Source: Mucilaginibacter sp. SJ
GTDB lineage: Bacteria; Bacteroidota; Bacteroidia; Sphingobacteriales; Sphingobacteriaceae
Direction of reading: 5' to 3'
Assembly: GCF_028993635.1 (NCBI RefSeq)
Contig: NZ_CP118631.1
Span: 558,001-622,000 of the forward strand
DNA length: 64,000 bases
The first letter of the stretch is position 1, and every line of letters starts with the position of its first letter. The notes under the pieces were generated by a model. That model saw only the letters and a list, made by a program, of their open reading frames with translations. It did not search any database and was not told the origin of the DNA. Below, piece by piece: positions 1 through 64,000 of the stretch. A program made the position numbers and the translations under genes.

Positions 1-1130
1 ACGAACACGGCGATAAATTCGACTATTCACTGGATGACCTTGATTATTTGATAGGTCTTTGTGAAAGGTTGCTGTTGATAGATTTTCCTAATCAACTATC
101 TGAAAGTTCTTATCGCGACCATCTTTCTGATCGGCTCAACAGCCTTTGGGGTAAGGCTTTTGACGCGCTGGTTGGCTTTAATAGATTCTGGTCAAATCAC
201 GCCGAAAACAAAGGCGGAGTCAAACTTAACAAAACTATTTCCGCTTATATAGAAAAATATATTAGCAGCCCCGAAACCACACCACCGTCCTTTTTTATCA
301 ATATAGGATGGCACTTCCCATATTTGTTGGCAATTGGCCCAGAATGGTGCGCAAAGCATGCAGGGCAGTTGTTCCCTATTGAACATGGGTATCAATTTGG
401 GCTGGTGATTGATAACGTTTTATCCCCATATCAGGAAGTTCACAAAAACGTATTGCTGTATTTCGGTGATAATAATTTAAATGCCTATCTGGTAAATCGG
501 AAATACTCTGACGAAGCCAGCTTCAATAGAGTTTGCCGTTATGCCTTAACAGAGTTAAACTATATTGATAATCAGTCTATTGATAGGCAAGGGTCATTGA
601 TAAATCTAATAGTAGAAAAGGGCGATCCGGAGCAATACAAAGCGCTGATTACTGTGGCTTTACAAAATAAACATGCAAACGAGATGGCGATGATGACGTT
701 ATGGTCAAATCTCCAGGATCGTATATTAAAAGCGGAAAAAGAATACGAAGTTGTAATAGCCAATGTTGGTAGTCTTGCTTTAATAAGTGGTGTTTCCACA
801 CAAACGCTTGATTTATTGGATAAAGCGATCCCATATTTAAAAAATGGGTCGGTACCTTACCAACTTACAGCGCTATTATCGCGAAGATTTGAAATCTCGC
901 CAGTTCGGATTGCGGAAACTATATTAGCCATTTGGGATCAGACGAAATTACGGGTTATGGTTACCGAGGAATTATCCGATTTCATAGAGAAGCTGTATGC
1001 ACAAGGTTTCAAAGCATCAGCAGATGAATTATGTATTTACGTGGGTGGGCTGGGGAACTATGAACTGAAGCCTATATTTGATAAATACCAGGTAAAGAAT
1101 TTACCGTCATTAAACGGAGATGGCTTATAA
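1..1130 (+). CDS. C-terminal part of an unrecognised, probably helical protein (partial)
   Basis: The frame is open from the first bases of the window, so the TTG at 48 is an internal Leu codon and the real start lies upstream. About 375 residues are visible, ending at TAA 1128-1130. The sequence is rich in amphipathic helices (for example KASADELCIYVGG near the end) and shows no catalytic motif, transmembrane segment or metal site that I recognise. It looks like the helical C-terminal half of a larger protein. It lies just upstream of, and on the same strand as, the Hachiman genes, separated by about 160 bp with a hairpin. It could therefore be another defence gene (inference from position only). 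No function is assigned. Confidence 0.7.
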   Translation, partial: EHGDKFDYSLDDLDYLIGLCERLLLIDFPNQLSESSYRDHLSDRLNSLWGKAFDALVGFNRFWSNHAENKGGVKLNKTISAYIEKYISSPETTPPSFFINIGWHFPYLLAIGPEWCAKHAGQLFPIEHGYQFGLVIDNVLSPYQEVHKNVLLYFGDNNLNAYLVNRKYSDEASFNRVCRYALTELNYIDNQSIDRQGSLINLIVEKGDPEQYKALITVALQNKHANEMAMMTLWSNLQDRILKAEKEYEVVIANVGSLALISGVSTQTLDLLDKAIPYLKNGSVPYQLTALLSRRFEISPVRIAETILAIWDQTKLRVMVTEELSDFIEKLYAQGFKASADELCIYVGGLGNYELKPIFDKYQVKNLPSLNGDGL

Positions 1131-1190
1131 TTAAATATGGGAGATGTTTTGAGGATACCAATTTCCGTTGCCTCCCCGAATTGTTGGAAA

Positions 1191-1218
1191 TTAGAAAACG
1201 ACGTTAACTGTTTTCTAA
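1191..1218 (+). terminator. Hairpin between the partial gene and hamA
   Basis: The arms TTAGAAAAC (1191-1199) and GTTTTCTAA (1210-1218) are perfectly complementary around a 10-nt loop and are followed by an A/T-rich stretch without a proper T-run. It may be a weak terminator for the upstream gene or an operator for hamA. The rest of 1131-1288 shows no gene. Confidence 0.35.
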
Positions 1219-1288
1219 AAATAAAACTGTTTGTACCTTAGTGAAACAAAGCCTTAGTGCTATCATACTTAACCTTATTATTTATTAA

Positions 1289-2212
1289 TTGGAAATCTCA
1301 GAAGAAAAACTTAAGGCACTAAGAACTTATACATGTTCAGTTATGAACCATGTATATTGGGTTAAGCAAGCCTTTGATGTAGTTCCATCAAAGGAGCATT
1401 ATGCATCCTGTATTAATTATGTCGATTTACAAGAATATAGAGATGAGTTCTGCGATGAACTTGTCAATACTATTCCTGAATGGATATATAGTAACAAGAA
1501 AGCTGCCGAGATAATCGACCAAATGATCACCGAAGAAGGTCGAAGTCCTCGAAATGCCGAGTCTGCACTACGAACTGCTACCTTTCATAAATTCAGAAAT
1601 GGAGAGACAGACGAAATGTTACTTCAAGGGCAGTTTGGAGAACTGGTTCTATTCAATCTACTTCAAGTATTTTTTGACGCAATACCTTTGCTACGCAAAA
1701 TGTCTTTGACAACGTCAGAGAAAATGGAACGTTATGGCGCTGATGCAATTCATTATAACTATACTAATTCCAAGCACTTACTGTATTTAGGTGAGGCTAA
1801 AGCGTATATTAGTTCGTATCAGTTTAATACAGCCTTTGAAAAAGCCTTAAACAGCATTTTGGATAGCTATAAGAATCATAGAACCGAGCTCAAACTTTAC
1901 ATCTATGATGACTTCCTGGATGACGAACTTATACCGATAGCCCAAGCTTACAAAAATGGCACTTTGAGACCTGTTGAATTACAGTTTGTGTCTGTGATAC
2001 TTTATAATGAAACCAATAGAATTCTTGGCGCATCAGAAGCCGACAAGAAGCAAAGTATTATAAATATTATTACCGACAGAGCAAAGAAAATCGACAAAAC
2101 CCTATTTAACGATATCGATGAAGCTCTTCTGCCACGTTTTAATTACATTTTCTTCCCTCTTTGGGAAATGACTGAACTGCTTAAATATTTTCAAAAACTT
2201 ATCGGACGCTAA
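1289..2212 (+). CDS. hamA: Hachiman anti-phage system nuclease HamA (DUF1837)
   Basis: HamA is the nuclease component of the Hachiman defence system and works with the helicase HamB against phage DNA. Visible here is a PD-(D/E)xK-type core: E118 in QFGELV, D152 in GADAIHY, and E169/K171 in LGEAKAY, as expected for DUF1837. The 307-residue length fits the family. The next gene is a large DEAD-type helicase whose ATG overlaps the TAA of this gene, so translation is probably coupled. The start is uncertain. TTG 1289 is directly preceded by an in-frame TAA; the next candidate is ATG 1343 (residue 19). No clear ribosome-binding site decides between them. The base composition is AT-rich compared with the tra region, consistent with acquisition as a defence cassette. 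Confidence 0.9.
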   Translation: MEISEEKLKALRTYTCSVMNHVYWVKQAFDVVPSKEHYASCINYVDLQEYRDEFCDELVNTIPEWIYSNKKAAEIIDQMITEEGRSPRNAESALRTATFHKFRNGETDEMLLQGQFGELVLFNLLQVFFDAIPLLRKMSLTTSEKMERYGADAIHYNYTNSKHLLYLGEAKAYISSYQFNTAFEKALNSILDSYKNHRTELKLYIYDDFLDDELIPIAQAYKNGTLRPVELQFVSVILYNETNRILGASEADKKQSIINIITDRAKKIDKTLFNDIDEALLPRFNYIFFPLWEMTELLKYFQKLIGR

Positions 2213-4725
2213 TGAATGTTGAAGAAACAAAAGAGGTATTGAACCAACTCTTAGATATCGACTTACGCAGTAACGCAGCAAAGTTCAAGTTTATTCCTTC
2301 ATTCGAATACTCGCTAACAAAAGATTTTATTGCTGAATGCATCCAGGTAGTTGATACGTTATCCTATACGATGACAGAAGAAGCGGATCGCCATCTTGTA
2401 ACAATCTCTGCCCTATTATGGACTTATGCTAAAGACAAATGGTTAGGGTTAGAGGATTACCTGATATTATTCCTTACCCGGCGAGGGTTTGCACCTACTG
2501 CCACAATGCTTGATGAAACATATATTCAATCCCAAGAAAAATTTAAAAGTCAAAGAAGCTTATTTAATCAGTTTGCTGTAACATTAAACCAAGTAAAATT
2601 CCAAATAAGGGTTGCCGAGAGATCATTTTTGATTACAAGTTTTCAAAAAGAGGTTTGGGACGCTGTGAATAACAATCGTATGGTTGGGGTTTCTGCACCA
2701 ACTTCTGCGGGCAAGTCCTATATTATTTTGATAAAAATGATGGAACTGTTGCTGGAAAGAATAGGGCCCGTAATTTACATTGTACCAACTTTAAGCTTAG
2801 TTGCGCAAGTAGCTACCGATATTAAACGGCAACTCAGTTCTTTCAACATAGACTGCCAAGTCGAAACCTCGTATAATCATCAACAGCATGCACCTAATTT
2901 GGTTTACGTTCTAACACAGGAAAAAGCGCTTGCTGCATTTAGTACAACGGAACGATCGTTTGAAAGTCTTCGATTACTTGTTGTGGACGAAATACAAAAT
3001 GTAGAGAGGGTTGCTGAAAGTCGAGACCAGCGGGCAAAAATATTGTTTGATCTAATGATTGATATGAAGAATACCTTGGAGATAGACAAGATAATTCTTT
3101 CAGGCCCACGAGTTACAAATATTGACGTATTGGGTAAAGACATTTTTGGAATAGATGGTTATAAAGCATCGACCAGAAATTCTCCGGTTGTAAACCTAAC
3201 CTACTCGCTAAAAAAAATAAACTCTCATGAGTTTAGGTTCAAACAGTATTGTGATTTGAACGCGGAAGCAAAAAGTTTAAAAATAGAAAATCAGCAAACG
3301 CTACAGGGATATGGTCAAACGATGTATACCGCTAAATATTTAGGGTATTTTGGAGCATTTATGTCTTGTTTCTCTCAGGACGAGAGTAATATTATTTTTT
3401 CCCCAACAGCAGGCGCGTCTCGTAAGATGGCAGAGGAGTTGCGTGTTGCTTCAGACAACCGCAATGACGATTATTTAGTTCAACTTTCGAAATATCTGGC
3501 AGAAACCGTACACGAGGATTTTAGCTTAAGTGATACCGTGCTTAGCGGTATAGCATATCATAATGGCAAGCTTCCACATCATGTTCGCAATGCCATAGAG
3601 GATGGAATAAAAAAAAGATATATCAGAAACATAGTATGCACGACAACCTTGTTGCAAGGTGTAAATCTCCCGGTCCAAAACATTGTTATCCGTAATCCAA
3701 ATCTTTTCGAAAGATCACAGAACGGTGAGCGTCCACAACTTACCAGTTACGAAGCAGCCAACTTACGGGGTAGAGCAGGAAGGCTATTAAAAGATTTTAT
3801 AGGTCGAACATATGTTTTGGACGAAGATAGCTTCACTGACATAACTGACCGTCAAACTTCAATGTTCGAGAATACTGAAAAGAATATAACGACGGGATAT
3901 AAAGATGTATTTCAAAATTATCAGCAAAACATTGTAGGCGATCTAAACCAAAATACAGGTCAAACATCAGCCAACGTACAATATGCCTATTTGTTAACCT
4001 ATGTCAGGCAGACTGTTCTTAGGCACGGTGAAAATGCCTCAAACAGAATGCGAGAGGTAGGAATTAGCCTCCCCGACAATGTGCTCTCAAGCGTAATCGC
4101 CGAGATGAACGATTTAGAGGTTAGCAAAGAAATTTGTCTTGCAAACAGATATTGGGATCCGCTTGACCTTAACAAATTGTCACAAGTTTCAACAGAATGG
4201 GATTTACCAACAAGCGCTTCAGATAGTTCAATAGCGGTGAAGCTCAAAAATATCTTATTAAATTTAAAAGAGAACTTCCCTGTCTACTATAACCGGCTCT
4301 TTGGTATTCAAGAGAATGAAAATTTCGATCCGTTAATGACAGCGTGCCGCAATGCGGAAAGTTGGTTGAAAGGACACTCTTTAAAAAGAATCCTTAGCGG
4401 AAATTATTTTGACAACAACGACAAAATCGAGCGTACGATTGTATTGCTGCAGAATAAGATATCGTTCGATCTACCTATGCTCTTGAAGCCTCTTTATGAT
4501 ATCAGAGTACCAAATCATATGTTTTTACGCTTTTTAGAAACTGGAGCCTATCAACCTATGATCAGGAGATTGATAGAGATGAATATCCCCCGCGAAACAG
4601 CTATTTCACTGGCACAAAATTACGATTTAGGAGATTCTGATAACATTTCCAGTATTAAACGTAATCTTGATGAAATTTACAATGGCTTACCTTATTTTGA
4701 TAGACTACAATTGCAATTGCTGTAA
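2212..4725 (+). CDS. hamB: Hachiman helicase HamB (DEAD/DEAH-box, SF2)
   Basis: This is a superfamily 2 helicase that partners HamA. The N-terminal ~130 residues are helical and specific to this protein. Walker A is at about 161-170 (SAPTSAGKSY), the DExx box at about 258 (VVDEIQNV), and helicase motif VI at about 519-525 (LRGRAGRL). A C-terminal helical region of about 300 residues follows. The length (837 aa) is normal for HamB. The start overlaps the hamA stop, so both form one operon. No frameshift or missing catalytic motif is seen, so the system appears complete. The assignment to Hachiman rests on the DUF1837 partner. A lone DEAD-box repair helicase is the only alternative and is unlikely. 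Confidence 0.9.
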   Translation: MNVEETKEVLNQLLDIDLRSNAAKFKFIPSFEYSLTKDFIAECIQVVDTLSYTMTEEADRHLVTISALLWTYAKDKWLGLEDYLILFLTRRGFAPTATMLDETYIQSQEKFKSQRSLFNQFAVTLNQVKFQIRVAERSFLITSFQKEVWDAVNNNRMVGVSAPTSAGKSYIILIKMMELLLERIGPVIYIVPTLSLVAQVATDIKRQLSSFNIDCQVETSYNHQQHAPNLVYVLTQEKALAAFSTTERSFESLRLLVVDEIQNVERVAESRDQRAKILFDLMIDMKNTLEIDKIILSGPRVTNIDVLGKDIFGIDGYKASTRNSPVVNLTYSLKKINSHEFRFKQYCDLNAEAKSLKIENQQTLQGYGQTMYTAKYLGYFGAFMSCFSQDESNIIFSPTAGASRKMAEELRVASDNRNDDYLVQLSKYLAETVHEDFSLSDTVLSGIAYHNGKLPHHVRNAIEDGIKKRYIRNIVCTTTLLQGVNLPVQNIVIRNPNLFERSQNGERPQLTSYEAANLRGRAGRLLKDFIGRTYVLDEDSFTDITDRQTSMFENTEKNITTGYKDVFQNYQQNIVGDLNQNTGQTSANVQYAYLLTYVRQTVLRHGENASNRMREVGISLPDNVLSSVIAEMNDLEVSKEICLANRYWDPLDLNKLSQVSTEWDLPTSASDSSIAVKLKNILLNLKENFPVYYNRLFGIQENENFDPLMTACRNAESWLKGHSLKRILSGNYFDNNDKIERTIVLLQNKISFDLPMLLKPLYDIRVPNHMFLRFLETGAYQPMIRRLIEMNIPRETAISLAQNYDLGDSDNISSIKRNLDEIYNGLPYFDRLQLQLL

Positions 4726-4751
4726 TTCTTGCTGATAAAATGTGAAGTTGA

Positions 4752-5558
4752 CTAAAACAGAGCTGTCTGTGGCTGTGAGCCGTAAAAGCCGCCATCATAT
4801 TTGGGGACCTTTCCACCCCAGTCATAAAAAGCATCCTTTAGTTTGCCTTCGGGATGCGGTTTTCCACCCCGTATAGAAAATACCGGATAAAAATCGAGTT
4901 TTTCCTCCGGTATACTATAATTAAAGATCTCTGCCATTTCTCCTTCCGAAAGATCTTCTCTTATCCAGGCCTGCTCCATTTCAGGAGTAAGGAATAACGG
5001 CATTCTGTGTTTATTATCACCGTCATTGTGTATCCAGGTCATCACATCATTAGAAGATCGCGTGATCATCGTGAACGTCGGGAATTTAAAAAGCTCCCCC
5101 GTTTCCTGATCAACCTCCTGGCTAACCTGGTATAAAGCCGGTACATAGAAACCATCCCTGCCTTTTTCACTTACATGATAAGGTATCTTATTTTTAAAGC
5201 CGGCTACTTTCTGATGTTCAAATATGCCCGTTGTCGGGATCAGGCAACGGTTGTTCCTCATTTTGTACCAATACGATCTTTTATCTGCAAGAATGCGTTC
5301 GGACTGCGCATTTACCATATTTCGTCTTCGTATTTGGCGCTGCTTGGGATCATTTTCATAAACAGGTATGACTCCCCAGCTCATGTTGACCAGGTGCAGC
5401 CCTTGTTTTTGTACGACTATCGGATAATTCGGCAATATTTCGCAGGTCACATGGACCATTTCATCAGGATGACGGGCAACATCGGGTGATACTTGAATCC
5501 CCTGAAAATCCCGGGTTACCACTTGTATTTCTGAATGAAAACTAATATCTCTACACAT
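4752..5558 (-). CDS. SOS response-associated peptidase (SRAP, YedK/HMCES family)
   Basis: SRAP proteins crosslink to abasic sites in single-stranded DNA and shield them from cleavage. The catalytic Cys2 is exposed after removal of Met1 (MCRD). The other conserved elements are present: Asn in MVNAQSE, Glu in TTGIFEH and His in NKHRMPL. The length, 268 aa, is slightly above average for the family. It is the last gene of a likely operon dinB-dnaE2-unknown-SRAP, with a 5-bp gap to the previous gene. The setting suggests a role in lesion bypass and abasic-site handling (inference from family and context). Confidence 0.9.
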   Translation of the reverse strand: MCRDISFHSEIQVVTRDFQGIQVSPDVARHPDEMVHVTCEILPNYPIVVQKQGLHLVNMSWGVIPVYENDPKQRQIRRRNMVNAQSERILADKRSYWYKMRNNRCLIPTTGIFEHQKVAGFKNKIPYHVSEKGRDGFYVPALYQVSQEVDQETGELFKFPTFTMITRSSNDVMTWIHNDGDNKHRMPLFLTPEMEQAWIREDLSEGEMAEIFNYSIPEEKLDFYPVFSIRGGKPHPEGKLKDAFYDWGGKVPKYDGGFYGSQPQTALF

Positions 5559-5563
5559 ACTGA

Positions 5564-6079
5564 TTAGGTTATGATCTTACTGAACAATGCTGTGTGGCTA
5601 TGCCCCCCCGAGCTGATCTCAGCCTTTACGCGCCCATACTCCACATAGATCCGAACATTATATTCTTCATCTTTCGGCATACGAATATACTTAATGTACG
5701 AATGAACATTCTTGCCATAGGCCTTTTCCAGCCTTTTTTCATTTCGCTTGTCTATCGTTCCGTTAAAGAACACAGAGTATCCCGCGACTGTTTTCACAAG
5801 ATCGATCACTTTTTGACGGTCATTTTCATCGTTAAGGTTTTGGTACTTGCCTTCTTTGGGAGCCAGTTCCTGAGCATGTCCCAAAGCCTCAAATTCGCGC
5901 TCATAAGCGGACAAAAGAAAACCTTTCTGTGCCTCGACACCAGGCCATACAAATCGTTGAATAACAATGTAGGGTTTACTGGCTTCGATAAGCTTCGGTA
6001 TCGAATGCTCGTTTACCCGGAGAAAAGGATTGTAGAACAATTGGTTCATCGTATCATCATTAACTAAATCTCGGGTCAA
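5564..6079 (-). CDS. Unrecognised 171-aa protein inside the mutagenesis operon
   Basis: I do not recognise a family. The protein is soluble, with mixed helix and strand, and contains the short motifs YIVIQRFVWPG, GYSVFFNGTIDK and a glycine/histidine-rich tail (SSGGHSHTALF). It has no signal peptide or membrane segment. The start overlaps the 3' end of the DnaE2-like gene by 20 bp and the stop is 5 bp before the SRAP gene, so it is cotranscribed and probably translationally coupled. This placement between an error-prone polymerase and an abasic-site protein suggests an accessory role in translesion synthesis, but nothing in the sequence proves it. Confidence 0.75.
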   Translation of the reverse strand: MTRDLVNDDTMNQLFYNPFLRVNEHSIPKLIEASKPYIVIQRFVWPGVEAQKGFLLSAYEREFEALGHAQELAPKEGKYQNLNDENDRQKVIDLVKTVAGYSVFFNGTIDKRNEKRLEKAYGKNVHSYIKYIRMPKDEEYNVRIYVEYGRVKAEISSGGHSHTALFSKIIT

Positions 6080-9008
6080 GCCTGATCGGCAACATTGCCA
6101 TCTTCTCTACGGTAATCGATGGTACGCCAAAACTTTCCGTGATCTTACCGAGTATCAAATATAAACCACCTTTTTGAAATGGGTATTTTGCTAACGAGGC
6201 CGGAAAGTGCACGGTATCAAAAAAATCACCATCAATATCAAGAAAGCTACCAAAAGCCATCGCGTCACCTTTTTTGGTACGTGTCGGCTTGGCGGTTACA
6301 TACAGCCCGACCATTTTAACCACCTGCCCGACATGTTCGATCAATTGTTTCGCTTTTAAGTGTCCCCGGAAGTTCGTTTTTAACATTGTGAACGGTGAAA
6401 GGGATAATGAAAAATGAAGAAACTCCATTTCGTCAAAAAAATCCTCTTCGCCGTAACAATCGAATTCCGGTAAGGTAATGGCAACGGTTTCCGGCCTTAG
6501 TAAGGGACGAGAGCCGGGCAGTAACTTTTTAACCTTGCTGCGTTTTTCAAATACCATGTTGGCGAGCCACATCAAGGTCTTTTTATTTTGGCCCGTAAAA
6601 CGCAAAGCACCACTCCGCACTAATAACAGCGTTTGTTCCAGGGATATGCCTGTCCGTTCAATGAGGTCTTCCATTGTAAGATAGTTACCATCTTTTGAAC
6701 GAACATTAAGGATGTTTTGCATCACGGTGGTTTCCAATCCCTGTATCAATCCCAGGCCCAGGTAAATATCATTGCCCCGAATCATCGCGTCAACGCGGCT
6801 GTTATTTACACAAGGCAGGTGGACGTTCGCACCTGCCTTTCGTGCTTCAGCAACGTAAACCCATTTTTGATAGAATCCGCCATCATTGTTAATGACCGCA
6901 ACCATGAACTCTTTGGGATAATAGGTTTTAAGGTATAAGCTCTGATAGCTTTCGACGGCATAGCTTGCAGAGTGCGCCTTAGAAAAAGAATACCCCGCAA
7001 AACTGGATATCTGTCGCCATAATTCCGCTGTCGTTTCGTCGGGTCTGCCCAATTCTTTGCTTTGGCGGAAGAATTTTTCCTGTATCTCTGAAAGATGGTG
7101 CGCGCCACGGTTCTTACCGGACATCAATCTACGAAGCACATCTGCATCGGCAAGGTCAAGCCCTGCATAGTGATGAGCGACTTTCAGGACGTCTTCCTGG
7201 TAAACCATCACACCATAGGTCTCTTTCAACTGTTCCTCCAATACGGGGTGCAGATATACTACTTTTTCAGGTTGATGATACCGTTTGATATATTCATCCA
7301 TCATGCCGCTGCTGCCTACGCCCGGACGAATAATGCTCGATGATGCTACCAGCGTCAGGTAATTATTGCACCCCAGCTTCCTGTTCACGCTGATCATCGA
7401 GGGACTTTCGATGTAAAAGTTACCTATCGTATTTCCGGCTTTTAACTGCTCGTTCACCTTTGGGTCATTCTTGATCTTCGCGACCTGGTGCACATCGATC
7501 GTTTTGCCGCAATTCTCCCGAATAATATCTACAGCATCACGTATATGACCTATACCACGCTGACTGAGAATATCAACTTTCTCAAATCCTATCGTTGATG
7601 CCGTATACATATCGAATTGCGTTGTTAACAAGCCTTTCGGCGGCAGGTCGAGCGCAGAATAATATGCTATCGGTAATTCGCTGATCAATACACCTCCGGC
7701 ATGTATACTGCGATTGTGAGGGAAATCACTGATCCGGTCATACACCTGTAGTATCTTTAGCGCGATATGATTATCAGCCCGGATCTCCTTTGGAGATGCG
7801 ATCATCTGATCAATATCTCTTTTCGGTAAGCCATAGATTTTCCCCAGCTCCCGAATGATACTTCGATCCTGGAATGTGGTCATCATACCGAGCAGTGCCG
7901 TATGTTTTGGATCATAGCGTTTGAACATATAGTCAAATATCTCGTCGCGTTCCCGCCAACTGAAATCGAGATCGAAATCCGGCGGCGCATTCCGTTTCGG
8001 GTTAAGGAACCTTTCAAAATACAGGTCAAGTTCTATAGGACATACGTCCGTAATGCGCATGCAATAAGCCACAATACTATTAGCTCCGCTGCCACGGCCA
8101 ACGTGGTAATAACCGCGCCACATGGCATATCTGACCACATCGTGGGTGATCAAAAAATAGGAAGAAAACCCAAGCCTGTCAATCACTTCCAATTCATGTT
8201 TTACCCGTCTTAGGGCCTCCTTATTGCCTGTGCCGTACCGATCAGCCCAACCTTCCAATGCATATTTTTCGAGTAGTAGTTTGTCTGTATACTGGCTGTT
8301 CGTGAAGGTTCTTTTATTCTTGCAGGTCGTAAAATCAAAATCAAAGCTGCAATTCGATATGAGGTGATCCGTATTATAAATGATCTTCGGATAAGCGCTA
8401 TAAAAGGAGATCAATTCCTGTAGCGGCCTCAATACTTCATCGGAAGCCGCTTGTTGCTCGGCCTTCAAATGGTCAATTAAAGCATTATGCTTGATCGCAA
8501 CTAATTGGCGATGAAGATCAAAGTCATTCCGCTCTTTAACAGTTACCGGGGACCAGATCACGAGCCGTTCTATAAAAGCGCGGGGTTTACCATACAGCTT
8601 GTTGATCTGTCCGGGGCGCAGCCCGAGGTATTCGTTATCACGCAAGCCTTCATGTGTTGAGCGGAGCGGATAGATCACATAAACATGATCCCATTCGGGA
8701 GCGGCAGAAGGAAACGGCTTCTTTTGCTGGTTATATTCGGTCAGGTATTCATTGATCTCGCGAAAACCTTCATTGTTACGCGCGATGGCGACGAACAATA
8801 ACGTATCCGCATTCCTGAATTCAGCACCGGCGAGGCCAGTGAAGTGCTTTTGCTGGCATTCATGGATAAAATCCAGCACTGCACTGGTATTATTGATATC
8901 AGTTAATACCGCAGCCTGATAGCCATTCAGGATCAACTCATTGACCAGTTCCTGAACAGGGATGGTTCCGTATTGCAGACTATAGTTACTATGAACATTG
9001 AGCAGCAT
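6060..9008 (-). CDS. dnaE2: Error-prone DNA polymerase III alpha subunit (DnaE2/ImuC-like)
   Basis: This is a C-family DNA polymerase. It begins with a PHP domain (LLNVHSNYS; residues 1 to about 230), followed by the polymerase core with the catalytic pair in PPDFDLDFSW and the downstream EKVDILSQRGIG motif. A helix-hairpin-helix/fingers region follows, then a C-terminal OB-fold (about 880-970). At 982 aa it is shorter than replicative DnaE and close to DnaE2/ImuC. It lies 6 bp downstream of a Y-family polymerase gene and is followed by an unknown protein and SRAP, the usual company of an SOS mutasome. It is expected to extend past lesions with low fidelity. It is not the replicative enzyme, judging from length and context. 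Confidence 0.9.
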   Translation of the reverse strand: MLLNVHSNYSLQYGTIPVQELVNELILNGYQAAVLTDINNTSAVLDFIHECQQKHFTGLAGAEFRNADTLLFVAIARNNEGFREINEYLTEYNQQKKPFPSAAPEWDHVYVIYPLRSTHEGLRDNEYLGLRPGQINKLYGKPRAFIERLVIWSPVTVKERNDFDLHRQLVAIKHNALIDHLKAEQQAASDEVLRPLQELISFYSAYPKIIYNTDHLISNCSFDFDFTTCKNKRTFTNSQYTDKLLLEKYALEGWADRYGTGNKEALRRVKHELEVIDRLGFSSYFLITHDVVRYAMWRGYYHVGRGSGANSIVAYCMRITDVCPIELDLYFERFLNPKRNAPPDFDLDFSWRERDEIFDYMFKRYDPKHTALLGMMTTFQDRSIIRELGKIYGLPKRDIDQMIASPKEIRADNHIALKILQVYDRISDFPHNRSIHAGGVLISELPIAYYSALDLPPKGLLTTQFDMYTASTIGFEKVDILSQRGIGHIRDAVDIIRENCGKTIDVHQVAKIKNDPKVNEQLKAGNTIGNFYIESPSMISVNRKLGCNNYLTLVASSSIIRPGVGSSGMMDEYIKRYHQPEKVVYLHPVLEEQLKETYGVMVYQEDVLKVAHHYAGLDLADADVLRRLMSGKNRGAHHLSEIQEKFFRQSKELGRPDETTAELWRQISSFAGYSFSKAHSASYAVESYQSLYLKTYYPKEFMVAVINNDGGFYQKWVYVAEARKAGANVHLPCVNNSRVDAMIRGNDIYLGLGLIQGLETTVMQNILNVRSKDGNYLTMEDLIERTGISLEQTLLLVRSGALRFTGQNKKTLMWLANMVFEKRSKVKKLLPGSRPLLRPETVAITLPEFDCYGEEDFFDEMEFLHFSLSLSPFTMLKTNFRGHLKAKQLIEHVGQVVKMVGLYVTAKPTRTKKGDAMAFGSFLDIDGDFFDTVHFPASLAKYPFQKGGLYLILGKITESFGVPSITVEKMAMLPIRLDPRFS

Positions 9009-9014
9009 CTTCCA

Positions 9015-10196
9015 TTACCTCCTTTGCATATCGTGTCCATGACTAATATTTATAGGTAATGCAGCGGCCTTTATGATCGCGTTCGCTCCATACTTGTTTT
9101 TTAGCTTATCTATACTCTGATAAAGGGCAATGTTATTGCCTGTATCAGCGAACAGATCGATCTGATAGTTGGATGTGATCAGCTGACTGAATTTCACGCC
9201 GATCAAACGGATGAGTACCCGGCGTTCATATAACTTCTGGAACAGTTCCCACGCTGCCCCCGTAAGATCTTCATCGAATGATGACCCCTTTATTTTGCGT
9301 TGTTGTGTGTGTGTTTCAAAATCGGAATAGCGGATCTTGACCGTTACACAGGTAGCCATTTTATCATTTTGCCTCAACTCGAATGCAAGCTCTGTGACCA
9401 TCTGCATGATGTGCCCACGCAGTAGTTCCATACTGGTGGTATCCTGACTAAATGTGGATTCTCGGCTGATAGATTTAGATTCAGAATACGGCACGACCGG
9501 TGTTTCGTCGATCGCGTTCGCCCGTTGCCATAACACCAGACCATTTTTACCAAAGGTCGCCTCCAATAATGGCGGATTTAGCTTATAGACATCTTCGATC
9601 AATTTCACACCCATAAGAGCCAGTTTGGTTCCCGTTTCCTGGCCAACACCAGGTATTTTTTTGACCGGCAAAGGAGAAAAGAATTGCCGCTCTGTACCAA
9701 ATTCTACCTGTTTGCGTCCCAGAGGCTTTGTCACCGTCGTCGCCACCTTACTGACCAATTTATTTACGGATAGCCCGAAGGAGATCGGCAACCAGGTTTC
9801 CTTTGTAATGCGATCACAAAGTTCCATTGTGTATTTGTAGGTACCGAAATAGCGATCAAATCCGGTAAGATCAAGGTAATGTTCATCGATAGAAGCTTTT
9901 TCGACTATGGGTACAGCATCCTTGATAATGGCGGTAACTTCTTGTGATTTTTGGCTGTAGCTGTCATAATCGCCACGACGAACGACCAGATGCGGGCAGA
10001 GTCGTTTGGCAATTTTCATCGCCATACCACTGCGAACCCCGAACTGACGGGCTTCGTAGCTACAGGACGCCACAACAGCCCTGTCACCTTCTCCGCCGAC
10101 AGCAACAGGCTTGCCCTTTAGCTTACTGTCCTTCAGCACCTCAACAGACACAAAGAATGTGTCGAGATCAAAATGAACGATGCTGCGGGTTTCCAT
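9015..10196 (-). CDS. dinB: Y-family DNA polymerase IV (DinB)
   Basis: Translesion polymerase. The catalytic residues are in HFDLDTFF near the N-terminus and ASIDEHYLDLTG at about residue 105. The thumb HhH region (VKKIPGVGQETG) and the little-finger domain follow. The length of 393 aa is normal. It is the first gene of the operon reading to 4752. Upstream on the same strand there is a good -7 box (TAAGTTTG, complement of 10234-10241) and a palindrome at 10259-10275, placed where a repressor would cover the -33 region. This points to damage- or signal-regulated expression (inference). A full ImuB-type C-terminus is not apparent. Confidence 0.92.
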   Translation of the reverse strand: METRSIVHFDLDTFFVSVEVLKDSKLKGKPVAVGGEGDRAVVASCSYEARQFGVRSGMAMKIAKRLCPHLVVRRGDYDSYSQKSQEVTAIIKDAVPIVEKASIDEHYLDLTGFDRYFGTYKYTMELCDRITKETWLPISFGLSVNKLVSKVATTVTKPLGRKQVEFGTERQFFSPLPVKKIPGVGQETGTKLALMGVKLIEDVYKLNPPLLEATFGKNGLVLWQRANAIDETPVVPYSESKSISRESTFSQDTTSMELLRGHIMQMVTELAFELRQNDKMATCVTVKIRYSDFETHTQQRKIKGSSFDEDLTGAAWELFQKLYERRVLIRLIGVKFSQLITSNYQIDLFADTGNNIALYQSIDKLKNKYGANAIIKAAALPINISHGHDMQRR

Positions 10197-10233
10197 TTAG
10201 TACAGTTTGCTGATGAGATCCAATTTGGAACTA

Positions 10234-10241
10234 CAAACTTA
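10234..10241 (-). promoter_or_regulatory. -7 promoter box of the dinB operon
   Basis: On the minus strand this reads TAAGTTTG, an exact match to the Bacteroidota TAnnTTTG -7 element, 38 nt upstream of the dinB ATG. No clear TTG -33 element is seen; that position is occupied by the palindrome at 10259-10275. Confidence 0.55.
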
Positions 10242-10258
10242 AATAAGAGTTTTTGAAA

Positions 10259-10275
10259 TACTAATATTTTTAGTA
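10259..10275. promoter_or_regulatory. Palindromic operator candidate upstream of dinB
   Basis: TACTAATATTTTTAGTA has 6-bp arms TACTAA/TTAGTA around a 5-bp spacer. It begins 17 bp upstream of the -7 box, so bound protein would block the -33 region. Closely similar palindromes occur at 13865-13883 and 39405-39423. A second imperfect palindrome, TACTAATTGGTA, lies nearby at about 10298-10309 on the side of the divergent gene. Confidence 0.5.
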
Positions 10276-10334
10276 ATTGAAATTAAAAAGAAGATGTTAC
10301 TAATTGGTACACAGCGAGAAAAAGAAACAACCAA

Positions 10335-10883
10335 ATGTATGTATCTTGCAAGATGGAATTTAAGATAGGTCAGAAATATGAGGTAGATTGTGCCGTGCTG
10401 GAATGGAAAGAAGATGGGATTATATATTATGTACCTGTGTTTGATCACTTACATGCAGACCCTCAATTTGGGTTTGAGTATGAGCATTACCATATCGACG
10501 GGAGGTTTGAAATGCACCCGCGGGTTCGTCATTGGTTCAACATTAAATATGGTTACACGTTGACGGTAATCGTCAAACACGATATGGGGAGTTATAATTT
10601 TAAGGGGATCATTCAGCAGTCGCTGAAATGTGAGTGGGAAAGAACGGGGCTTCTTTTTATCAAGCAACCGAAAGAAAAGCAAAGGGAAAATCTTAAGAGC
10701 TACGAGACCTGGTACGAAAGTTTTGTTGGACGTTCTTGTAAAGGACGACGTTGTCCGCATTACGGAACTGAAATGTTGGAGAACAATGGGCAACTTGTTT
10801 GCCCAATGCACCACCTCACTGCGGACTTACTAACAGAAAAGGTAATGCCATTTCAATCAATAAGCCTATCGGCACTTGATTAA
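10335..10883 (+). CDS. Unknown protein with a Rieske-like CxH...CxxH tail
   Basis: No family is recognised for the first ~130 residues (two beta-rich segments, no membrane helix). The C-terminal ~45 residues contain CPH, 13 residues, then CPMHH, preceded by another CxxxxC (SCKGRRC). This resembles the Rieske [2Fe-2S] ligand set CxH...CxxH, but the gap is shorter than the usual 15 or more residues. It may therefore be a degenerate Rieske or a zinc site. The gene is divergent from the dinB operon and shares its 138-bp intergenic region. The start could be the first ATG (10335) or ATG 10353, which gives the more typical MEFKIGQKYEV. Confidence 0.7.
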   Translation: MYVSCKMEFKIGQKYEVDCAVLEWKEDGIIYYVPVFDHLHADPQFGFEYEHYHIDGRFEMHPRVRHWFNIKYGYTLTVIVKHDMGSYNFKGIIQQSLKCEWERTGLLFIKQPKEKQRENLKSYETWYESFVGRSCKGRRCPHYGTEMLENNGQLVCPMHHLTADLLTEKVMPFQSISLSALD

Positions 10884-10903
10884 AATCATCGGCCAATCGC
10901 ATG

Positions 10904-11266
10904 TTACCCATTGAGGCGCTTGGTCTCGATCCACCCGAATACCTGCTTGGCGATACAATTCGAAATTTCGATCATACCAATAGTCGCCTCGATTTTTGAT
11001 TCGTAGTAAACTTGATTATCCACTTTTCCTATGAAGGTAGTTAAACTGCTTTCTTTGCCCTTAGTCAAGGTCGTTGCGTTGGCAATATGTTTATCGCTGA
11101 AATGAATGAACCCGGAAGTTGCCTCATAAACATCTGCAATCCATGGGTAATCGATAGTAGCTTTTTCTTTTAGATAACTATCTGTCATGAATTTGCCGTC
11201 GGTATCACGGATCTTTCTAATGGGATTGCCCTTCCAAACTTCTGTTGCAAAGCCATGAGGGTCCAT
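10904..11266 (-). CDS. Unrecognised 120-aa protein, possibly a remnant
   Basis: A soluble protein without recognised domain; its visible segments include TEVWKGNPIRKI and SGFIHFSDKH. The sequence looks like the C-terminal half of a longer protein. The ATG at 11266 is only two codons downstream of an in-frame TAA, with no promoter-like sequence and little space to the upstream GNAT gene. It may be an intact small gene or a truncated remnant. It is convergent with the gene ending at 10883. Confidence 0.5.
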   Translation of the reverse strand: MDPHGFATEVWKGNPIRKIRDTDGKFMTDSYLKEKATIDYPWIADVYEATSGFIHFSDKHIANATTLTKGKESSLTTFIGKVDNQVYYESKIEATIGMIEISNCIAKQVFGWIETKRLNG

Positions 11267-11329
11267 TCCCGCTTAGTCCAAAGTTTGTGTTGGCCAGGCA
11301 GTGCATTAATTATGAGGGGATAAAATCGG

Positions 11330-11890
11330 TCAGGCAACATTGCACTCAACCGCAGAGAACTCGTAAATATCTTGCGTCGCGTCGAACAAATTGCGATAAT
11401 TAAAACCCGCCCTGTATAATAATTTTCGGGCAGCGGTATTCTGACGGTGGATAACTGCGGCGACCTTGAGCACACTCTGACTGCGGAGTGATTCTAAAAA
11501 ATGAGGTAGCAGCGATGACATTAGCCTTTTTTGTGAATATTCTGATTTAAGATAGAACTCGATAAAATAAGGGTATTGTTGAAGATCATAATGCTCTTTG
11601 GCGAGATCAGGCGACACCACGTCTATGATACCTATGATCTGGTTATCACTTTTTTTTCGGATAAAATGAATATAGTTCCTTCCACAATAAAGATTAAGAA
11701 GGGCATTTTTTAATAGATTGTCAGCATCCCGAACCGACCGAAGTCTTTTAGACGGCAGATATTTTAACATTTGCTTGTCCGAGAGCAACTCGAATACATC
11801 GTCTGCCATAACAGACCATCGGGAAAGATCATCGGGGCTAAATGACTGAATAATGTGAGCATCGTGTTCCAGGTAGATTGGTGTTAGCAT
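11330..11890 (-). CDS. GNAT family N-acetyltransferase (RimJ/RimL-like)
   Basis: The 186-residue sequence has the layout of a GNAT enzyme of the RimJ/RimL type. The N-terminal strands include KMLKYLPSKRLRS-type residues of the acceptor side. A central beta strand, DNQIIGIIDVV, precedes the helix region with YSQKRLMSSLLPHFLES (acetyl-CoA pyrophosphate loop area, without a clean Q/RxxGxG/A). The C-terminal VAAVIHRQNTAARKLLYRAGF is typical of the family (N-x-x-S/A-x-x-x-x-x-x-x-G-F). It would transfer acetyl from acetyl-CoA to an amino group; the substrate cannot be told. No operon partner is evident. Confidence 0.75.
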   Translation of the reverse strand: MLTPIYLEHDAHIIQSFSPDDLSRWSVMADDVFELLSDKQMLKYLPSKRLRSVRDADNLLKNALLNLYCGRNYIHFIRKKSDNQIIGIIDVVSPDLAKEHYDLQQYPYFIEFYLKSEYSQKRLMSSLLPHFLESLRSQSVLKVAAVIHRQNTAARKLLYRAGFNYRNLFDATQDIYEFSAVECNVA

Positions 11891-11982
11891 AAAAGCGAAT
11901 ATATAATGTAATACGGTTCAGCTGCAATGACGGACGGCACAAATTCATACAACCAACAGGAACAACTTGTTTATTAGGAAAT

Positions 11983-12011
11983 AAAAAAGCCACCGCTGAT
12001 TGGCGGGGGCT
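11983..12011 (-). terminator. Rho-independent terminator of the histone-like gene
   Basis: The arms AGCCACCGC and GCGGGGGCT pair with one mismatch. Read on the minus strand the hairpin is followed by a run of T (complement of AAAAAA at 11983-11988). It lies about 30 bp beyond the stop of the H1-like gene. Confidence 0.7.
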
Positions 12012-12016
12012 CCCAA

Positions 12017-12036
12017 AACAGTATTTTAATACTGTT
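12017..12036. repeat. Perfect 9-bp inverted repeat after the histone-like gene
   Basis: AACAGTATT (12017-12025) and AATACTGTT (12028-12036) are separated by two bases. The repeat sits 4 bp beyond the stop codon and just before the terminator. It may protect the 3' end of the mRNA or bind protein. Confidence 0.5.
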
Positions 12037-12040
12037 ATTA

Positions 12041-12220
12041 TTATTTTGCAGCGTTCTTTTTTTCTGTCACATCTTTGCGAAGATCTGTCGCAATTACCTT
12101 GATCTCCTGCAACGCATTCCTCAAACGAGTGCCGGCTGCTTTATTATTTTTCTCGTAAAAAGCTTGCGCTTCTTTTTCTGCGGTTTCTACAAGCGCTTTT
12201 AATTCTGTGATCTTTTCCAT
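12041..12220 (-). CDS. Small histone H1-like protein (Hc1 type, 59 aa)
   Basis: The short ORF reads MEKITELKALVETA..., continues with FYEKNNKAAGTRLRNALQ and ends in a lysine-rich tail (VTEKKNAAK). This matches the small Bacteroidota Hc1-type histone family: an amphipathic helix pair with KAAGTRxR in the turn. Such proteins bind DNA non-specifically and compact the nucleoid. The gene has its own candidate promoter (12241-12270) and terminator, so it is probably a single strongly expressed unit. A copy in mobile DNA could help silence or protect the element (inference). Confidence 0.85.
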   Translation of the reverse strand: MEKITELKALVETAEKEAQAFYEKNNKAAGTRLRNALQEIKVIATDLRKDVTEKKNAAK

Positions 12221-12240
12221 GGTTTTTAAAAATTAAGCGT

Positions 12241-12270
12241 CGAATATAACAAATTTGACTTAACACCAAA
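12241..12270 (-). promoter_or_regulatory. Promoter of the histone-like gene
   Basis: On the minus strand there is a -33 TTTG (12267-12270), an 18-bp spacer and TATATTCG (12241-12248), one base from the TAnnTTTG consensus, 20 bp upstream of the ATG. Confidence 0.5.
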
Positions 12271-12282
12271 CGAAACGCGTAG

Positions 12283-13458
12283 CTACCCAATGATATTTTT
12301 GACCAGATGGCCTAACAAAAAATGCAGTTTATCAAATTTATACTTCTCATGATCTTTCTCCTCCAGCCCGACGAATTTGGTGGTATAATCCTCTTTATTT
12401 TTTAATGCGCCCTGTAATTGCTGAACAGAACCATGCATCCCTCCCCATACAACGATCGGTGTACGTGTCAGAACATAACTGTGGTCCAGGTACATTTCTA
12501 TAGCTACCGCACGACGGTTCACATTCTCTTCGGCCTCACCGGAGGTTCCGGAGGTCTTGAAATTTTCAAACTCTTTCATATCGGGTAAGACATACTTCCT
12601 CATATTAGGGGGATGAGCTATGTTATCTAACCGACTGAAATTGTAACAACCTTCCGTGTCATTATCAAAAATGAATATCATGTTGCGATTTGTACCGATC
12701 TTGATCAACCCCATAAAGAATTTGAGCATACTGCTAACATTATCGAATGGATAATTTTCACGCATGTCGATGAAGTCAAAAAAATCGGCAATCTCGGGTC
12801 GAAGTATATGTAATGCTTTTTTGAGCACCACGCCATCGCTTGGACCTTCCGTAACGATGAGGTAGGTTTCGTACTTATCCAGACCTACGTTTTTCTCTTT
12901 GGTGCGCCATTCAACGGGCAACTCTCTGTTTAACGGATTCTCAGCAAGTGCCGATAAAATAATGTATGGGTGGATCTGCTCAAAAACGAGGTCTGATGCG
13001 CCTGGAAATTCCTTCAGATATGACCTTATCGGCCCGAACTGCGGCAAGGTCAATATCCGTCGTGTAAAAAATTCGCCATAGTCGGCATCTGCTTCGTGGG
13101 GTACCCAATCAATTTTGGGGATCTCAACGGCGCTAAGCATTCCAAGAAACTTTTTAGGACTAAAACCCTTGAGGTCCTGGCGTTCATATACAAAACTTTG
13201 GATATGCTCGTGAAGCAGGGCTGGAAGTTTATTATATCCATAACCGAGTAATTTCAGGCGCTCCCTTACTTTATCCAGCGGTTTGCTATAACCAGGGCCG
13301 GTTTTACTGACCACTTGCTCGTCGTCATTATCAAAATAATAGCACACATTTGCTTTATCACCTGGCTGAAATAAAGCAAAATGGTCTTCTTTTATAATGT
13401 TTTTGCGCCAATCTATTTCCAGTTTACCGACGCTTAATGATAGATATTCGTATTCCAT
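12283..13458 (-). CDS. HEPN/Toprim-associated domain protein (defence-type)
   Basis: The N-terminal ~200 residues match the domain found in front of HEPN or Toprim modules (start MEYEYLSLSVGKLEIDW). The C-terminal half is a Toprim fold: glutamate in YLIVTEGPSDG (about 205) and the acidic pair in FIFDNDTEG (about 265). Proteins of this kind occur in anti-phage loci and act on nucleic acids, but their precise reaction is not established. The length of 391 aa is normal. It has its own promoter (13477-13505), and a strong terminator upstream (13521-13552) isolates it from the conjugation operon. Confidence 0.8.
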   Translation of the reverse strand: MEYEYLSLSVGKLEIDWRKNIIKEDHFALFQPGDKANVCYYFDNDDEQVVSKTGPGYSKPLDKVRERLKLLGYGYNKLPALLHEHIQSFVYERQDLKGFSPKKFLGMLSAVEIPKIDWVPHEADADYGEFFTRRILTLPQFGPIRSYLKEFPGASDLVFEQIHPYIILSALAENPLNRELPVEWRTKEKNVGLDKYETYLIVTEGPSDGVVLKKALHILRPEIADFFDFIDMRENYPFDNVSSMLKFFMGLIKIGTNRNMIFIFDNDTEGCYNFSRLDNIAHPPNMRKYVLPDMKEFENFKTSGTSGEAEENVNRRAVAIEMYLDHSYVLTRTPIVVWGGMHGSVQQLQGALKNKEDYTTKFVGLEEKDHEKYKFDKLHFLLGHLVKNIIG

Positions 13459-13476
13459 AGTTTAAAAATTGGAACG

Positions 13477-13505
13477 CAAAGGTAAGCTTAAAAGACGGTG
13501 GCAAA
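13477..13505 (-). promoter_or_regulatory. Promoter of the HEPN/Toprim gene
   Basis: On the minus strand: TTTG (13502-13505), a 17-bp spacer and TACCTTTG (13477-13484), an exact TAnnTTTG. It ends 18 bp before the ATG at 13458. Confidence 0.65.
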
Positions 13506-13520
13506 GGCAGCCTGTAACTA

Positions 13521-13552
13521 AAAAGCCCCGAAGACTTGCTCCCGGGGCTTTT
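13521..13552. terminator. Strong bidirectional terminator closing the conjugation operon
   Basis: AAAAGCCCCG and CGGGGCTTTT form a GC-rich stem with A and T runs on both sides, so it can act on either strand. It separates the minus-strand tra operon from the HEPN/Toprim promoter. A small hairpin, GCGACT/AGTCGC, follows near 13573. Confidence 0.85.
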
Positions 13553-13608
13553 AACCTAAACCTTATCACAATGCGACTGAGAAGTCGCGGTACGTGCAAT
13601 ATATAAAT

Positions 13609-13842
13609 TTAAAATGATCTGTGCCTGATGTCGCTTTTTGAGCGCATATACTCGGCGAACATCCTTTCATTATAGCGACGGATGGCATTCCTTTTCATGC
13701 GAACGTTCAGCCGCCAAAGGAACAAAGCCCAAAAAGCAAAACCGATACCGTAAAGCAAAAAAGGGGTCTTTGCACCGAGTCCGCCCCAAAAGCAGAAGGT
13801 TGAAATAAAACAGGTCGCGATCAGGTGAATAAATGTTCTCAT
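13609..13842 (-). CDS. Small membrane protein (78 aa)
   Basis: Two closely spaced hydrophobic helices (CFISTFCFWGGLG and LLYGIGFAFWALFLW) are followed by a basic tail (RMKRNAIRRYNERM). No family is recognised. The start at ATG 13842 is chosen over the further upstream TTG 13890 because that longer version would run through the palindrome at 13865-13883. It is the last gene of the tra-direction block, 45 bp downstream of the 206-aa gene, and may be expressed separately from the promoter region holding the palindrome. Confidence 0.6.
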   Translation of the reverse strand: MRTFIHLIATCFISTFCFWGGLGAKTPFLLYGIGFAFWALFLWRLNVRMKRNAIRRYNERMFAEYMRSKSDIRHRSF

Positions 13843-13864
13843 AAGCTGTATCAATGACTCTAAT

Positions 13865-13883
13865 ATACTAACTATCTTAGTAT
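13865..13883. promoter_or_regulatory. Palindromic operator candidate
   Basis: ATACTAACTATCTTAGTAT consists of perfect 7-bp arms ATACTAA/TTAGTAT around a 5-bp spacer, 23 bp upstream of the ATG at 13842. It has the same architecture as the sites at 10259 and 39405. Confidence 0.5.
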
Positions 13884-13886
13884 TTA

Positions 13887-14507
13887 TCAAGTAAAAGTTT
13901 CACTTTTTAGCCCCTTACCGATGGTTTTCGCATGAAGCTGATCGAGGAATGTGATAAAGCCGGCAGGCTTAAAAGTGCGGATGCCGTAACGCTGCCCCAT
14001 GGCCTGCTGAAAGCTGAATAGCGAAAGAACATCTGCCCGGATCGAACCGGACCGGTCGTTTAACAACACCTCATACCTTTCATCATTGAAAAAAATGCTT
14101 ACATTTTTTTTCTTCAGCCAGGAAGCGGCTTTGATGTCCGCGACTGCGCCAAGTTCATTATTAGGAAAAACAAGCGTGAATTTTCGCCTGCGGTAATTCT
14201 CCCGTAACCAATCGAACTGTTCTTTTCGGGGACGGTTCCCAACGGCAACGAAAGACAGGTCATACCAACCGGGGAAGCGATGCTCATGGATGGTCATCAA
14301 TGCGATGATCTCCATCACGGAAGATGCGATGATCACTTCTTTAGTGGCGGAGCTGCCAGCTATCCACAGCCCGTTACCGGAAGGCACGATATGACGGTCA
14401 AAAGCGTAAAATTCCTTCTCACTGCCATAATCGAATATCGTTTCCCGGAAACCAAAAAACGCCTGGAGTTCCGCAGGAACCCCAAGCGCATTGAGTATAG
14501 CTACCAT
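13887..14507 (-). CDS. Conjugation-element protein, possible degenerate Toprim fold
   Basis: A 206-aa soluble protein. Segments LWIAGSSATKEVIIASSVME and FTLVFPNNELGAVADIKAA follow the strand-helix rhythm of a Toprim domain, but the usual catalytic Glu and DxD are not preserved. It is therefore either inactive or an unrelated Rossmann-like fold. It is the gene after the DUF4099 protein (1-bp overlap) at the distal end of the tra region, a position often occupied by accessory DNA-processing proteins. The function is unknown. Confidence 0.65.
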   Translation of the reverse strand: MVAILNALGVPAELQAFFGFRETIFDYGSEKEFYAFDRHIVPSGNGLWIAGSSATKEVIIASSVMEIIALMTIHEHRFPGWYDLSFVAVGNRPRKEQFDWLRENYRRRKFTLVFPNNELGAVADIKAASWLKKKNVSIFFNDERYEVLLNDRSGSIRADVLSLFSFQQAMGQRYGIRTFKPAGFITFLDQLHAKTIGKGLKSETFT

Positions 14508-15283
14508 CAGCGTGCGTAAAGTCCCCTTGTACGGAATACCGATTCCTGTTTGGGAGCATTCTGCCGGTTCTCCTCCATATCTTTTACCGCATTATGGTAT
14601 CCGGGGCTTAATTTGGCCGCTTCAGCTTCGTCCCGTTTGGTGCCGAAAAGGGCGTTCAAGCCTTTATATAACAGATAGCTTAATCCACCATCTATGAGAA
14701 CAGAAGCGATAAGCGCAAGCCGGTTCGAGCGGATGCCATGCGGATCTTTCATGGAGTAACTGAAAATGGTCTTGTCAGCCAGCTGGACCTCTTTACCTTT
14801 ACGGTAATCCTCTTTTTGAGCTGTGGTGAGGAACTCCCCGTTGACCATATCGGGCGCAAGGATATTATCGGTATCACCGATCAGGAACTCCCGGGTGTCG
14901 GCATCGTACTCGAACAGCAGTTTCTTGATGCCGCCCTTGTTATCACTGATCTCTTTTTGAATACTGGCTATATCCCCTTTACGCAACTGATCCGCTTCGC
15001 TGTCACTCAAGAAATCAGGCGTAGCAGGTTTTTTGTAAATGGGATGGATCAACAGATCCATTTTTCCGGCGGCGTTTCGTTGAAGCGAAACCTTCGCATC
15101 CAATGCTTTGATCTTGATATTTTCAGCTTCAAGATTAGATAATTGTAGCAGGCTGGTACGTCGCCCAGAGAGCAAGGCTTTGAGGTCATCCACATTAAGC
15201 AGTAGCTGCCCGCCCGCCGCCAGGCCTAAAGTTTCGAGGTCAGCTACCGGGAGTTCGTTTTCTTTAACGTTGAACAAATGCAT
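14507..15283 (-). CDS. DUF4099 domain protein of conjugative elements
   Basis: A 258-aa protein starting MHLFNVKENELPVADLETLG, the typical beginning of DUF4099 proteins found in Bacteroidota conjugative transposons. The N-terminal ~75 residues form DUF4099. The middle (LTTAQKEDYRKGKEVQL) resembles DUF3945-type repeats. A short hydrophobic stretch (LALIASVLIDGGLSYLL) sits near residue 200. The start overlaps the stop of ardC by one base, so the two are coupled. The biochemical role of the family is not known. Confidence 0.8.
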   Translation of the reverse strand: MHLFNVKENELPVADLETLGLAAGGQLLLNVDDLKALLSGRRTSLLQLSNLEAENIKIKALDAKVSLQRNAAGKMDLLIHPIYKKPATPDFLSDSEADQLRKGDIASIQKEISDNKGGIKKLLFEYDADTREFLIGDTDNILAPDMVNGEFLTTAQKEDYRKGKEVQLADKTIFSYSMKDPHGIRSNRLALIASVLIDGGLSYLLYKGLNALFGTKRDEAEAAKLSPGYHNAVKDMEENRQNAPKQESVFRTRGLYAR

Positions 15284-16449
15284 TATCTTCCGATCTTATG
15301 GTTTATTTCCTGCTCCACGGCGGCAACTTCCATCAGTTGTTCAGCAGGGTTGTTCTTTGCATCAAGCAAACCTTTGTAAAGCGCATCCGTAGGTTTTACA
15401 GATTTTCGGGTGCCATCAGCGAACTCGACCTTTAAGTTTTTATTCTTGTAGGTTTCCAGTACGCTAACTGTTGAGTTATTGTAAGCGATCTGTTCCCCTT
15501 TCTCAAAGGCCTGTGCAGGCGCTGCCTCACGTTTGACATCGAGTTTACGTTCGATATCCAGCACGAAATCGAATATCTTTTGTGCATCTGCTGATGCACG
15601 GAACAATTCAAAGGGCTCGTCCTTCAGTATCTTTACCCAACTGTTCACGTATGCAGCATGCTGACCGAAGTTATGGCCGATCTTTAGTTCGCTCCCCAGC
15701 ATCAGGGATGCGATCTCCGCGCGTAATTCTTCACGCGCATATTTTTCTGAACCGAAACGACCTTCCATCGGACGGTCAAGGCGGCTGGAATGGCCGGTCC
15801 AATGTCCGAGTTCATGTAATGCGACCGCATAGTACTTGGTCTCATTGTCGAACTGCGCTTTGCCGGGCAACTGGATGATATCTCGGGATTTGCTGTAATA
15901 GGCTTCGTTGCCACCATGGTTGATCACCGCCTTACTTGCTTCCAGCAATTTTTCCGCGCGCTCCAATGGTGCCCATTTTTGTTCTACCTCGGCGCTTTTA
16001 AGATACTCCGGCAATGGCGGGATACCTTTGATCTGCTCGGCGTTAAACACCCAGGCGTTGGTGATCATCGGTTTATCCAGGTTCGTCACACGGGTCATGG
16101 TCTTGCCATCCTCATCGGTGATCTTATTGCCATCGACATCCCTTATCGCTTCGATATTACTGGTCTTGACAAAATTGATCAGCGTTGCTTTTGCGCCTTT
16201 TTCGACGGTGTAACCGGCAAAGTCCGCTTGTTTTAAGGTCATCCAGCGCGGGTCCTGATATCCTTGCATGGATAACCACAAGGAGTTCATACCCCGGTAA
16301 TTTTTATTGGTGGTCGGGTTTACCGGAATGGTGAAGGCCGGTGCATCCGTTTCCGACCACGGTTTTTGAAAAGGCGAAGTGCCTGCTTTTAATTCAGCGA
16401 TGAGCTTGTTCGCGATCTGCTCATGCAGTGGTTTGAAATTTTTACTCAT
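15283..16449 (-). CDS. ardC: ArdC-like antirestriction protein (ssDNA-binding domain + zincin)
   Basis: The N-terminal ArdC domain (residues 1 to about 150) includes PFQKPWSETDAPAF and NYRGMNSLWLSMQGY and is known to bind single-stranded DNA. The C-terminal metallopeptidase domain has the zinc motif HELGHWTGH (about 207-215) and a downstream glutamate (REELRAEIASL). ArdC proteins protect incoming conjugative DNA from host restriction. The gene lies in the tra operon, overlapping the M23 gene by 8 bp, so it would be expressed early with transfer genes. The length of 388 aa is normal with a C-terminal extension (about 300-388) of unknown role. Confidence 0.88.
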   Translation of the reverse strand: MSKNFKPLHEQIANKLIAELKAGTSPFQKPWSETDAPAFTIPVNPTTNKNYRGMNSLWLSMQGYQDPRWMTLKQADFAGYTVEKGAKATLINFVKTSNIEAIRDVDGNKITDEDGKTMTRVTNLDKPMITNAWVFNAEQIKGIPPLPEYLKSAEVEQKWAPLERAEKLLEASKAVINHGGNEAYYSKSRDIIQLPGKAQFDNETKYYAVALHELGHWTGHSSRLDRPMEGRFGSEKYAREELRAEIASLMLGSELKIGHNFGQHAAYVNSWVKILKDEPFELFRASADAQKIFDFVLDIERKLDVKREAAPAQAFEKGEQIAYNNSTVSVLETYKNKNLKVEFADGTRKSVKPTDALYKGLLDAKNNPAEQLMEVAAVEQEINHKIGR

Positions 16450-16867
16450 GATAATGATGATTTAATTCGATCAGAAATTTGAGGGGATCAATGGGCTGCC
16501 CCTTAAAGCGTACGCCGAAATGAAGGTGTTCCCCGGTCACTCGACCGGAACGGCCGGTGATACCAATAGGGCTTCCGGCGGTAACAGGTGTATTGCTAAG
16601 GATAAACACCTGGCTTAGATGGCCATATTCCGTTTTTACGAGGCCATGGCTGATACTGATGTTCAGGCCAAGGCCATGTTGATAGCCAGCCTGAATGACC
16701 GTACCGTCCAGAACAGCAAAAACAGTATCTGAACGAGCCCTGAGATCCAAGCCTTCATGTGTTCGAAGTTGGCCGGTGATCGGGTCAAGGCGGTTCCCGA
16801 ATGGCGAATTGATGTGCAGCTGCCTTAACGGAAAACAGCATGCTGTGAGGATAGCTAACCATTTCAT
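16442..16867 (-). CDS. M23 family peptidoglycan endopeptidase
   Basis: ATG 16867 is chosen because it gives a short hydrophobic N-terminus (MKWLAILTACC) and overlaps the previous stop by 4 bp. The domain carries the zinc ligands of M23 (LytM) enzymes: H in THEGLDLRA, D in the same motif, and HLHFGV near the end. It should cleave cell-wall cross-bridges and open the wall locally for the transfer machine. Being in the tra operon next to T4CP supports this. Confidence 0.85.
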   Translation of the reverse strand: MKWLAILTACCFPLRQLHINSPFGNRLDPITGQLRTHEGLDLRARSDTVFAVLDGTVIQAGYQHGLGLNISISHGLVKTEYGHLSQVFILSNTPVTAGSPIGITGRSGRVTGEHLHFGVRFKGQPIDPLKFLIELNHHYHE

Positions 16868-17274
16868 CGGGTATAGGCAGTAGCTATTTTTTGTTCGATC
16901 GCAGGCCTTGAGCGCGATAATGCACTTTCCCATACTCCAGGGTTGACCGCAGCTAATTCGAGGGCGTCGAATGTGGCTTTATTGGTTCCGCGATCCAGCA
17001 ATGTGCCGATCTTATAGAGCGTTTTGAAGTCATTCAGCGGCATGGCCTTACCATCGTTGACCAGCGTTTGCATGATCTGTTGCCGGTCCTTTAATTTCAA
17101 CAAGTTATCGGGGTGGTATACCGCTTCCTTGCCGTCCATAAGTGAAACATAGATCTCATTTGTGTCCGGCCTGTCATAAGTGACGACCGCTACTTTACCC
17201 TGCGCATTCGCCGGATCGACGGTCAGTGCCGGGTGCACCAGCACGAGTGATCCGTGCAATGCTTCCTGATTCAT
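16864..17274 (-). CDS. Conjugation-operon protein of unknown function (136 aa)
   Basis: A soluble protein without signal peptide. The N-terminal half is beta-rich (GSLVLVHPALTVDPANAQGK, then YVSLMDGKEAVY). The C-terminal half is helical and ends SRPAIEQKIATAYTR. It lies 13 bp after T4CP and overlaps the M23 gene. Proteins of this length beside T4CP are common in Bacteroidota elements but have no assigned role. Confidence 0.7.
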   Translation of the reverse strand: MNQEALHGSLVLVHPALTVDPANAQGKVAVVTYDRPDTNEIYVSLMDGKEAVYHPDNLLKLKDRQQIMQTLVNDGKAMPLNDFKTLYKIGTLLDRGTNKATFDALELAAVNPGVWESALSRSRPAIEQKIATAYTR

Positions 17275-17287
17275 AAATTAGATTTTG

Positions 17288-19282
17288 TTATTGTTGCTTT
17301 GCCGGCGCGACCGGCTGCTGTGGTGGCCTATGGGCCGATACAAGAAGTTGTATCTCGTTGGAAATGCGCTCGAAATTCTTTCGAAGGATCTCCTCTTGCT
17401 TATTACCGAAGTCATAGAATGACGGTAGTTCCCGGTAAGCAGATTCCTCTTTCGCGATCGCTTTCAGATCGAGTGCGATACGGCAATTAACAGCGGACGT
17501 TTCAAACTGACCCGTGTATTTTTCCTGGGCTTCCGCTGCGATAACGCCAACCATCTCACCTGAGTTCAAAGAGGCTATCTTTCCTGCCGGGATCAGCACT
17601 TCCAGCTTTTCATTCAGTGATGATGAGGTCTTGTTACGGTCGATGGATAATCCTTCGCCGATCTGCTTTGATTTACCGAAAAGGCGTTCCAGCCATTCCA
17701 GTGTTTCTTTATTGCGTACACTTCCCGACAGGATATTGCCAACTACCGAGGTGATCGTTGCCGCCGTATCCTTCCCGTATTGCTGATTGAACTGCGGCAA
17801 TTCCTGAAGCCCCATCAGCACAGCCACTTTATTGCTCCGCGCGGTGGCGATCAGGTTCTCCACCTTATGAACGAATAGCGTCGGTACCTCATCGACGATG
17901 AGTGCTGAAGGCAGATTCCCCTTAGTATTGATCAGCTTGGTCAGTCGGTTTATAACGATAGAATAGCAGGCGGAATTGATATTCTGTGTATTCGGGTCAT
18001 TGGCGAGGACAAGGATCGCAGGATCATCCTTTGCCGATATTTTCAGATCGAAGTCATTTCCCGAGAAGACCCAAAAAGTTTCTTTAGTGGCCAGGCGGCT
18101 GATAAAGACCTTCAACGTACCTATCTGTCCCTCCAACTGATCAAATGCCTTGGCATTGTAAGCTGTCATAAATGGCGATAAAAGCGACCGCAATTCCGGC
18201 TCCGAAACCAGCGTATTAAAGATCTCTTCATAGCTGCGGTTCAACAGTGCCAGAACATGCGGCAAACTGGAAAACCTGCCACCATCGTGCCTGCTCATGA
18301 AGTAGATACAAGATGCGAGAAAGTTGATCGCTGACTGGGTAAAAAACTGATCGCTCCCGCCACTTTTATCACCTTTTTTTAATGCCTCTACCAATGCCTC
18401 TGCTGTTTCCGAGGCATCCGCCAGCGTATTGATATATTCGGATCGCCAGGGATTTATCCTGCGACTTTTCGCCACCTCATTAAGGTTCAATACATGGAAT
18501 TTAAAGTTTTGCAGTTTTCCCTGTTGCCGGGCGAGCAGGTAATGATAATAGGCGATCTTGCCGAGATCAGGGAACTTGAAATCGTACAAGCAAACAGCGA
18601 AGCCTTTACCGATCAGCTGGCGGATGAATGGATTGACTACAGAAAAACTCTTGCCAGATCCGGGGGTACCGATCACTATGGTACCCCTGAAAACATTACA
18701 TATGTTGATCCATCCCTGCCTGACCCGCTTTTTGTAATAGAACAGCATCGGTATATTCACGGAGTATTCGGTATCGACCTTTTTTTCCGGCTGCTGAAAG
18801 CTTTCTGCCTCGGTATTCCATTTATCCTTGCCGAGGCCGGAACGGATGATCTTCGATACGTTATCCATCGAAAGGCTGGTCAGTAAAGCGCCTGTAAAAG
18901 AGCTGACCAGATAGATCAGGTCCCACCAGGTGGTGTAAGGCAGGATCAGTGGGGATGCTCTTCCGAAAATGAGCATGCTTCCAAAGAAAAGCAGGACACC
19001 CGAAGCAAGCGGCAATAAAATATCCCGCCTCGGGTTGATCTCCAGATCCTTCTTTGCCAATGTGCCGATGCTGACCAGGCAGATCAGTGTAAATGAAAAA
19101 AGCTTGCTGTTGAGCAAGCTTTTGTAAATGATCAGTCGGGGTAGCTTATGCAATGGATCGGAAAATATCCCCCATTGCGGCAGGTCACGATAAATGAAAA
19201 CGGCGGCTTCGATCATGACCGATATATATATTGCGGCCCGTAGAAAGTTATGCAGCTTTTGCTGCTCCCTTGTTTCTTCCAT
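17288..19282 (-). CDS. Type IV coupling protein (VirD4/TraG-like, MobC/YWFG type)
   Basis: This ATPase links the relaxosome to the transfer channel. Four N-terminal membrane segments span residues ~10-140. Walker A is at about 203-212 (IGTPGSGKSF), and LYDFKFPDLGK follows as in VirD4-type proteins. Walker B is at about 455 (ALIVDEVPTLF), with an arginine-finger-like region beyond. The length of 664 aa is normal. It is followed by accessory genes and preceded by a 70-aa protein and TraN. It is distinct from the VirB4-like ATPase at 26474-28897. Confidence 0.92.
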   Translation of the reverse strand: MEETREQQKLHNFLRAAIYISVMIEAAVFIYRDLPQWGIFSDPLHKLPRLIIYKSLLNSKLFSFTLICLVSIGTLAKKDLEINPRRDILLPLASGVLLFFGSMLIFGRASPLILPYTTWWDLIYLVSSFTGALLTSLSMDNVSKIIRSGLGKDKWNTEAESFQQPEKKVDTEYSVNIPMLFYYKKRVRQGWINICNVFRGTIVIGTPGSGKSFSVVNPFIRQLIGKGFAVCLYDFKFPDLGKIAYYHYLLARQQGKLQNFKFHVLNLNEVAKSRRINPWRSEYINTLADASETAEALVEALKKGDKSGGSDQFFTQSAINFLASCIYFMSRHDGGRFSSLPHVLALLNRSYEEIFNTLVSEPELRSLLSPFMTAYNAKAFDQLEGQIGTLKVFISRLATKETFWVFSGNDFDLKISAKDDPAILVLANDPNTQNINSACYSIVINRLTKLINTKGNLPSALIVDEVPTLFVHKVENLIATARSNKVAVLMGLQELPQFNQQYGKDTAATITSVVGNILSGSVRNKETLEWLERLFGKSKQIGEGLSIDRNKTSSSLNEKLEVLIPAGKIASLNSGEMVGVIAAEAQEKYTGQFETSAVNCRIALDLKAIAKEESAYRELPSFYDFGNKQEEILRKNFERISNEIQLLVSAHRPPQQPVAPAKQQ

Positions 19283-19333
19283 AAATGTTTGTGTAAAGTG
19301 AACCCCGGTCGCTATTGACCGACCAGGACCGTT

Positions 19334-19546
19334 TCATTCCTGCAGGTAAATGGCCATGGTGCTTCGGACCTCTGCCATAAGTGCTTTATCATTCGCCCGG
19401 AGGCCTTCCAATAAAGGGCGGCAAACCTCAAAAAAGCTGGAGAGTTCGAACCTGAGCGCGCCGTTCCTGGTCAATTTCCGGTAGTAGGCAGGAAAATTGG
19501 CTGCCATGACCGAGCGCAGGTAAACGTAAGCGGTTGTTTCGGTCAT
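19334..19546 (-). CDS. Small protein of the tra operon (70 aa)
   Basis: A soluble, helical 70-residue protein (start MTETTAYVYLRSVMAANF) without recognised motif. It is 7 bp downstream of traN and 51 bp upstream of T4CP, in the same direction. Its conserved position suggests a real gene, perhaps a regulator or adaptor for the coupling protein (inference). Confidence 0.6.
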   Translation of the reverse strand: MTETTAYVYLRSVMAANFPAYYRKLTRNGALRFELSSFFEVCRPLLEGLRANDKALMAEVRSTMAIYLQE

Positions 19547-19553
19547 AGCTCAA

Positions 19554-20351
19554 TTATTCGACAGGTACGATATCTGCCTGAAGCAGTTTTTTGTAGCTTA
19601 CCGGTATCGTGATCACACGGCCTGATACAGGTTGCTCGCTCAACTCAATATTCAGGACCTTGTTATCGGGGAAGGTCATTTTTCGAAATACGAGGATATT
19701 CCGGTAGCGGGTAGCGAATGACGGGGTACTCATTAAGCGGTAAAGAGGTTTAATTTCTATGGATTGGACATTGGAGGCCTTGGTCACTTTTTTATCATCG
19801 ATACTGAACCTGATACCGGCGATGTCGTATTTTATACGCGTTCTATTCCTGAAGCCAAGGTCAATGAACATATAATCGCCAAGGGTGTACAACCTGTTGA
19901 CCTGTGCTGTCATGCCAAGATCGCTTACCTTTTTGACAGGATGTTTTTCGGAGCTGGTGATCAGTCCGAGGCAGATCTTTCGCAATTGATCTTGCGTCAA
20001 CCCGGGACTCGTAATATCCAGCGGCCGGCAGTTTTCAGGTCCTATCTCGATCATGGCAGGGCTTTCGTCCGTCCCGGCAACAATGCGGTATTGCGCGATA
20101 AAATCCTCTCCGGTGATCGTGACGACCGCATCTTTGAATGAACTGACCGTATCACGGAATTTTAACCGTAGGATATTTGGCACCGGCAGGTCACCAATAA
20201 TGTCTTTTGATGAAATATCAACGTATTTGACAGGCTGCGGGGAGATAAAATGCGCCGTCGAATGCAATGGCAGCGCAATTTGCGGTAATGTATTTTGTCC
20301 ATAAACGGTGTGCGCCAGCAACATGGCCAGCATCATAATGATCTTTCGCAT
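19554..20351 (-). CDS. traN: Conjugative transposon protein TraN (DUF4138)
   Basis: The ATG at 20351 gives a clean signal peptide (MRKIIMMLAMLLAHTVYG) and starts just beyond the traM stop. The body is beta-rich, with TEYSV-like segments such as PTLHSTAHFISPQPVKYVD-type N-terminal strands and LRKICLGLITSSEKHP in the middle. The family is thought to act like VirB9 in the outer part of the type IV channel, together with TraM. The length (265 aa) fits DUF4138. Confidence 0.85.
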   Translation of the reverse strand: MRKIIMMLAMLLAHTVYGQNTLPQIALPLHSTAHFISPQPVKYVDISSKDIIGDLPVPNILRLKFRDTVSSFKDAVVTITGEDFIAQYRIVAGTDESPAMIEIGPENCRPLDITSPGLTQDQLRKICLGLITSSEKHPVKKVSDLGMTAQVNRLYTLGDYMFIDLGFRNRTRIKYDIAGIRFSIDDKKVTKASNVQSIEIKPLYRLMSTPSFATRYRNILVFRKMTFPDNKVLNIELSEQPVSGRVITIPVSYKKLLQADIVPVE

Positions 20352-20352
20352 A

Positions 20353-21495
20353 TTAATAGGATTTTTGAGCGTTCTGCAACGCCTCGTTATCAATTAGATA
20401 GATAAATGAATTATACTTCAGTTTAGCCTTGTTCTTTCTGATCAGTTCAGCGATGGCCGATGAGGTCGATTGGAAAAGCTTGCCCGCAGTACTCATGACG
20501 AACTGGTTATTACCGGTTCCGCCATCAATTGTGACTCCCTGGACAGAACTGCTGCCGAGTTCTTTGGTGAACTCTCGGAACGAGGAAGATGGTATAAAAA
20601 GGCCGGGCAGGCCGTCCGTATCGTAAACTTCTAATTTTACCGGTAGTATCTTGCCGGATGAAAGGATCGATGTTATGCTAAGCGTTACACGCTGCTCCGA
20701 GAACCCGGATATTTGCGCATAGAGCAAGGTTCCCTTTTTTACTGTTTCTCCACCTGCCCGGATGTCCTCCAGGAGTTTGAGCCTGAGCCTGGAACCCGCG
20801 TACCCGGTCATATTCTCATCGATCACAGCGCTGATGAAAGAATCCTCAGCTTTAGGCATTACCGTATTGAAATCAGCATTAGCGGTTGAGTACCGTGTTA
20901 CCGGTAACCTGACGACCGCAGCAGCAATGGCCGCTTTTTTCGCTTCAGCCTCCTGTTTTCTTTTTTGCTCCTTGTAATCAGGATCATTCTGTTTGCCGAT
21001 ACTATCCACATAAGCCATTTGTTTCCGGAAAAGCGCCATTGGATCTTCAGGCTTATCACCCGTTTGCAGCACATGGCTGTTGTCCGTTAAAGGAGGCCGG
21101 AATGGTTGTTGATCGATGGCCAACTGTTTGGCTGGTTGGGAAAACGAGGCTGCTGCCGCTTTGGCAATAGAGTCAAGTGTCCTTTGCTGGCGTTCCCTGT
21201 TGGAATAAGTATCGATATAGGCGGGGTTACTTGAATTCTCACGCGGAATGGCGGTTACAGCTGTTTGGCCATAGGCTTCTTTGTAGGTGTTCCTGTAGGC
21301 ATCCAGCTTATCCTGAAGCTGGCCCTTTTTTACACCCGAAGCGACCTCGCCGACAGATGGGTTTAGCCCGGCATGAGCTGCTGCCTCCGGCTTCTCCTCA
21401 CTTTTGCCTGATCGCCATATATAGAAGAACAAGCATAAAAACGGCAGGATCAGCACCGGCAGCACGTACTTGGGCTGTTTCAGATCGATTTTCAT
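20353..21495 (-). CDS. traM: Conjugative transposon protein TraM (VirB10-like)
   Basis: The N-terminus is cytoplasmic, followed by one membrane anchor (about 12-28, YVLPVLILPFLCLFFYIW). A proline/alanine-rich linker rich in Q and K runs to about 200. The C-terminal beta domain includes KKGTLLYAQISGFSEQRV and an SSSAIAELIRKNKAKLKYN tail. This layout is that of VirB10-type spanning proteins. The gene is 12 bp after the TraL-like gene and directly before traN. Confidence 0.85.
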   Translation of the reverse strand: MKIDLKQPKYVLPVLILPFLCLFFYIWRSGKSEEKPEAAAHAGLNPSVGEVASGVKKGQLQDKLDAYRNTYKEAYGQTAVTAIPRENSSNPAYIDTYSNRERQQRTLDSIAKAAAASFSQPAKQLAIDQQPFRPPLTDNSHVLQTGDKPEDPMALFRKQMAYVDSIGKQNDPDYKEQKRKQEAEAKKAAIAAAVVRLPVTRYSTANADFNTVMPKAEDSFISAVIDENMTGYAGSRLRLKLLEDIRAGGETVKKGTLLYAQISGFSEQRVTLSITSILSSGKILPVKLEVYDTDGLPGLFIPSSSFREFTKELGSSSVQGVTIDGGTGNNQFVMSTAGKLFQSTSSAIAELIRKNKAKLKYNSFIYLIDNEALQNAQKSY

Positions 21496-21507
21496 GATTT
21501 TTAGATT

Positions 21508-21912
21508 TTATGGGTTAAGTTTTTTGAGGCTGTCCAATGCCCCGTTGAGCGCTGTAGAGTCGCCGGATGATAATTTCTGCTTGACACTCAGGCTGTCTAC
21601 CAGCCGCTTATAGCGGATGGTGGTTTGCAATTTCCCGGTCAGGTCCATGATCTGACCGAAGCCATTATCCAGAGGCGAAACCGGCACTGTGGCAGGCGCT
21701 TTTTTCTCCGCCGGTGCGCGAAAAACGGTAATTGACAACACAAATGAGCCCAGTAGCAGGAAGCACATCAGGCCAAAGGTTAATTTGGGGCGTCGGTTCA
21801 ATAATGCGGTACTTTTATCGCTGAGTTTTTGAAAGGCAGAGCTGAACTCTTTTCGCAGTTCGCTGAATAGCGTATCCTTCGGGTCCCGGTTAGAATGAAT
21901 TCTTTTCAACAT
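21508..21912 (-). CDS. Tra operon membrane protein in the TraL position
   Basis: The ATG at 21912 (MLKRIHSNRD) overlaps traK by 23 bp and is preferred over the upstream start. One membrane segment (LTFGLMCFLLLGSFVLSI) separates a charged cytoplasmic N-terminus from a short periplasmic part ending in ALDSLKKLNP. Between TraK and TraM, conjugative transposons encode TraL, so the identification is positional; sequence similarity could not be tested. Confidence 0.65.
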   Translation of the reverse strand: MLKRIHSNRDPKDTLFSELRKEFSSAFQKLSDKSTALLNRRPKLTFGLMCFLLLGSFVLSITVFRAPAEKKAPATVPVSPLDNGFGQIMDLTGKLQTTIRYKRLVDSLSVKQKLSSGDSTALNGALDSLKKLNP

Positions 21913-22504
21913 CGGATAGATCTTTATTTTCCAGGGTCTTCCATCCGGTGATGAGTACACCGTGCGGGTTATTGTCGCTCCTTGGAATATCCTTCAAATA
22001 ACCGTCTGTGATCAATGACCTGATCACGGTCGAACTTCGACGGTCGATCTTCAGTTTGCCATAGTACCGGAAATACTGCTTATCCATGTCGACCGCTATG
22101 GAGTCGGTCTGTAAGGTCAGTACGGAACTGGATGACAGTATAGAATTGAAAAAACCGTTCTCTTTAAGATCATTATACTGTTGCATACCTGATTGATCCA
22201 CGAGATACATGGCTTTTTTCATTTGGTGTTCCATATAGTTATCATCCGGTGTAAGCGAAAAGAACAGACTATGGAAAAGATCGACATGTGCCTTGTACTC
22301 GGCCGGCCTGTTGGTCTGCGCATCGGTCTGTCTCGCCAGTATCGGTACACCATGGTCGAGGATGTAAATGTTCTTTTGAGCGTTCGCCACCATTTGATAA
22401 GCACTGAACGCATTGATACAAACGATCACGACCGCTGTCAGCAGACTACCCGCAGAAATGAAAGTAGCCAGCTTTATTTTCGACTCAATATTTTTTATGA
22501 TCAT
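21890..22504 (-). CDS. traK: Conjugative transposon protein TraK (VirB8-like)
   Basis: The start ATG 22504 gives MIIKNIESKIKLATF, the usual TraK beginning. One membrane anchor follows (about 16-38, SAGSLLTAVVIVCINAF), then a periplasmic domain containing ARQTDAQTNRPAEYKAHV and FHSLFFSLTPDDNY, which are typical of the family. The C-terminus has LITDGYLKDIPRSDNNPHG. It should form part of the inner-membrane channel. The gene is 59 bp after traJ and overlaps the next gene. Confidence 0.9.
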   Translation of the reverse strand: MIIKNIESKIKLATFISAGSLLTAVVIVCINAFSAYQMVANAQKNIYILDHGVPILARQTDAQTNRPAEYKAHVDLFHSLFFSLTPDDNYMEHQMKKAMYLVDQSGMQQYNDLKENGFFNSILSSSSVLTLQTDSIAVDMDKQYFRYYGKLKIDRRSSTVIRSLITDGYLKDIPRSDNNPHGVLITGWKTLENKDLSDVEKNSF

Positions 22505-22563
22505 AATAGTAAAATAAAAGGCAGCCCGGATGGAGCTGCCTTCAGTAATTGCTGGTAAGCCGG

Positions 22564-23718
22564 TCAAAGCATACTGCCTGCCGCTTTTTTTGCTGCCGTG
22601 GTGACCATGCCCGCACTTCTGCCGAAGGTCGAGGTCGCTGAGCTTATACCCGAGGTAGATATGATCCAGGTAGAAATGCTCGGTACGGTGAACATACAGA
22701 TAGCCCCGATCAGGAATACAATGATCACCGTACCGAATGACAGCACACCGTTCCCCGCGAATACGGTCATTTTGGCCAGATCGGCCGACATACCGTTCTC
22801 GCCGACGAGTTCCTTGTATTTGCTGATCTCAGAGTTTAGTGCGAATTCCTGCATCAGGCTGCACAGGTACATGATCAGGTAAGCGATCCCCGAATAAAGA
22901 TTAACGGATATGAACCTGGCCACCCAGGTGCTGAAGCTATCCCGGAACGCCGGGAGGATACTTGCAGCGACCGCGAACGGTCCAAGTATGATCAGGATGC
23001 TGGAATAGATGATCTGGATCATGAAGATGATATAGGTCGCTATCCGCAATATCCAGATCCCCATCAGTTCCAATAATTGCGTAAAGAGTAGCTGCATGCC
23101 GATCTGTAGCCGGGCTTTCAGTTCCAACAATGGGGAAACTACCGTGCTGATACCTTCCTTCACCGTGCTGGTCACGGAATCCCAGGCCTGTCCATACCAG
23201 GTATCACTTTCCTTTTCGGCGACCTGGGTCTGCGCCTGAAAAGTATACAGGCTGTTTGCCACTGATAACATGAGGTCTGCCCGGTTTAGCCGTAGTTTGT
23301 TGACAAGGTTCTGCTCACTTTTGAACATCACCTCCGTTTCATTGGCCACGAGGTCGGTCGGAAAAGCTATGACCTTCACGAATATCCCCCACCATAAGAT
23401 CACCATGGCTAAACCGAATGGCCGCAAGAGCGGCATGATCTCCAGTTTTTTATCACCTACCATCATTTCGTATGACCTGATGGCGAAAAAAATGATCATA
23501 AAGATGGCGGCCAGTGCTTTCGCATCGGCTATGAACATGCCGAAATGTGACCATATCGAATCCTTCAGGCCTTTCAGAAAATACATCATCCCGGATTCGT
23601 AAACACCATCTCCCTGAAGGAATTCAAGGGTCTTGGTATTATCCATACCGGGCGACTGCGCGAATGCCGCCTGGCTAACTATAACCAGGCAGAGCAATAA
23701 AAGGATGTATCGTTTCAT
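22564..23718 (-). CDS. traJ: Conjugative transposon protein TraJ (VirB6-like)
   Basis: A signal peptide (MKRYILLLLCLVIVSQAAFA) is followed by a polytopic membrane protein with at least five hydrophobic helices, including AIFMIIFFAIRSYEMMVG, IIYSSILIILGPFAVAAS and VIIVFLIGAICMFTV. A glycine/serine-rich tail ends the protein. It corresponds to VirB6-type channel components. The start overlaps the previous gene by 4 bp. The length of 384 aa is normal. Confidence 0.9.
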   Translation of the reverse strand: MKRYILLLLCLVIVSQAAFAQSPGMDNTKTLEFLQGDGVYESGMMYFLKGLKDSIWSHFGMFIADAKALAAIFMIIFFAIRSYEMMVGDKKLEIMPLLRPFGLAMVILWWGIFVKVIAFPTDLVANETEVMFKSEQNLVNKLRLNRADLMLSVANSLYTFQAQTQVAEKESDTWYGQAWDSVTSTVKEGISTVVSPLLELKARLQIGMQLLFTQLLELMGIWILRIATYIIFMIQIIYSSILIILGPFAVAASILPAFRDSFSTWVARFISVNLYSGIAYLIMYLCSLMQEFALNSEISKYKELVGENGMSADLAKMTVFAGNGVLSFGTVIIVFLIGAICMFTVPSISTWIISTSGISSATSTFGRSAGMVTTAAKKAAGSML

Positions 23719-24494
23719 TTGACTTTTAATAAGATCTCTTGTGCGATCTCTCTATCGCGTTGCGGCGGCCAACCACTGAAATTTACCCCGCCGCTAACAC
23801 TGAGCTGGCGCTGCGCGGTCATTCTGATCGTATTGCCGGAGGCTGCGACCCGTGCCGACCACAAAGCACTCAGTTTACGGTATTCCATCAACATCCGGTG
23901 GTATGCCATGATCCTGGAACCCCGGTCCATATCTGCGGATCGGGCAGCAGTTAACCGTTCATGCAAGGAATTGACCTCAGCCGCGTACCAATCGAACACG
24001 CCTTCTTTCAACAACTGACCTGCAACAGCGGGCGAAAGCCCGGCCATAAGTGCATTGCTGTTATTTTCGGTCACCGGCCGCAATTCCCGTGCATAATAAA
24101 GATTCCATAAGGGATCAGCAGCCGACAACAGGCCAGATTGGTTAATGATCTCGGATTCTGCGGTTTTACGAACGGTGTCCGATTGTAATTTGTACCTGTC
24201 GTCGATGCTGCTCATCGCGGCAACGCTGGCCAACCGAATGGTTTGTGGCCCATCAGGCTTAAGCGGTCTCCTGTCCGTTTTGTTGTAATTCGGATGGAAT
24301 AAACCCCAGGTCAGCCAGTAATACGGGTTGAGGCTAAGGAAGCCGGCCTTTGGGGTGAACTTATTTTTATCCCATTGCTGGTAGACCATTCGTTGCTGCT
24401 GATACCGTACACTTTGGTCATCGGCGTAGGTCTGTGCACCTGACATTTTACTGAACAGTAAAAAGAAAGGCATTAATATGAATGTCGTTTTCAA
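23715..24494 (-). CDS. Exported protein of the tra operon, unknown (259 aa)
   Basis: The signal peptide (MKTTFILMPFFLLFSKMSGA) is followed by a QTYADDQSVRYQQQRMVYQQ segment and a conserved-looking LSLNPYYWLTWGLFHPNY, after which the protein is mostly helical. No catalytic motif is visible. It overlaps its neighbours by 4 bp on both sides, so it is translated with the three TraI-like genes and traJ. It is probably a periplasmic component of the apparatus. Confidence 0.75.
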   Translation of the reverse strand: MKTTFILMPFFLLFSKMSGAQTYADDQSVRYQQQRMVYQQWDKNKFTPKAGFLSLNPYYWLTWGLFHPNYNKTDRRPLKPDGPQTIRLASVAAMSSIDDRYKLQSDTVRKTAESEIINQSGLLSAADPLWNLYYARELRPVTENNSNALMAGLSPAVAGQLLKEGVFDWYAAEVNSLHERLTAARSADMDRGSRIMAYHRMLMEYRKLSALWSARVAASGNTIRMTAQRQLSVSGGVNFSGWPPQRDREIAQEILLKVK

Positions 24495-25156
24495 TCTTTA
24501 AGGTATTTAGCGTTTTGAATGATCCGGTCGATCAGCGCCCGGTCCTGGCTGATGTATTCGGCAAATGGATTCAGCGAAGCGACAATGCCCCGTTGTTTTG
24601 CCCAAAACACCGCTTTCCATGCCCCATAAGCCAACCCATCAATGATCTGCAAATGTTCGGTGATCCTGCGTAACAACGCGTCACGGGCATTGTAATCGGC
24701 CAGCATATTATTGCCCTCCTTAAGTGCGAAACCGGATACATCGTTCAAAAGGGCCATAGCTCTTTGCCGCATCTCGGAAGTCATCTGACCGGCAAAAACG
24801 AGTAGGTATGGTTCGTCTTTGGAAAGAGAGATCAACTGGTTGCTGTACGAAAGTATATCCGATACGATCACACTTATGTTGCGGACCGCGATACCATTTT
24901 TCAGGGCCGAGTTCACATTCGACAAACCGTTATAGATAATGGTTTGCGCGGTCACGACCACACCTGCGTTCAGGTTAACATCTTCGATATTGTCATTGAT
25001 CTTATTCAGGTAGCGTTGATGGGTCGTTTCCGCGCCGCTCCTGACAGCTGTATTCTGAACGACCGCCGCAAAATGCTGAGGGTCGAAAACGACCATTTGG
25101 GCATAACATAGATCATAGACCCATAGCAGGGCAATTAAGAGAACGGTTCGTTTCAT
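24491..25156 (-). CDS. Exported TraI-position protein, paralogue 3 of 3
   Basis: A signal peptide (MKRTVLLIALLWVYDLCYA) is followed by helical coiled segments and the shared C-terminal signature NPFAEYISQDRALI...NAKYLKD. The two upstream genes have the same length, the same start of the mature part (VFDP/NIPA/VDPA) and the same ending. The position between the TraG ATPase and traJ is that of TraI/DUF4141, thought to be a VirB5-like pilus or surface component. The divergence among the three copies suggests different roles. Confidence 0.8.
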   Translation of the reverse strand: MKRTVLLIALLWVYDLCYAQMVVFDPQHFAAVVQNTAVRSGAETTHQRYLNKINDNIEDVNLNAGVVVTAQTIIYNGLSNVNSALKNGIAVRNISVIVSDILSYSNQLISLSKDEPYLLVFAGQMTSEMRQRAMALLNDVSGFALKEGNNMLADYNARDALLRRITEHLQIIDGLAYGAWKAVFWAKQRGIVASLNPFAEYISQDRALIDRIIQNAKYLKD

Positions 25157-25818
25157 GGCTTCAGGTATTTGGCATTCGTTAAAATGTCATTGATCAGATC
25201 TTTATCAATGTCCACGTAATCCTGGAACGGGTTCAGCGAACGGAGCGCTGACACCGCTGATGCGTTCTGCATCATGCTAAGCATATTGCCGGAGAGGTCC
25301 TGCACATTACTGAGTTCCAAAAGCGCATAGTCAAACAGGATCTTTCTGTCCGAGGATCTCATTTGGTTGATATCCCCATAGCTGATCACCAACCCGGCCA
25401 GGTACCGTGATATGCTTTCGGCTTTAGCGGAGAAATCGATGGCAGCCTGGTAGCCGATCACTACCAAAGCCGGATCTCGGCTGGCGAGCGAAATGATCTG
25501 TGATTGATTACTGATGATACGCTGTACCATAGGTCCTGCGGAATACCCTGCCTGTGCTGCCTGAAGTGCAGACCCGAGTACGTTATACCTTTGTTGAAGT
25601 TTACGATAAACGGCCTTCAGTTTTTCCAACAGGGTCAGGTTAGCCTGTTCGTTGGCTGTCGCTACCGCCTGCCTGTTTCGTGCCGTGACCTGCCGGTTAT
25701 ATTCCGTTTCGGATTGGGCGACGAGTTGATGAAGTGCCGGGATATTCAGCATCTTCATTTGCGCCTTAGCGGTCATCTTACCAATGACCAGTAAGGCAAG
25801 GATCAGGTAGCACTTCAT
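25153..25818 (-). CDS. Exported TraI-position protein, paralogue 2 of 3
   Basis: The signal peptide is MKCYLILALLVIGKMTAKA. The mature part is helical (TLLEKLKAVYRKLQQRYN). The C-terminus NPFQDYVDIDKDLINDILT and NAKYLKP is shared with both neighbours. It overlaps each neighbour by 4 bp (ATGA type), so all three are made in one translation unit. Probably a VirB5-like periplasmic protein (inference from position). Confidence 0.8.
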   Translation of the reverse strand: MKCYLILALLVIGKMTAKAQMKMLNIPALHQLVAQSETEYNRQVTARNRQAVATANEQANLTLLEKLKAVYRKLQQRYNVLGSALQAAQAGYSAGPMVQRIISNQSQIISLASRDPALVVIGYQAAIDFSAKAESISRYLAGLVISYGDINQMRSSDRKILFDYALLELSNVQDLSGNMLSMMQNASAVSALRSLNPFQDYVDIDKDLINDILTNAKYLKP

Positions 25819-26477
25819 GGTTTAAGATATTTAGCATTAGTGAGTACCTCGTTGGCAATACGAACATCCTGGTTCTGCCATTCGGCCCATGGGTTCAGGG
25901 ACCGGAGTATCCCATTCATTTTTGCCCAATAAATGCTTCGGTTCATCCCATAAGCCAGGCCACCAAGGATATGCATCTCCGATGCGATATGGTTGAGCAA
26001 TTTTCCGCGCTCCCCCGAATCCATCAGGTTCTGGGTACCTCCCTGAAGTATGAAAGTGCTGACATCCGCCGCAAGCGCCGTCGCCCGTGTCTGAAAATCC
26101 CTGGCACCCCGTTCGGCGAATAATAACAATACCGGGTTGCTTCTGGCCATCGTGACCGCGGCTTGTACATCCTTTACGATATCGATACCGCAATCCGCGA
26201 TCTCTTTGATCGTGCTGAGGTTATTGATGACCGATGCGACCTGACTTAGCCCCTGATAGATCCTGTTTTGCAGATTATTGACCAGAACAAGCTGCCCGCT
26301 CACTGCGAGCTGACCTTTTTGGATCAGGTCGAGCCGGTTATTAGTCGTGTTGAGTTGTCCGTTGATCAGCGCTCCGTCGGCAACGATAGCGCCGGAAACG
26401 GCCGGGTCGACGGTAAGCGTTTGTGCGCCCGCCATTTGAAGAATGAGCAGCAAGAGAAAGGTGATAATAGCTTTCAT
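25815..26477 (-). CDS. Exported TraI-position protein, paralogue 1 of 3
   Basis: The signal peptide (MKAIITFLLLLILQMAGA) is followed by a helical mature protein with repeated LxxxNxLQNRIYQGLSQV-type heptads. The C-terminal NPWAEWQNQDVRIANEVL and NAKYLKP motif is again present. It shares ILGGLAYGMNRSIYWAKMNG with the 24491-25156 copy (IIDGLAYGAWKAVFWAKQRG), so paralogues 1 and 3 are closest. It starts 4 bp inside the end of the TraG gene. Confidence 0.8.
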   Translation of the reverse strand: MKAIITFLLLLILQMAGAQTLTVDPAVSGAIVADGALINGQLNTTNNRLDLIQKGQLAVSGQLVLVNNLQNRIYQGLSQVASVINNLSTIKEIADCGIDIVKDVQAAVTMARSNPVLLLFAERGARDFQTRATALAADVSTFILQGGTQNLMDSGERGKLLNHIASEMHILGGLAYGMNRSIYWAKMNGILRSLNPWAEWQNQDVRIANEVLTNAKYLKP

Positions 26478-28897
26478 TGAACTTTGGTTTGATTAACTCT
26501 GGTGACGAAAGCGGGCAATGAAAGGCCGCTTTGCTGATGATCGGAAACAAAGGCGTTCAGGCCTTGCTCATAAGAATTGAATTTGCTGACATAGTGCTCG
26601 ACAGCTGATTTTTCGGGCTTTTCCGTCGTATAGGTCAGGTATTGATGCAGGGAAACTTCTACACCATAAACCTCTCCCGTCGAACCACGCCTGATATAGA
26701 CCTCTTTGAACCGGCCCCGGCCTTCCTTATTGTCCAGTTGGTTAATGGTAAAGATCTTGCGGCGTTCTGTCTCATTGATGGATAGCAGCGCGGCGATCTC
26801 CAGGTAATTATCCTTGAATTTGGTTTGGTCAAGCAAACAGATCGTATCCGAATTATTAACGATACTGTCTTTCACAACCGCGTTGCCGATGATATCACCC
26901 AATTCCTGTGTGACCACGACGGCCTCGCCCCAGAATTTCCGAACGGTTTTGTACAAATAAAGGAGATACCCGGCCATTAAAGGACTGGCGATAGCTTTCC
27001 AGGCTTCTTCCACAACGAGCGCTTTGCGCCGGTCGGAACGATACCGCATCTTTTGGATGAAAACATCCATGATGATCAGGGTAACGATCGGGAACAGGAC
27101 CTTGTGCTCTTTGATGGAATCGATCTCGAACACGATGAAGCGTTCCGTGAACAGCGAACTGTCGGCTTTCTTGTTCAGTATAGTTTCAAATTCACCACCG
27201 CGATAGAACTTTTTCAGCACATAGCGGAATTCATCAATATCAAAACTGATCTTTTCTGAGGAAATGATCGATGGTATACGCCCGACCGCAAATTCATAGA
27301 AGGAATTGAAATCCAATTCACCGCCACTCATGAACGCATCGCTGTAATATGCAGCGATCACATTGGCGACCACATCCCGTTCGACCTGGCTGAATGTGCC
27401 TTCTGCACCTTTCCATGCTACACCGATCAGGGTACAAAGGAAATCCTTCTTTTCGATATTGTATTCTTCCTCCGTGATCTGGAAAGGGTTCATCGTGATG
27501 GGTTTGGTATCCGAATACGTGATGTATTTGCCCTGGTAGTAGGCGCATAATCCCGAATAGGAATGACCGGTGTCCACAATGACCATATCCATGTTGTAGA
27601 GCATGTATTGCTCGATCAGGGCATTCATAAAAAAGCTTTTACCTGAACCGCTGGGTCCAAGGACGAACTTGTTTCGGTTGTTGATGCGGCCGGTCCTCAT
27701 CGGAAGATCTGCGAGATCGATACCCACCGGGATGCCCTGCCTGTCGGTGAACCTGATCAGAAAGTCAGACGGATCATTTACCGGTAGTGATTCTTTAAAA
27801 AAGAAACACAATGCGGCATCGCCAGTGGTCAGGAACCAATCGTATGGTTTCAGCTCAACACTATTGCCCGGAAGTGCCGCCCGGAAAAGTTCCAATTGGT
27901 TATAAGCATTCTTACTTGGGATGATACCAAGCTGAAAAAGGGAACTTTCGATGTAATTCGTTGCCTTATTTAACTGATCCGGCCCGGAAACCACCAGCAT
28001 ATTGAAATGGCAATTGACCAATAGCTGATTTTCCCTTGCTACATCATTTAACAGGGCATCGATATCCTCCACACATAGTTGGTTGGCCGGGTCTGGTATC
28101 CCTGCGTGCCTTTTCTTCTTTTGTTCAAGCTTGCGGAGCGTTCCTACCTGGTTAGGTATCTCGATCAACTGATGATAGACGACCGAGGACGCACCGGGCA
28201 CTTTGAACAGGAATGATAAAAGATCAACCGGAAATCCCCTGATCGCCTCCGTTTCATTCAATTCGATGTAAGGCCGGATATCAGGTGGCAGATCGATGGA
28301 GTCGATGTTGATCAGACTGACCGAGCGAACCCGCCGTTCACCCAACCGGATTTCATCATTCCCCGGGGCGATATTGTTGAGGACGATAGGCTTTCCGCTG
28401 AAGTCCATACTCAGGAATTCAAGGACCACCTTATTGAGTTCGGCTTCGTTCAATGGCCTGGCACCCGGAATGATATCGATGACCTTACCTATGGTCGATA
28501 CGAACTCTGTAAGCACCCTGGGATCATACACAAAAAAAGCCCCCTTGCGGACCGGTTTGGTGATGGTCAGGTAAGTTCGCACGCTCAGGCTTTCACGGCC
28601 TGAAAAATGTTCGTTGTAGTGTTCTTGCAGGTACTCGGTAGCATGGCCGGGATCAAATGGTTTCCTGCTGATGATATCATGCTTTTGGAGAAGGTAATTA
28701 TCACCCAATATCTTTACGATATTATTCAGCAGGCTATGGAATTCATCATATCCGGTAGCGTATGCGCAGAAACGGATGACCGGGTTGACCATACCGATGA
28801 TGACGGAATATTCACCGCCCATACCGATCAGGATGTCAAATCCACCATGATGATCAATTCCGGCATATGGGATCTTAAATAAGTTTTTTGCGGGCAT
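26474..28897 (-). CDS. traG: TraG family conjugation ATPase (VirB4-like)
   Basis: This is the large ATPase that powers assembly of the transfer apparatus. Walker A is at about 419-426 (LGPSGSGKSFF). The family motif VIVDTGHSYSGL and the NPFQITEEE box follow. Walker B is ALVVEEAWKAI at about 635, with a TQELGDIIGN motif near 665. The length of 807 aa is normal for Bacteroidota TraG. It overlaps traF by 23 bp upstream and the first TraI-like gene downstream. Confidence 0.93.
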   Translation of the reverse strand: MPAKNLFKIPYAGIDHHGGFDILIGMGGEYSVIIGMVNPVIRFCAYATGYDEFHSLLNNIVKILGDNYLLQKHDIISRKPFDPGHATEYLQEHYNEHFSGRESLSVRTYLTITKPVRKGAFFVYDPRVLTEFVSTIGKVIDIIPGARPLNEAELNKVVLEFLSMDFSGKPIVLNNIAPGNDEIRLGERRVRSVSLINIDSIDLPPDIRPYIELNETEAIRGFPVDLLSFLFKVPGASSVVYHQLIEIPNQVGTLRKLEQKKKRHAGIPDPANQLCVEDIDALLNDVARENQLLVNCHFNMLVVSGPDQLNKATNYIESSLFQLGIIPSKNAYNQLELFRAALPGNSVELKPYDWFLTTGDAALCFFFKESLPVNDPSDFLIRFTDRQGIPVGIDLADLPMRTGRINNRNKFVLGPSGSGKSFFMNALIEQYMLYNMDMVIVDTGHSYSGLCAYYQGKYITYSDTKPITMNPFQITEEEYNIEKKDFLCTLIGVAWKGAEGTFSQVERDVVANVIAAYYSDAFMSGGELDFNSFYEFAVGRIPSIISSEKISFDIDEFRYVLKKFYRGGEFETILNKKADSSLFTERFIVFEIDSIKEHKVLFPIVTLIIMDVFIQKMRYRSDRRKALVVEEAWKAIASPLMAGYLLYLYKTVRKFWGEAVVVTQELGDIIGNAVVKDSIVNNSDTICLLDQTKFKDNYLEIAALLSINETERRKIFTINQLDNKEGRGRFKEVYIRRGSTGEVYGVEVSLHQYLTYTTEKPEKSAVEHYVSKFNSYEQGLNAFVSDHQQSGLSLPAFVTRVNQTKVQ

Positions 28898-29162
28898 AAT
28901 GATCGATGATTTGGATGGCGGCGTTTCGCTGTTTGCTGTATAGCCCGTCCTTCTGTTTTCCGGCTATGTACAGCAGGCCGCCAACGATAATTGAGATGAG
29001 GACGACAGCGCCTAACCACATATTGATCAGGGTCATGGTCAGTGCGCCAAAAACGAGTCCGGCAAGGAGCGCGCCGATACCCCAATAGATGAATTTCCCT
29101 TTAAAACCTTTGAAAATAAGGGGCTTTTGCAGCCCCTTATAAACAGGATACTTTCTGGCCAT
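28875..29162 (-). CDS. traF: Conjugative transposon protein TraF (DUF4133, VirB3-like)
   Basis: The start is placed at ATG 29162 (MARKYPVYKGLQKPL), which is the usual beginning of DUF4133; a longer frame upstream runs into traE. Two membrane helices (about 30-75) and a basic C-terminus (QIIDHYARKKLI) follow. The 95-aa length fits the family. It lies between traE and traG as in CTnDOT-type elements. Confidence 0.88.
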   Translation of the reverse strand: MARKYPVYKGLQKPLIFKGFKGKFIYWGIGALLAGLVFGALTMTLINMWLGAVVLISIIVGGLLYIAGKQKDGLYSKQRNAAIQIIDHYARKKLI

Positions 29163-29163
29163 C

Positions 29164-29469
29164 TTATAGGCCGAAGAAAGCTTTGACAACCAATGCGGAA
29201 ACCACCAGGAAAACGCATGAGCCGCCCCAGCCCATAAGTTCCTTGTTGATGTCCTGATCACCTGAGTTCCATTTGGAATACACGCGGATCGCGCCGACGA
29301 TACCAACGATACCACCGATCACCAATGTGATATTGGTCACCGGAGCAACATAGGTCTTCAAGGTCGAGGTTGCTGTGTTAAGACCATTCACACCGCTTTG
29401 TGCGAAAGCAGGAACGGCCATGGCAAGCAGGATCACTGCAGCCAGGAGTTTTTTTGTTTTGTTAAACAT
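29164..29469 (-). CDS. traE: Conjugative transposon protein TraE (DUF4134, pilin-like)
   Basis: A signal peptide (KKLLAAVILLAMAVPAFA) and two membrane helices with GIVGIVGAIRVYSKW between them are diagnostic of DUF4134. The 101-residue protein probably corresponds to VirB2. The stop lies 1 bp from the traF ATG. A second DUF4134 copy lies upstream at 29585-29878. Confidence 0.9.
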   Translation of the reverse strand: MFNKTKKLLAAVILLAMAVPAFAQSGVNGLNTATSTLKTYVAPVTNITLVIGGIVGIVGAIRVYSKWNSGDQDINKELMGWGGSCVFLVVSALVVKAFFGL

Positions 29470-29584
29470 TAAAAATGGGGAGAAAAAGATAGCGGAGACC
29501 TTTTGGTGCTATTCTTTGAAAGAAGAAAATAGCGGGCGTTCAGATCACGAATACGCCCTTGATCCGGCGGGACCGGTATCAATA

Positions 29585-29878
29585 TCAAATGCCGAATAGT
29601 GCGCTGAGGAAAGCGCCGGCAAGTACCATGAAGATAGCGGCGTAGAACCACGCTGCGATCGCAGCATCGATCCTTCGTTCGCCCATCTGCCAGTTATTAT
29701 AGATCTTCACTGCGCCGATCAGGCCAAGCAGTGTCGCCAGGACCAATGATAGGTCGAAGGCGGAAAAAAATGAAGCCCGCAGATCCTGGCTTGCCTGTTG
29801 CATTTCTGCGATACCAGGTTGTGCCAAAGATACCAGCGGGCCATACAATGCGATCATGCATGCCAGCAGCCGTTTCAT
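29585..29878 (-). CDS. Second TraE-like protein (DUF4134 paralogue)
   Basis: The layout matches TraE: a signal peptide (MKRLLACMIALYGPLVSLA), then two membrane helices separated by GLIGAVKIYNNW, which parallels GIVGAIRVYSKW of the downstream copy. The 97-aa length is the same class. The 115-bp gap to traE holds no other gene and may allow separate expression. Two pilin-like subunits may be assembled together or used alternatively (inference). Confidence 0.82.
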   Translation of the reverse strand: MKRLLACMIALYGPLVSLAQPGIAEMQQASQDLRASFFSAFDLSLVLATLLGLIGAVKIYNNWQMGERRIDAAIAAWFYAAIFMVLAGAFLSALFGI

Positions 29879-29879
29879 A

Positions 29880-30161
29880 TTAAAAACTGACCGCTTTCAC
29901 ATATTCGATCGCCTCATCGCGTGCCAGATTGAACATTTGTTTGAGGTTGACGCCCCCGGAGGAAAACAGTACATTTTCGCCACGGGGTTCTTCAGAAGTG
30001 CCGACCGCCACCGGTGCGACCGCCTCTGCAAGGGTCAGTTCATCCTGCTCGTCATCCTTTTCGGCGGATGATCGTTGTCGCAGGATATCCCATCCTGCGA
30101 CGAGCAAATAGTAAACGATATAAATACCGCTTATCCATCCTAAAAACTTTAACCATGTCAT
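29880..30161 (-). CDS. Small membrane protein of the tra operon (93 aa)
   Basis: One N-terminal membrane helix (FLGWISGIYIVYYLLVAGW) is followed by an acidic linker (DDEQDELTLAEA) and a conserved-looking C-terminal helix (LKQMFNLARDEAIEYVKAV). No family name is certain; it occupies the TraC/TraD position between the ParA pair and TraE. It overlaps the upstream gene by 4 bp. Confidence 0.7.
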   Translation of the reverse strand: MTWLKFLGWISGIYIVYYLLVAGWDILRQRSSAEKDDEQDELTLAEAVAPVAVGTSEEPRGENVLFSSGGVNLKQMFNLARDEAIEYVKAVSF

Positions 30162-30499
30162 AGTTCCGTATTTTGAATAAATTGTTTGATGATCGCCTTT
30201 AGTTCAGGCTGGCTGTCAAATAGGTATCTGACAGCGAAGGCGACGAATTTGGTCACATCGACATTGGTCGCCATCTTGAATTTTGCCATCGTATCGGCGG
30301 TCTTGGCATCGAACCGGACATGTACCATACTTTTATGATCAGCATTGTCGTATGCCCTGATCGCTTTCAGTATATCCGGTTCCGGCTTTTTCCCGTTCTC
30401 TTTTTTGCGTTCCTGGACCGGCGCTGCCACAGCCTTCGGATCTTTCTTCTTTTCCAGCTCATCCCGAAGCTGGTCAGCGAGGGACCTTATTTGTTCCAT
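30158..30499 (-). CDS. ParA partner / DNA-binding protein of the tra operon (113 aa)
   Basis: The first half is a charged helix with KKKDPKAVAAP and PVQERKKENGKKPEPD. The second half (HVRFDAKTADTMAKFKMATN onward) resembles a ribbon-helix-helix or helical DNA-binding domain, as in the TraB-position proteins that accompany ParA. It overlaps traA by 13 bp. The role is inferred from context: positioning the element DNA or regulating transfer. Confidence 0.7.
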   Translation of the reverse strand: MEQIRSLADQLRDELEKKKDPKAVAAPVQERKKENGKKPEPDILKAIRAYDNADHKSMVHVRFDAKTADTMAKFKMATNVDVTKFVAFAVRYLFDSQPELKAIIKQFIQNTEL

Positions 30500-31113
30500 A
30501 AGCTTTTGTCGAATATTTGTTCAAATACAGGCGCGAGTACGGGCAAGAGGGACAACGGTGTTTGGTATGTCGTGATCCGCTGAAAATCTACCCTGTCAGG
30601 GATCGCGGCGGTCAATGTCCCGAATTTTTGAAGTTGCAGGTTCACTTCTTCCATAATTTCGAACTTCGCGTTCGCCTTGATCCTGTTAGGGATAAAGAAC
30701 ACCCTGGCTTTGGGATTCACCTTTTTGAGGACCACAGAGAACAGGATGGTCGATTCAAACGTGAACTCGTCATAAGAGAACGGGCAGATCACCAGGTCAG
30801 CCGAAGTAAATACCGGGATAAGTCCATCATCATCGAGTTTCCCGGGCAGGTCGATCAGGATCGCCGCATTCGCATTTTGCGAAAGCGCGTTGCTCAGTAA
30901 TGAGTAATCTTCGAGGTTCGCCTGAAGGACCTCGTAGGGTTCTGTGTTTTCCAATAATTTTGCTTTTTGATATTTCTGCGAGATCGACTGCTGATAATCC
31001 ATATCCAGGATGATCGCTTCCTTTTGCTTGGCAAGCGTCAGGTAGTTAGCGGCGCAGACGGTCAATGTGCTTTTTCCAACACCTCCTTTCTGATTTCCGA
31101 TTAAAATGTTCAT
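30487..31113 (-). CDS. traA: ParA-family ATPase (TraA)
   Basis: The deviant Walker A motif KGGVGKST at residues 8-15 (ILIGNQKGGVGKSTL) defines the ParA/MinD family. Walker B-like LIDLPGKLD and VICPFSYDEF follow. The 208-residue length fits the CTnDOT TraA class. It stands first in the tra block after the relaxase, with a 15-bp gap, and is paired with the small protein at 30158-30499, as in partition-like pairs. Confidence 0.9.
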   Translation of the reverse strand: MNILIGNQKGGVGKSTLTVCAANYLTLAKQKEAIILDMDYQQSISQKYQKAKLLENTEPYEVLQANLEDYSLLSNALSQNANAAILIDLPGKLDDDGLIPVFTSADLVICPFSYDEFTFESTILFSVVLKKVNPKARVFFIPNRIKANAKFEIMEEVNLQLQKFGTLTAAIPDRVDFQRITTYQTPLSLLPVLAPVFEQIFDKSLWNK

Positions 31114-31128
31114 AGTGTAGTGGTTTAT

Positions 31129-32067
31129 TTATCGTGTATTGGTTCTTGCTTTTTTCTTTTTTCGCCGGTTACGGCCAAGAACAGCCTCATCATCCACATC
31201 ATTTGCGATCCAAACACCTGGTGTGGTGATAGCCGGCTGATGAGTACCCGCTCCGGTTGAATGTTCAGCTCTAAGCTCGCCATGATCTGTTCGGAGTTCC
31301 CGCAATGAAAGCACCTCGCTTCCCTTGAAGACCTGCATGGTCTCATGATCGATAATGGTGTATCCGTAAGGGGCACGCCCTGGTGCGGCATGGAATATCA
31401 GGTCAAGCCGGTGTTGCTCACTTAAGTATCCGGAAAGATCCGGGCGGCCTTGATGCCTCAGTAATATTTGCCTGATCGCATTCGCGCGCTCCCGGTCCGG
31501 TCGGTGTTCGGCGATCCGTTTTCCAAGTTTATCAAGGTTCATGTCACGACCTTCAAATCCTGCCTTTTCCAGTAAAAGGTAGAATTGCGCGACCGTGCTG
31601 AAGCGGTATTGCATACCATATTTATAACCAAGTGTCGCCTGAAGCGCATCGATAGCCCGTAGTTTTTCATAGGCGCTATTGATCTTTTTGCCCTCCCTGT
31701 CAACCCGGGTGCTGACCAGATGAATGTGATTGTTATCGGTATCCTTATGAAAAACGATGAGGTACGGTTGAGCACCAAAACCCATTTGCTCCAGCCAGGA
31801 TTGTCCGGTCCGCATCAATTCCTGCTTGTTATAGGTCGCACCTTTCGCAGAAATCACCGCATGGAATTGCGGTTTGGAAACCCTTTTATTCTGTGCAGAA
31901 AGCAACTTCAAATAATTGATGTAGTCCTGTGGGCGCAGACCGGTAAGTCCCTGTAGTGGCCCGAAATTAGCGATCTTCAGCAATTCGCCTTTGTTACGTT
32001 CCACCTTATTGGTATTATAACGCACCCCGGGAAAGCCATTCACTGGTTTAAGGATCTTTACGATCAT
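31129..32067 (-). CDS. mobB: Relaxase / mobilization nuclease (MobB-type)
   Basis: The relaxase nicks oriT and stays bound to the transferred strand. The HUH motif is in HKDTDNNHIHLVSTRVD (about residues 110-126), with a candidate catalytic tyrosine among QPYLIVF and TYNKQEL upstream. The C-terminus is basic (RRKKKKARTNTR). ATG 32067 (MIVKILKPVNGF) is the typical start; the longer frame to 32112 is less likely. mobC and the candidate oriT lie upstream, now separated by the octamer array and an IS3-type insertion, which may affect coexpression. Confidence 0.9.
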   Translation of the reverse strand: MIVKILKPVNGFPGVRYNTNKVERNKGELLKIANFGPLQGLTGLRPQDYINYLKLLSAQNKRVSKPQFHAVISAKGATYNKQELMRTGQSWLEQMGFGAQPYLIVFHKDTDNNHIHLVSTRVDREGKKINSAYEKLRAIDALQATLGYKYGMQYRFSTVAQFYLLLEKAGFEGRDMNLDKLGKRIAEHRPDRERANAIRQILLRHQGRPDLSGYLSEQHRLDLIFHAAPGRAPYGYTIIDHETMQVFKGSEVLSLRELRTDHGELRAEHSTGAGTHQPAITTPGVWIANDVDDEAVLGRNRRKKKKARTNTR

Positions 32068-32142
32068 AGACGGAAATTGAAAGGGAATAGCCTGCCGGAC
32101 GGTTAGCATCACTAATGCCTTAAAAAACCTTATCGGCAGCGC

Positions 32143-32397
32143 TGTATAGCTGTGTAACCGTAGAACAGACTAACGCAGTAACCATGGACCAAATAACCGG
32201 GTAACGAAATAACTTGATATCAGTATAGCGATATACCAACTGAACCTTGTATCCAAGGAGCTGTATAACCTGCTAACTTTATAACAGTGTAGCTCGGTAA
32301 CCCTATACCATTATATCGACCTAACGACATAACATTCGAACCGGGTAGCTTTATAACTGTGTAATCATATAACGATATATCCATGTAACGATATAAC
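32143..32397. repeat. Octamer-periodic degenerate repeat array, left part
   Basis: About 32 consecutive 8-bp units end in a C in strict phase (32150, 32158, 32166 ... 32397), with one 7-bp slip near 32198-32205. The consensus is NNNRTANC with TAAC the commonest ending (for example TGTGTAAC, TTTATAAC, GACATAAC). Positions 1-2 vary freely; A at position 6 and C at position 8 are nearly invariant. A period of 8 is not coding-like. The 19-mer AACGATATATCCATGTAAC occurs here (32371-32389) and again at 33924-33942 beyond the IS. Confidence 0.85.
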
Positions 32398-32593
32398 CAA
32401 CTGTCTCGTCCTAAAAAGTCTTTACAGTTAGGAGCTGTTAATACGATATGTTCTTTACAATAAATGATGTAGTCCTGATTAGGGTTTACAGTCCAAATGT
32501 AGAAAGTCCTAAAAGGCCTTAACCAGCTATTAGCCATAATCCTTGTCAGGCTTTACAAACCAGACTTTGATGATCCAAAGTAAACAATTCACA

Positions 32594-33460
32594 TTATTCA
32601 TCACAATAGATTTTATTATGTTTTTCTTTCCAATAGTTCTTCCATTGCCTGGTCAGTTCTCCTTCACCGGAGTGAGCTGCTTCAGGCGTAAGCATATTAA
32701 TACTCAGGTGTGGCCTTCGGGTATTATATGCATCAATGATACCTGATAAGCGTAGAGCAGTTTCTTTCTTGGTACCCGGCGGGGCTTTATTAAGCCATTC
32801 GGTCTTCAAAGTGCCATTTACCCGCTCTGCTATTGCATTTTCCAACGGATCTCCATTCTCAGTCATACTAATGCTGATATGGTTAGACCTAAGTTTAGCA
32901 ATGTATTTATCACAGCAGTATTGGACGCCACGGTCCGAATGATGAATAAGATTGTCTGCTTTATTATCAGATAAGCCTGAAAGAGCCATTTCTAAAGCAT
33001 ATACAGCACTATCAGCATCCAGCTTGTGGGATAGATTCCATCCAACTATTTTGCGGGAATAAGCGTCTGTGATCAGCGATAAGTATAAATACCCCTCACT
33101 GGTTGCAATGTAAGTGATATCGCTTACCCATAGCTGTTGCGGACGAGTCAACAAGATATCGCGTATCAGATTAGGATACCTGCGATACCTGTGTCTTGAA
33201 TCGGTTGTTACTACCTTGGTTTTTCGATGGCGAACCAGAAGATGGTTTTCCCTTAATAAATCAAAAAAAGCGTCCCGGCCGATCTGTATGTTTTCTCTTT
33301 TCATCGGCATACTGATCATATTAAGCAACTTACGCCCGCCAATGCCAGGTAAACTGCTGCGTTCATTGAGCACCATTTCAAGCACGATCTGCGATTGCGC
33401 GCGGCATTTATATTCGTATTTCTGTAACTGGTAATAGGCCTGTCTGGTAAAGCCAAACAA
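32594..33460 (-). CDS. IS3-family transposase OrfB (DDE integrase core)
   Basis: This frame carries the rve catalytic core: D in LWVSDITYIAT, D in HHSDRGVQYC and E in ENAIAERVNGTLK, with the usual spacing. The listed start at 33460 is TTG and probably not used. The frame stays open upstream to the slippery heptamer at 33531-33537, so the active enzyme is an OrfAB fusion made by -1 frameshifting. The HTH_21 region (FTRQAYYQLQKYE) begins the OrfB part. Confidence 0.9.
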   Translation of the reverse strand: MFGFTRQAYYQLQKYEYKCRAQSQIVLEMVLNERSSLPGIGGRKLLNMISMPMKRENIQIGRDAFFDLLRENHLLVRHRKTKVVTTDSRHRYRRYPNLIRDILLTRPQQLWVSDITYIATSEGYLYLSLITDAYSRKIVGWNLSHKLDADSAVYALEMALSGLSDNKADNLIHHSDRGVQYCCDKYIAKLRSNHISISMTENGDPLENAIAERVNGTLKTEWLNKAPPGTKKETALRLSGIIDAYNTRRPHLSINMLTPEAAHSGEGELTRQWKNYWKEKHNKIYCDE

Positions 33461-33501
33461 TCCACAGAGCTTATCAATACTTAGCTCCGGACATTGTTCC
33501 T

Positions 33502-33870
33502 TTATTTCCTTGACTGTTTGGCTCCAGACTTTTTTCTGATGGAGATGTTGAGGTCACGTTCTGCAACATCGATCATCTTGTTTGTAGCCAGGTTTGTCAG
33601 GCGCTCTCTTTCGAGGGCCTCTTCCAGTTCTTGAATACGGCGTGCCATGCCTTCCGGCGTATACGGCAGATCCGATTTCGGTTTTTGAGGAGGGGTATCC
33701 ATTACAGGTGTTCTGAATTCTCCGCCAAATTTACGAACCCATTGTTGAATTGAGGAATGTGTTGCGATACCAAATTTGTCCGCAATTGCCTGTTGAGTGA
33801 GATCGGATGTTAAATAAAGTTCGACTATTTCACGCTTGAAATCGTCCGAATAACGCTTTACAATTTTCAT
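33502..33870 (-). CDS. IS3-family transposase OrfA (HTH)
   Basis: A 122-residue protein with the IS3/IS911-type helix-turn-helix (YSDDFKREIVELYLTSDLTQ, about residues 6-45, then a second helix pair) that binds the terminal repeats. A leucine-zipper-like segment (IQELEEALERERL) follows for dimerisation. It ends 42 bp downstream of the OrfB TTG codon in a different frame. The frameshift heptamer lies close to its stop. Confidence 0.9.
   Translation of the reverse strand: MKIVKRYSDDFKREIVELYLTSDLTQQAIADKFGIATHSSIQQWVRKFGGEFRTPVMDTPPQKPKSDLPYTPEGMARRIQELEEALERERLTNLATNKMIDVAERDLNISIRKKSGAKQSRK
33531..33537 (-). promoter_or_regulatory. Programmed -1 frameshift site A AAA AAG
   Basis: On the minus strand OrfA codons AGA AAA AAG form the classical slippery heptamer. 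After a -1 slip the reading continues as VWSQTVKEIKEQ into the OrfB frame, which stays open to its stop at 32594. This is the usual way IS3 elements make OrfAB. Confidence 0.8.
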
Positions 33871-33923
33871 GGTTTTGTTGATTTAAATCACTCCTAACTG
33901 TAAACCCATTTCAGGACAAGACA

Positions 33924-33990
33924 AACGATATATCCATGTAACCGCATAGCCAGATATCATGGTAACCATATAACTCGATAACCGTGTAGC
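33924..33990. repeat. Octamer-periodic array, right part
   Basis: Continues the left array beyond the IS: units ending at 33934, 33942, 33950, 33958, 33966, 33974, 33982 and 33990 (GATATATC, CATGTAAC, CGCATAGC, CAGATATC, ATGGTAAC, CATATAAC, TCGATAAC, CGTGTAGC). It ends 18 bp before the mobC stop codon. The whole uninterrupted array would have spanned about 320 bp between mobC and the relaxase. Confidence 0.85.
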
Positions 33991-34007
33991 CAGGCGTGAA
34001 GGATCGT

Positions 34008-34418
34008 TCATTTACCCATAGCGCGGATGATCTTCCGAAGGCTTATATCCAGGCGCTGTTGAATACCCAGGTAATTTTCGAACAAGCCATTAAAATCAAT
34101 GATCAATTGCGGATGTAATCTGCCTTTCAGATTCAGGGTATTCCCATGGCGGGCAAGCTGATTGATATTATTTCCTACACGGTTCATTTCCGCGCCGATC
34201 CGGTCAAGCTGCATTAGGGCGTCTTTGGTATTCAATATCAATTTGTCCGCATCGCGGAATAGTCTCGCCTTGATGATATCTGTCCTGCTCAGTTTCAGGG
34301 TAGACTCCATTTCAAGCAATAAAGCCAATTCAGTATCGGTCAGCCTAAGTGTGATCACGTGGCTGCTTTTTCCGTCGGTCATCGGAGGTCTTCCGCTCTT
34401 TCTATTAGCACCCTCCAT
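34008..34418 (-). CDS. mobC: Relaxosome protein MobC (MobA/BmgA-type accessory)
   Basis: The N-terminus is basic with GRPPMTDGKSSHVITLRLTD, a ribbon-helix-helix DNA-binding domain. It is followed by the family motif RIGAEMNRVGNNINQLARHG (about 75-94). MobC binds oriT and helps the relaxase to open the strands. The candidate oriT lies directly upstream of its start. The 136-aa length is typical. Confidence 0.9.
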   Translation of the reverse strand: MEGANRKSGRPPMTDGKSSHVITLRLTDTELALLLEMESTLKLSRTDIIKARLFRDADKLILNTKDALMQLDRIGAEMNRVGNNINQLARHGNTLNLKGRLHPQLIIDFNGLFENYLGIQQRLDISLRKIIRAMGK

Positions 34419-34455
34419 AAAAAACGAGTTGCGAAGTTTTCAGATCCCCCGAACG

Positions 34456-34588
34456 GGGCAAGATACTTTTTGTAATACAAAAAGACATCTTGCCCTGCCA
34501 AAAACAAATACCGGAACGGGATTTGTTTTTCTTAGATCCGGGAAGTATTCATTGGGTATACGTTTCGGGAAAAAGAAATTCCGAAACG
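34456..34588. other. Candidate oriT: three consecutive long inverted repeats
   Basis: IR1 34456-34495 (GGGCAAGAT...ATCTTGCCC with inner TTTTTGT/ACAAAAAG). IR2 34501-34529 (AAAACAAATACCG, loop GAA, CGGGATTTGTTTT; one mismatch). IR3 34561-34588 (CGTTTCGG...CCGAAACG). A variant of CCGnAACGG recurs at 34449, 34511 and 34581. The region lies between the primase-like gene and mobC, where origins of transfer normally are. No nick site can be named from sequence alone. Confidence 0.55.
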
Positions 34589-34593
34589 GAATT

Positions 34594-35520
34594 TCATCTT
34601 TGGAACGACGGCCTGGTTTCAGGGGTGGTTCCTTCAACAACTTTCATGGAAGCCTTTAGTTTATCATTGTAGTCATTGAATCCCTCGTAGGTTGAGGAAC
34701 GATCTGTTGCATAAGGTAGTTCTCTGATGAACTCTTTTGTTGCCCCTAAGCCAGGATTGTCCCTGTCGAAGAAAATATCTATAAAAGTGAAAGCCTTTGC
34801 CGACTGGATGGCCACCGGCAGCAAGGCCAATGAATTCAGGATAATAATGCTGCTATCGGAGGCAGGATTTTCCACCCGCCAGCTCAAGAAATTGATGAAC
34901 CCTTCAAAAATAGTTACCTTTTTGCCGTGCCCCTGGACACAGGTTATTCCCTTGGGGCCAAGGCATCCCTTGAAGTACTTGTTGCGGACCTCCCATCCTT
35001 TATTCTCATTCTGCCAGCCGGCAGCAAAAAATTGTTTCCTTGCACCTCGCTGATCCTCAACAAAATAATAAACCTCACTGAGCAGGCCTCGGGCTACCTC
35101 AAAAACTCCCCGGCCACACAGGTACTCTGTGATCGCTGGATTGCTGCCAAGTTCTTTAACTTCGTTAATGATATAGTGAGGAACCTTGATCGCTTTTCGT
35201 GGCCTTTGCCCTTTTCGGACCTCCGAAATGGCCAGAGCACAAACCTCCTGTATCTTAATGACCACACTATTAAAATCGAGTTCCTTCCAGTAGGCCAATC
35301 CAAAGTCGATGATATTGCCGCCTTTTCGTGTACCATGGTCGAACCAAACCCCAAGATCATCATTTACGCTAAAGGATGGCGTTGAATCATCATCCCGTAA
35401 CATACTCCTGTACATGGTTTCCCTTCCATATTTTTTTGCTGGCCGATAACCGAGCCGTTGGAGCAGATCAACGATCGAGGACCGTTCCTTCAGCTCCTTT
35501 GCTGTTAATAGATTTGACAT
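34594..35520 (-). CDS. Primase-like protein with CHC2-type and Toprim domains
   Basis: The N-terminal ~95 residues follow the CHC2 primase fold (RDDDSTPSFSVNDDLGVWFD and RKGGNIIDFGLAYW), but the zinc-binding Cys/His residues are absent. The C-terminal Toprim domain shows Glu in VTIFEGFINF (about 205) and the acidic residues of IFFDRDNPGLG (about 265). Such proteins prime the transferred strand after conjugation. The length is 308 aa. It is followed by the candidate oriT and mobC, which suits a role in DNA transfer. Confidence 0.82.
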   Translation of the reverse strand: MSNLLTAKELKERSSIVDLLQRLGYRPAKKYGRETMYRSMLRDDDSTPSFSVNDDLGVWFDHGTRKGGNIIDFGLAYWKELDFNSVVIKIQEVCALAISEVRKGQRPRKAIKVPHYIINEVKELGSNPAITEYLCGRGVFEVARGLLSEVYYFVEDQRGARKQFFAAGWQNENKGWEVRNKYFKGCLGPKGITCVQGHGKKVTIFEGFINFLSWRVENPASDSSIIILNSLALLPVAIQSAKAFTFIDIFFDRDNPGLGATKEFIRELPYATDRSSTYEGFNDYNDKLKASMKVVEGTTPETRPSFQR

Positions 35521-35546
35521 AAATTAGTGGATTAATAGTGAAAAAT

Positions 35547-35831
35547 TCAGTTCTCAGAAGCTTCCAGAATAGCTGTTAGGATATTCCTGAAAGCGATAAG
35601 CTCGATGTTCATCCGATCGATCCGCCAGGTAGCGGAATGGTCCCCGTCCTTGGTTACCCCTAATTCCCGCTGTTGTACCCATTCGTCCACCTGCTGTCGT
35701 CCAAATATTCGATAGGCTTCTGATTTTTTGAGATACGGCTTGATCTGGCCGCTTCTGATCAAAGTGAGGGTCGCGGAGAACTTGGCTGATAAGGAAATGA
35801 TCTGGTCAAGCTGATGTAGCGATAGTTCCAT
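35547..35831 (-). CDS. Small helix-turn-helix protein (94 aa)
   Basis: Contains KKSEAYRIFGRQQVDEWV at about residues 35-52, a winged/MerR-like excisionase-type reading helix that is repeated almost identically in the 85-aa gene at 36041-36298 (KAEAYRMHGRSIIDRWI). The C-terminus is helical. These may be regulators or excisionase-like factors of the element. It lies 26 bp upstream of the primase-like gene in the same direction. Confidence 0.7.
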   Translation of the reverse strand: MELSLHQLDQIISLSAKFSATLTLIRSGQIKPYLKKSEAYRIFGRQQVDEWVQQRELGVTKDGDHSATWRIDRMNIELIAFRNILTAILEASEN

Positions 35832-35832
35832 G

Positions 35833-36040
35833 AACCGGCAGCGGGTAACGAACCCGGTAATTCAGTTCTGCCGGTTGATCTCGGGATTACTCACGTCGCA
35901 TCCTACGATGCGGGCTTTCGCCTGCCTTTGCGCTTTCAGATATTGATATACTTTCAATCTCACCTTCGCAAAATTTCCTGTGGCTAACAGGACAATGCTT
36001 CATCCCTATACGTCAAAGAGCGCCGGTCCGGAGGACCGTA
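35833..36040. other. Hairpin-rich intergenic region between two HTH genes
   Basis: No gene seen. AACCGGCAG (35833-35841) pairs with CTGCCGGTT (35868-35876), with an inner CGGGT/ACCCG. Further on, GCATC/GATGC and GGTCC-GGA-GGACC form smaller hairpins. The region lies between the related regulators and may hold an operator or an end-processing site. Confidence 0.45.
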
Positions 36041-36298
36041 TTACCTTTCTGCCACTGGCAGATAAGTTTGCCGGTTACTTCTGGCAGCTATGCGCTGGAG
36101 TTGTTTCCGGCTAATGCGTTTGTTGATGACGTTCAGCAGTCCTTCTGCGATCCAGCGGTCGATGATCGACCTGCCATGCATCCGGTAAGCTTCAGCTTTG
36201 GTACACTGATCGGGTTCCGCTGGCAGCATTGAGGTGGCCATTTCGACCGCCCTACAGGCGCTGTCAGCAATGAATGAAGCAATGTCCCGTGTTGTCAT
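36041..36298 (-). CDS. Small helix-turn-helix protein (85 aa)
   Basis: Paralogue-like to the 94-aa gene: KAEAYRMHGRSIIDRWIAEG followed by NKRISRKQLQRIAAR, the typical MerR/excisionase-type layout in which the first helix is followed by a basic second element. It probably binds element DNA, for example near the recombination or transfer site. It is transcribed toward the 94-aa gene; a hairpin (36331-36358) precedes its start. Confidence 0.68.
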   Translation of the reverse strand: MTTRDIASFIADSACRAVEMATSMLPAEPDQCTKAEAYRMHGRSIIDRWIAEGLLNVINKRISRKQLQRIAARSNRQTYLPVAER

Positions 36299-36330
36299 CG
36301 GGACAAAGGTGTCGGGTTCACAGATGGTCT

Positions 36331-36358
36331 TTTCGGTAGTTCTTCGGTACTACCGAAA
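36331..36358. promoter_or_regulatory. Inverted repeat upstream of the 85-aa HTH gene
   Basis: TTTCGGTAGT (36331-36340) and ACTACCGAAA (36349-36358) are perfectly complementary around an 8-nt loop, 33 bp upstream of the ATG at 36298. It may be an autoregulatory operator or a hairpin. Confidence 0.45.
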
Positions 36359-36370
36359 GATTTTTTTGCA

Positions 36371-36397
36371 AAAAAAAAGCGGGCATTTGCCCGCTTT
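36371..36397 (-). terminator. Rho-independent terminator of rteC
   Basis: AAAGCGGGCA/TGCCCGCTTT form a 10-bp stem; read on the minus strand it is followed by a long T-run. It lies 21 bp beyond the rteC stop. Confidence 0.85.
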
Positions 36398-36417
36398 AGA
36401 AGATGAAAAGTGAATGG

Positions 36418-37263
36418 TTAACGTAAAAGGTCCTGTTCAGCACGCATATTGATCGCCTGGACCATTTGGTCAAGAAACCTGGTTATGGAGATCCTTTTCC
36501 GGCTTTCGATCTCGCCGAACTTTTTCTGAACATTGCCCATGTTCACAGCCAGGGAAGACTCCAGCCATCGTACGATCTGGCCGAGGCTGGCATTGCCATT
36601 GTTGACCTGCCCGGTAAGCCATACCCCGTAGGCGACCTCGATCAGGTTCACGATATCTCCGGTCCATTTTACCGGATTGTCGCTGTCCTCCAAATAAAAT
36701 GTCCCCGAAGGCCCTTGTCGCTCGATCAGTTCGATCTGATTTAATATGTAAAACTGGATACGTTCATATGCAATAAATTTGGCGAAAAGGTATGTCATTG
36801 CCGTGGATGTATCCGGCGCGAGTTCAGGCAGGTCCGGCATAGGGATGGCTGCCTGGCCACCTCCCGGAACAAAATAAAGATGATCGAGTTCGGTGAAACC
36901 GTTCTTGTAATATTGGTAATAGAACGCGTTCATGCGAAGAAAGGCGGCCAGTGATTCCAATTGCCCTTCAAAATAATCGACCTGGGTCTCCGTCCGGCCG
37001 ATAGGCCTGTTGATCACCAACGTGTATCTGAGCCCTTCCTCGATCCGGTGCGCATCAATATAGGGCTTGATATGCTTAAAGGCCGATATCTTCTGTTTAA
37101 TATCAAGAAAATCCTCATTACTGATTAATTCTTTAAATTCCGCACCGAAAGGTTCGATGATGCCGATTGCGGCGTTAAACCTCTCCAATGGTGCTAAATC
37201 GTCAGGTAACGCCATCAACCGCTCTCTGAGGGTCGGTGGCAACGTCTCAATTTTCATGTTCAT
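36418..37263 (-). CDS. rteC: RteC domain protein (regulator of conjugative element excision)
   Basis: RteC activates excision genes in CTnDOT-type elements. This copy has the family features: central FEGQLESLAAFLRMNAFYYQYYK split over two helices (the first part at about residue 105) and a C-terminal winged-helix-like region with KKFGEIESRKRISITRFLD. The length is about 281 aa from ATG 37263. It stands alone with its own terminator at the border between the transfer module and the peptide island, so it probably controls the element in response to an internal signal. Confidence 0.85.
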   Translation of the reverse strand: MNMKIETLPPTLRERLMALPDDLAPLERFNAAIGIIEPFGAEFKELISNEDFLDIKQKISAFKHIKPYIDAHRIEEGLRYTLVINRPIGRTETQVDYFEGQLESLAAFLRMNAFYYQYYKNGFTELDHLYFVPGGGQAAIPMPDLPELAPDTSTAMTYLFAKFIAYERIQFYILNQIELIERQGPSGTFYLEDSDNPVKWTGDIVNLIEVAYGVWLTGQVNNGNASLGQIVRWLESSLAVNMGNVQKKFGEIESRKRISITRFLDQMVQAINMRAEQDLLR

Positions 37264-37340
37264 AGGATAGTATTTGATGTTTAAAGGCAATAGCATTCCA
37301 GCCCGGTATGAACCAGATATTGGAAATGAGGAATTTGCAG

Positions 37341-38735
37341 CTAACCGCAGAGTTCCCGGAACTGGCGACAGGCGTCGAACCCGGCTTCGATCTGTGGGAG
37401 AATACCGAAAATCCTTGATGGAATGGTAGAAATGTAAAAGCTGCCGGCAACAAGGGTTACCATTTCTGCGGGTGAAAGCGAACCTTCTTGAAGGTCAAGG
37501 ACGGCGAGCAGGAAAGTTACCGCAAGGTAAAGGGTATTGATAAGTTCCAATTGAAAGGTGGCAGTATTGGTCCGCTTGCCAAAAGTGATGGCCTTTAGGG
37601 ATAGCTTACTGAATGAAGCATTCTGCATTGAGCTAAGTCGCTCTGCATTTAATCGGCCTCCACCGCGTGACAGCATTTCATTCGCTTTAGCGAAACTCAT
37701 TTCAAAGTTTTTCGCGTCAGCAGCAAGAGTGTTTAAAAAGGTATTATGATCATTGATCTTACGGGAAATAAATATACCTTGTAGGATCATCATTAGGCCT
37801 GTACTGACCGCGACCGCTTTAGATAGATAAGTTGCACCAGCTAAAAAGAAAAGGCAAAGTAACAGGTCGGGAAGAATAATTGAAGTAATCCCAAGCGATG
37901 ACTGGGATATTCGTTGAATATCGCGCAATGTGTTTTTGATCCCTGTATCAGAAAGACGTCCGGCTCCCTTCCAAAAGAAAAAAATGTGATCGATCAATTT
38001 CCGGTTAAGCCTGTCGCTGGTCGTATTGGTCAGGTTCACCAGCAATTGCTGGCGAAGGTAATTGAGTAAACCACGGGATAAACTGAGGGAAACAAGGAGC
38101 AAAACCCAACAAAGAATGACTGGCCGACTTGCCTGGCCACCCGTATGTGAGGTTTCCTGAAGCAACCAGGCCAGGGCAATACCAAAGAAGATACTACTTG
38201 CAGACATCACCGGGACGATGAGCAACAAGCCACGTGACCGTTCAAATCCATTGAATATCACCCGTGCTTTCGCCAAAAAGCTTTGACCGGTATGGTGATA
38301 CGCCAGGATCGGAAAATACAAGGCCGATCTGCTTTGCCAGCAAGCATCCAGTTCATTTTTGCTCATCAGGATCAGCCCGTTGGCAGGATCACCAATGACA
38401 TAAAAATATGCTTTGCCGACCTTTTTCCTGCCGAAACAGACCATGAAATGGGTCGCACCAGTTGCTGATACGGTATGGATGATACATGGGGTATCAACTT
38501 CATTCAGATGATCAATATCCATTTCAATGGCTTTCGCGTTAAGATGGAGATCGGCCAGGGCTGCTTTTAATTCAAACAAAGAAAGTCCATCGGGGCCTAT
38601 AGGGATCGCATCCGGTTCTTGAACCGATGGCTCCAAACCTGCATAACGCAGGATCATTGTCAGGCATGCATGGCCACAATCATTATCAGAAATTTGTCTT
38701 TTATAAATTTTGTTCAATTGTCGGATCGACGGCAT
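37341..38735 (-). CDS. C39 peptidase + ABC transmembrane domain, no ATPase domain
   Basis: The N-terminal C39 peptidase has all catalytic residues: C20 in SDNDCGHACLTM, His in THFMVCFG (about 96) and Asp in VIGDPANG (about 112). Six membrane helices of an ABC exporter follow (about 165-460). The protein then ends at residue 464, exactly where the nucleotide-binding domain should begin. The downstream gene is rteC, so no ATPase domain is supplied next door. C39 domains cleave leader peptides after GG; a GG-leader peptide is encoded at 39739-39915. Either the NBD is encoded elsewhere or the protein works as a membrane-bound peptidase. Confidence 0.85.
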   Translation of the reverse strand: MPSIRQLNKIYKRQISDNDCGHACLTMILRYAGLEPSVQEPDAIPIGPDGLSLFELKAALADLHLNAKAIEMDIDHLNEVDTPCIIHTVSATGATHFMVCFGRKKVGKAYFYVIGDPANGLILMSKNELDACWQSRSALYFPILAYHHTGQSFLAKARVIFNGFERSRGLLLIVPVMSASSIFFGIALAWLLQETSHTGGQASRPVILCWVLLLVSLSLSRGLLNYLRQQLLVNLTNTTSDRLNRKLIDHIFFFWKGAGRLSDTGIKNTLRDIQRISQSSLGITSIILPDLLLCLFFLAGATYLSKAVAVSTGLMMILQGIFISRKINDHNTFLNTLAADAKNFEMSFAKANEMLSRGGGRLNAERLSSMQNASFSKLSLKAITFGKRTNTATFQLELINTLYLAVTFLLAVLDLQEGSLSPAEMVTLVAGSFYISTIPSRIFGILPQIEAGFDACRQFRELCG

Positions 38736-38762
38736 AGATATTAATTTAAGTGAACGATAGGA

Positions 38763-39404
38763 TCAGATGTGATCGGGGAAAACTACAACGGAGAAAAAGG
38801 ATAAGGTCAAAGTCCAAAGGAAAAGGGCGGGTACATAGCTGCTGAGCACCATTTGCAATGACCGGTCAAATACACCGCCGATCAGGCGGTAAATGCCCCA
38901 GGCAAGCATAAACCAATAGGCTATCTCAAAAAGATTCAGGGTTTGCAATGGATAATACCAGCTTGCACCAACGTTGCCAATGATGGAAAGTGCGGAAAGC
39001 GGATGGAACCTGTGCCAGTCCGCCAATGTACCCGGATGGAACAGCTGTGTAAAAGCCAGGGATTTGATCAGCGCTGCCAACACGAAAATAAATTCTGCCC
39101 TCATCACCACCAACATCGTGTCCGTAAAAGTGCAACCGGCACCTTTCAAATACAACGCGGTATAGATCGTGATGGAAACCAATAAGATCTTGATCGAAAG
39201 GTAGGCTGCCTCTGAAAGGTAGATCCATCGTTGCAGGTCATGATAAGCGGTAAATTCAGTTACGGGATCTCCGGTCAGATATTCACCGCTACCATTTAAA
39301 AACTCAAGCGTCAGGATATTTTTGTCAGTTAACCATATCATGCAGAATGATAATAGTAAAAGTGCGCTGAATGTAACCAGAATGGTCTTTTTAGTCGTTT
39401 TCAT
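38763..39404 (-). CDS. Polytopic membrane protein of the peptide island (213 aa)
   Basis: Five hydrophobic helices (about 8-26, 62-85, 95-118, 140-160, 180-205). A conserved-looking FHPGTLADWHRFHPLSAL segment with several histidines lies between helices 3 and 4, and could bind a metal or haem. No family is recognised; a permease subunit or immunity-like protein are both possible. It is cotranscribed with the C39 transporter (27-bp gap). A palindrome overlaps its start codon. Confidence 0.7.
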   Translation of the reverse strand: MKTTKKTILVTFSALLLLSFCMIWLTDKNILTLEFLNGSGEYLTGDPVTEFTAYHDLQRWIYLSEAAYLSIKILLVSITIYTALYLKGAGCTFTDTMLVVMRAEFIFVLAALIKSLAFTQLFHPGTLADWHRFHPLSALSIIGNVGASWYYPLQTLNLFEIAYWFMLAWGIYRLIGGVFDRSLQMVLSSYVPALFLWTLTLSFFSVVVFPDHI

Positions 39405-39423
39405 TACCTAATATTTTTAGGTA
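39405..39423. promoter_or_regulatory. Palindrome at the start of the membrane protein gene
   Basis: TACCTAATATTTTTAGGTA has 7-bp arms around the spacer TATTT; one further base pairs on each side. It shares the core CTAATATTTTTAG with the dinB operator candidate. It abuts the ATG (complement of 39402-39404), so bound protein or an RNA hairpin would hinder initiation. Confidence 0.5.
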
Positions 39424-39424
39424 A

Positions 39425-39714
39425 AATTCGGCGCGTAAAAGGCCATCAACAATAACCAGTACTTGTAAATTATAATCCTGAGTTGTAGAAAATCTACATA
39501 ATTATGCCATTAAAAATTTATGCGATCCTATCAACAAAAATGAATTTGGTTGTGCTTACGCTTAGATATAGGGTGATCAAATAACCTTCAAAAGGCTGTT
39601 GTGGCCCAAAAGAATTAAAAGCAAAAAGAAGATGGCGCGTGAAAAGCTGGGAACCAGTATTGAAATAGCGAAGAATGGTACAGGCGGAAAATGAGGAATA
39701 ATAATAAAGATAAA
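39425..39714. other. Intergenic region without convincing gene
   Basis: Between the membrane protein and the GG-leader peptide gene. One small palindrome (TGTAGA/TCTACA near 39484) is visible. Short frames exist on both strands, but none has a GG leader, a family match or a start signal. Confidence 0.4.
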
Positions 39715-39730
39715 CCGGGCCGAGGCCCGG
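39715..39730 (-). terminator. Terminator of the GG-leader peptide gene
   Basis: CCGGGCC and GGCCCGG form a 7-bp GC stem with a 2-nt loop; read on the minus strand it is followed by TTTATCTTTATT. It begins 8 bp beyond the stop of the peptide gene, so the peptide is a monocistronic mRNA. Confidence 0.85.
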
Positions 39731-39738
39731 CTTAATTG

Positions 39739-39915
39739 TTACCAAAGACCAAGGCAGGAAGGTCCCGTGGCAGCGGCTATGGCGCCAACTAAAGCACCCG
39801 CGCCGCCGAATAGACCGCCGAGAGAAGCACTTACAGCCACATTATATGCGCAATTACTTCCAGATTGGGCTCCGCCTTTTAATTCCTTGGCCTGTTCATC
39901 AGATAACTCTTTCAT
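39739..39915 (-). CDS. Bacteriocin-like precursor peptide with double-glycine leader
   Basis: ATG 39915 gives MKELSDEQAKELKGG, a classical short GG leader (L, E, L and GG at the expected positions). ATG 39939 would add MEGTKFYI. After GG comes a 43-residue core with two cysteines (about residues 7 and 39 of the core) and a glycine/alanine-rich hydrophobic stretch (GGLFGGAGALVGAIAAATG) with GxxxG-type spacing, as in pore-forming class II bacteriocins. A C39 peptidase-transporter is encoded nearby. The peptide may be a bacteriocin or a signal; activity is inferred. Confidence 0.8.
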   Translation of the reverse strand: MKELSDEQAKELKGGAQSGSNCAYNVAVSASLGGLFGGAGALVGAIAAATGPSCLGLW

Positions 39916-40007
39916 GATATAAAATTTAGTTCCTTCCATCCATTTGGAATTGGTTTAAAGGTCAGGGAGCTTAGTGACACCAGGTAGAACGTAAGGTTGT
40001 AATTTAT

Positions 40008-40015
40008 TACTTTTG
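40008..40015 (+). promoter_or_regulatory. -7 promoter box of the XRE regulator gene
   Basis: TACTTTTG matches TAnnTTTG exactly, 24 bp upstream of the ATG at 40040. No convincing -33 TTG is at the correct distance. Confidence 0.45.
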
Positions 40016-40039
40016 CTTATAGGAATAATACTTTAACCT

Positions 40040-40378
40040 ATGGATACAATCGGAGAAAAAATAAGAATTCAGCGGGTTGTAAAAAAATACAGCCAGGAGT
40101 ATATGGCATTCGCGCTTGAAATTTCACAGGCGGCCTATTCAAAGATCGAAAGAGGTGAAACCAAGTTAAAACTGGATAGAATATACGAGATCGCGGAGGT
40201 ATTGGAAATATCCCCCTTTAAATTGATGCCCCCTTCCAAATACGATGGTGCAATAAATTTCCAGGGTATCTACGCGCAGTATTTTAAGATAAAGCGATTC
40301 ATTATCACAAAAGTATTGCGTAGAAAATATTTGGTCGCTGTTGATGATGTTGATCAAAGTGACATATCAAATAATTAA
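40040..40378 (+). CDS. XRE-family transcriptional regulator (112 aa)
   Basis: The helix-turn-helix is at residues ~8-62 (IGEKIRIQRVVKKYSQEYMA, then ISQAAYSKIERGETKL as recognition helix region). A ~45-residue C-terminal tail may sense a ligand or dimerise. It is divergent from the GG-peptide gene with 100 bp between, and likely controls both directions. No peptide-binding TPR domain is visible, so a quorum-type peptide receptor is not supported. Confidence 0.8.
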   Translation: MDTIGEKIRIQRVVKKYSQEYMAFALEISQAAYSKIERGETKLKLDRIYEIAEVLEISPFKLMPPSKYDGAINFQGIYAQYFKIKRFIITKVLRRKYLVAVDDVDQSDISNN

Positions 40379-40421
40379 AAAGAATAATTTACAATCCTCA
40401 GTTTTAGACATTTAAGCCAAT

Positions 40422-40466
40422 TCTCATCAATTTCATTTCTGGTATTGTCGGATGAAATTGATGAGA
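40422..40466 (+). promoter_or_regulatory. 15-bp perfect inverted repeat just before the HTH gene
   Basis: TCTCATCAATTTCAT (40422-40436) and ATGAAATTGATGAGA (40452-40466) with a 15-nt loop. The right arm ends 1 bp before the ATG at 40468, so an mRNA hairpin would hide the translation start, or a protein would occupy the site. Confidence 0.6.
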
Positions 40467-40467
40467 G

Positions 40468-40674
40468 ATGGATTTTTTGTCTTATGAAAAACGATTGGCT
40501 TATTTATTGGAACTGGTCACTAAAGGTCGGCTACGTTCTCTTGATGACGTTGCCGGAAGATTCGACTGCAGCACTCGTACCGTCAAGCGGATGATCAATC
40601 ATCTTCGTGATCAAGGGCATCAGATTCAATACGATCGTCTTGAAAAAAAATATTTTTTAAAAAAAGATGAGTGA
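40468..40674 (+). CDS. Small HTH regulator (67 aa, DeoR/HTH_11-like)
   Basis: A compact winged helix-turn-helix: LLELVTKGRLRSLDDVAGRF then CSTRTVKRMINHLRDQG as recognition helix and QYDRLEKKYFLKKDE as wing. It lacks the WYL or sugar-binding domain that larger family members carry. The following MauE-like gene starts 42 bp after its stop. Likely a local regulator of the DUF6520/SusC/SusD system (inference). Confidence 0.75.
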   Translation: MDFLSYEKRLAYLLELVTKGRLRSLDDVAGRFDCSTRTVKRMINHLRDQGHQIQYDRLEKKYFLKKDE

Positions 40675-40715
40675 CATTTTCTGTCACTTATGCGGATATA
40701 TTTTTGTTACAACCT

Positions 40716-41144
40716 ATGAGAGTTGCAATTATATATACCGCACAATTTTTATTGATCTTACTTTGGCTGTATACTGCCTCAAGTAAGCTGTTTCAGTATG
40801 AATTATTCCGTCAGTCTTTAGACCGACAGCATTTTTCTTCCTTATTAACCCATTTACTTTATTGGGCCTTACCTGCAGCTGAATTAGGATGCGCGGCATG
40901 CATTTTATCTACGCGGACTTTACGATTGGGTTTTTGGATATCCGAAACGTTGTTGACCATATTTACGGTATATATTATCCTGGTATTATTAAATTTTTTT
41001 GAAAATGTTCCTTGTTCTTGCGGCGGGGTGATTGAAATGCTTACCTGGAAAGGTCATCTTTTTTTTAACCTATTCTTTATAGTCGTAAATACCCTTGGTT
41101 TAATTTCATTAGCTGGGAAAGGAGGTCAGTTTTCAGACAGATAA
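40716..41144 (+). CDS. MauE/DoxX-like redox-associated membrane protein
   Basis: ATG 40716 (MRVAIIYTAQFLLILLWLYT) is preferred to the GTG at 40671. There are four membrane helices. Cysteines in CAACILSTRT and VPCSCGGVIEMLTW (CSCGG) follow the pattern of MauE proteins that supply reducing or oxidising equivalents for disulfide formation. A TlpA-like gene at 46218-46787 may be the periplasmic partner. The length is 142 aa. Confidence 0.78.
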   Translation: MRVAIIYTAQFLLILLWLYTASSKLFQYELFRQSLDRQHFSSLLTHLLYWALPAAELGCAACILSTRTLRLGFWISETLLTIFTVYIILVLLNFFENVPCSCGGVIEMLTWKGHLFFNLFFIVVNTLGLISLAGKGGQFSDR

Positions 41145-41278
41145 ACATCAGAATTGTTCACCGTGATTGTCAGGAACGATCCGGAAACACAGGATGTGCC
41201 GAAAACCCGCAAAAAGAGTAGGCATATTTATTTAATCACATAGTATTTATTATTTCAAACTCAAAAACACGATTCCAT

Positions 41279-41608
41279 ATGAAAAAGGTAATTATCCCTG
41301 CAGCAGCAGTTGCTTTAGCATTATCGTTTAGCGCATTCACTTCCGCTAAAAAAGTAACCAGCAATTTTTTTGAATACACGTCTTCCTCGTTAGCCGAAAG
41401 TGCTATAAAAAACCGAGCAAATTATCAGGCGGCCTCATCTGATGCTGCCTGCACAGCCAGCCAAAATGTCTGTGGCGTGGTTTTATCGACTGCAAAAGAC
41501 ATTGGCACGTTACCGGATGCGACCGAGTTTGCATCGCAAACTGCTGATCTTTGGGCCTCACAACAGGGGCATTCAGCAACCAATGGTGATATAGAAATGA
41601 AACCATAA
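41279..41608 (+). CDS. DUF6520 family small exported protein
   Basis: A signal peptide (VIIPAAAVALALSFSAFTSA) and a short mature part with two cysteines, DAACTASQNVCGVV. This is the typical DUF6520 form found in Bacteroidota next to MauE, TlpA and SusC/SusD genes. The role is unknown. The spaced cysteines could be oxidised by the MauE/TlpA pathway. It is preceded by a 134-bp region in which I see no further gene, and followed by a bidirectional terminator. Confidence 0.8.
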   Translation: MKKVIIPAAAVALALSFSAFTSAKKVTSNFFEYTSSSLAESAIKNRANYQAASSDAACTASQNVCGVVLSTAKDIGTLPDATEFASQTADLWASQQGHSATNGDIEMKP

Positions 41609-41623
41609 ACTGTGCAAGCATCT

Positions 41624-41660
41624 GATTCGTATCAAGGGGAAATCCCCCTTGCTACGGATT
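41624..41660. terminator. Convergent bidirectional terminator
   Basis: GATTCGTA and AAGGGG pair with CCCCCTT and TACGGATT in one interrupted stem between the DUF6520 and SusD genes, which face each other; the stem overlaps the susD stop. Confidence 0.7.
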
Positions 41661-43022
41661 TTGTTCGAGTCCGCTGATATTAACAGCATTTTGATCGATA
41701 GCAAAAACGTACCTATCCGCATTTGGTGGTAATTGGTAAACCACATTATTAATATTCCTGGTTAACGTAATTTTATTGGTTTCACTTAAATTTAATCTTC
41801 TAAGGTCTATCCATCTGAGGGACCTAAACGGCAGTTCCTTTCGTCGCTCTGCAATAATAGCGTTTACAAGCGCTGATACATTGTTATAGGTCAATGGAAT
41901 AAACGTTCCTTTCTTCCATCGATTTTGCAACAGCATGTTGAGGTCTGCGGCACCATCACTCAAATTACCGTTTCTTGCGTAGCATTCCGCCCTCGTCAGG
42001 TACAATTCGTTAGTGGCGATGCCTGTGAATAGGGCTGCTGTATTCAAACCAGTATAATTGCCCTTAAATGATTTGGAACCGTTTGCATTCGTTCTAAATA
42101 ATATAGCTTTCCTTAAATCATTTGCCTGGTAGCTGCCATATAACACTGTGTCTACCTTGGCCCTTGAAGATAACAAAGCTGACGGGGCACTGGTCCTGGC
42201 ATCATACAAAACCTCGTCATTAAATTGCTTAAAAGGAATTGTAGCGGTTGATGAGATGGCATTATAATCCATTAAAGTTCCATACGATTTAAGTGCGGAA
42301 TCAGCGTAGATGCCTGCATCTTTAAAATCTGACATGGATAAATAGATTCTTGCCAGTAAACCCCAAGCGGCCGGCCGGCTTGGAAGATATTTTTGGGTAA
42401 TTTTTATAGGTAATAATGGTAATGCTTGTTTCAGATCGCCAATTATTGAAGTATAAGCATCTTCAACTGATCCTCTTTTGGGTTTGACGTTAACATTAGA
42501 GGTGTTTCTGATAGCTATGCCAAGATCAGAGCCAGCTGTAGCTGAATTATACGGCTTTGAATAAAGTTGACTTAAGGAAAAATGATACGAGGCACGGATA
42601 AATAAGGCAGCCCCTTTAACATTATTTAATTGAGAATCAGTGGCAGGGGTGATTTTTGGTAAGGCATCCAATATAACGTTCATATATTCAACAGCATTGT
42701 ATGCGGCTGTATAATCCCCAATGTTTAAGCTATATTTTGTCCATAGATAGTAATTGTTCTGGGGATTTGTAAGCGAGTTATAATCTGCAGTAGTCAAATA
42801 ATAATCATCTGAGGCTACCTCAGAAGCAGAAGGATAACGGGCATTTACAAAATTGTAATTGTAAATGATCCCATACAGATCATCAATCGTTGATGGGGTT
42901 GAAATGCTTTGGTCAGGTTTACTGTCAAGATATTTTTTGCAACCGCTTAACGAACTAACAAGTATGCAAAGTGACATAGAAAGGTAAACCCGGGTAAAGG
43001 TTAGTATGTAAGTCTTTTTCAT
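41652..43022 (-). CDS. RagB/SusD family outer-membrane lipoprotein
   Basis: The lipoprotein signal ends with LSGCKKYLDSKPD, so Cys28-type lipidation is expected on the cell surface. The helical TPR-like body follows (AALFIRASYHFSLSQLYSKP, AAWGLLARIYLSMSDFKDAG). SusD-type proteins form the lid of the TonB-dependent porin and bind the substrate. It is 1 bp downstream of the SusC gene. The 456-aa length is in the normal range. The substrate is not predictable; TlpA and DUF6520 neighbours argue for a peptide or protein rather than a glycan (inference). Confidence 0.9.
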   Translation of the reverse strand: MKKTYILTFTRVYLSMSLCILVSSLSGCKKYLDSKPDQSISTPSTIDDLYGIIYNYNFVNARYPSASEVASDDYYLTTADYNSLTNPQNNYYLWTKYSLNIGDYTAAYNAVEYMNVILDALPKITPATDSQLNNVKGAALFIRASYHFSLSQLYSKPYNSATAGSDLGIAIRNTSNVNVKPKRGSVEDAYTSIIGDLKQALPLLPIKITQKYLPSRPAAWGLLARIYLSMSDFKDAGIYADSALKSYGTLMDYNAISSTATIPFKQFNDEVLYDARTSAPSALLSSRAKVDTVLYGSYQANDLRKAILFRTNANGSKSFKGNYTGLNTAALFTGIATNELYLTRAECYARNGNLSDGAADLNMLLQNRWKKGTFIPLTYNNVSALVNAIIAERRKELPFRSLRWIDLRRLNLSETNKITLTRNINNVVYQLPPNADRYVFAIDQNAVNISGLEQNP

Positions 43023-43023
43023 T

Positions 43024-46000
43024 TTAAAAATTTGCTTTAAAACCTAAGGATATATTCATTGGATTTTTAAGACCATATAGGAAGTCTGGGTCTAACTTTG
43101 ACTTATTAGCTTTCCAAACCATCCAATTTAACTGGTTGGCATAAGCATATATCTCCAGCCGTTTTAAGCTGGCTATATTTATAAACTTTAGGGTATAACT
43201 TAAATAAATATCATTGACCTTTATATTGTCAGCTTTTTCAGCATTTATCGAAGCAAACTGGTAAAAATTATCGCGCTGCCAATCAGAAGGATAAACAAAG
43301 GACGGGACATTGGTATGAGCTTCATCACCGCTTTTTTGCCAGCGGGAGTCATAATCAGGATAGCCCATGCCGGTGTTATAAAGGACATCTGAGTTAGTGG
43401 TTGGCTTAAGGAACCAGTATTTAAGTCTATACGTCAAATTGACTACTAATGACAAATCATGCCAGCTGAATGAGTTCCTGAAATTGCCGTAGAATAAAGG
43501 CACGGCACTTCCGATGATATCTTGCTTATCAATTGAATTGGAAAGTATCGCATTATAATCTTCACTGACATTTCCGTTCACGTAACCTCGCGGATTACCA
43601 TTCTGGGGATTAAGCCCGGCCCATTTGAAGGTTACAATCTGGTACGGATTATATCCGACGATCGGAAATATATATGTTCCGGAACTTACCAGGCCCTCCG
43701 CAGAAGGCGGATTAAGTAACTTGGTGGTTTTATAATTTGAATAGTTAAATAGAAAACTTGAAGTCCATTTTAGACTACCTTGCAGGTTATCTGAATTGAG
43801 TATTAATTCAAGGCCTTTTCCAAAAATACTTGCAGAATTTAAATTAGCAGAATTAAATCCTACCGTCGGGTCCAATAATACGCTATTAACCAAGTCTTTT
43901 GAGTTTTTAGTATAATAATCAATGGACCCTGAAATACGTTTGTCTACGAAGGCAAAATCAAGCCCTGCGTTAAACGTTTTAACCTGTTCCCAACGAAGAT
44001 TGGGATTTTCCGGTGAGCTGATATTGACATAAGGCAGACCTATTGGGTTCCTTGACGCGGCTGCATAGGTGATCCTTGTCAACCCGGATTGACTTGGCGA
44101 AATGTTTCCACTGGACCCGTAAGAAAAACGGGCACTCAGGTCAGAAAGCCAATCAGAACGGAAGAATTTTTCATTTGATATACGCCATAGGAAACCGGTT
44201 GACCATAACGGCACCCATTTATTATTCGTTGATACCCCAAAGATATTCGACGCATCCCTACGCGCACTGGCGGTCAATGTATAGCGATTATCGTAACTGT
44301 ACGAAGCATTGGCGTACGCTGAAACAAAGCGGGTCCTAATCAAGGTAAATCTGGTGCCGTCGGTAATCGCCGAACTCCCATAAATGTTATCATAAGTCGG
44401 GTGCAAGGTTGCATAATCAACTTTCTGAGAGGTCAGAGTGTTGGGGTTATAGCCATAAGTAGTGGCGTACTGAACAGAAGAAGTATTTTCTCTTATTTCT
44501 CCACCGGCAATTGCATGAAACTCATGCTTTGAATTCCAGGTTTTATCAAAATCGAGTTGTGCACGGCCCGCCTGTTGAAGAATATTTCCGTTTTGGGTCG
44601 AGAGAATGTTGCCTTTAGGTACATAGTAAGTTAACTGGTTATTCGTAACTGAAGTAAAAGTGTTGATATAATCCCTCACGCCATAAGTATTCATGTTCTG
44701 ATCATTATTCACCCACGAGGAAGTCTTATCATACTGGTATTTAGCGTCCACTTTTAACCAAGGTAGAATTCTGTAAGTACTTGAAAGATTAACAAGGACA
44801 TCGGTCTGTCCTGAAGTATTGTTATTTTCATGAAGGTTTTGCAGGGGGCGATACTTCCAATCCAATAATTTCCCGTTGCCCGCAGTATCAGTAAATGCTC
44901 TGCTGTAATAGAGGTCGATTGCTGCCGGACTGCCGTCAGGATTAATTAAGCGCGCATATGGAGCTATGGCATTCGTACCGGTGCTGTAACTGCCGAATCC
45001 TCCCGGACTATTTTGACGAGCAGTATTTTTGGTTAGAATAATATCCGATTGAATCAGCAGATCCTTCGTGATTTCGATGGATTGATTGGAGCGGATAGTT
45101 ATTCTGTTGTTATCATTTCCAACCAGTGAGGCAAGATTTTTATCATATCCTGCGGAAAAAATATACCTGTAACTCCTGGCTGAACCAGAAATATTGGCAT
45201 AATATTGTTGCTTAACCTCACCGCGGTACAAATATTTTTCCATATCGGATCTCACATCCTGTCCGCGAAGAACATTAATGGCACTTTCAGCCTGGGCATT
45301 GGTAATCTCCCCGTTCTTGGCCCGGTTTAAGATATCCGCTACGGGGGGTATTGGGCTAAAGTAAGGGCTGTTAATATTGCTATCATAAAAACCCTGTGTA
45401 AACAATTGCTTTTGTAGTTCGATAATATTATTTACCGATGCTGTTCGCGCTGAATAAAGATTGATCTTTGGAGATAGTGTAATGTTGGAACTCAAGGTTA
45501 ATGATAAGGGTTGATTTGCTTTTGCCTTTTTTGTATCGATAACGATAACACCATTTCCAGCTTTAGCGCCCCAGATAGAAGTTGCTGCCGCATCTTTTAA
45601 GACCGTTATACTTTCGATATCATTTGGGTTGATATTGTTTATATCCCCTGCATATGGAAAGTTGTCAAGGATAATTAAAGGACTCTGGTTTGCGTAATTA
45701 TGAGAGCTTAAACCTCTTATCTGGATCGTTTGGGCATTGGCATCGTGGTTGTCAAAGAGTACTCCACTTGAAACACCATCGAGCCTGCTAATAATATCCG
45801 GTGAAACCCTTTGATCCAGCAGCTTTTTATCTATCTTGAAATAAGATCCCGTTGCCCGCTCTTTTGGAATCTCCTGATAGCCACTACTGACTACAACCTC
45901 CTTAAGATTAGTCGTGATTGGTTCCATTACGATATGAACCGGTTGTTTTGTGTCATCTGAAATGGGCTTCATTGCGGTTTTAAAGCCGACATGAGTTAAT

Positions 46001-46221
46001 ACAAGCGTGTCTTTAGCGTTCTTTGAAAAAATCCAAAAATGCCCTGAAGAATCTGTAGAAGACGTAGCACCAAAGTTTTTTAAAGTGATCGAAACCCCGG
46101 GAAGTGGTTTTCCTTCAAAATTCACATCTCCATATAACCTGAACCCATTCTGCCCAATTACCGATTTTGATGAAATGATCAATAACAATAATATCGTTAT
46201 ACGTGTAAATACCTTTTTCAT
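43024..46221 (-). CDS. SusC/RagA family TonB-dependent outer-membrane transporter
   Basis: The signal peptide is followed by a carboxypeptidase-like beta domain (GDVNFEGKPLPGVSITLKNF) and then the plug with the RagA-type sequences ATGSYFKIDKKLLDQRVS and VLKDAAATSIWGAKAGNGV. A ~700-residue beta-barrel ends with aromatic-rich strands (GLKNPMNISLGFKANF). The length of 1065 aa is typical. It lies in one operon with the TlpA-like gene (4-bp overlap) and SusD (1-bp gap). Confidence 0.93.
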   Translation of the reverse strand: MKKVFTRITILLLLIISSKSVIGQNGFRLYGDVNFEGKPLPGVSITLKNFGATSSTDSSGHFWIFSKNAKDTLVLTHVGFKTAMKPISDDTKQPVHIVMEPITTNLKEVVVSSGYQEIPKERATGSYFKIDKKLLDQRVSPDIISRLDGVSSGVLFDNHDANAQTIQIRGLSSHNYANQSPLIILDNFPYAGDINNINPNDIESITVLKDAAATSIWGAKAGNGVIVIDTKKAKANQPLSLTLSSNITLSPKINLYSARTASVNNIIELQKQLFTQGFYDSNINSPYFSPIPPVADILNRAKNGEITNAQAESAINVLRGQDVRSDMEKYLYRGEVKQQYYANISGSARSYRYIFSAGYDKNLASLVGNDNNRITIRSNQSIEITKDLLIQSDIILTKNTARQNSPGGFGSYSTGTNAIAPYARLINPDGSPAAIDLYYSRAFTDTAGNGKLLDWKYRPLQNLHENNNTSGQTDVLVNLSSTYRILPWLKVDAKYQYDKTSSWVNNDQNMNTYGVRDYINTFTSVTNNQLTYYVPKGNILSTQNGNILQQAGRAQLDFDKTWNSKHEFHAIAGGEIRENTSSVQYATTYGYNPNTLTSQKVDYATLHPTYDNIYGSSAITDGTRFTLIRTRFVSAYANASYSYDNRYTLTASARRDASNIFGVSTNNKWVPLWSTGFLWRISNEKFFRSDWLSDLSARFSYGSSGNISPSQSGLTRITYAAASRNPIGLPYVNISSPENPNLRWEQVKTFNAGLDFAFVDKRISGSIDYYTKNSKDLVNSVLLDPTVGFNSANLNSASIFGKGLELILNSDNLQGSLKWTSSFLFNYSNYKTTKLLNPPSAEGLVSSGTYIFPIVGYNPYQIVTFKWAGLNPQNGNPRGYVNGNVSEDYNAILSNSIDKQDIIGSAVPLFYGNFRNSFSWHDLSLVVNLTYRLKYWFLKPTTNSDVLYNTGMGYPDYDSRWQKSGDEAHTNVPSFVYPSDWQRDNFYQFASINAEKADNIKVNDIYLSYTLKFINIASLKRLEIYAYANQLNWMVWKANKSKLDPDFLYGLKNPMNISLGFKANF

Positions 46222-46787
46222 AGTTTGACACGTTTATCGTTATTATCAACTGCAATTAGTTTTTCTCCGGCTAAAGCCCGCTCAATATTTTCGGGTGTTA
46301 CTTCAGGTTTCCCTGTTAATGCCAGTATTTGTCCGTTTTGGGATATCCATACGACATAAGGGATGCCTCTAAATTTGAATTTATTAGTAATCGCAGTATC
46401 GCCGATAGCAATGGGAAGGCTAAATTTCTTCCGCGTCCATGAACGATGAATGTCTAACATTCTCATGACCTTCCTCTCATCATCAAGGAACTTTTCTGAA
46501 TCCACGAGCAGTATATTTATTCTATTTTTATAAACCTGTTGCAGGGAATCCATTTCAGGCATACTTTGAATGCAACCGCCGCAGGTGGTAGCCCAAAAGT
46601 CCAGGATCAGTATCTTTCCTTTGAAGTCAGAGATTTTCGCGGATTTGTTTTTTGAATTGACAATATTATTTATGGAAACATCTGGCATGTATTGTCCTGG
46701 AAATAAGCTGGTTTGTGTGTCCGGTGTTTGGGAATAAGCAGGAAATTTTAGGCATAGAAATGCCATTGAGCATATTATGAGCTTCAT
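46218..46787 (-). CDS. TlpA-like thiol-disulfide oxidoreductase
   Basis: A signal peptide (MKLIICSMAFLCLKFPAYS) precedes a thioredoxin fold with the active site FWATTCGGCIQSMPE (CGGC, about residue 71), a cis-proline in RGIPYVVWIS and the usual FKGKILILDFWA strand. It acts in the periplasm as a thiol reductant or oxidant. As first gene of the TlpA-SusC-SusD operon it may serve cysteine-bearing substrates of this island (inference). Confidence 0.9.
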   Translation of the reverse strand: MKLIICSMAFLCLKFPAYSQTPDTQTSLFPGQYMPDVSINNIVNSKNKSAKISDFKGKILILDFWATTCGGCIQSMPEMDSLQQVYKNRINILLVDSEKFLDDERKVMRMLDIHRSWTRKKFSLPIAIGDTAITNKFKFRGIPYVVWISQNGQILALTGKPEVTPENIERALAGEKLIAVDNNDKRVKL

Positions 46788-46886
46788 TTTACAAGTTTTT
46801 AGTTATTGATTATTGAATTTATTGGAACGATGGAGCGAACTCATTCCGGAGGTGAGATAACCAATAACCAGATATTGACAATGTTC

Positions 46887-47174
46887 TTAAACACCGCCAA
46901 GCCCTTTCTGGACAACTGGTGTAGCCCCGTTCGCCTGGTGTACTGTATAAGCCGCAGCCACCAGGTCTATTAACTGATCAAAGAACAGGGCAACTTCTTC
47001 ATCTGAAACTTCAGCTTTAATCGTGCAGTCCTTCAATGCCCAGCATTGAAATAATTTCCAGAACATGAACTTTGTGGAATCAGGTGTATATCCTTTAAAA
47101 AAGGATTCGATCACCTTTTGAAGAGGGGAACTCTGATGTAGAATGTTGTGTTGTTTTGCTGCTTCCATACTCAA
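46887..47174 (-). CDS. Unrecognised small helical protein (95 aa)
   Basis: Soluble, with FFKGYTPDSTKFMFWKLFQC and an acidic helix EVSDEEVALFFDQLIDLVAA. The C-terminus GATPVVQKGLGGV is flexible. No signal peptide. It precedes the tlpA-susC-susD genes (99-bp gap) in the same direction and follows a structured leader region (47185-47330). It may be a short regulator or a ribosomally made precursor with its own C-terminal core (speculative). Confidence 0.6.
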   Translation of the reverse strand: MSMEAAKQHNILHQSSPLQKVIESFFKGYTPDSTKFMFWKLFQCWALKDCTIKAEVSDEEVALFFDQLIDLVAAAYTVHQANGATPVVQKGLGGV

Positions 47175-47184
47175 AGGTTTAATG

Positions 47185-47330
47185 TGGTAAGTCGCAGCAA
47201 AAACGCCATAGGCGTGGACTCAACTTACCGACTTAGAGGCCCTGAGAAGCCCACCCACGATAAGAGAGCCCACACCTATGGCGTGGGCATATCACTCATC
47301 GTCTCGTGGGATAAAAATTTCTCAGGTTTC
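47185..47330 (-). ncRNA. Highly structured region, candidate leader or small RNA
   Basis: Nested complementarity: CCTGAGAA/TTCTCAGG (47241-47248 with 47319-47326), CCCACGA/TCGTGGG inside it, and a terminal CCCACACC-TAT-GGCGTGGG stem. A second unit has TAAGTCG/CGACTTA enclosing ACGCC-ATA-GGCGT, which on the minus strand is followed by TTTT. The two hairpins are also complementary to each other, so alternative folding is possible. A -7-like box lies upstream on the minus strand at 47388-47395. Confidence 0.5.
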
Positions 47331-47387
47331 TAAATCGAGACTAAAAAGCGAATGCTTTATTCTATCGAATAATAAAGTATCGCAAAA

Positions 47388-47395
47388 CAAATATA
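47388..47395 (-). promoter_or_regulatory. -7-like box upstream of the structured region
   Basis: On the minus strand this reads TATATTTG, matching TAnnTTTG. It would start a transcript covering 47330-47185 and the 95-aa gene. No proper -33 element is found at the standard distance. Confidence 0.4.
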
Positions 47396-47407
47396 AACAA
47401 TTATTTG

Positions 47408-47433
47408 AATTGTGGACTTAAAAGTCCACAATT
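47408..47433. promoter_or_regulatory. 12-bp perfect palindrome before the first XRE gene
   Basis: AATTGTGGACTT and AAGTCCACAATT are separated by two bases and followed by TTTTTAACGG. The site ends 41 bp before the TTG start at 47475. A similar arrangement precedes the second XRE gene. Confidence 0.6.
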
Positions 47434-47474
47434 TTTAACGGTTTTTATGCGATTTTCAGACTTTTAGTTAAACA

Positions 47475-47696
47475 TTGAAGAAAGACTACTCAGAATTACA
47501 GCAAAAGTTTGGAAATCACCTTAAAACTATAAGGGAAAAACAAAACATTTCACTTAGGGAACTTGCAGCCAAATGTGATTTAGACCATAGTAAGATTGGC
47601 AAGATTGAAAATGGCCAAACAAACTTACAACTTTCTACAATTTTTGAATTAGCGAAGGGTTTAGGCATAAATCCCAAAGAGCTTATTGATTTTTAA
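47475..47696 (+). CDS. Small XRE-family regulator (73 aa)
   Basis: A minimal Cro/CI-type helix-turn-helix: LKTIREKQNISLRELAAKCD and LDHSKIGKIENGQTNLQ as recognition part, ending GINPKELIDF. The start is TTG 47475, directly preceded by a TAA two codons upstream; no ATG is available at the N-terminus. It resembles the second XRE protein (48657-48884) in length and ending (KELMDF). A palindrome upstream suggests autoregulation. Confidence 0.8.
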   Translation: MKKDYSELQQKFGNHLKTIREKQNISLRELAAKCDLDHSKIGKIENGQTNLQLSTIFELAKGLGINPKELIDF

Positions 47697-47707
47697 AAGA
47701 GAGTGAT

Positions 47708-48325
47708 TTATTCTTTTATAGGATACTCGCCGGTTTCCTTTAGTTTTTTATAATCATAGGCATTTGCCACATCCAGTTCAGCCAGTTTTTCATAAAGCTC
47801 ATTCGCCTTTTTCTTGTATAGTTCAAAGCTATTTTTCCTCCCAACTCCAGCCTTCCCGTTGTACTTCCATCGCTCGTCCCCTAAAAAGCGATAAGCAAGG
47901 TCTTTATAGATCTGCGCCCGGAGTACCTTTAATTTAATATCCTTCATACCCAGGCTATCTGCCCGGTTCGCATATCGTTCTGCCGTGCGCAAACCCTGTA
48001 AAGCTTTTGGCTCATCTTGCTTGGGGAAAGCCTGGATGTTATTGAATTTATCCAGCAACAGTGCCCGCTCAAACAAGGCGATCGTATCATTATGGTCAGC
48101 ACTTAGGGCTTTATCGAGCCGGTCAATATCCCGTCGATATTTTTCAAGGCTTGGCCTAAAGGTTTCATTGTTGAGCAACAATTGACCATATAAGATATTG
48201 GATCTTACCTGCGCTACGGCAGTTTCGCAGATGTTGAAAATGATGATGAGAGCTGAAAAAAAAAATGATCTTACGCATATCAAGGTTGTTTTTCTCAAAA
48301 TTAGAGGATGCCGCTTAACGTACAT
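47708..48325 (-). CDS. Exported helical (TPR-like) protein, 205 aa
   Basis: An N-terminal hydrophobic segment (RSFFFSALIIIFNICETAVA) ends with an AxA-type cleavage site. The mature part is helical with TPR-like spacing (ALFERALLLDKFNNIQAFP, AERYANRADSLGMKDIKLK). No enzyme motif is visible. It is convergent with the first XRE gene; only 11 bp separate their stops. Function unknown. Confidence 0.7.
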   Translation of the reverse strand: MYVKRHPLILRKTTLICVRSFFFSALIIIFNICETAVAQVRSNILYGQLLLNNETFRPSLEKYRRDIDRLDKALSADHNDTIALFERALLLDKFNNIQAFPKQDEPKALQGLRTAERYANRADSLGMKDIKLKVLRAQIYKDLAYRFLGDERWKYNGKAGVGRKNSFELYKKKANELYEKLAELDVANAYDYKKLKETGEYPIKE

Positions 48326-48370
48326 AGCTAAAAATTATAACTGAAGGTTATAGAAATCTCTCGATTTTGG

Positions 48371-48505
48371 TCATAACAACTTGAAATACCAGGCGACGAA
48401 AACCACCAACCACAACAAGACTAAAGCGAATCCAAAAGCCCGGTTACGCTTTGTCCGTGAAAGTGCAGTTGCGTCAGGTGTACAGTTAGTGGTCTGATCC
48501 TTCAT
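48371..48505 (-). CDS. Single-pass membrane microprotein (44 aa)
   Basis: A short frame from ATG 48505 to TGA 48371: a polar N-terminus (MKDQTTNCTPDATALS), a basic TKRNRA and one membrane helix (FALVLLWLVVFVAWYF). The hydrophobic pattern and basic inside flank support a real gene. It lies between the TPR-like and second XRE genes. Confidence 0.5.
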   Translation of the reverse strand: MKDQTTNCTPDATALSRTKRNRAFGFALVLLWLVVFVAWYFKLL

Positions 48506-48583
48506 ATTGGGAATTTAGGTTAATATTGTTAAGGAGCCTTTACCGTGCAGTTAAATTTCTTGCCCGATTCAAGCAAAAGTAAT

Positions 48584-48615
48584 AAAAAGTGTTGTGTTTT
48601 AGCACAACACTTTTT
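48584..48615. promoter_or_regulatory. 13-bp perfect palindrome before the second XRE gene
   Basis: AAAAAGTGTTGTG and CACAACACTTTTT around a 6-nt loop, followed by AACC. It ends 41 bp before the ATG at 48657, the same distance as at the first XRE gene. It could be an operator or a hairpin terminator for either strand. Confidence 0.6.
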
Positions 48616-48656
48616 AACCTAAAAACCGTGTTTTTTGATCTTGATCTAATTTCACA

Positions 48657-48884
48657 ATGTCAGAAAACGCGCATCATCAAGAATATTTCCTTCGTTTCGG
48701 GCGTCATCTGAAAGCATTACGAACATCCAAAAATTTGTCTCACCGAAAGTTAGCTGCCAAATGCAATGTGGAGTTCGCTGACATCGTACGTTATGAAAAA
48801 GGAGAAATCAATCTGACAATGAAAACACTGATCGAACTTTCGATCGGCCTGGATATCCCACTTAAGGAGTTAATGGACTTTTAA
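48657..48884 (+). CDS. Small XRE-family regulator (75 aa)
   Basis: Cro/CI-type helix-turn-helix with LKALRTSKNLSHRKLAAKCN and a recognition helix in VEFADIVRYEKGEINLTM; the end LDIPLKELMDF mirrors the first XRE protein. Its 3' end overlaps the 3' end of ptuB by 23 bp on the other strand. This tail-to-tail overlap could let the regulator influence Septu expression by antisense transcription, or it may simply be compact packing. Confidence 0.82.
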   Translation: MSENAHHQEYFLRFGRHLKALRTSKNLSHRKLAAKCNVEFADIVRYEKGEINLTMKTLIELSIGLDIPLKELMDF

Positions 48885-49746
48885 CTACCGGTGCCGGTTT
48901 GACAATGGCCAGCGGCGCATAAAAACCCCCATCGCAAAAAGCATCATGGTCAGCAAGGGCGAACAGAACTACCGAGCGCCAATGATTGATGCCGAATCTT
49001 TCCTGAAGGCTCTTGCCGCTCTTCCTGAGGTCAAGTTTGACGGCTTCCTTTCCACCGCTTTTATAATTTTCATCCAGATATCGGGCTATAGAACTCAGCT
49101 GTATATTCAGGGCTTTCCGCAGCCGTTTGTTCAGATTCACCCGTTTCATTTGGAAGTTCATCTGCGTCACCAGGCTGCTTGACAGACCGGCTACAGGACG
49201 AACCTCTAATTTAATGCTCAGTCCTTTACCGTGCAACCGCACTTTGGCGAACAGAAATTGTTGATCGTCAGGTATGTCGTCATAATACACGTTAACGAAC
49301 CTTTCGTGCGGTTTTGAACCATCCAGAGATCGTTTTTTATTGTTGCATTTGTGACAATAAGGGATCAGGTTACGGCTATAGATCGACAGTGGTTGATAAT
49401 CTTCCTTAGGAAGATAATGATCAAGTTCGTCCGCCTCGCCGATGCCGCAGCACGGACAGGTATCCGCGCCCATTAAAAGTTTATCACGCAGTTTTTTCAG
49501 GCGTCCTTTGATCTGTACCTCATCGTAGGCGTTTTTCATCGCCTCAAGCAGTCCTGCGGATAAATATTTACCCTGAAGTGCCGGTGAGGTGATCCCTTTG
49601 GCTGCATCATAAGCCCGGTATATTTTATCGATCGCTTCCTTTTCCGCGGCTGTGATCGGATATTTCATTACACCACTTTTTTTCGTCAATGCTTTATCGA
49701 TGTTTTTCATCGAGCCGTTACGGGGAGGTAGGTCAAGTTTCCACAT
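48862..49746 (-). CDS. ptuB: Septu defence HNH nuclease PtuB
   Basis: The HNH domain is at about 95-140: CPCCGIGEADELDHYLPK then CHKCNNKK, with the two CxxC pairs that bind zinc and the DH pair as active site. PtuB cuts DNA in complex with the ATPase PtuA when phage attack is sensed. It starts 1 bp after the ptuA stop, so the pair is coupled. A helical C-terminus (about 200-294) probably binds PtuA. Confidence 0.88.
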   Translation of the reverse strand: MWKLDLPPRNGSMKNIDKALTKKSGVMKYPITAAEKEAIDKIYRAYDAAKGITSPALQGKYLSAGLLEAMKNAYDEVQIKGRLKKLRDKLLMGADTCPCCGIGEADELDHYLPKEDYQPLSIYSRNLIPYCHKCNNKKRSLDGSKPHERFVNVYYDDIPDDQQFLFAKVRLHGKGLSIKLEVRPVAGLSSSLVTQMNFQMKRVNLNKRLRKALNIQLSSIARYLDENYKSGGKEAVKLDLRKSGKSLQERFGINHWRSVVLFALADHDAFCDGGFYAPLAIVKPAPVVKSPLTP

Positions 49747-49747
49747 A

Positions 49748-51433
49748 TCAGCCGCGTTTAAAAATTTTCGACAACAGGTAAGCGCGGGCCTGAGTGCTCA
49801 GTCCGTGTTCAAAATAGCCTTCGATCCGCTCAAGCAATGCTTCCGGCGCAGGCCTTTCAAAAAAGTCATCAACCGTTTCTTTATAGAGGGCATCCAGCGT
49901 ATTATGAAAGTCGGTGGCTTCAGAGGTCAAACCAAAAGCCATTTCGGTCAATGTACCGATATTTTCCCCGAAGGTTTCCAAAGGAGGCTGTTCGATCTTC
50001 ATTTCGGAGCCGACCCTCCGAACACGATAAACGTGTTCGCTGAGTGTTTCCTGAAGAACAACGGGCGAATGTGTCGCCACGATCATGAAAGCGTTCAATT
50101 CACCAAGCACAAAGCGCACGGCGGTCATCAGCGCTGCGAGCATGGGAGGATGAAGGTGTGTTTCAGGTTCGTCGAACAGCAACAATGACCGGATCGCCGT
50201 GTAGGCAATGATACTGGTCAGAGAGTGTATCACGAACTTATGTCCTGTGCTTAATCCCAGGAAAAATTCCAGATTATCCTTTTCGTCTGTGTTAAGAAGA
50301 TCTTGCCCGAGAATAAGGTGCATGGAGACCTCAGCAGACAATATCTTCATGGCTTTATCGAAGATCGTATCCCGGCGAAACTCCTTGATGATCGCAAGGT
50401 TACCGATAAATTCCTCACCCAGTTGATTGATGGTCTTAAGCTTGGTATTTTCGATCTTGTCCCGGCGTATTTCTGCCGGATCAAGTTTGCCTGTTTCTTC
50501 ATCAAAATGCATGAATGGTATCATTTCTTCCAGTTCGGAAACAATATCCCTAACGCCGATAAATACGTACCTGGCGATCCCTTTTCTCATTTCCTCAACG
50601 ATGATCCTTTTATCCTTAACATATACACCGGGTGTGTTAAAGGCATCAAATGCGCTGTATGAAAGCACCAATATGCGTGGGAACCCAAGTCCGGGCGGAT
50701 CCATTATGCCAACCTGTTGAAGCGTTTCGTCAAGTCGGTCGGTTGCAGAAGAGAAAGCCACCCTTGAGATCCGGGACAGCAACGTACTTTTCCCGGACCC
50801 GTTCCTGCCGATAATGGCGATTATACGGTTTGGCAGCGAAAGATCATTCCAGCCATATTTGTTTTTTGAGTCAAATCTGAACGTGACAGGTTCTTCAAAT
50901 TGAGGGAACTTAAATTTGAAACTTTGGTCCAGATCGAGCAAGCCATGATAGTCCCTTTCGAGCAATAGCGGGCCTAAGGTGAACAACTGATCGTCCGCCT
51001 TGAAATTTCGCATCATAGCAGCTTTAAAGCCTGGTTCTTCTAAAAAGTCCTCCTTAAATTCCGGGTAAACTACCGCATCCCGGAGGGCTGTTAATATCTC
51101 TTCTTTATACAAGGGTAACTGGGAGATCCGGGAGTAATAGTCAAGAGATGTGCCCATTGAACAGTAGTCATCATCGAGGGCGCCGATCGGACCAGTGCCC
51201 AGTAAGAACATTTTATTTTCAGGTTGCCCCATCTTTAATATCCTGACATGTCCGATCATAAGTGGTTCCCCTTTAGTTACCAGGGACGAGGCATGGAGGT
51301 AATAACTTACATAAAAACCCTGGTCGTTCCAGTTATCCTGTTCAAGGTAGAACTGGGCATCTTTATCGGAGTTATAAAACTTTTTCCGCCTCCAGGGGAC
51401 AATAGTGATAAACGGTATCTCAGTTTTAGGCAT
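49748..51433 (-). CDS. ptuA: Septu defence ATPase PtuA (ABC/SMC-type AAA)
   Basis: Walker A is GRNGSGKSTLLSR. The C-terminal part has LLFDEPETHLHPPML (Walker B) and VATHSPVVLQE (H-loop), as in the OLD/PtuA class. Start ATG 51433 (MPKTEIPFITIVPWRRKK) is chosen; an upstream ATG at 51505 lies in the loop of a strong hairpin and would add 24 residues. The partner is the HNH nuclease PtuB directly after it. The length is about 561 aa. No reverse transcriptase is nearby, so this is not a retron-associated version. Confidence 0.86.
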   Translation of the reverse strand: MPKTEIPFITIVPWRRKKFYNSDKDAQFYLEQDNWNDQGFYVSYYLHASSLVTKGEPLMIGHVRILKMGQPENKMFLLGTGPIGALDDDYCSMGTSLDYYSRISQLPLYKEEILTALRDAVVYPEFKEDFLEEPGFKAAMMRNFKADDQLFTLGPLLLERDYHGLLDLDQSFKFKFPQFEEPVTFRFDSKNKYGWNDLSLPNRIIAIIGRNGSGKSTLLSRISRVAFSSATDRLDETLQQVGIMDPPGLGFPRILVLSYSAFDAFNTPGVYVKDKRIIVEEMRKGIARYVFIGVRDIVSELEEMIPFMHFDEETGKLDPAEIRRDKIENTKLKTINQLGEEFIGNLAIIKEFRRDTIFDKAMKILSAEVSMHLILGQDLLNTDEKDNLEFFLGLSTGHKFVIHSLTSIIAYTAIRSLLLFDEPETHLHPPMLAALMTAVRFVLGELNAFMIVATHSPVVLQETLSEHVYRVRRVGSEMKIEQPPLETFGENIGTLTEMAFGLTSEATDFHNTLDALYKETVDDFFERPAPEALLERIEGYFEHGLSTQARAYLLSKIFKRG

Positions 51434-51484
51434 CAACGAATTTAAGAAATGCAGTGTGATCCCCAAATTCAATTCAAATAAATG

Positions 51485-51554
51485 CGCCGCATTTTCGCCA
51501 CCCAACGGAACACCCGCGAAAATGCGGCGACCGGCCCCGGCTCCGTCCGGGGCG
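51485..51554 (-). terminator. Two GC-rich hairpins between the PRTRC block and ptuA
   Basis: A perfect 14-bp inverted repeat (CGCCGCATTTTCGC at 51485-51498; GCGAAAATGCGGCG at 51516-51529) and a second stem GCCCCGG/CCGGGGC (about 51535-51554). On the minus strand they follow the last PRTRC-block gene and are succeeded by an A/T-rich stretch. Most likely transcription ends here before ptuA. Confidence 0.55.
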
Positions 51555-51562
51555 CGCCACGC

Positions 51563-52687
51563 TCAAAAGCTGTAATTGGAACCCGTCATTTGGTTATAGG
51601 TTTCCCCAAGGCGTTCATGGGTCATGCCTTTCAGGTTAGCCTGTGTGATGAATGATCTGATCACCGTCTCACGGGTGCGCCAGTTGAAGGCATAAATAAG
51701 GGTCTTCTTATTATAGGTCACGGAAAGGGAAATAGGCATCCGCTGGTCGTGGGCATTTTGCAGGATGGGGATCATGCAGCAGGCTTGATGGTATTCTTGT
51801 TCGGTAGTTTCGGGATGGCTGAGGCGTTGCGCATATTTCTGCATCTGGCAGCGGCGCAGGTCTACGATGGGTTTGTGTTTTTTTTTCGGGATGCGTTTTG
51901 ACTTTCTGCTAAGGTCAAAACCGAGCATATCTTCGGTATATTCGGGGTATCGCTGCCTGATCTCCTCCAAAGCGAAAAGCTTGTTGGCCGCATAGACCCG
52001 CCGCACGAAATTCCGCCTTGCCCCTTCAGCGGCGATCCTGACCTTGCGCTGTACCACCGCTTCTGTAACCGTTACTTTTTGCTCTTGGGCGGTATTAAGG
52101 TATAGCAAACGGAGAGCGGTCAGCATATCAGGGCGTTTGTCCTCCTGTTGTTCCTTGTCCAGTAACTTGCTGATCTCGGTCGCCGTCAATTCATCCGAAT
52201 CTGCCAGTAATGTAGTTAAATTGTCCTCTGTAGCTGCGGGAACAGCTTCGGCGGCCTGTGGTTCTGAAGATCTGCCACCAAGCAGATACCTGCTTCGGAA
52301 CGAACGCAGGGTATTCAGGAACTGCGTACCCGAACCTGCGTTCTCCTTGTCCAGTTCATCCGCTTCCTGTTGTTCGGCATAGATCAGTTTATCCCAATCC
52401 TCATACTGGTGGTAGCACAGGCGGGTATCAAAGTGATGATACTCTATTTCCTCACGGTTCATCGGACGGGTAAGAAAAGGGAATGCGGTATGCAATCCCA
52501 TTGGCCTTCGGTTACGGTCACACCATACTTCCGAGTGCATGAAAATGTAGATGCGTGGCGGGTACTTGGTTTGCGGTTTATAGTAATATGCCGCAAAGCC
52601 TTCGGACTTTCGTGGCAGCGCATTCATGCGCTCATATTCGACCTTTTCCCGGGCGTTCATCACGTAACCCTCTTTGATCTTGACCAT
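51563..52687 (-). CDS. PRTRC-block protein of unknown function (374 aa)
   Basis: ATG 52687 (MVKIKEGYVMNAREKVEYER) is preferred to the longer frame. The protein is soluble and charged. An aromatic N-terminal region (YYYKPQTKYPPRIYIFMHSE) is followed by a helical acidic middle (DELDKENAGSG) and a basic C-terminus (RKSKRIPKKKHKPIVDLRR). I do not recognise a family. It is the last gene of the PRTRC-direction block and may be its DNA- or RNA-binding part. Confidence 0.7.
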   Translation of the reverse strand: MVKIKEGYVMNAREKVEYERMNALPRKSEGFAAYYYKPQTKYPPRIYIFMHSEVWCDRNRRPMGLHTAFPFLTRPMNREEIEYHHFDTRLCYHQYEDWDKLIYAEQQEADELDKENAGSGTQFLNTLRSFRSRYLLGGRSSEPQAAEAVPAATEDNLTTLLADSDELTATEISKLLDKEQQEDKRPDMLTALRLLYLNTAQEQKVTVTEAVVQRKVRIAAEGARRNFVRRVYAANKLFALEEIRQRYPEYTEDMLGFDLSRKSKRIPKKKHKPIVDLRRCQMQKYAQRLSHPETTEQEYHQACCMIPILQNAHDQRMPISLSVTYNKKTLIYAFNWRTRETVIRSFITQANLKGMTHERLGETYNQMTGSNYSF

Positions 52688-52698
52688 AGCTTTTGAAT

Positions 52699-52881
52699 TT
52701 AGGGTTGTTGTTGGGGTAAGGCGATCAGTTTCTGATAGAGGTCTTCCCAATAGGCATACAGGTGTAACTGCTGTGCCGATGGGTTGGCGACCCGATAATG
52801 GCGGTAATCATCCGCCTGCATGATGGCGAGTTGGAGGTTGGTGACCACGACCTTTTCGCCGTTCAGATCTGTAATTTCCAT
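52699..52881 (-). CDS. Small protein of the PRTRC block (60 aa)
   Basis: Starts MEITDLNGEKVVVTNLQLAI and contains QADDYRHYRVANPS; the length and codon pattern are consistent with a real gene. It lies 10 bp after the ThiF-like gene and 11 bp before the 374-aa gene. No domain is recognised. Confidence 0.6.
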   Translation of the reverse strand: MEITDLNGEKVVVTNLQLAIMQADDYRHYRVANPSAQQLHLYAYWEDLYQKLIALPQQQP

Positions 52882-52891
52882 TTCTTCAATA

Positions 52892-53722
52892 TTAAGCGGC
52901 TATCTTCATCGGTTGCGCCCTGTATTCTTTCAGGTTCAGGAACAGCGCATCATTATAAATGATACCCTCACGGAGCATTTGCCAAAGCAGGGACGAACCG
53001 AAATTTACCAAGGTCGAATTAATGAACAGATCCTGCTTGGCCAATGCCTCGGCAAGCGAACAGCTTGGTGTTTCATCGGTAGTTTCGGCAGCGATCAACA
53101 GGTCAGCATACTTCTCGGTCACAAAAGGTAGTTTGCCAACGGGCAGGAACTGTTTCGAGGCAGGTTGTTTGATCTCACCCACGGTCGATAATACCACCTG
53201 TCCTGTGTCCTTACTATTCCCGAAATCCATCCAATACAATGGTTTGTCCCGATGGCCTCCGCTGTTCTTATGGTAGATATTAAGTATCTCGGCGATGCAG
53301 AAACGAGCCTTTACGGTATCGACACAGGAGATCGTAATGGCGGCCATGCCTTGTGAAATAGAACAAAAGTCTTTATCGTACCGAGCGGTTTCAGCTTTCC
53401 AGTTCAGTCCGAAAAAGCGGTTTACCCGATTGATGAGAGCGACCGATTTATATTGCCCCAATTCGGAGGTGGTAAATAACTGTCTTGCCAAGTTCGGCCT
53501 TTGCACGGTATCGTCGTCATAAAGGGTCACGGACAGGCCGGGATGGTTCAACCCGTTCAATGCCTGGCTAATTCTTGCCAATGCGGTCAGCATTTGGCTG
53601 CCTGTACCACCCGCCCCGATAAGGTTGACCGAGATCGGGTTGTAAGGGGCTAATAGTTCTTTTTGAACGATATGTACAGCGGTAACTGGTTTCGCTGAAT
53701 TAAGGTCATTGCGCTTTTTCAT
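52892..53722 (-). CDS. PRTRC system ThiF-family (E1-like) protein
   Basis: E1-like adenylation enzyme: nucleotide-binding loop NLIGAGGTGSQMLTALAR (about 35-52), VTLYDDDTVQRPNLARQLF with the conserved acidic and arginine residues, and a likely catalytic-cysteine region around PSCSLAEALAKQD (about 230). It would activate the C-terminal carboxylate of a ubiquitin-like protein. Here that is probably the PRTRC C protein (55629-55844). It overlaps the E2-like B gene by 4 bp. Confidence 0.88.
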   Translation of the reverse strand: MKKRNDLNSAKPVTAVHIVQKELLAPYNPISVNLIGAGGTGSQMLTALARISQALNGLNHPGLSVTLYDDDTVQRPNLARQLFTTSELGQYKSVALINRVNRFFGLNWKAETARYDKDFCSISQGMAAITISCVDTVKARFCIAEILNIYHKNSGGHRDKPLYWMDFGNSKDTGQVVLSTVGEIKQPASKQFLPVGKLPFVTEKYADLLIAAETTDETPSCSLAEALAKQDLFINSTLVNFGSSLLWQMLREGIIYNDALFLNLKEYRAQPMKIAA

Positions 53723-54471
53723 CGGATCAGGTTCTTTAGTGTAAGGTGGTTTTGTTTGTTAAGTACATCGGTCGGGAATGCCTTACCCGTGCCGACCTGC
53801 TGTTGCCAAAGGGTCTTCAGGTCGATGAATGCGCCCTGATGGTTGCCGATGGTGTGGCTGAAATAACTGTTAAAGAAATATTCCTGCCATAGGTTGATAA
53901 AGTCCTCCAAGCGGGTAAAGCGGTCGATGCTGATCTGTACCGTACCCATGCACACGTTACCGCTTTCATAGATATTGAAAAACGGGGCATGGTATAGGGC
54001 GGTATTCGCATTGGGCTTGCCTTTTCCTTTCAGGGCGTAGATGTGAAGGCTTTCCCTGCTTGCTTTCCAAACCAATGCAGGGAGTTTGGCCTTACCTGCG
54101 GGGATGCCCAAACCCTCTACGAAATAAAGTTCTCTTTCCATCGGTGGCGTGTACCATACGACGAAGCCGTCATTTTGGGGGTCGAGGAACAGGACATTCG
54201 GCGAGATCAGCCCCTTTGGTTTCAGGAAGTTACCTTTCAGTTCTTCGGTCGCCTGAAATAATTTGCTTAGCGAGGTCAGTTCGGTCAGGCTTAAAGGGTG
54301 TGCATTAATGGGTTGCCCACGTTTACCAATATCATAACTTTCCACATACACCTGTGGGTTGCGGTCGGCTTCGTGGCCATATTGGTCTTTGATATTCAAC
54401 TGGCTCTCATAGATCAGCAGGGCTTTAACGGGGACATACTGGTTATTGAATTGCTCGGTAATATTTGTCAT
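53719..54471 (-). CDS. PRTRC system protein B (prokaryotic E2-like)
   Basis: ATG 54471 (MTNITEQFNNQYVPVKALLI) is chosen over two ATGs further upstream that overlap the previous gene. The fold of Prok-E2_D proteins is indicated by VLFLDPQNDGFVVWYTPPM, ALVWKASRESLHIYALKG and the segment YESGNVCMGTVQI, whose cysteine is a candidate E2 active site. It would accept the ubiquitin-like protein from the E1-like partner. The length is about 250 aa. Confidence 0.85.
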   Translation of the reverse strand: MTNITEQFNNQYVPVKALLIYESQLNIKDQYGHEADRNPQVYVESYDIGKRGQPINAHPLSLTELTSLSKLFQATEELKGNFLKPKGLISPNVLFLDPQNDGFVVWYTPPMERELYFVEGLGIPAGKAKLPALVWKASRESLHIYALKGKGKPNANTALYHAPFFNIYESGNVCMGTVQISIDRFTRLEDFINLWQEYFFNSYFSHTIGNHQGAFIDLKTLWQQQVGTGKAFPTDVLNKQNHLTLKNLIR

Positions 54472-54481
54472 GGTGTTGTTG

Positions 54482-54901
54482 TTAATGGTCATAATTTTCA
54501 AGGAACTCAGCAAGCTTTCCTAAGAGTGGAAAAAGGCGGCTTTCAAAGCCGAAACGTTCGGTATCGTTAGTAACAGCCTTATCGAATATTTTCACATCGA
54601 TGGGTTCATCCGTGATGCCCATTTCCTGAAAACTGCAATTGATCATTTCCATTACGTTATCGACCAATGTGTCATTCCCGCTCCAATAAAAACTGATATA
54701 TTCTTCGACCCTGATGCGTTCCTCCACTTCGGGGTAATAGAGGTCAGGCCGTATATTATCGCAAAAACAGCGTTCGGGGTACGCTCGGTAAAGCTGTACG
54801 AACTCGATCGCGAGTATGGCAAGGTCGTTGTCCCGCTGTTCGGAATTGGCATAGTTCAGGACGGTATCGGCAAAGGTTTCGACCTTTACTTTGTCGTTCA
54901 T
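54482..54901 (-). CDS. PRTRC-block protein, downstream part after an in-frame stop
   Basis: From ATG 54901 (MNDKVKVETFADTVLNYAN) this is a 139-aa helical protein. The frame is the same as that of the gene at 54995-55576; only the TAA at 54995-54997 separates them. The stretch between reads like coding sequence (ADEDEEAKGCRQEQLDEIYR). Both parts could thus be one ~364-aa protein (PRTRC F-like length) broken by a nonsense change, or two genes. The motif IDVKIFDKAVTNDTERFG lies near the end. Confidence 0.6.
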   Translation of the reverse strand: MNDKVKVETFADTVLNYANSEQRDNDLAILAIEFVQLYRAYPERCFCDNIRPDLYYPEVEERIRVEEYISFYWSGNDTLVDNVMEMINCSFQEMGITDEPIDVKIFDKAVTNDTERFGFESRLFPLLGKLAEFLENYDH

Positions 54902-54994
54902 CGATCTTTGCAGGTGCATCCCCGAGGTCTGCAAGCGGTAGATCTCATCCAGTTGTTCCTGCCGACAGCCTTTGGCTTCTTCATCCTCATCCGC

Positions 54995-55576
54995 TTAATC
55001 ATTGATCATATCCTCTATGTAGCGGTATTGCTGTCCGATAAAACTTTCGTATTCGGTGTACATGGGTATCTGCACCACTTGGAACAGGTAAGCGAATATC
55101 CCTGTTACCACCTCGGCAACTGCCTGATGACCGGGTTCGTTGACCCATTTCCATAACGGTTTTACGGGTATATAGTACAAAGTTCTGCCCGTATCAAAAT
55201 TGCTGATCGTCGCCAGTACCGCTTCGTGGGTGTCATCGTTAAGGATGATAAGATCCAGTTTTTTATCGATGGCCTTGATACGTTCTGCCGTCACTTTCCA
55301 AGCGTGGTAGATATTCTGCGGAAAAGCCGACCCGCTTACATCGGGCAATAGCAGGTCATAATGTTCGCAGAGGTGGGTAAGCGAGCGGAAGAACTGTTCT
55401 TCCGCTTTTTCGCCGTTCCCGCTAAATAACCAAAAGGGTTCAAAGGCATGGTTCAGAAAACCATTTGTACCATTTCGGGTGGTGCGCTTCTTAAAGAGTT
55501 GCGCCTTATTTCTCCTGCATCGGGCAACCTGTTGAGTTTCCCTGCGAAAGTTCCGAACTGTGCGTATATCCTCCAT
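54995..55576 (-). CDS. PRTRC-block protein, upstream part ending at a possible nonsense codon
   Basis: A 193-aa product ending QYRYIEDMIND at TAA 54995-54997. The core includes FEPFWLFSGNGEKAEEQFFR, LDLIILNDDTHEAVLATISN and FDTGRTLYYIPVKPLWKWV. The N-terminus is poorly coding-like (RNFRRETQQVARCRRNK). Another frame from ATG 55624 (MKNKVKKTVKIDKHSQLWR) reads 59 residues, so a frameshift near the start is possible as well. No domain is certain; a PRTRC system protein F is the likeliest identity by position and combined length. Confidence 0.6.
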   Translation of the reverse strand: MEDIRTVRNFRRETQQVARCRRNKAQLFKKRTTRNGTNGFLNHAFEPFWLFSGNGEKAEEQFFRSLTHLCEHYDLLLPDVSGSAFPQNIYHAWKVTAERIKAIDKKLDLIILNDDTHEAVLATISNFDTGRTLYYIPVKPLWKWVNEPGHQAVAEVVTGIFAYLFQVVQIPMYTEYESFIGQQYRYIEDMIND

Positions 55577-55628
55577 AACTGGCTGTGTTTATCGATCTTG
55601 ACCGTTTTTTTTACCTTGTTTTTCATAT

Positions 55629-55844
55629 TCATCCTTTTGTGCCCATCGTGGTTTCAAAATGATATTGCATTTCGTCGTCCTTAAATTCAGGGCCACGTAT
55701 CTTGGCGGTGGTCAGTATCGGGTAGATACTGGCGTAAAAGTTCTTTACATCTTCCTTGGTCAGTTGCTGACCGGGGTCGGCAAGGCGAATTTCCTGACCG
55801 TTCTGTTTATGCAGGAAGATCCTGCTGATCGTTGTAACTTCCAT
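55629..55844 (-). CDS. PRTRC system protein C (prokaryotic ubiquitin-like)
   Basis: A 71-residue protein of the Prok_Ub type: a beta-hairpin start (TISRIFLHKQNGQEIRLADP), a helix (TKEDVKNFYASIYP) and a final strand (DDEMQYHFETTMGTKG). It ends in glycine, so the C-terminus could be activated by the ThiF-like protein without trimming. It is 17 bp after the E gene. In other PRTRC loci a JAB protease (protein A) accompanies it; none is seen in this window. Confidence 0.85.
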   Translation of the reverse strand: MEVTTISRIFLHKQNGQEIRLADPGQQLTKEDVKNFYASIYPILTTAKIRGPEFKDDEMQYHFETTMGTKG

Positions 55845-55861
55845 CTTTTGTTCCCTTTCCT

Positions 55862-56482
55862 TTAAATATCTTTCATCAGTTCATCATACTGCGCTTTGCG
55901 TTTGCGCAGTTCCGCACCCTTGCGTTCGATCTCCTCGGCATGTTCAGGGTATTCCTCGGCAGTTGGTAACAAGGCGAGGGCATCCTCGTACTTGCATTGC
56001 TTATTGAGTTCGGATATTTGGGCGATGGCCTCGGCATAGCGTTTCTTCTTTTCAGCTATGGCCTTTTGCTCATTCTCCTGTGCGGAGAACAGGTTCTCGG
56101 TATCGGGGGTATCATCATCGTCGTCGTCGTCCGCAGGTGTGGCGGCGGCGGTGGTCTTTGCCTTGCCTTTGTTCTTTTTATCCTGTTCTGCCTTGGAAAG
56201 TTCAGCGGCCTTTTTCAGGCTTTGCTGATAAGCCTCCATATTGGCGAACAGGCTTGCGGTCTGTTGTACAGGGACGGTTATCGCCCCGAAAAAGCCCTCA
56301 TCCAGTTCGGTCGCCTTGCCTTTGAGGATCATAGGCGGGATCACTGTACCTGCGGCATCGGTGGTTGCGTTCGGCAGGTAGACCGAAACGGTCAGGAGGC
56401 CATCGGTATTCTTTATCATATTGAGGTTAAGTGCGCCCTGAAATGCAAGGGCGCTGATCTGTTCAAAAAAGTTCGTTGTCAT
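55862..56482 (-). CDS. PRTRC system protein E
   Basis: Starts MTTNFFEQISALAFQGALNL with a compact N-terminal domain (about 1-95) containing GKATELDEGFFGAITVPVQ. An alanine/lysine linker and a striking DDDDDDDTPDTENLFSAQ follow, then a charged coiled-coil tail (KKRYAEAIAQISELNKQ...). This organisation matches PRTRC E. It overlaps the 81-aa gene upstream by 20 bp. Its role is unknown, perhaps a substrate or scaffold. Confidence 0.8.
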   Translation of the reverse strand: MTTNFFEQISALAFQGALNLNMIKNTDGLLTVSVYLPNATTDAAGTVIPPMILKGKATELDEGFFGAITVPVQQTASLFANMEAYQQSLKKAAELSKAEQDKKNKGKAKTTAAATPADDDDDDDTPDTENLFSAQENEQKAIAEKKKRYAEAIAQISELNKQCKYEDALALLPTAEEYPEHAEEIERKGAELRKRKAQYDELMKDI

Positions 56483-56708
56483 GGTATTGGGTTTTCTTGT
56501 TCTTTAAAATTTTCGTTCCTTTTCCTTTGCGGTAATTGGCTGTGTACCCGTTGCTTTCAATGACCGACCGAAGCATGATCTCGGCATGCCTGATGGCGAA
56601 AGCATCTCTTGCACTGACGAAAAGCAGGTCGGTATCCTGAAAAAAGCGCAGGGTGTTAGCCAGTACTTTGAGGGCTTTACGTTCGGTTTTGTGGGCTAAG
56701 TAGCTCAT
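56463..56708 (-). CDS. Small PRTRC-block protein (81 aa)
   Basis: A basic, helical protein: MSYLAHKTERKALKVLANTL, then VSARDAFAIRHAEIMLRSVI and a basic tail KGTKILKNKKTQYHDNELF. It may bind nucleic acid. It overlaps the E gene, with 4 bp to the upstream gene. No family recognised. Confidence 0.65.
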   Translation of the reverse strand: MSYLAHKTERKALKVLANTLRFFQDTDLLFVSARDAFAIRHAEIMLRSVIESNGYTANYRKGKGTKILKNKKTQYHDNELF

Positions 56709-56712
56709 GGGC

Positions 56713-57078
56713 TTAGTATTCTAAGTTGATGCATTGCTCTTTGGTGGCTATTAACAGGCGTTCGATCATCGGGGTAAATTCACCCTTTTGGATGAACCTG
56801 CACCAAGTGAAACTTTCAAAGGCATAGTCATCCTTGATGGTCAGCCACTCGTCACCGCCATCGATCTGATTGATAAAACAGAGGTTCATGAAGTGAAAAC
56901 CCTGACCGAGGCACCAGTTGCCTTGCTGAAAGATATTTTCCAGTTCGGCAAGCGTGGCGATCCTGACAAGCTGTTGCTTATCGAACGGCGGGTCGTTGGC
57001 TTCCGCTATCCAAGGGTTAGCAAGGCCGAGGGCTTCCCAAACGGGTATCAGGTTTTTGGCATCAAAGTCGTTTTGCAT
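56713..57078 (-). CDS. PRTRC-block protein (121 aa)
   Basis: ATG 57078 (MQNDFDAKNLIPVWEALGLA) is chosen because the longer frame would lie across the ssb coding end. The sequence has QGNWCLGQGFHFMNLCFINQ and DGGDEWLTIKDDYAFESFTW in the middle, typical of small conserved proteins beside ssb in Bacteroidota elements. Function unknown. Confidence 0.7.
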   Translation of the reverse strand: MQNDFDAKNLIPVWEALGLANPWIAEANDPPFDKQQLVRIATLAELENIFQQGNWCLGQGFHFMNLCFINQIDGGDEWLTIKDDYAFESFTWCRFIQKGEFTPMIERLLIATKEQCINLEY

Positions 57079-57160
57079 GGGTTTCGTATTGTTTATGGGA
57101 TAATTCGTTGATATGATAATTTGAAAAGCACCGCCACCGAAGCGGCGGTGCAAGGCTTGT

Positions 57161-57577
57161 TTAGAATGGCAGGTCGTCATCGTCCTCGCCACCTGCGGCA
57201 ACGGCGGCAGGTTTAGCTTTCTCTTTGGTTTTGGCTTTTGCGTTTTTTTCGGTTTCGGCAGGTTTGGCGTTATTGCCACCGAATAGTTTGACATTATCGA
57301 CCGAGCAGGTCAGGTTGGCGTGCAGTTCGCCATCATTTCCTTTCCATGCTTCGGCTTCCATCCATCCGTTGATCTCTACGATCGTGCCTTTGGTCAGGTA
57401 TTCGGCAAGACCTGAATTGATCCAGTAAGCACAGCGGATAAAGGATACTTTTTCTTGTTTTTCGCCCGCTTTGTTCTTAAAGCGTTTGTTGACCGCTACG
57501 GTAAATGAGGTCACGGTTCTGTCGCCTTTAACGGTTCTAACTTCGGCGTCTGCGGTAATTCTTCCTGTGAATAACAT
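57161..57577 (-). CDS. ssb: Single-stranded DNA-binding protein (SSB)
   Basis: The OB-fold occupies residues 1 to about 100: start MLFTGRITADAEVRTVKGDR, FIRCAYWINSGLAEYLTKG and GTIVEINGWMEAEAW. An alanine/lysine linker leads to the acidic tip EDDDDLPF that recruits partner proteins. The element-borne copy would coat transferred single strands during conjugation and repair. It is first in the PRTRC-direction block and probably drives the whole operon. Confidence 0.92.
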   Translation of the reverse strand: MLFTGRITADAEVRTVKGDRTVTSFTVAVNKRFKNKAGEKQEKVSFIRCAYWINSGLAEYLTKGTIVEINGWMEAEAWKGNDGELHANLTCSVDNVKLFGGNNAKPAETEKNAKAKTKEKAKPAAVAAGGEDDDDLPF

Positions 57578-58016
57578 AACATTTAAAATTTTTAGTGAAT
57601 AATTATTTGTTTGTCTTTCCTTTTGTCCTGATTTGCTTTTGTGATGATCTTTTAAAAGAAAAAGGGAAAAAAGAAAGCCATAGGAAGTGCCGCTTCATAG
57701 CCAAAAGGAAACGGAATAATTGGAGGGGACCCTTTGGGGAGGCAGCCGTTTATGCCGTAGTCTTTTGGCGTACTCCAATGACAGAATACGGCAAGACCTT
57801 AGCTGCCCTTTTTACCCGTTTCGACTAAAAGATCGTTCGGAGAACTTCATTTGACCGGCCGAAGGCCAGCCAAAAAGATATCTTAGATAATTCCATGTGG
57901 AGATATTCTTATCCCAGAGATATACGGTTTTGATCTTCCGGCCTTGAATTAGACCTTAAGCTTTAAAACCATCGGTTGTGCCGCTTGTTAAAGCAATAAA
58001 TCAAATATTAAAACCT
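57578..58016. other. Intergenic region between ssb and DUF3606, no convincing gene
   Basis: This region contains the divergent promoters and several small inverted repeats (ATTGGAG near 57719 with CTCCAAT near 57774; TGCCGTA with TACGGCA; GGCCGAAGGCC). A 77-aa frame (57595-57828) has lysine-rich, low-complexity sequence and no family features, so it is not called. Confidence 0.4.
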
Positions 58017-58205
58017 ATGTCAGATAATAAGAATAAGAAAGATGCCCGCGACCGCAATAAGGTGAGCGGCAGTGAAAATTACGAGATCCAGTATTTCAAA
58101 GATAAAATGGGTGTAAGCAGCCAGGCCGTCACCGGTGCCATCCGCGCGACCGGTTCCAATGACCGTAAAGTATTGGAGAAATACCTCAAGGACAAACAGA
58201 AATAA
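58017..58205 (+). CDS. DUF3606 small protein (62 aa)
   Basis: ATG 58017 (MSDNKNKKDARDRNKVSGSE) is the usual start of DUF3606. The motif ENYEIQYFKDKMGVSSQAV and VLEKYLKDKQK at the end match the family. Members are small, stress-associated helical proteins with unknown activity. It is followed by a hairpin (58224-58245) and then the ExoIII-LigD gene in the same direction. Confidence 0.85.
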   Translation: MSDNKNKKDARDRNKVSGSENYEIQYFKDKMGVSSQAVTGAIRATGSNDRKVLEKYLKDKQK

Positions 58206-58223
58206 ATAATGGTGATCCATTTT

Positions 58224-58245
58224 CAAAGCCCCGTAAGGGGCTTTG
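58224..58245 (+). terminator. Hairpin between DUF3606 and the LigD gene
   Basis: CAAAGCCCC and GGGGCTTTG form a perfect 9-bp stem around GTAA. Without a long T-run it may be a partial terminator, or act as an mRNA hairpin 12 bp upstream of the ATG at 58258. Confidence 0.55.
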
Positions 58246-58257
58246 TCGTCTCAACCA

Positions 58258-61188
58258 ATGAAGATCGCTACCTACAACATCAATGGCATCAACGGCCGTC
58301 TCGATATCCTGCTGCGCTGGCTTGCGGAAGCCGACCCGGATATCGTTTGTTTACAGGAGCTTAAAACCGAGCAGCATAAATTTCCCGAGCGGCAGCTGAA
58401 GGCAGCCGGTTACCACGCCGTTTGGGTAGGCCAGAAAAGCTGGAACGGCGTCGCCATTCTGTCCAAAACCGAGATCAGGGAACTCATCCGCGACCTGCCG
58501 GGCGAAGATGAAGAATTTACCCACAGCCGCTATATCGAGGCATTCATTAACGGTATCGTCATCGGCTGCATATACCTGCCCAATGGCAATCCCTGGCCAG
58601 GCCCGAAATTTGACTATAAGCTGCGTTGGTTCGAGCGCCTGACGGAGCATGCGCAAAACCTTGTTCACCGGGAGCTACCTGTGATGCTCATCGGTGATTA
58701 TAACGTCATGCCAACCGATCTGGACACCTATAAACCTGAAAAGTACCTGAAAAATGCCTTGTTCCGGCCTGAAACCAAAGTTGCCTTTAAGATGCTTGTG
58801 GACCAAGGCTGGAAAGATGCCATCCGCCACCTTTATCCCGACGAACGTATCTACACTTTCTGGGATTACCTGCGTGATGCCTACGGGCGCAACGCCGGAC
58901 TGCGGCTCGACCATTTCCTGCTCAATCCCAAAATCGCCGGAAGGCTGAAAACTGCGCAGGTCGACAAACACGTACGCGGTTGGGAAGGCAGCAGTGACCA
59001 CGCGCCCGTCTGGATCGAACTTGCTGACCACGACCTGCCAAAGAACGACCAGGCTAAACAAACCGGCAGGGCCATGAACTCACAGTTAACAAAAGCCACG
59101 AAAGCTCAAACCCAACCCCAAGCCGGGACCAGCGACGTGCGGGCGATCTTAAAAGAAGCGCCCAAAGCCGAACTGCCGCGGAACATCAAACCCATGAAAG
59201 CGACCCTCGTCGACACCCCCTTTGATGATCCCGGCTGGGTTTACGAGATCAAATGGGACGGCTACCGCGCCATCGCCAGCATTGCGCAAGGCAGCGCAAC
59301 CCTCATCTCGCGTAACAATCTGCCCTTCGGCCAATTCGGCCCGATCAACCAACTTATGGAAAGCTGGTCTATGAACGCCGTACTGGACGGAGAGATCGTC
59401 GCTTTGGACGAACAGGGCAATGCCGACTTTGGCGCACTGCAAAACTGGCGAAACACCAAAAGCGCCCGGCTGGTCTATTATGTTTTCGACATCTTATGGT
59501 ACGAAGGCCACGACCTTACCAAACAGCCTTTGCACCAACGCAAAGACATCCTGAACGCCGTTTTACCAACAGACAGCGAACTGGTCAAAGCCAGCCCTTC
59601 TTTCGCCGTAAACGGTATCGAGTTTTTTGAGACCGCTAAAAAAATGAAACTTGAAGGTATCATCGCCAAACGCGCTGAGAGCGTTTACACTTCCGATGCC
59701 CGTTCGCGCGACTGGCTCAAGATCAAGGCGAAACGCCGCCAGGAAGTCGTTATCGCCGGCTTTACCAAAAATGAAGGTACCGGCAAATACTTCAGCGCAC
59801 TGGCCATCGGTGTTTATGACCCGAAAGGTGTGTTGCGTTATATCGGCAAAGTCGGCACCGGATTTAACGATGCCCAGCAGAAAGAAATGATGGCACAATT
59901 CAAACCGCTCATCGCCGCCGAAAGCCCTTTTGATGTGGAACCCGACGTGGACGAACCATCGCAGTTCCGGCCGCGCAGACTGGGCGCAAAGGCCACATGG
60001 CTCAAACCCGAGCTGGTTTGTGAGATCGAATTTGCCGAGATCACCGGCGACGGCAAGGTCAGGCAGGCCTCTTTCAAAGGCATGCGTAGTGACAAGAACC
60101 CGAAAGAAGTGATCATGGAAACCGAAGCCGACACGACAAGCGTAGTCGAGGCGCAAAACCTCAAGGCGGACATCCAGGAGATACAAGCCGATGGAACCGT
60201 AAAGGCTAACGCCCGACCGTTCAAGCCGGCAAAGGCCATCAAGGCCAAACCAACCAGCAATCCGCTGCTTTCGTCAAAAAATGATACCGAAGAAAAGAAA
60301 GTCAACGGGCATTTATTAAAATTCACGCACCTGAACAAGCTTTACTGGCCAGAGGATGGTATCACCAAACGGGACATGTTCAACTATTATCATCAGGTCG
60401 CACCTTTCATGCTGCCTTATCTGAAAGACCGGCCCATGTCGCTCAATCGTTTCCCCGGCGGTATCCATGGCGAAAGCTTTTACCAAAAGAACGTTCGTGA
60501 CAAAGCGCCTGAATGGGCAAAGACCATGGCCCATACCAATAGCGAAGGCATCGATAAAGACTACCTGCTGGGGGACGACGAAGCCACCTTACTTTGGATG
60601 GCCAGCCTGGGCTGCATTGAGATCAACCCCTGGTTCAGCCGTGCACAATCGCCGGATAATCCCGATTACTGCGTCATCGACCTTGACCCCGATAAACAAC
60701 ATTTCGACCAGGTGATCCAGGCCGCGCAGGAAGTCAAAAAAGTACTGGATGCCATCGATGTGCCCAGCTATCCGAAAACCTCCGGTTCAACCGGCATACA
60801 TATTTATATCCCACTCGGGGCCAAGTACACGTATGACCAAAGCCAGTTGTTCGCCAACATCATTGTGAAATTGGTCCACCAGCAAATACCGAAATTTACC
60901 ACGCTTGAACGCATGATCTCCAACCGCAAAGGAAAGATGTACCTGGATTTTTTACAGAACCGGCCCGGCGCCACCATTGCAGGCGTGTATTCCCTCCGCC
61001 CCAAACCCGGTGCCACCGTGTCCATGCCTGTGCACTGGGACGAAGTAAGACCCGGCCTCACCATGAAAGATTTTACTATACACAATGCCCTGGACCGTCT
61101 CAAAGAAACCGGCGACCTGTTCAACGGTGTATTGAGCGAAGGCATCGATCTGGCCAAAACAGTACAGAAAGCGCAAAGTGTATTTTAA
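58258..61188 (+). CDS. ligD: ExoIII-type nuclease fused to DNA ligase D (ligase + polymerase)
   Basis: One continuous frame of 976 residues. Residues 1 to about 265 are an exonuclease III/APE-type domain (MKIATYNINGING; E34 in CLQELKTE; GDYNVMP; SSDHAPVW). From about 300 it is an ATP-dependent ligase: catalytic K332 in EIKWDGYRA, an OB-fold ending FKGMRSDKNPKEV. A LigD polymerase domain follows (VIDLDPDK, SGSTGIHIYIP, about 680-966). The usual LigD 3'-phosphoesterase domain is absent; the ExoIII domain may replace its end-cleaning role. It should repair breaks by non-homologous end joining, normally with Ku (not in this window). The TTG at 58245-region start was rejected in favour of ATG 58258. 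Confidence 0.9.
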   Translation: MKIATYNINGINGRLDILLRWLAEADPDIVCLQELKTEQHKFPERQLKAAGYHAVWVGQKSWNGVAILSKTEIRELIRDLPGEDEEFTHSRYIEAFINGIVIGCIYLPNGNPWPGPKFDYKLRWFERLTEHAQNLVHRELPVMLIGDYNVMPTDLDTYKPEKYLKNALFRPETKVAFKMLVDQGWKDAIRHLYPDERIYTFWDYLRDAYGRNAGLRLDHFLLNPKIAGRLKTAQVDKHVRGWEGSSDHAPVWIELADHDLPKNDQAKQTGRAMNSQLTKATKAQTQPQAGTSDVRAILKEAPKAELPRNIKPMKATLVDTPFDDPGWVYEIKWDGYRAIASIAQGSATLISRNNLPFGQFGPINQLMESWSMNAVLDGEIVALDEQGNADFGALQNWRNTKSARLVYYVFDILWYEGHDLTKQPLHQRKDILNAVLPTDSELVKASPSFAVNGIEFFETAKKMKLEGIIAKRAESVYTSDARSRDWLKIKAKRRQEVVIAGFTKNEGTGKYFSALAIGVYDPKGVLRYIGKVGTGFNDAQQKEMMAQFKPLIAAESPFDVEPDVDEPSQFRPRRLGAKATWLKPELVCEIEFAEITGDGKVRQASFKGMRSDKNPKEVIMETEADTTSVVEAQNLKADIQEIQADGTVKANARPFKPAKAIKAKPTSNPLLSSKNDTEEKKVNGHLLKFTHLNKLYWPEDGITKRDMFNYYHQVAPFMLPYLKDRPMSLNRFPGGIHGESFYQKNVRDKAPEWAKTMAHTNSEGIDKDYLLGDDEATLLWMASLGCIEINPWFSRAQSPDNPDYCVIDLDPDKQHFDQVIQAAQEVKKVLDAIDVPSYPKTSGSTGIHIYIPLGAKYTYDQSQLFANIIVKLVHQQIPKFTTLERMISNRKGKMYLDFLQNRPGATIAGVYSLRPKPGATVSMPVHWDEVRPGLTMKDFTIHNALDRLKETGDLFNGVLSEGIDLAKTVQKAQSVF

Positions 61189-61326
61189 AGATCACCATCC
61201 GTTAAAACAATTGATCGATCTGTGAAATGTAGGTTAACAATGCACAACTTCGACTACAATGATTTATCCATATAGTCTTCTAAATAAGTGATATAGAAAC
61301 TGTCTAAAGTGAAGAGTTAGCATATT
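61189..61326. other. Intergenic region, nothing recognised
   Basis: AT-rich spacer between the end of the LigD gene and the convergent ABC-3C locus. It shows no clear terminator or gene. Confidence 0.3.
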
Positions 61327-63282
61327 TTAACTCTCAAAAACTTCGGGCCAATCAGAGGGGATTAACTTATCATTTGCGATTTTCGGCCATTTGTATTTGG
61401 TTGCTTTTTTATACGCCTCGTGGTAGCTAAGATAGGCATGCTCTAAAATGATAACTTGGAGTCCTTTCTGCTCCTGAACTTGTTTGAATATAAAATTAAA
61501 ATGCTTTTCAAGAGCAGCACTGTCATCATCATTATTAATATCGACCTCCTTAATGTCTTTTTCGTCGTCAGAATCTTTATTAGAATAATAGGGCCTGCTG
61601 ACTTGATCTAAAATCAAGAGCCCTGGAACAGAAGATTTTTTCTCAGATAAGAAACGTTGGAATGCAAAAGCAAAAGACAAATGAAGGCTCAAATAATTCT
61701 CGTCCGATCCAATGTTCGCAAATGGTGTCTTGCGTTCAGTTTCAGCATCAGTAATCACAAGCTTGGGCTGTTTGGAGAAAAAGTTGACCTCGCAGTTTTC
61801 TATTGGTATCCCTCGCGGCAATTCTTTAAGGTTCGCGGTCGCATACTTAGAGATCTTCCTCTCAGCCAGTGCAATTCTTTCCTCTTTATGGCTTTTGCCA
61901 TATTTGCTATTTATCTGCTCAATTTCCCGGTTATAATCATTTAGTTTTTTTTGATCGAAGGCTTCAACTGCCGTATGGTTATCCAAAAAGTAAGATATTC
62001 TGCCTATAATTCGGCTAATATTTTGATTTAAAACCAGTTGATTTTGAGCAACTTCCGATTCTTTTATAAGATTTCGGATTTCGTTGTCAGATTTATTTAT
62101 GTTGATTTGTAAGCCGTCAATTTTTTCGTCGATTTCCTTAACGAACCCGTTCATAGCCGGCTTGTGGTTTTTAACTACCTTTCTTTCACGTCTTAGTTCG
62201 ACAATGGAGTTTTCGATCATTTTTGAAATTTCATTCGGCTCCTTAAAATCTGAGCTACATACAGGGCATTTTTCCTCGGTATGCTGAAAAAATTTACTTA
62301 AATCAAGTTTTGATAGTTGCTTTTCAACGACTTTATCATAATCGTCCGTTGTAGAATTCATTTGGATTGCTGCAGTTTTTTTGCGCCTGAGAATGTTAAG
62401 TTCCGCCAGTTGATTGGATTTAATAATCTGCAGAGATTTTAAAACGTCATCATTTTCAAAGTTAACTGCGCTGTATTCCCATTTGGTTAATCTTTCAAGG
62501 ATATCAATTAAGGTATCTTTATTTGCAGACACAACAGAATCATCCATTTGGAATAAACCTACCTGAGATGCTTCCGCCAGCAAGGATCTGCACTTCTCTA
62601 AAACATCGATTTGGTGTTGTTCAAATAATATTTGCTTTCTTTCCTCGCTTTCAATACCCTTTTTCAGCCCCCGCAACCTTCGCATAGCTTCAAGTTCCTT
62701 TAAATCTATGGCACCCAGAAAATATGGCAGTGAATCAATGATACGTTTAGAAGCATTTTGATCGTCTAAACCATACATTAAAGTGGTATCACTATCAATG
62801 ACCTTTTTATCCAGGTAAATGAATGGTGTGATTTGTCTTATTGAAATCTTATTAACGCTTAATACATTATCACTTTCATTAACTACTGTGAACCCAAATA
62901 AATTTTCTAACAGTGCTTTAATCTCTTCAATATTACCTCTACCATTTAAATCATTAGCGGAAATTGGAACATCAACATCTGCACCATATTCGAAGTACAT
63001 ATTTCCTGATGCTTTTCCAGATTTCGATATTTCTCTACCTATAACAAACTCCGTAGTTCCGTCAGACCATTTCGTTGCAATATGTGTAACACGCGCCGAT
63101 ACAAATGCCGGAATGTTGTTTGTAGAGGACCCAAGGCAGTAGTCAATTGCAGTTATGACCGCTGATTTTCCAGTATTGGACGCACCTGTTATGATGGTCA
63201 CGTCATTTACGTTGAACTCTATTGTCCTATGCAAGTTATTCTTACTATAAAAAATTAAGTGGCTAATATTCCATCTGTTCAT
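61327..63282 (-). CDS. ABC-3C defence ATPase (DUF3732, SMC/Rad50-like)
   Basis: An ATPase head split by a coiled coil: Walker A ITGASNTGKSAVITA (about 31-45), coiled coils from ~190 to ~470 interrupted by a zinc-hook-type CPVCSSDF (about 340), Walker B region GLLILDQVSRPYY (about 555). The family DUF3732 belongs to ABC-three-component systems, in which the ATPase activates an effector during phage or plasmid attack. It overlaps the middle component gene by 4 bp. Confidence 0.85.
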   Translation of the reverse strand: MNRWNISHLIFYSKNNLHRTIEFNVNDVTIITGASNTGKSAVITAIDYCLGSSTNNIPAFVSARVTHIATKWSDGTTEFVIGREISKSGKASGNMYFEYGADVDVPISANDLNGRGNIEEIKALLENLFGFTVVNESDNVLSVNKISIRQITPFIYLDKKVIDSDTTLMYGLDDQNASKRIIDSLPYFLGAIDLKELEAMRRLRGLKKGIESEERKQILFEQHQIDVLEKCRSLLAEASQVGLFQMDDSVVSANKDTLIDILERLTKWEYSAVNFENDDVLKSLQIIKSNQLAELNILRRKKTAAIQMNSTTDDYDKVVEKQLSKLDLSKFFQHTEEKCPVCSSDFKEPNEISKMIENSIVELRRERKVVKNHKPAMNGFVKEIDEKIDGLQININKSDNEIRNLIKESEVAQNQLVLNQNISRIIGRISYFLDNHTAVEAFDQKKLNDYNREIEQINSKYGKSHKEERIALAERKISKYATANLKELPRGIPIENCEVNFFSKQPKLVITDAETERKTPFANIGSDENYLSLHLSFAFAFQRFLSEKKSSVPGLLILDQVSRPYYSNKDSDDEKDIKEVDINNDDDSAALEKHFNFIFKQVQEQKGLQVIILEHAYLSYHEAYKKATKYKWPKIANDKLIPSDWPEVFES

Positions 63283-63755
63283 ATTTCCAATCCTAAGTGG
63301 TTAAATATGGTTTTAGTTGATTTAATTTGGCCGATCCAACTACCGAGCCTTTTTGCATTCTTAAAATGTCGTGCAATCGATGAAGAACCATAAATGTTTC
63401 CGATATTATCAGAGTGTGCAACCAGGTTACTGTAACTGTCAAAGCCGATTATCTTTTTGGCTATACCGTAAGCCATGGCGGGCTGTATGTATTCGATCGA
63501 ATCATTGATCCGAGTATTCAATCCTATAAGGATTTGCGGATTCTGTTTAATCCATGAATAAAATCCGGTTTTAATATTGGTTCCATCAAAAGTAGACTCT
63601 AAATCGCCTGATAGAATGATTGGTATTGGTAACACCAATAACGAAAATGGCAACCCACTTCCGGCCTCCTCAGTATATCCTTCCAAATAGCCAAGCAGCA
63701 CCAATGATAAAAAAGCGGGGTTCGTTGCTGCAAATACGTCAATGCTTTTATTCAT
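63279..63755 (-). CDS. ABC-3C middle component
   Basis: A 158-aa protein starting MNKSIDVFAATNPAFLSLVL, with TEEAGSGLPFSLLVLPIPII and NTRINDSIEYIQPAMAYGI. This is the pattern of the small middle components that join effector and ATPase in ABC-3C systems. It lies between the two other genes with overlaps of 8 and 4 bp. Confidence 0.8.
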   Translation of the reverse strand: MNKSIDVFAATNPAFLSLVLLGYLEGYTEEAGSGLPFSLLVLPIPIILSGDLESTFDGTNIKTGFYSWIKQNPQILIGLNTRINDSIEYIQPAMAYGIAKKIIGFDSYSNLVAHSDNIGNIYGSSSIARHFKNAKRLGSWIGQIKSTKTIFNHLGLEI

Positions 63756-64000
63756 CAGTTAGATCAGTTATCAAAGTTAAAAAATCACAGTGCCAACCAA
63801 CTTTCCTATTTGATGACAGCATTTGGTAACTTCCTCTAATTAGGTCCGGGTTGTCATAAGTTTTTGAAATTTTTCCGACCTGTTGATGAGCAGTATTGTG
63901 TGTCCAATCCAAAAGTAGACGACCTTCTTCTTTAATCTGATCATCAGAAAAATTACTTTTATTATCGACGATCTCTCCAAATTTATATGACCATTCTTGA
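63748..64000 (-). CDS. ABC-3C effector C-terminus (partial)
   Basis: The frame is open to the window end. The last ~83 residues contain EEGRLLLDWTHNTAHQQVGK and YQMLSSNRKVGWHCDFLTL, ending LITDLTDE at TAA 63748-63750. The stop overlaps the start of the middle component by 8 bp. The effector domain itself lies outside the window, so its activity cannot be named. Confidence 0.75.
   Translation of the reverse strand, partial: QEWSYKFGEIVDNKSNFSDDQIKEEGRLLLDWTHNTAHQQVGKISKTYDNPDLIRGSYQMLSSNRKVGWHCDFLTLITDLTDE

Follow-up and report, generated by a model that had tools for sequence, protein, structure and literature searches.

Type I exporters usually carry fused ABC ATPase domains (NBDs). PCAT1, for example, combines a C39 peptidase with catalytic Cys, His and Asp residues, a six-TM exporter domain (TMD) and a C-terminal ABC ATPase domain. 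That a C39 protein lacking an ABC ATPase can process precursors is known from FapD of the Fap fibrils. Precursor processing of this kind has also been described for NapP of gonococcus (PMC11798529). For the bacteroidetocins, a four-gene architecture is sufficient for production, and deletion of the 5-TM gene, which confers no immunity, attenuated the activity (Coyne et al. 2019, PMC6671954).

The locus described here lies in a 64,000-nucleotide stretch of Mucilaginibacter sp. SJ DNA, referred to below as the window. The module to which it belongs shares with the bacteroidetocin loci (i) a 15-aa GG leader, (ii) a mature peptide of ~42 aa with Cys, (iii) a 5-TM protein and (iv) a C39 protein, the 5-TM protein being classed through its relatives in peptide/thiol oxidoreductase/transporter loci. 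In contrast, the ABC transporter with a peptidase domain is represented by the peptidase and the TMD only, and the module differs further by a rhomboid protease, an uncharged core and its location on a conjugative element with RteC. The thiol oxidoreductase found in most class IIf loci is absent beside the module; none turned up in the conserved gene neighbourhood of the NBD-less loci, whereas the NBD-bearing relatives have it. The module is genuine and conserved, a variant of bacteroidetocin-type loci that has lost the ATPase and gained a rhomboid. In the open-access papers searched we found neither an earlier description of this variant nor reports of NBD-less C39 exporters or of rhomboids combined with GG peptides.

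The peptide gene (39739..39915, minus strand) encodes a 58-aa precursor composed of a 15-aa leader, MKELSDEQAKELKGG, and a 43-aa core, AQSGSNCAYNVAVSASLGGLFGGAGALVGAIAAATGPSCLGLW, which is Gly-rich, uncharged and contains two Cys residues. The ORF, the leader type and the two-Cys core agree with the original prediction of a bacteriocin-like GG precursor, and class IIf peptides are characterized by a GG leader of ~15 aa and a mature part of ~42 aa containing two or more Cys (PMC6671954). Alignment with homologues revealed the same leader type in all 16 peptides compared; the leader, whose conservation had been proposed as a check, is thus conserved (61% mean pairwise identity), and the core is nearly fixed. 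Across the diverged loci, the mean pairwise identity of the core reaches 80%, with 45% for the rhomboid, 43% for the 5-TM protein, 38% for the C39 domain and 24% for the TMD. Charged residues are absent from 13 of the 16 aligned cores, but the Gly-rich stretch is no more than a weak TM segment. We saw no GlyGly-CTERM tag in it. The leaders of three loci (L033, L034, L037) end with AG or GA instead of GG; the catalytic residues of their C39 proteins are intact.

The gene located at 37341..38735 (minus strand) encodes a 464-aa protein with a Pfam Peptidase_C39 domain (E=2e-21) and a six-TM ABC-exporter domain. The residues Q14, C20, H96 and D116 are present and invariant in 20 of 20 aligned relatives, in line with the predicted complete catalytic site. 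The protein gave no match to ABC_tran (Pfam), and its AF2 model (pLDDT 79), which aligns with PCAT1 over the entire length (Foldseek, TM 0.70–0.72), stops where TM6 ends, so that the predicted stop before the NBD also held. The C39 peptidase with its catalytic Cys/His/Asp and the six-TM exporter domain are therefore common to PCAT1 and this protein, but the C-terminal ABC ATPase domain is absent from it, from its NBD-less relatives and from their neighbourhoods. FapD and NapP resemble the module in processing a precursor without an ABC ATPase; unlike the module, they have not been described with a six-TM exporter domain, a 5-TM partner or a rhomboid, and the NCBIfam FapD match of the 464-aa protein is far under the model cut-off.

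Local truncation or frameshift was rejected as the origin of the NBD-less form, which recurs in ~20 loci; downstream of the C39 gene, no NBD remnant was left in any of the eight loci tested. NBD-bearing homologues, named in the original prediction as a sign of truncation, do exist, namely in bacteroidetocin-type loci and in two loci that share the peptide type and the rhomboid. However, the NBD-less form is conserved and the C39 gene is under purifying selection (dN/dS ~0.28 in a close trio of sequences, the membrane part being alike), so that this form is not a dying truncation. The NBD-less homologues identified in 16 family genomes have open frames of 454–520 aa with ~20–30% identity. A scan of contigs with the C39 sequence of the window as the only query found nothing; the query that worked was the peptide alignment. 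In two otherwise intact C39 transporters, stops (L130:9126-9128 and L146:9997-9999) fall between the TMD and the NBD or early in the NBD. They were rejected as a precedent for a split-gene transporter, since both are in frame and are probably nonsense mutations.

The NBD-less proteins were compared with NBD-bearing transporters of equal divergence in the C39 domain (0.36 vs 0.37) and the remainder of the TMD. Identity was 0.18 in the NBD-less and 0.39 in the NBD-bearing proteins for ICL1, which contains the coupling helix, and 0.24 versus 0.45 for the TM6 exit; the loss in the NBD-facing segments was significant (Mann-Whitney p=1.4e-7), with some uncertainty in the alignment of these loops. 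Within the TMD, erosion is strongest in the coupling segments, some of which carry deletions, and the NBD-docking surfaces thus differ from those of PCATs. No ORF encoding an NBD lies within ~9 kb of any locus, and no full NBD was detected in the window, where ABC_tran matched nothing but a Walker-A fragment belonging to a defence-type ATPase. Of the two mechanisms originally offered, an ATPase acting in trans or leader cleavage only, the eroded surfaces and the lack of a nearby NBD favour the latter, although they do not prove it. The deepest NBD-less branch (L037, Daejeonella) has kept the coupling motif without an NBD, and the coupling region of L197 is changed with an NBD present; erosion of the surface is therefore no proof against ATPase docking. 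Moreover, the purifying selection acting on the TMD suggests that this domain may still serve as a passage.

The 213-aa protein encoded at 38763..39404 (minus strand) belongs to a family whose members occur alongside C39 transporters in bacteroidetocin-type loci. Its model contains five TM helices (pLDDT 86); the protein gave no clear Pfam match and its fold no match in the PDB. The several histidines remarked upon earlier carry little weight, since no His is invariant in the family. Its gene is separated by 27 bp from the C39 gene, which in turn is followed after 44 bp by the gene for RteC, a regulator of CTnDOT-type elements (36418..37296, minus strand; PF09357, 2e-50) that occupies the same place in most loci but has no counterpart in the vicinity of the Daejeonella and G001 loci. 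Judging from this arrangement, the three genes probably form one transcription unit; a second terminator-like site follows RteC (36397-36376). The peptide had been placed in the same unit, which is probably incorrect: directly 3' of its stop codon lies a hairpin resembling an intrinsic terminator (39711..39734, minus strand; 10-bp stem, consensus match only), and in the relatives a convergent gene separates the peptide from the membrane protein gene. The peptide gene and the 5-TM/C39/RteC genes are thus probably transcribed separately. In the window, the position of the convergent gene, a rhomboid on the opposite strand in the relatives, is a gap (39405..39738) with no rhomboid ORF left. On the other side, an HTH_3 (Cro/C1-type) regulator gene (40040..40378, plus strand), which in almost every locus is transcribed divergently from the peptide gene, is accompanied by a conserved gene for a 68-aa protein (40468..40674, plus strand), read from its sequence as a helix-turn-helix protein. 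The Rfam search yielded nothing.

The region 40671-46221 of the window encodes MauE-like and DUF6520 proteins (plus strand) and a SusC/SusD pair (minus strand), all of which most elements keep next to the module. Since MauE-type proteins are connected with disulfide formation, they might help to close the two-Cys peptide.

All 12 module rhomboids tested contain PF01694, and in the alignment the Ser of the GxSG motif and the His of TM6 are invariant; the match in the PDB is GlpG. Two rhomboids, a housekeeping one and an extra one, are present in each of the 15 carrier genomes of the genus, whereas each of the 15 non-carrier controls of the genus has one rhomboid and no extra (0/15). This strongly ties the rhomboid to the peptide module. 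The gene is missing from the locus in the window; the genome carries a module-type rhomboid at G000:C1:628632-629222, ~6.6 kb past the end of the window and 31 kb from the locus, which nests within the module-type clade. In another genome (G225) the rhomboid is frameshifted and the peptide intact. The module rhomboids share PF01694 and the Ser/His residues with rhombosortase and GlpG, and match the TIGR03902 and GlpG models weakly. A rhombosortase function was rejected, because the housekeeping rhomboids of the genus match that model equally weakly, so that the match provides no evidence for sorting.

The peptide was found in 19 of 301 family genomes, among them all 17 genomes with an NBD-less C39 protein. 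NBD-less homologues were identified in 16 of the 301 genomes, four further genomes contain longer homologues, and an additional NBD-less locus (L095) was reached via the 5-TM family. The peptide carriers without an NBD-less C39 protein are two genomes. One of them, G143, has two loci (L197 and L198), each with the peptide, rhomboid, 5-TM protein and a full NBD-bearing C39 transporter, as well as HTH_3; the rhomboid is thus not simply a replacement for the ATPase. The leaders of these two loci end with VGD and FGD rather than GG, and the contamination of the G143 assembly is 7%. The other genome, G037, contains a peptide-like ORF, rhomboid, 5-TM protein and thiol oxidoreductase, on a contig where no C39 gene was found.

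The gene set is found again, with its order unchanged, in ~20 other loci at 20–45% protein identity, far more than chance would give, the named carriers being Mucilaginibacter species, a Daejeonella and a MAG. The usual order is SusC and SusD, then DUF6520, MauE, a small HTH gene and HTH_3 on the other strand, followed by the peptide, the rhomboid (other strand), 5-TM, C39, RteC, primase and Mob genes. Most loci reside inside CTnDOT-type conjugative elements of Mucilaginibacter and relatives, flanked by two HTH regulators on one side and RteC on the other, and the carriers of this element family are soil and water bacteria. No relatives of the peptide were found in plasmids and viral contigs. 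The predicted conjugative element around the locus was confirmed by the transfer genes of CTnDOT type identified in the window: TraG (26474-28897), TraM (20353-21495), a coupling protein (17288-19282), a relaxase (31129-32112), RteC and a weak TraJ below the Pfam cut-off (22564-23718). Two ORFs at 32594-33870 (minus strand), between a mobC-like gene and the relaxase gene, resemble an IS3-family transposase pair by sequence only. The minus strand of the window also encodes a 585-aa AAA ATPase (49748-51505) matching the PADLOC candidate defence models PDC-M01A (E 1e-89) and PtuA/Septu (E 8e-66), with 48862-49746 (minus strand) adjoining.

In other Sphingobacteriaceae, the genes next to relatives of the 5-TM protein encode GG/Cys peptides, a full C39 transporter whose Walker motifs are intact and a thioredoxin-like protein (AhpC-TSA), which is the four-gene architecture sufficient for bacteroidetocin production. 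The 5-TM family extends to other families of the class, in one of which its members L137–L144 have no C39 transporter within several kb. In a tree of the C39 and membrane domains, the NBD-less proteins form a clade sister to those transporters (support 100/99). After addition of the two G143 transporters the rhomboid-bearing module remained a supported group (100/99), but with L197 and L198 included the AU test, affected by long branches, disfavoured a single clade of NBD-less proteins (p=0.0125). A single loss of the NBD, to which the first tree pointed, was therefore not retained as an explanation. It appears that the rhomboid module arose earlier than, or simultaneously with, the NBD loss, which took place within it, once or more. 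On this evidence, the module is derived from a bacteroidetocin-type (class IIf) locus. Neither this link nor the rhomboid formed part of the original prediction.

The conserved peptide, the NBD-less C39 protein and the near-constant company of the rhomboid suggest two-protease maturation rather than ATP-driven pumping. The best explanation, to which we assign a probability of about 0.5, is that C39 and rhomboid proteases together handle a membrane peptide. We infer that the C39 domain would cut the 15-aa leader after GG (or GA/AG) at the cytosolic face, the transporter part without ATPase anchoring the peptidase and, together with the 5-TM partner, holding the peptide at the membrane. Nearly always uncharged and Gly/Ala-rich, the mature peptide would enter the inner membrane without an ATP-driven stroke of the C39 protein itself. 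The dedicated rhomboid would then cut the peptide in the membrane, either releasing an active piece or protecting the producer, and the peptide would most likely act on the membranes of competing or element-free cells. The broader proposal of a ribosomal peptide system without an ATP-driven exporter, in which C39, rhomboid and 5-TM proteins do the work of the transporter as a core trait of the element family, is a tentative one. It is also possible, if doubtful, that the rhomboid serves as immunity or antidote only, with a peptide that is toxic to the membrane of its own cell and a module that serves the element as an addiction or competition cassette. This is a limiting case of the two-protease explanation, and the probabilities overlap. 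CAAX/Abi-family intramembrane proteases act as bacteriocin immunity proteins, and the rhomboid, transcribed separately and convergent to the peptide, has been kept in trans in the genome of the window. On the other hand, G225 combines a broken rhomboid with an intact peptide, and bacteroidetocin producers lack an immunity protein (PMC6671954).

Ordinary class II export, with a C39-TMD half transporter powered by a chromosomal NBD encoded elsewhere, would fit the PCAT1-like model of the TMD, its purifying selection, the coupling motif of L037 and the 68 NBD matches in the genome of the window. We consider it unlikely, given the erosion and deletions of the coupling segments, the lack of an NBD gene near any locus and the normal fusion of NBDs in type I exporters. 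The peptide could alternatively be a signal of the element, reporting element-bearing cells and acting via the HTH regulators or RteC on excision and transfer. In favour of such a role, C39 immediately precedes a co-oriented RteC in most loci, the HTH_3 regulator is divergent from the peptide and the core is far more conserved (80%) than the enzymes (24–45%); the role is nevertheless rather improbable, because L036 and L037 have the module but neither RteC nor transfer genes nearby, no conserved receptor or two-component pair accompanies it, and the uncharged, membrane-like core is unlike soluble pheromones. The loss of the NBD, the absence of the thiol oxidoreductase and one frameshifted rhomboid might indicate a relic, i.e. 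a bacteriocin locus on its way out after losing its motor, but catalytic residues invariant over very diverged copies, a near-invariant core, the fixed gene order and a dN/dS of ~0.28 make this highly improbable.

If the two-protease explanation is true, the motor of a PCAT can be discarded while the peptidase, the membrane domain and the substrate stay, and the maturation of a GG-leader peptide without an ABC ATPase becomes testable. A rhomboid protease would be linked to bacteriocin-type peptides, a connection for which the papers searched contained no precedent, and the conjugative elements of Bacteroidota would gain a possible function in competition, immunity or signalling.
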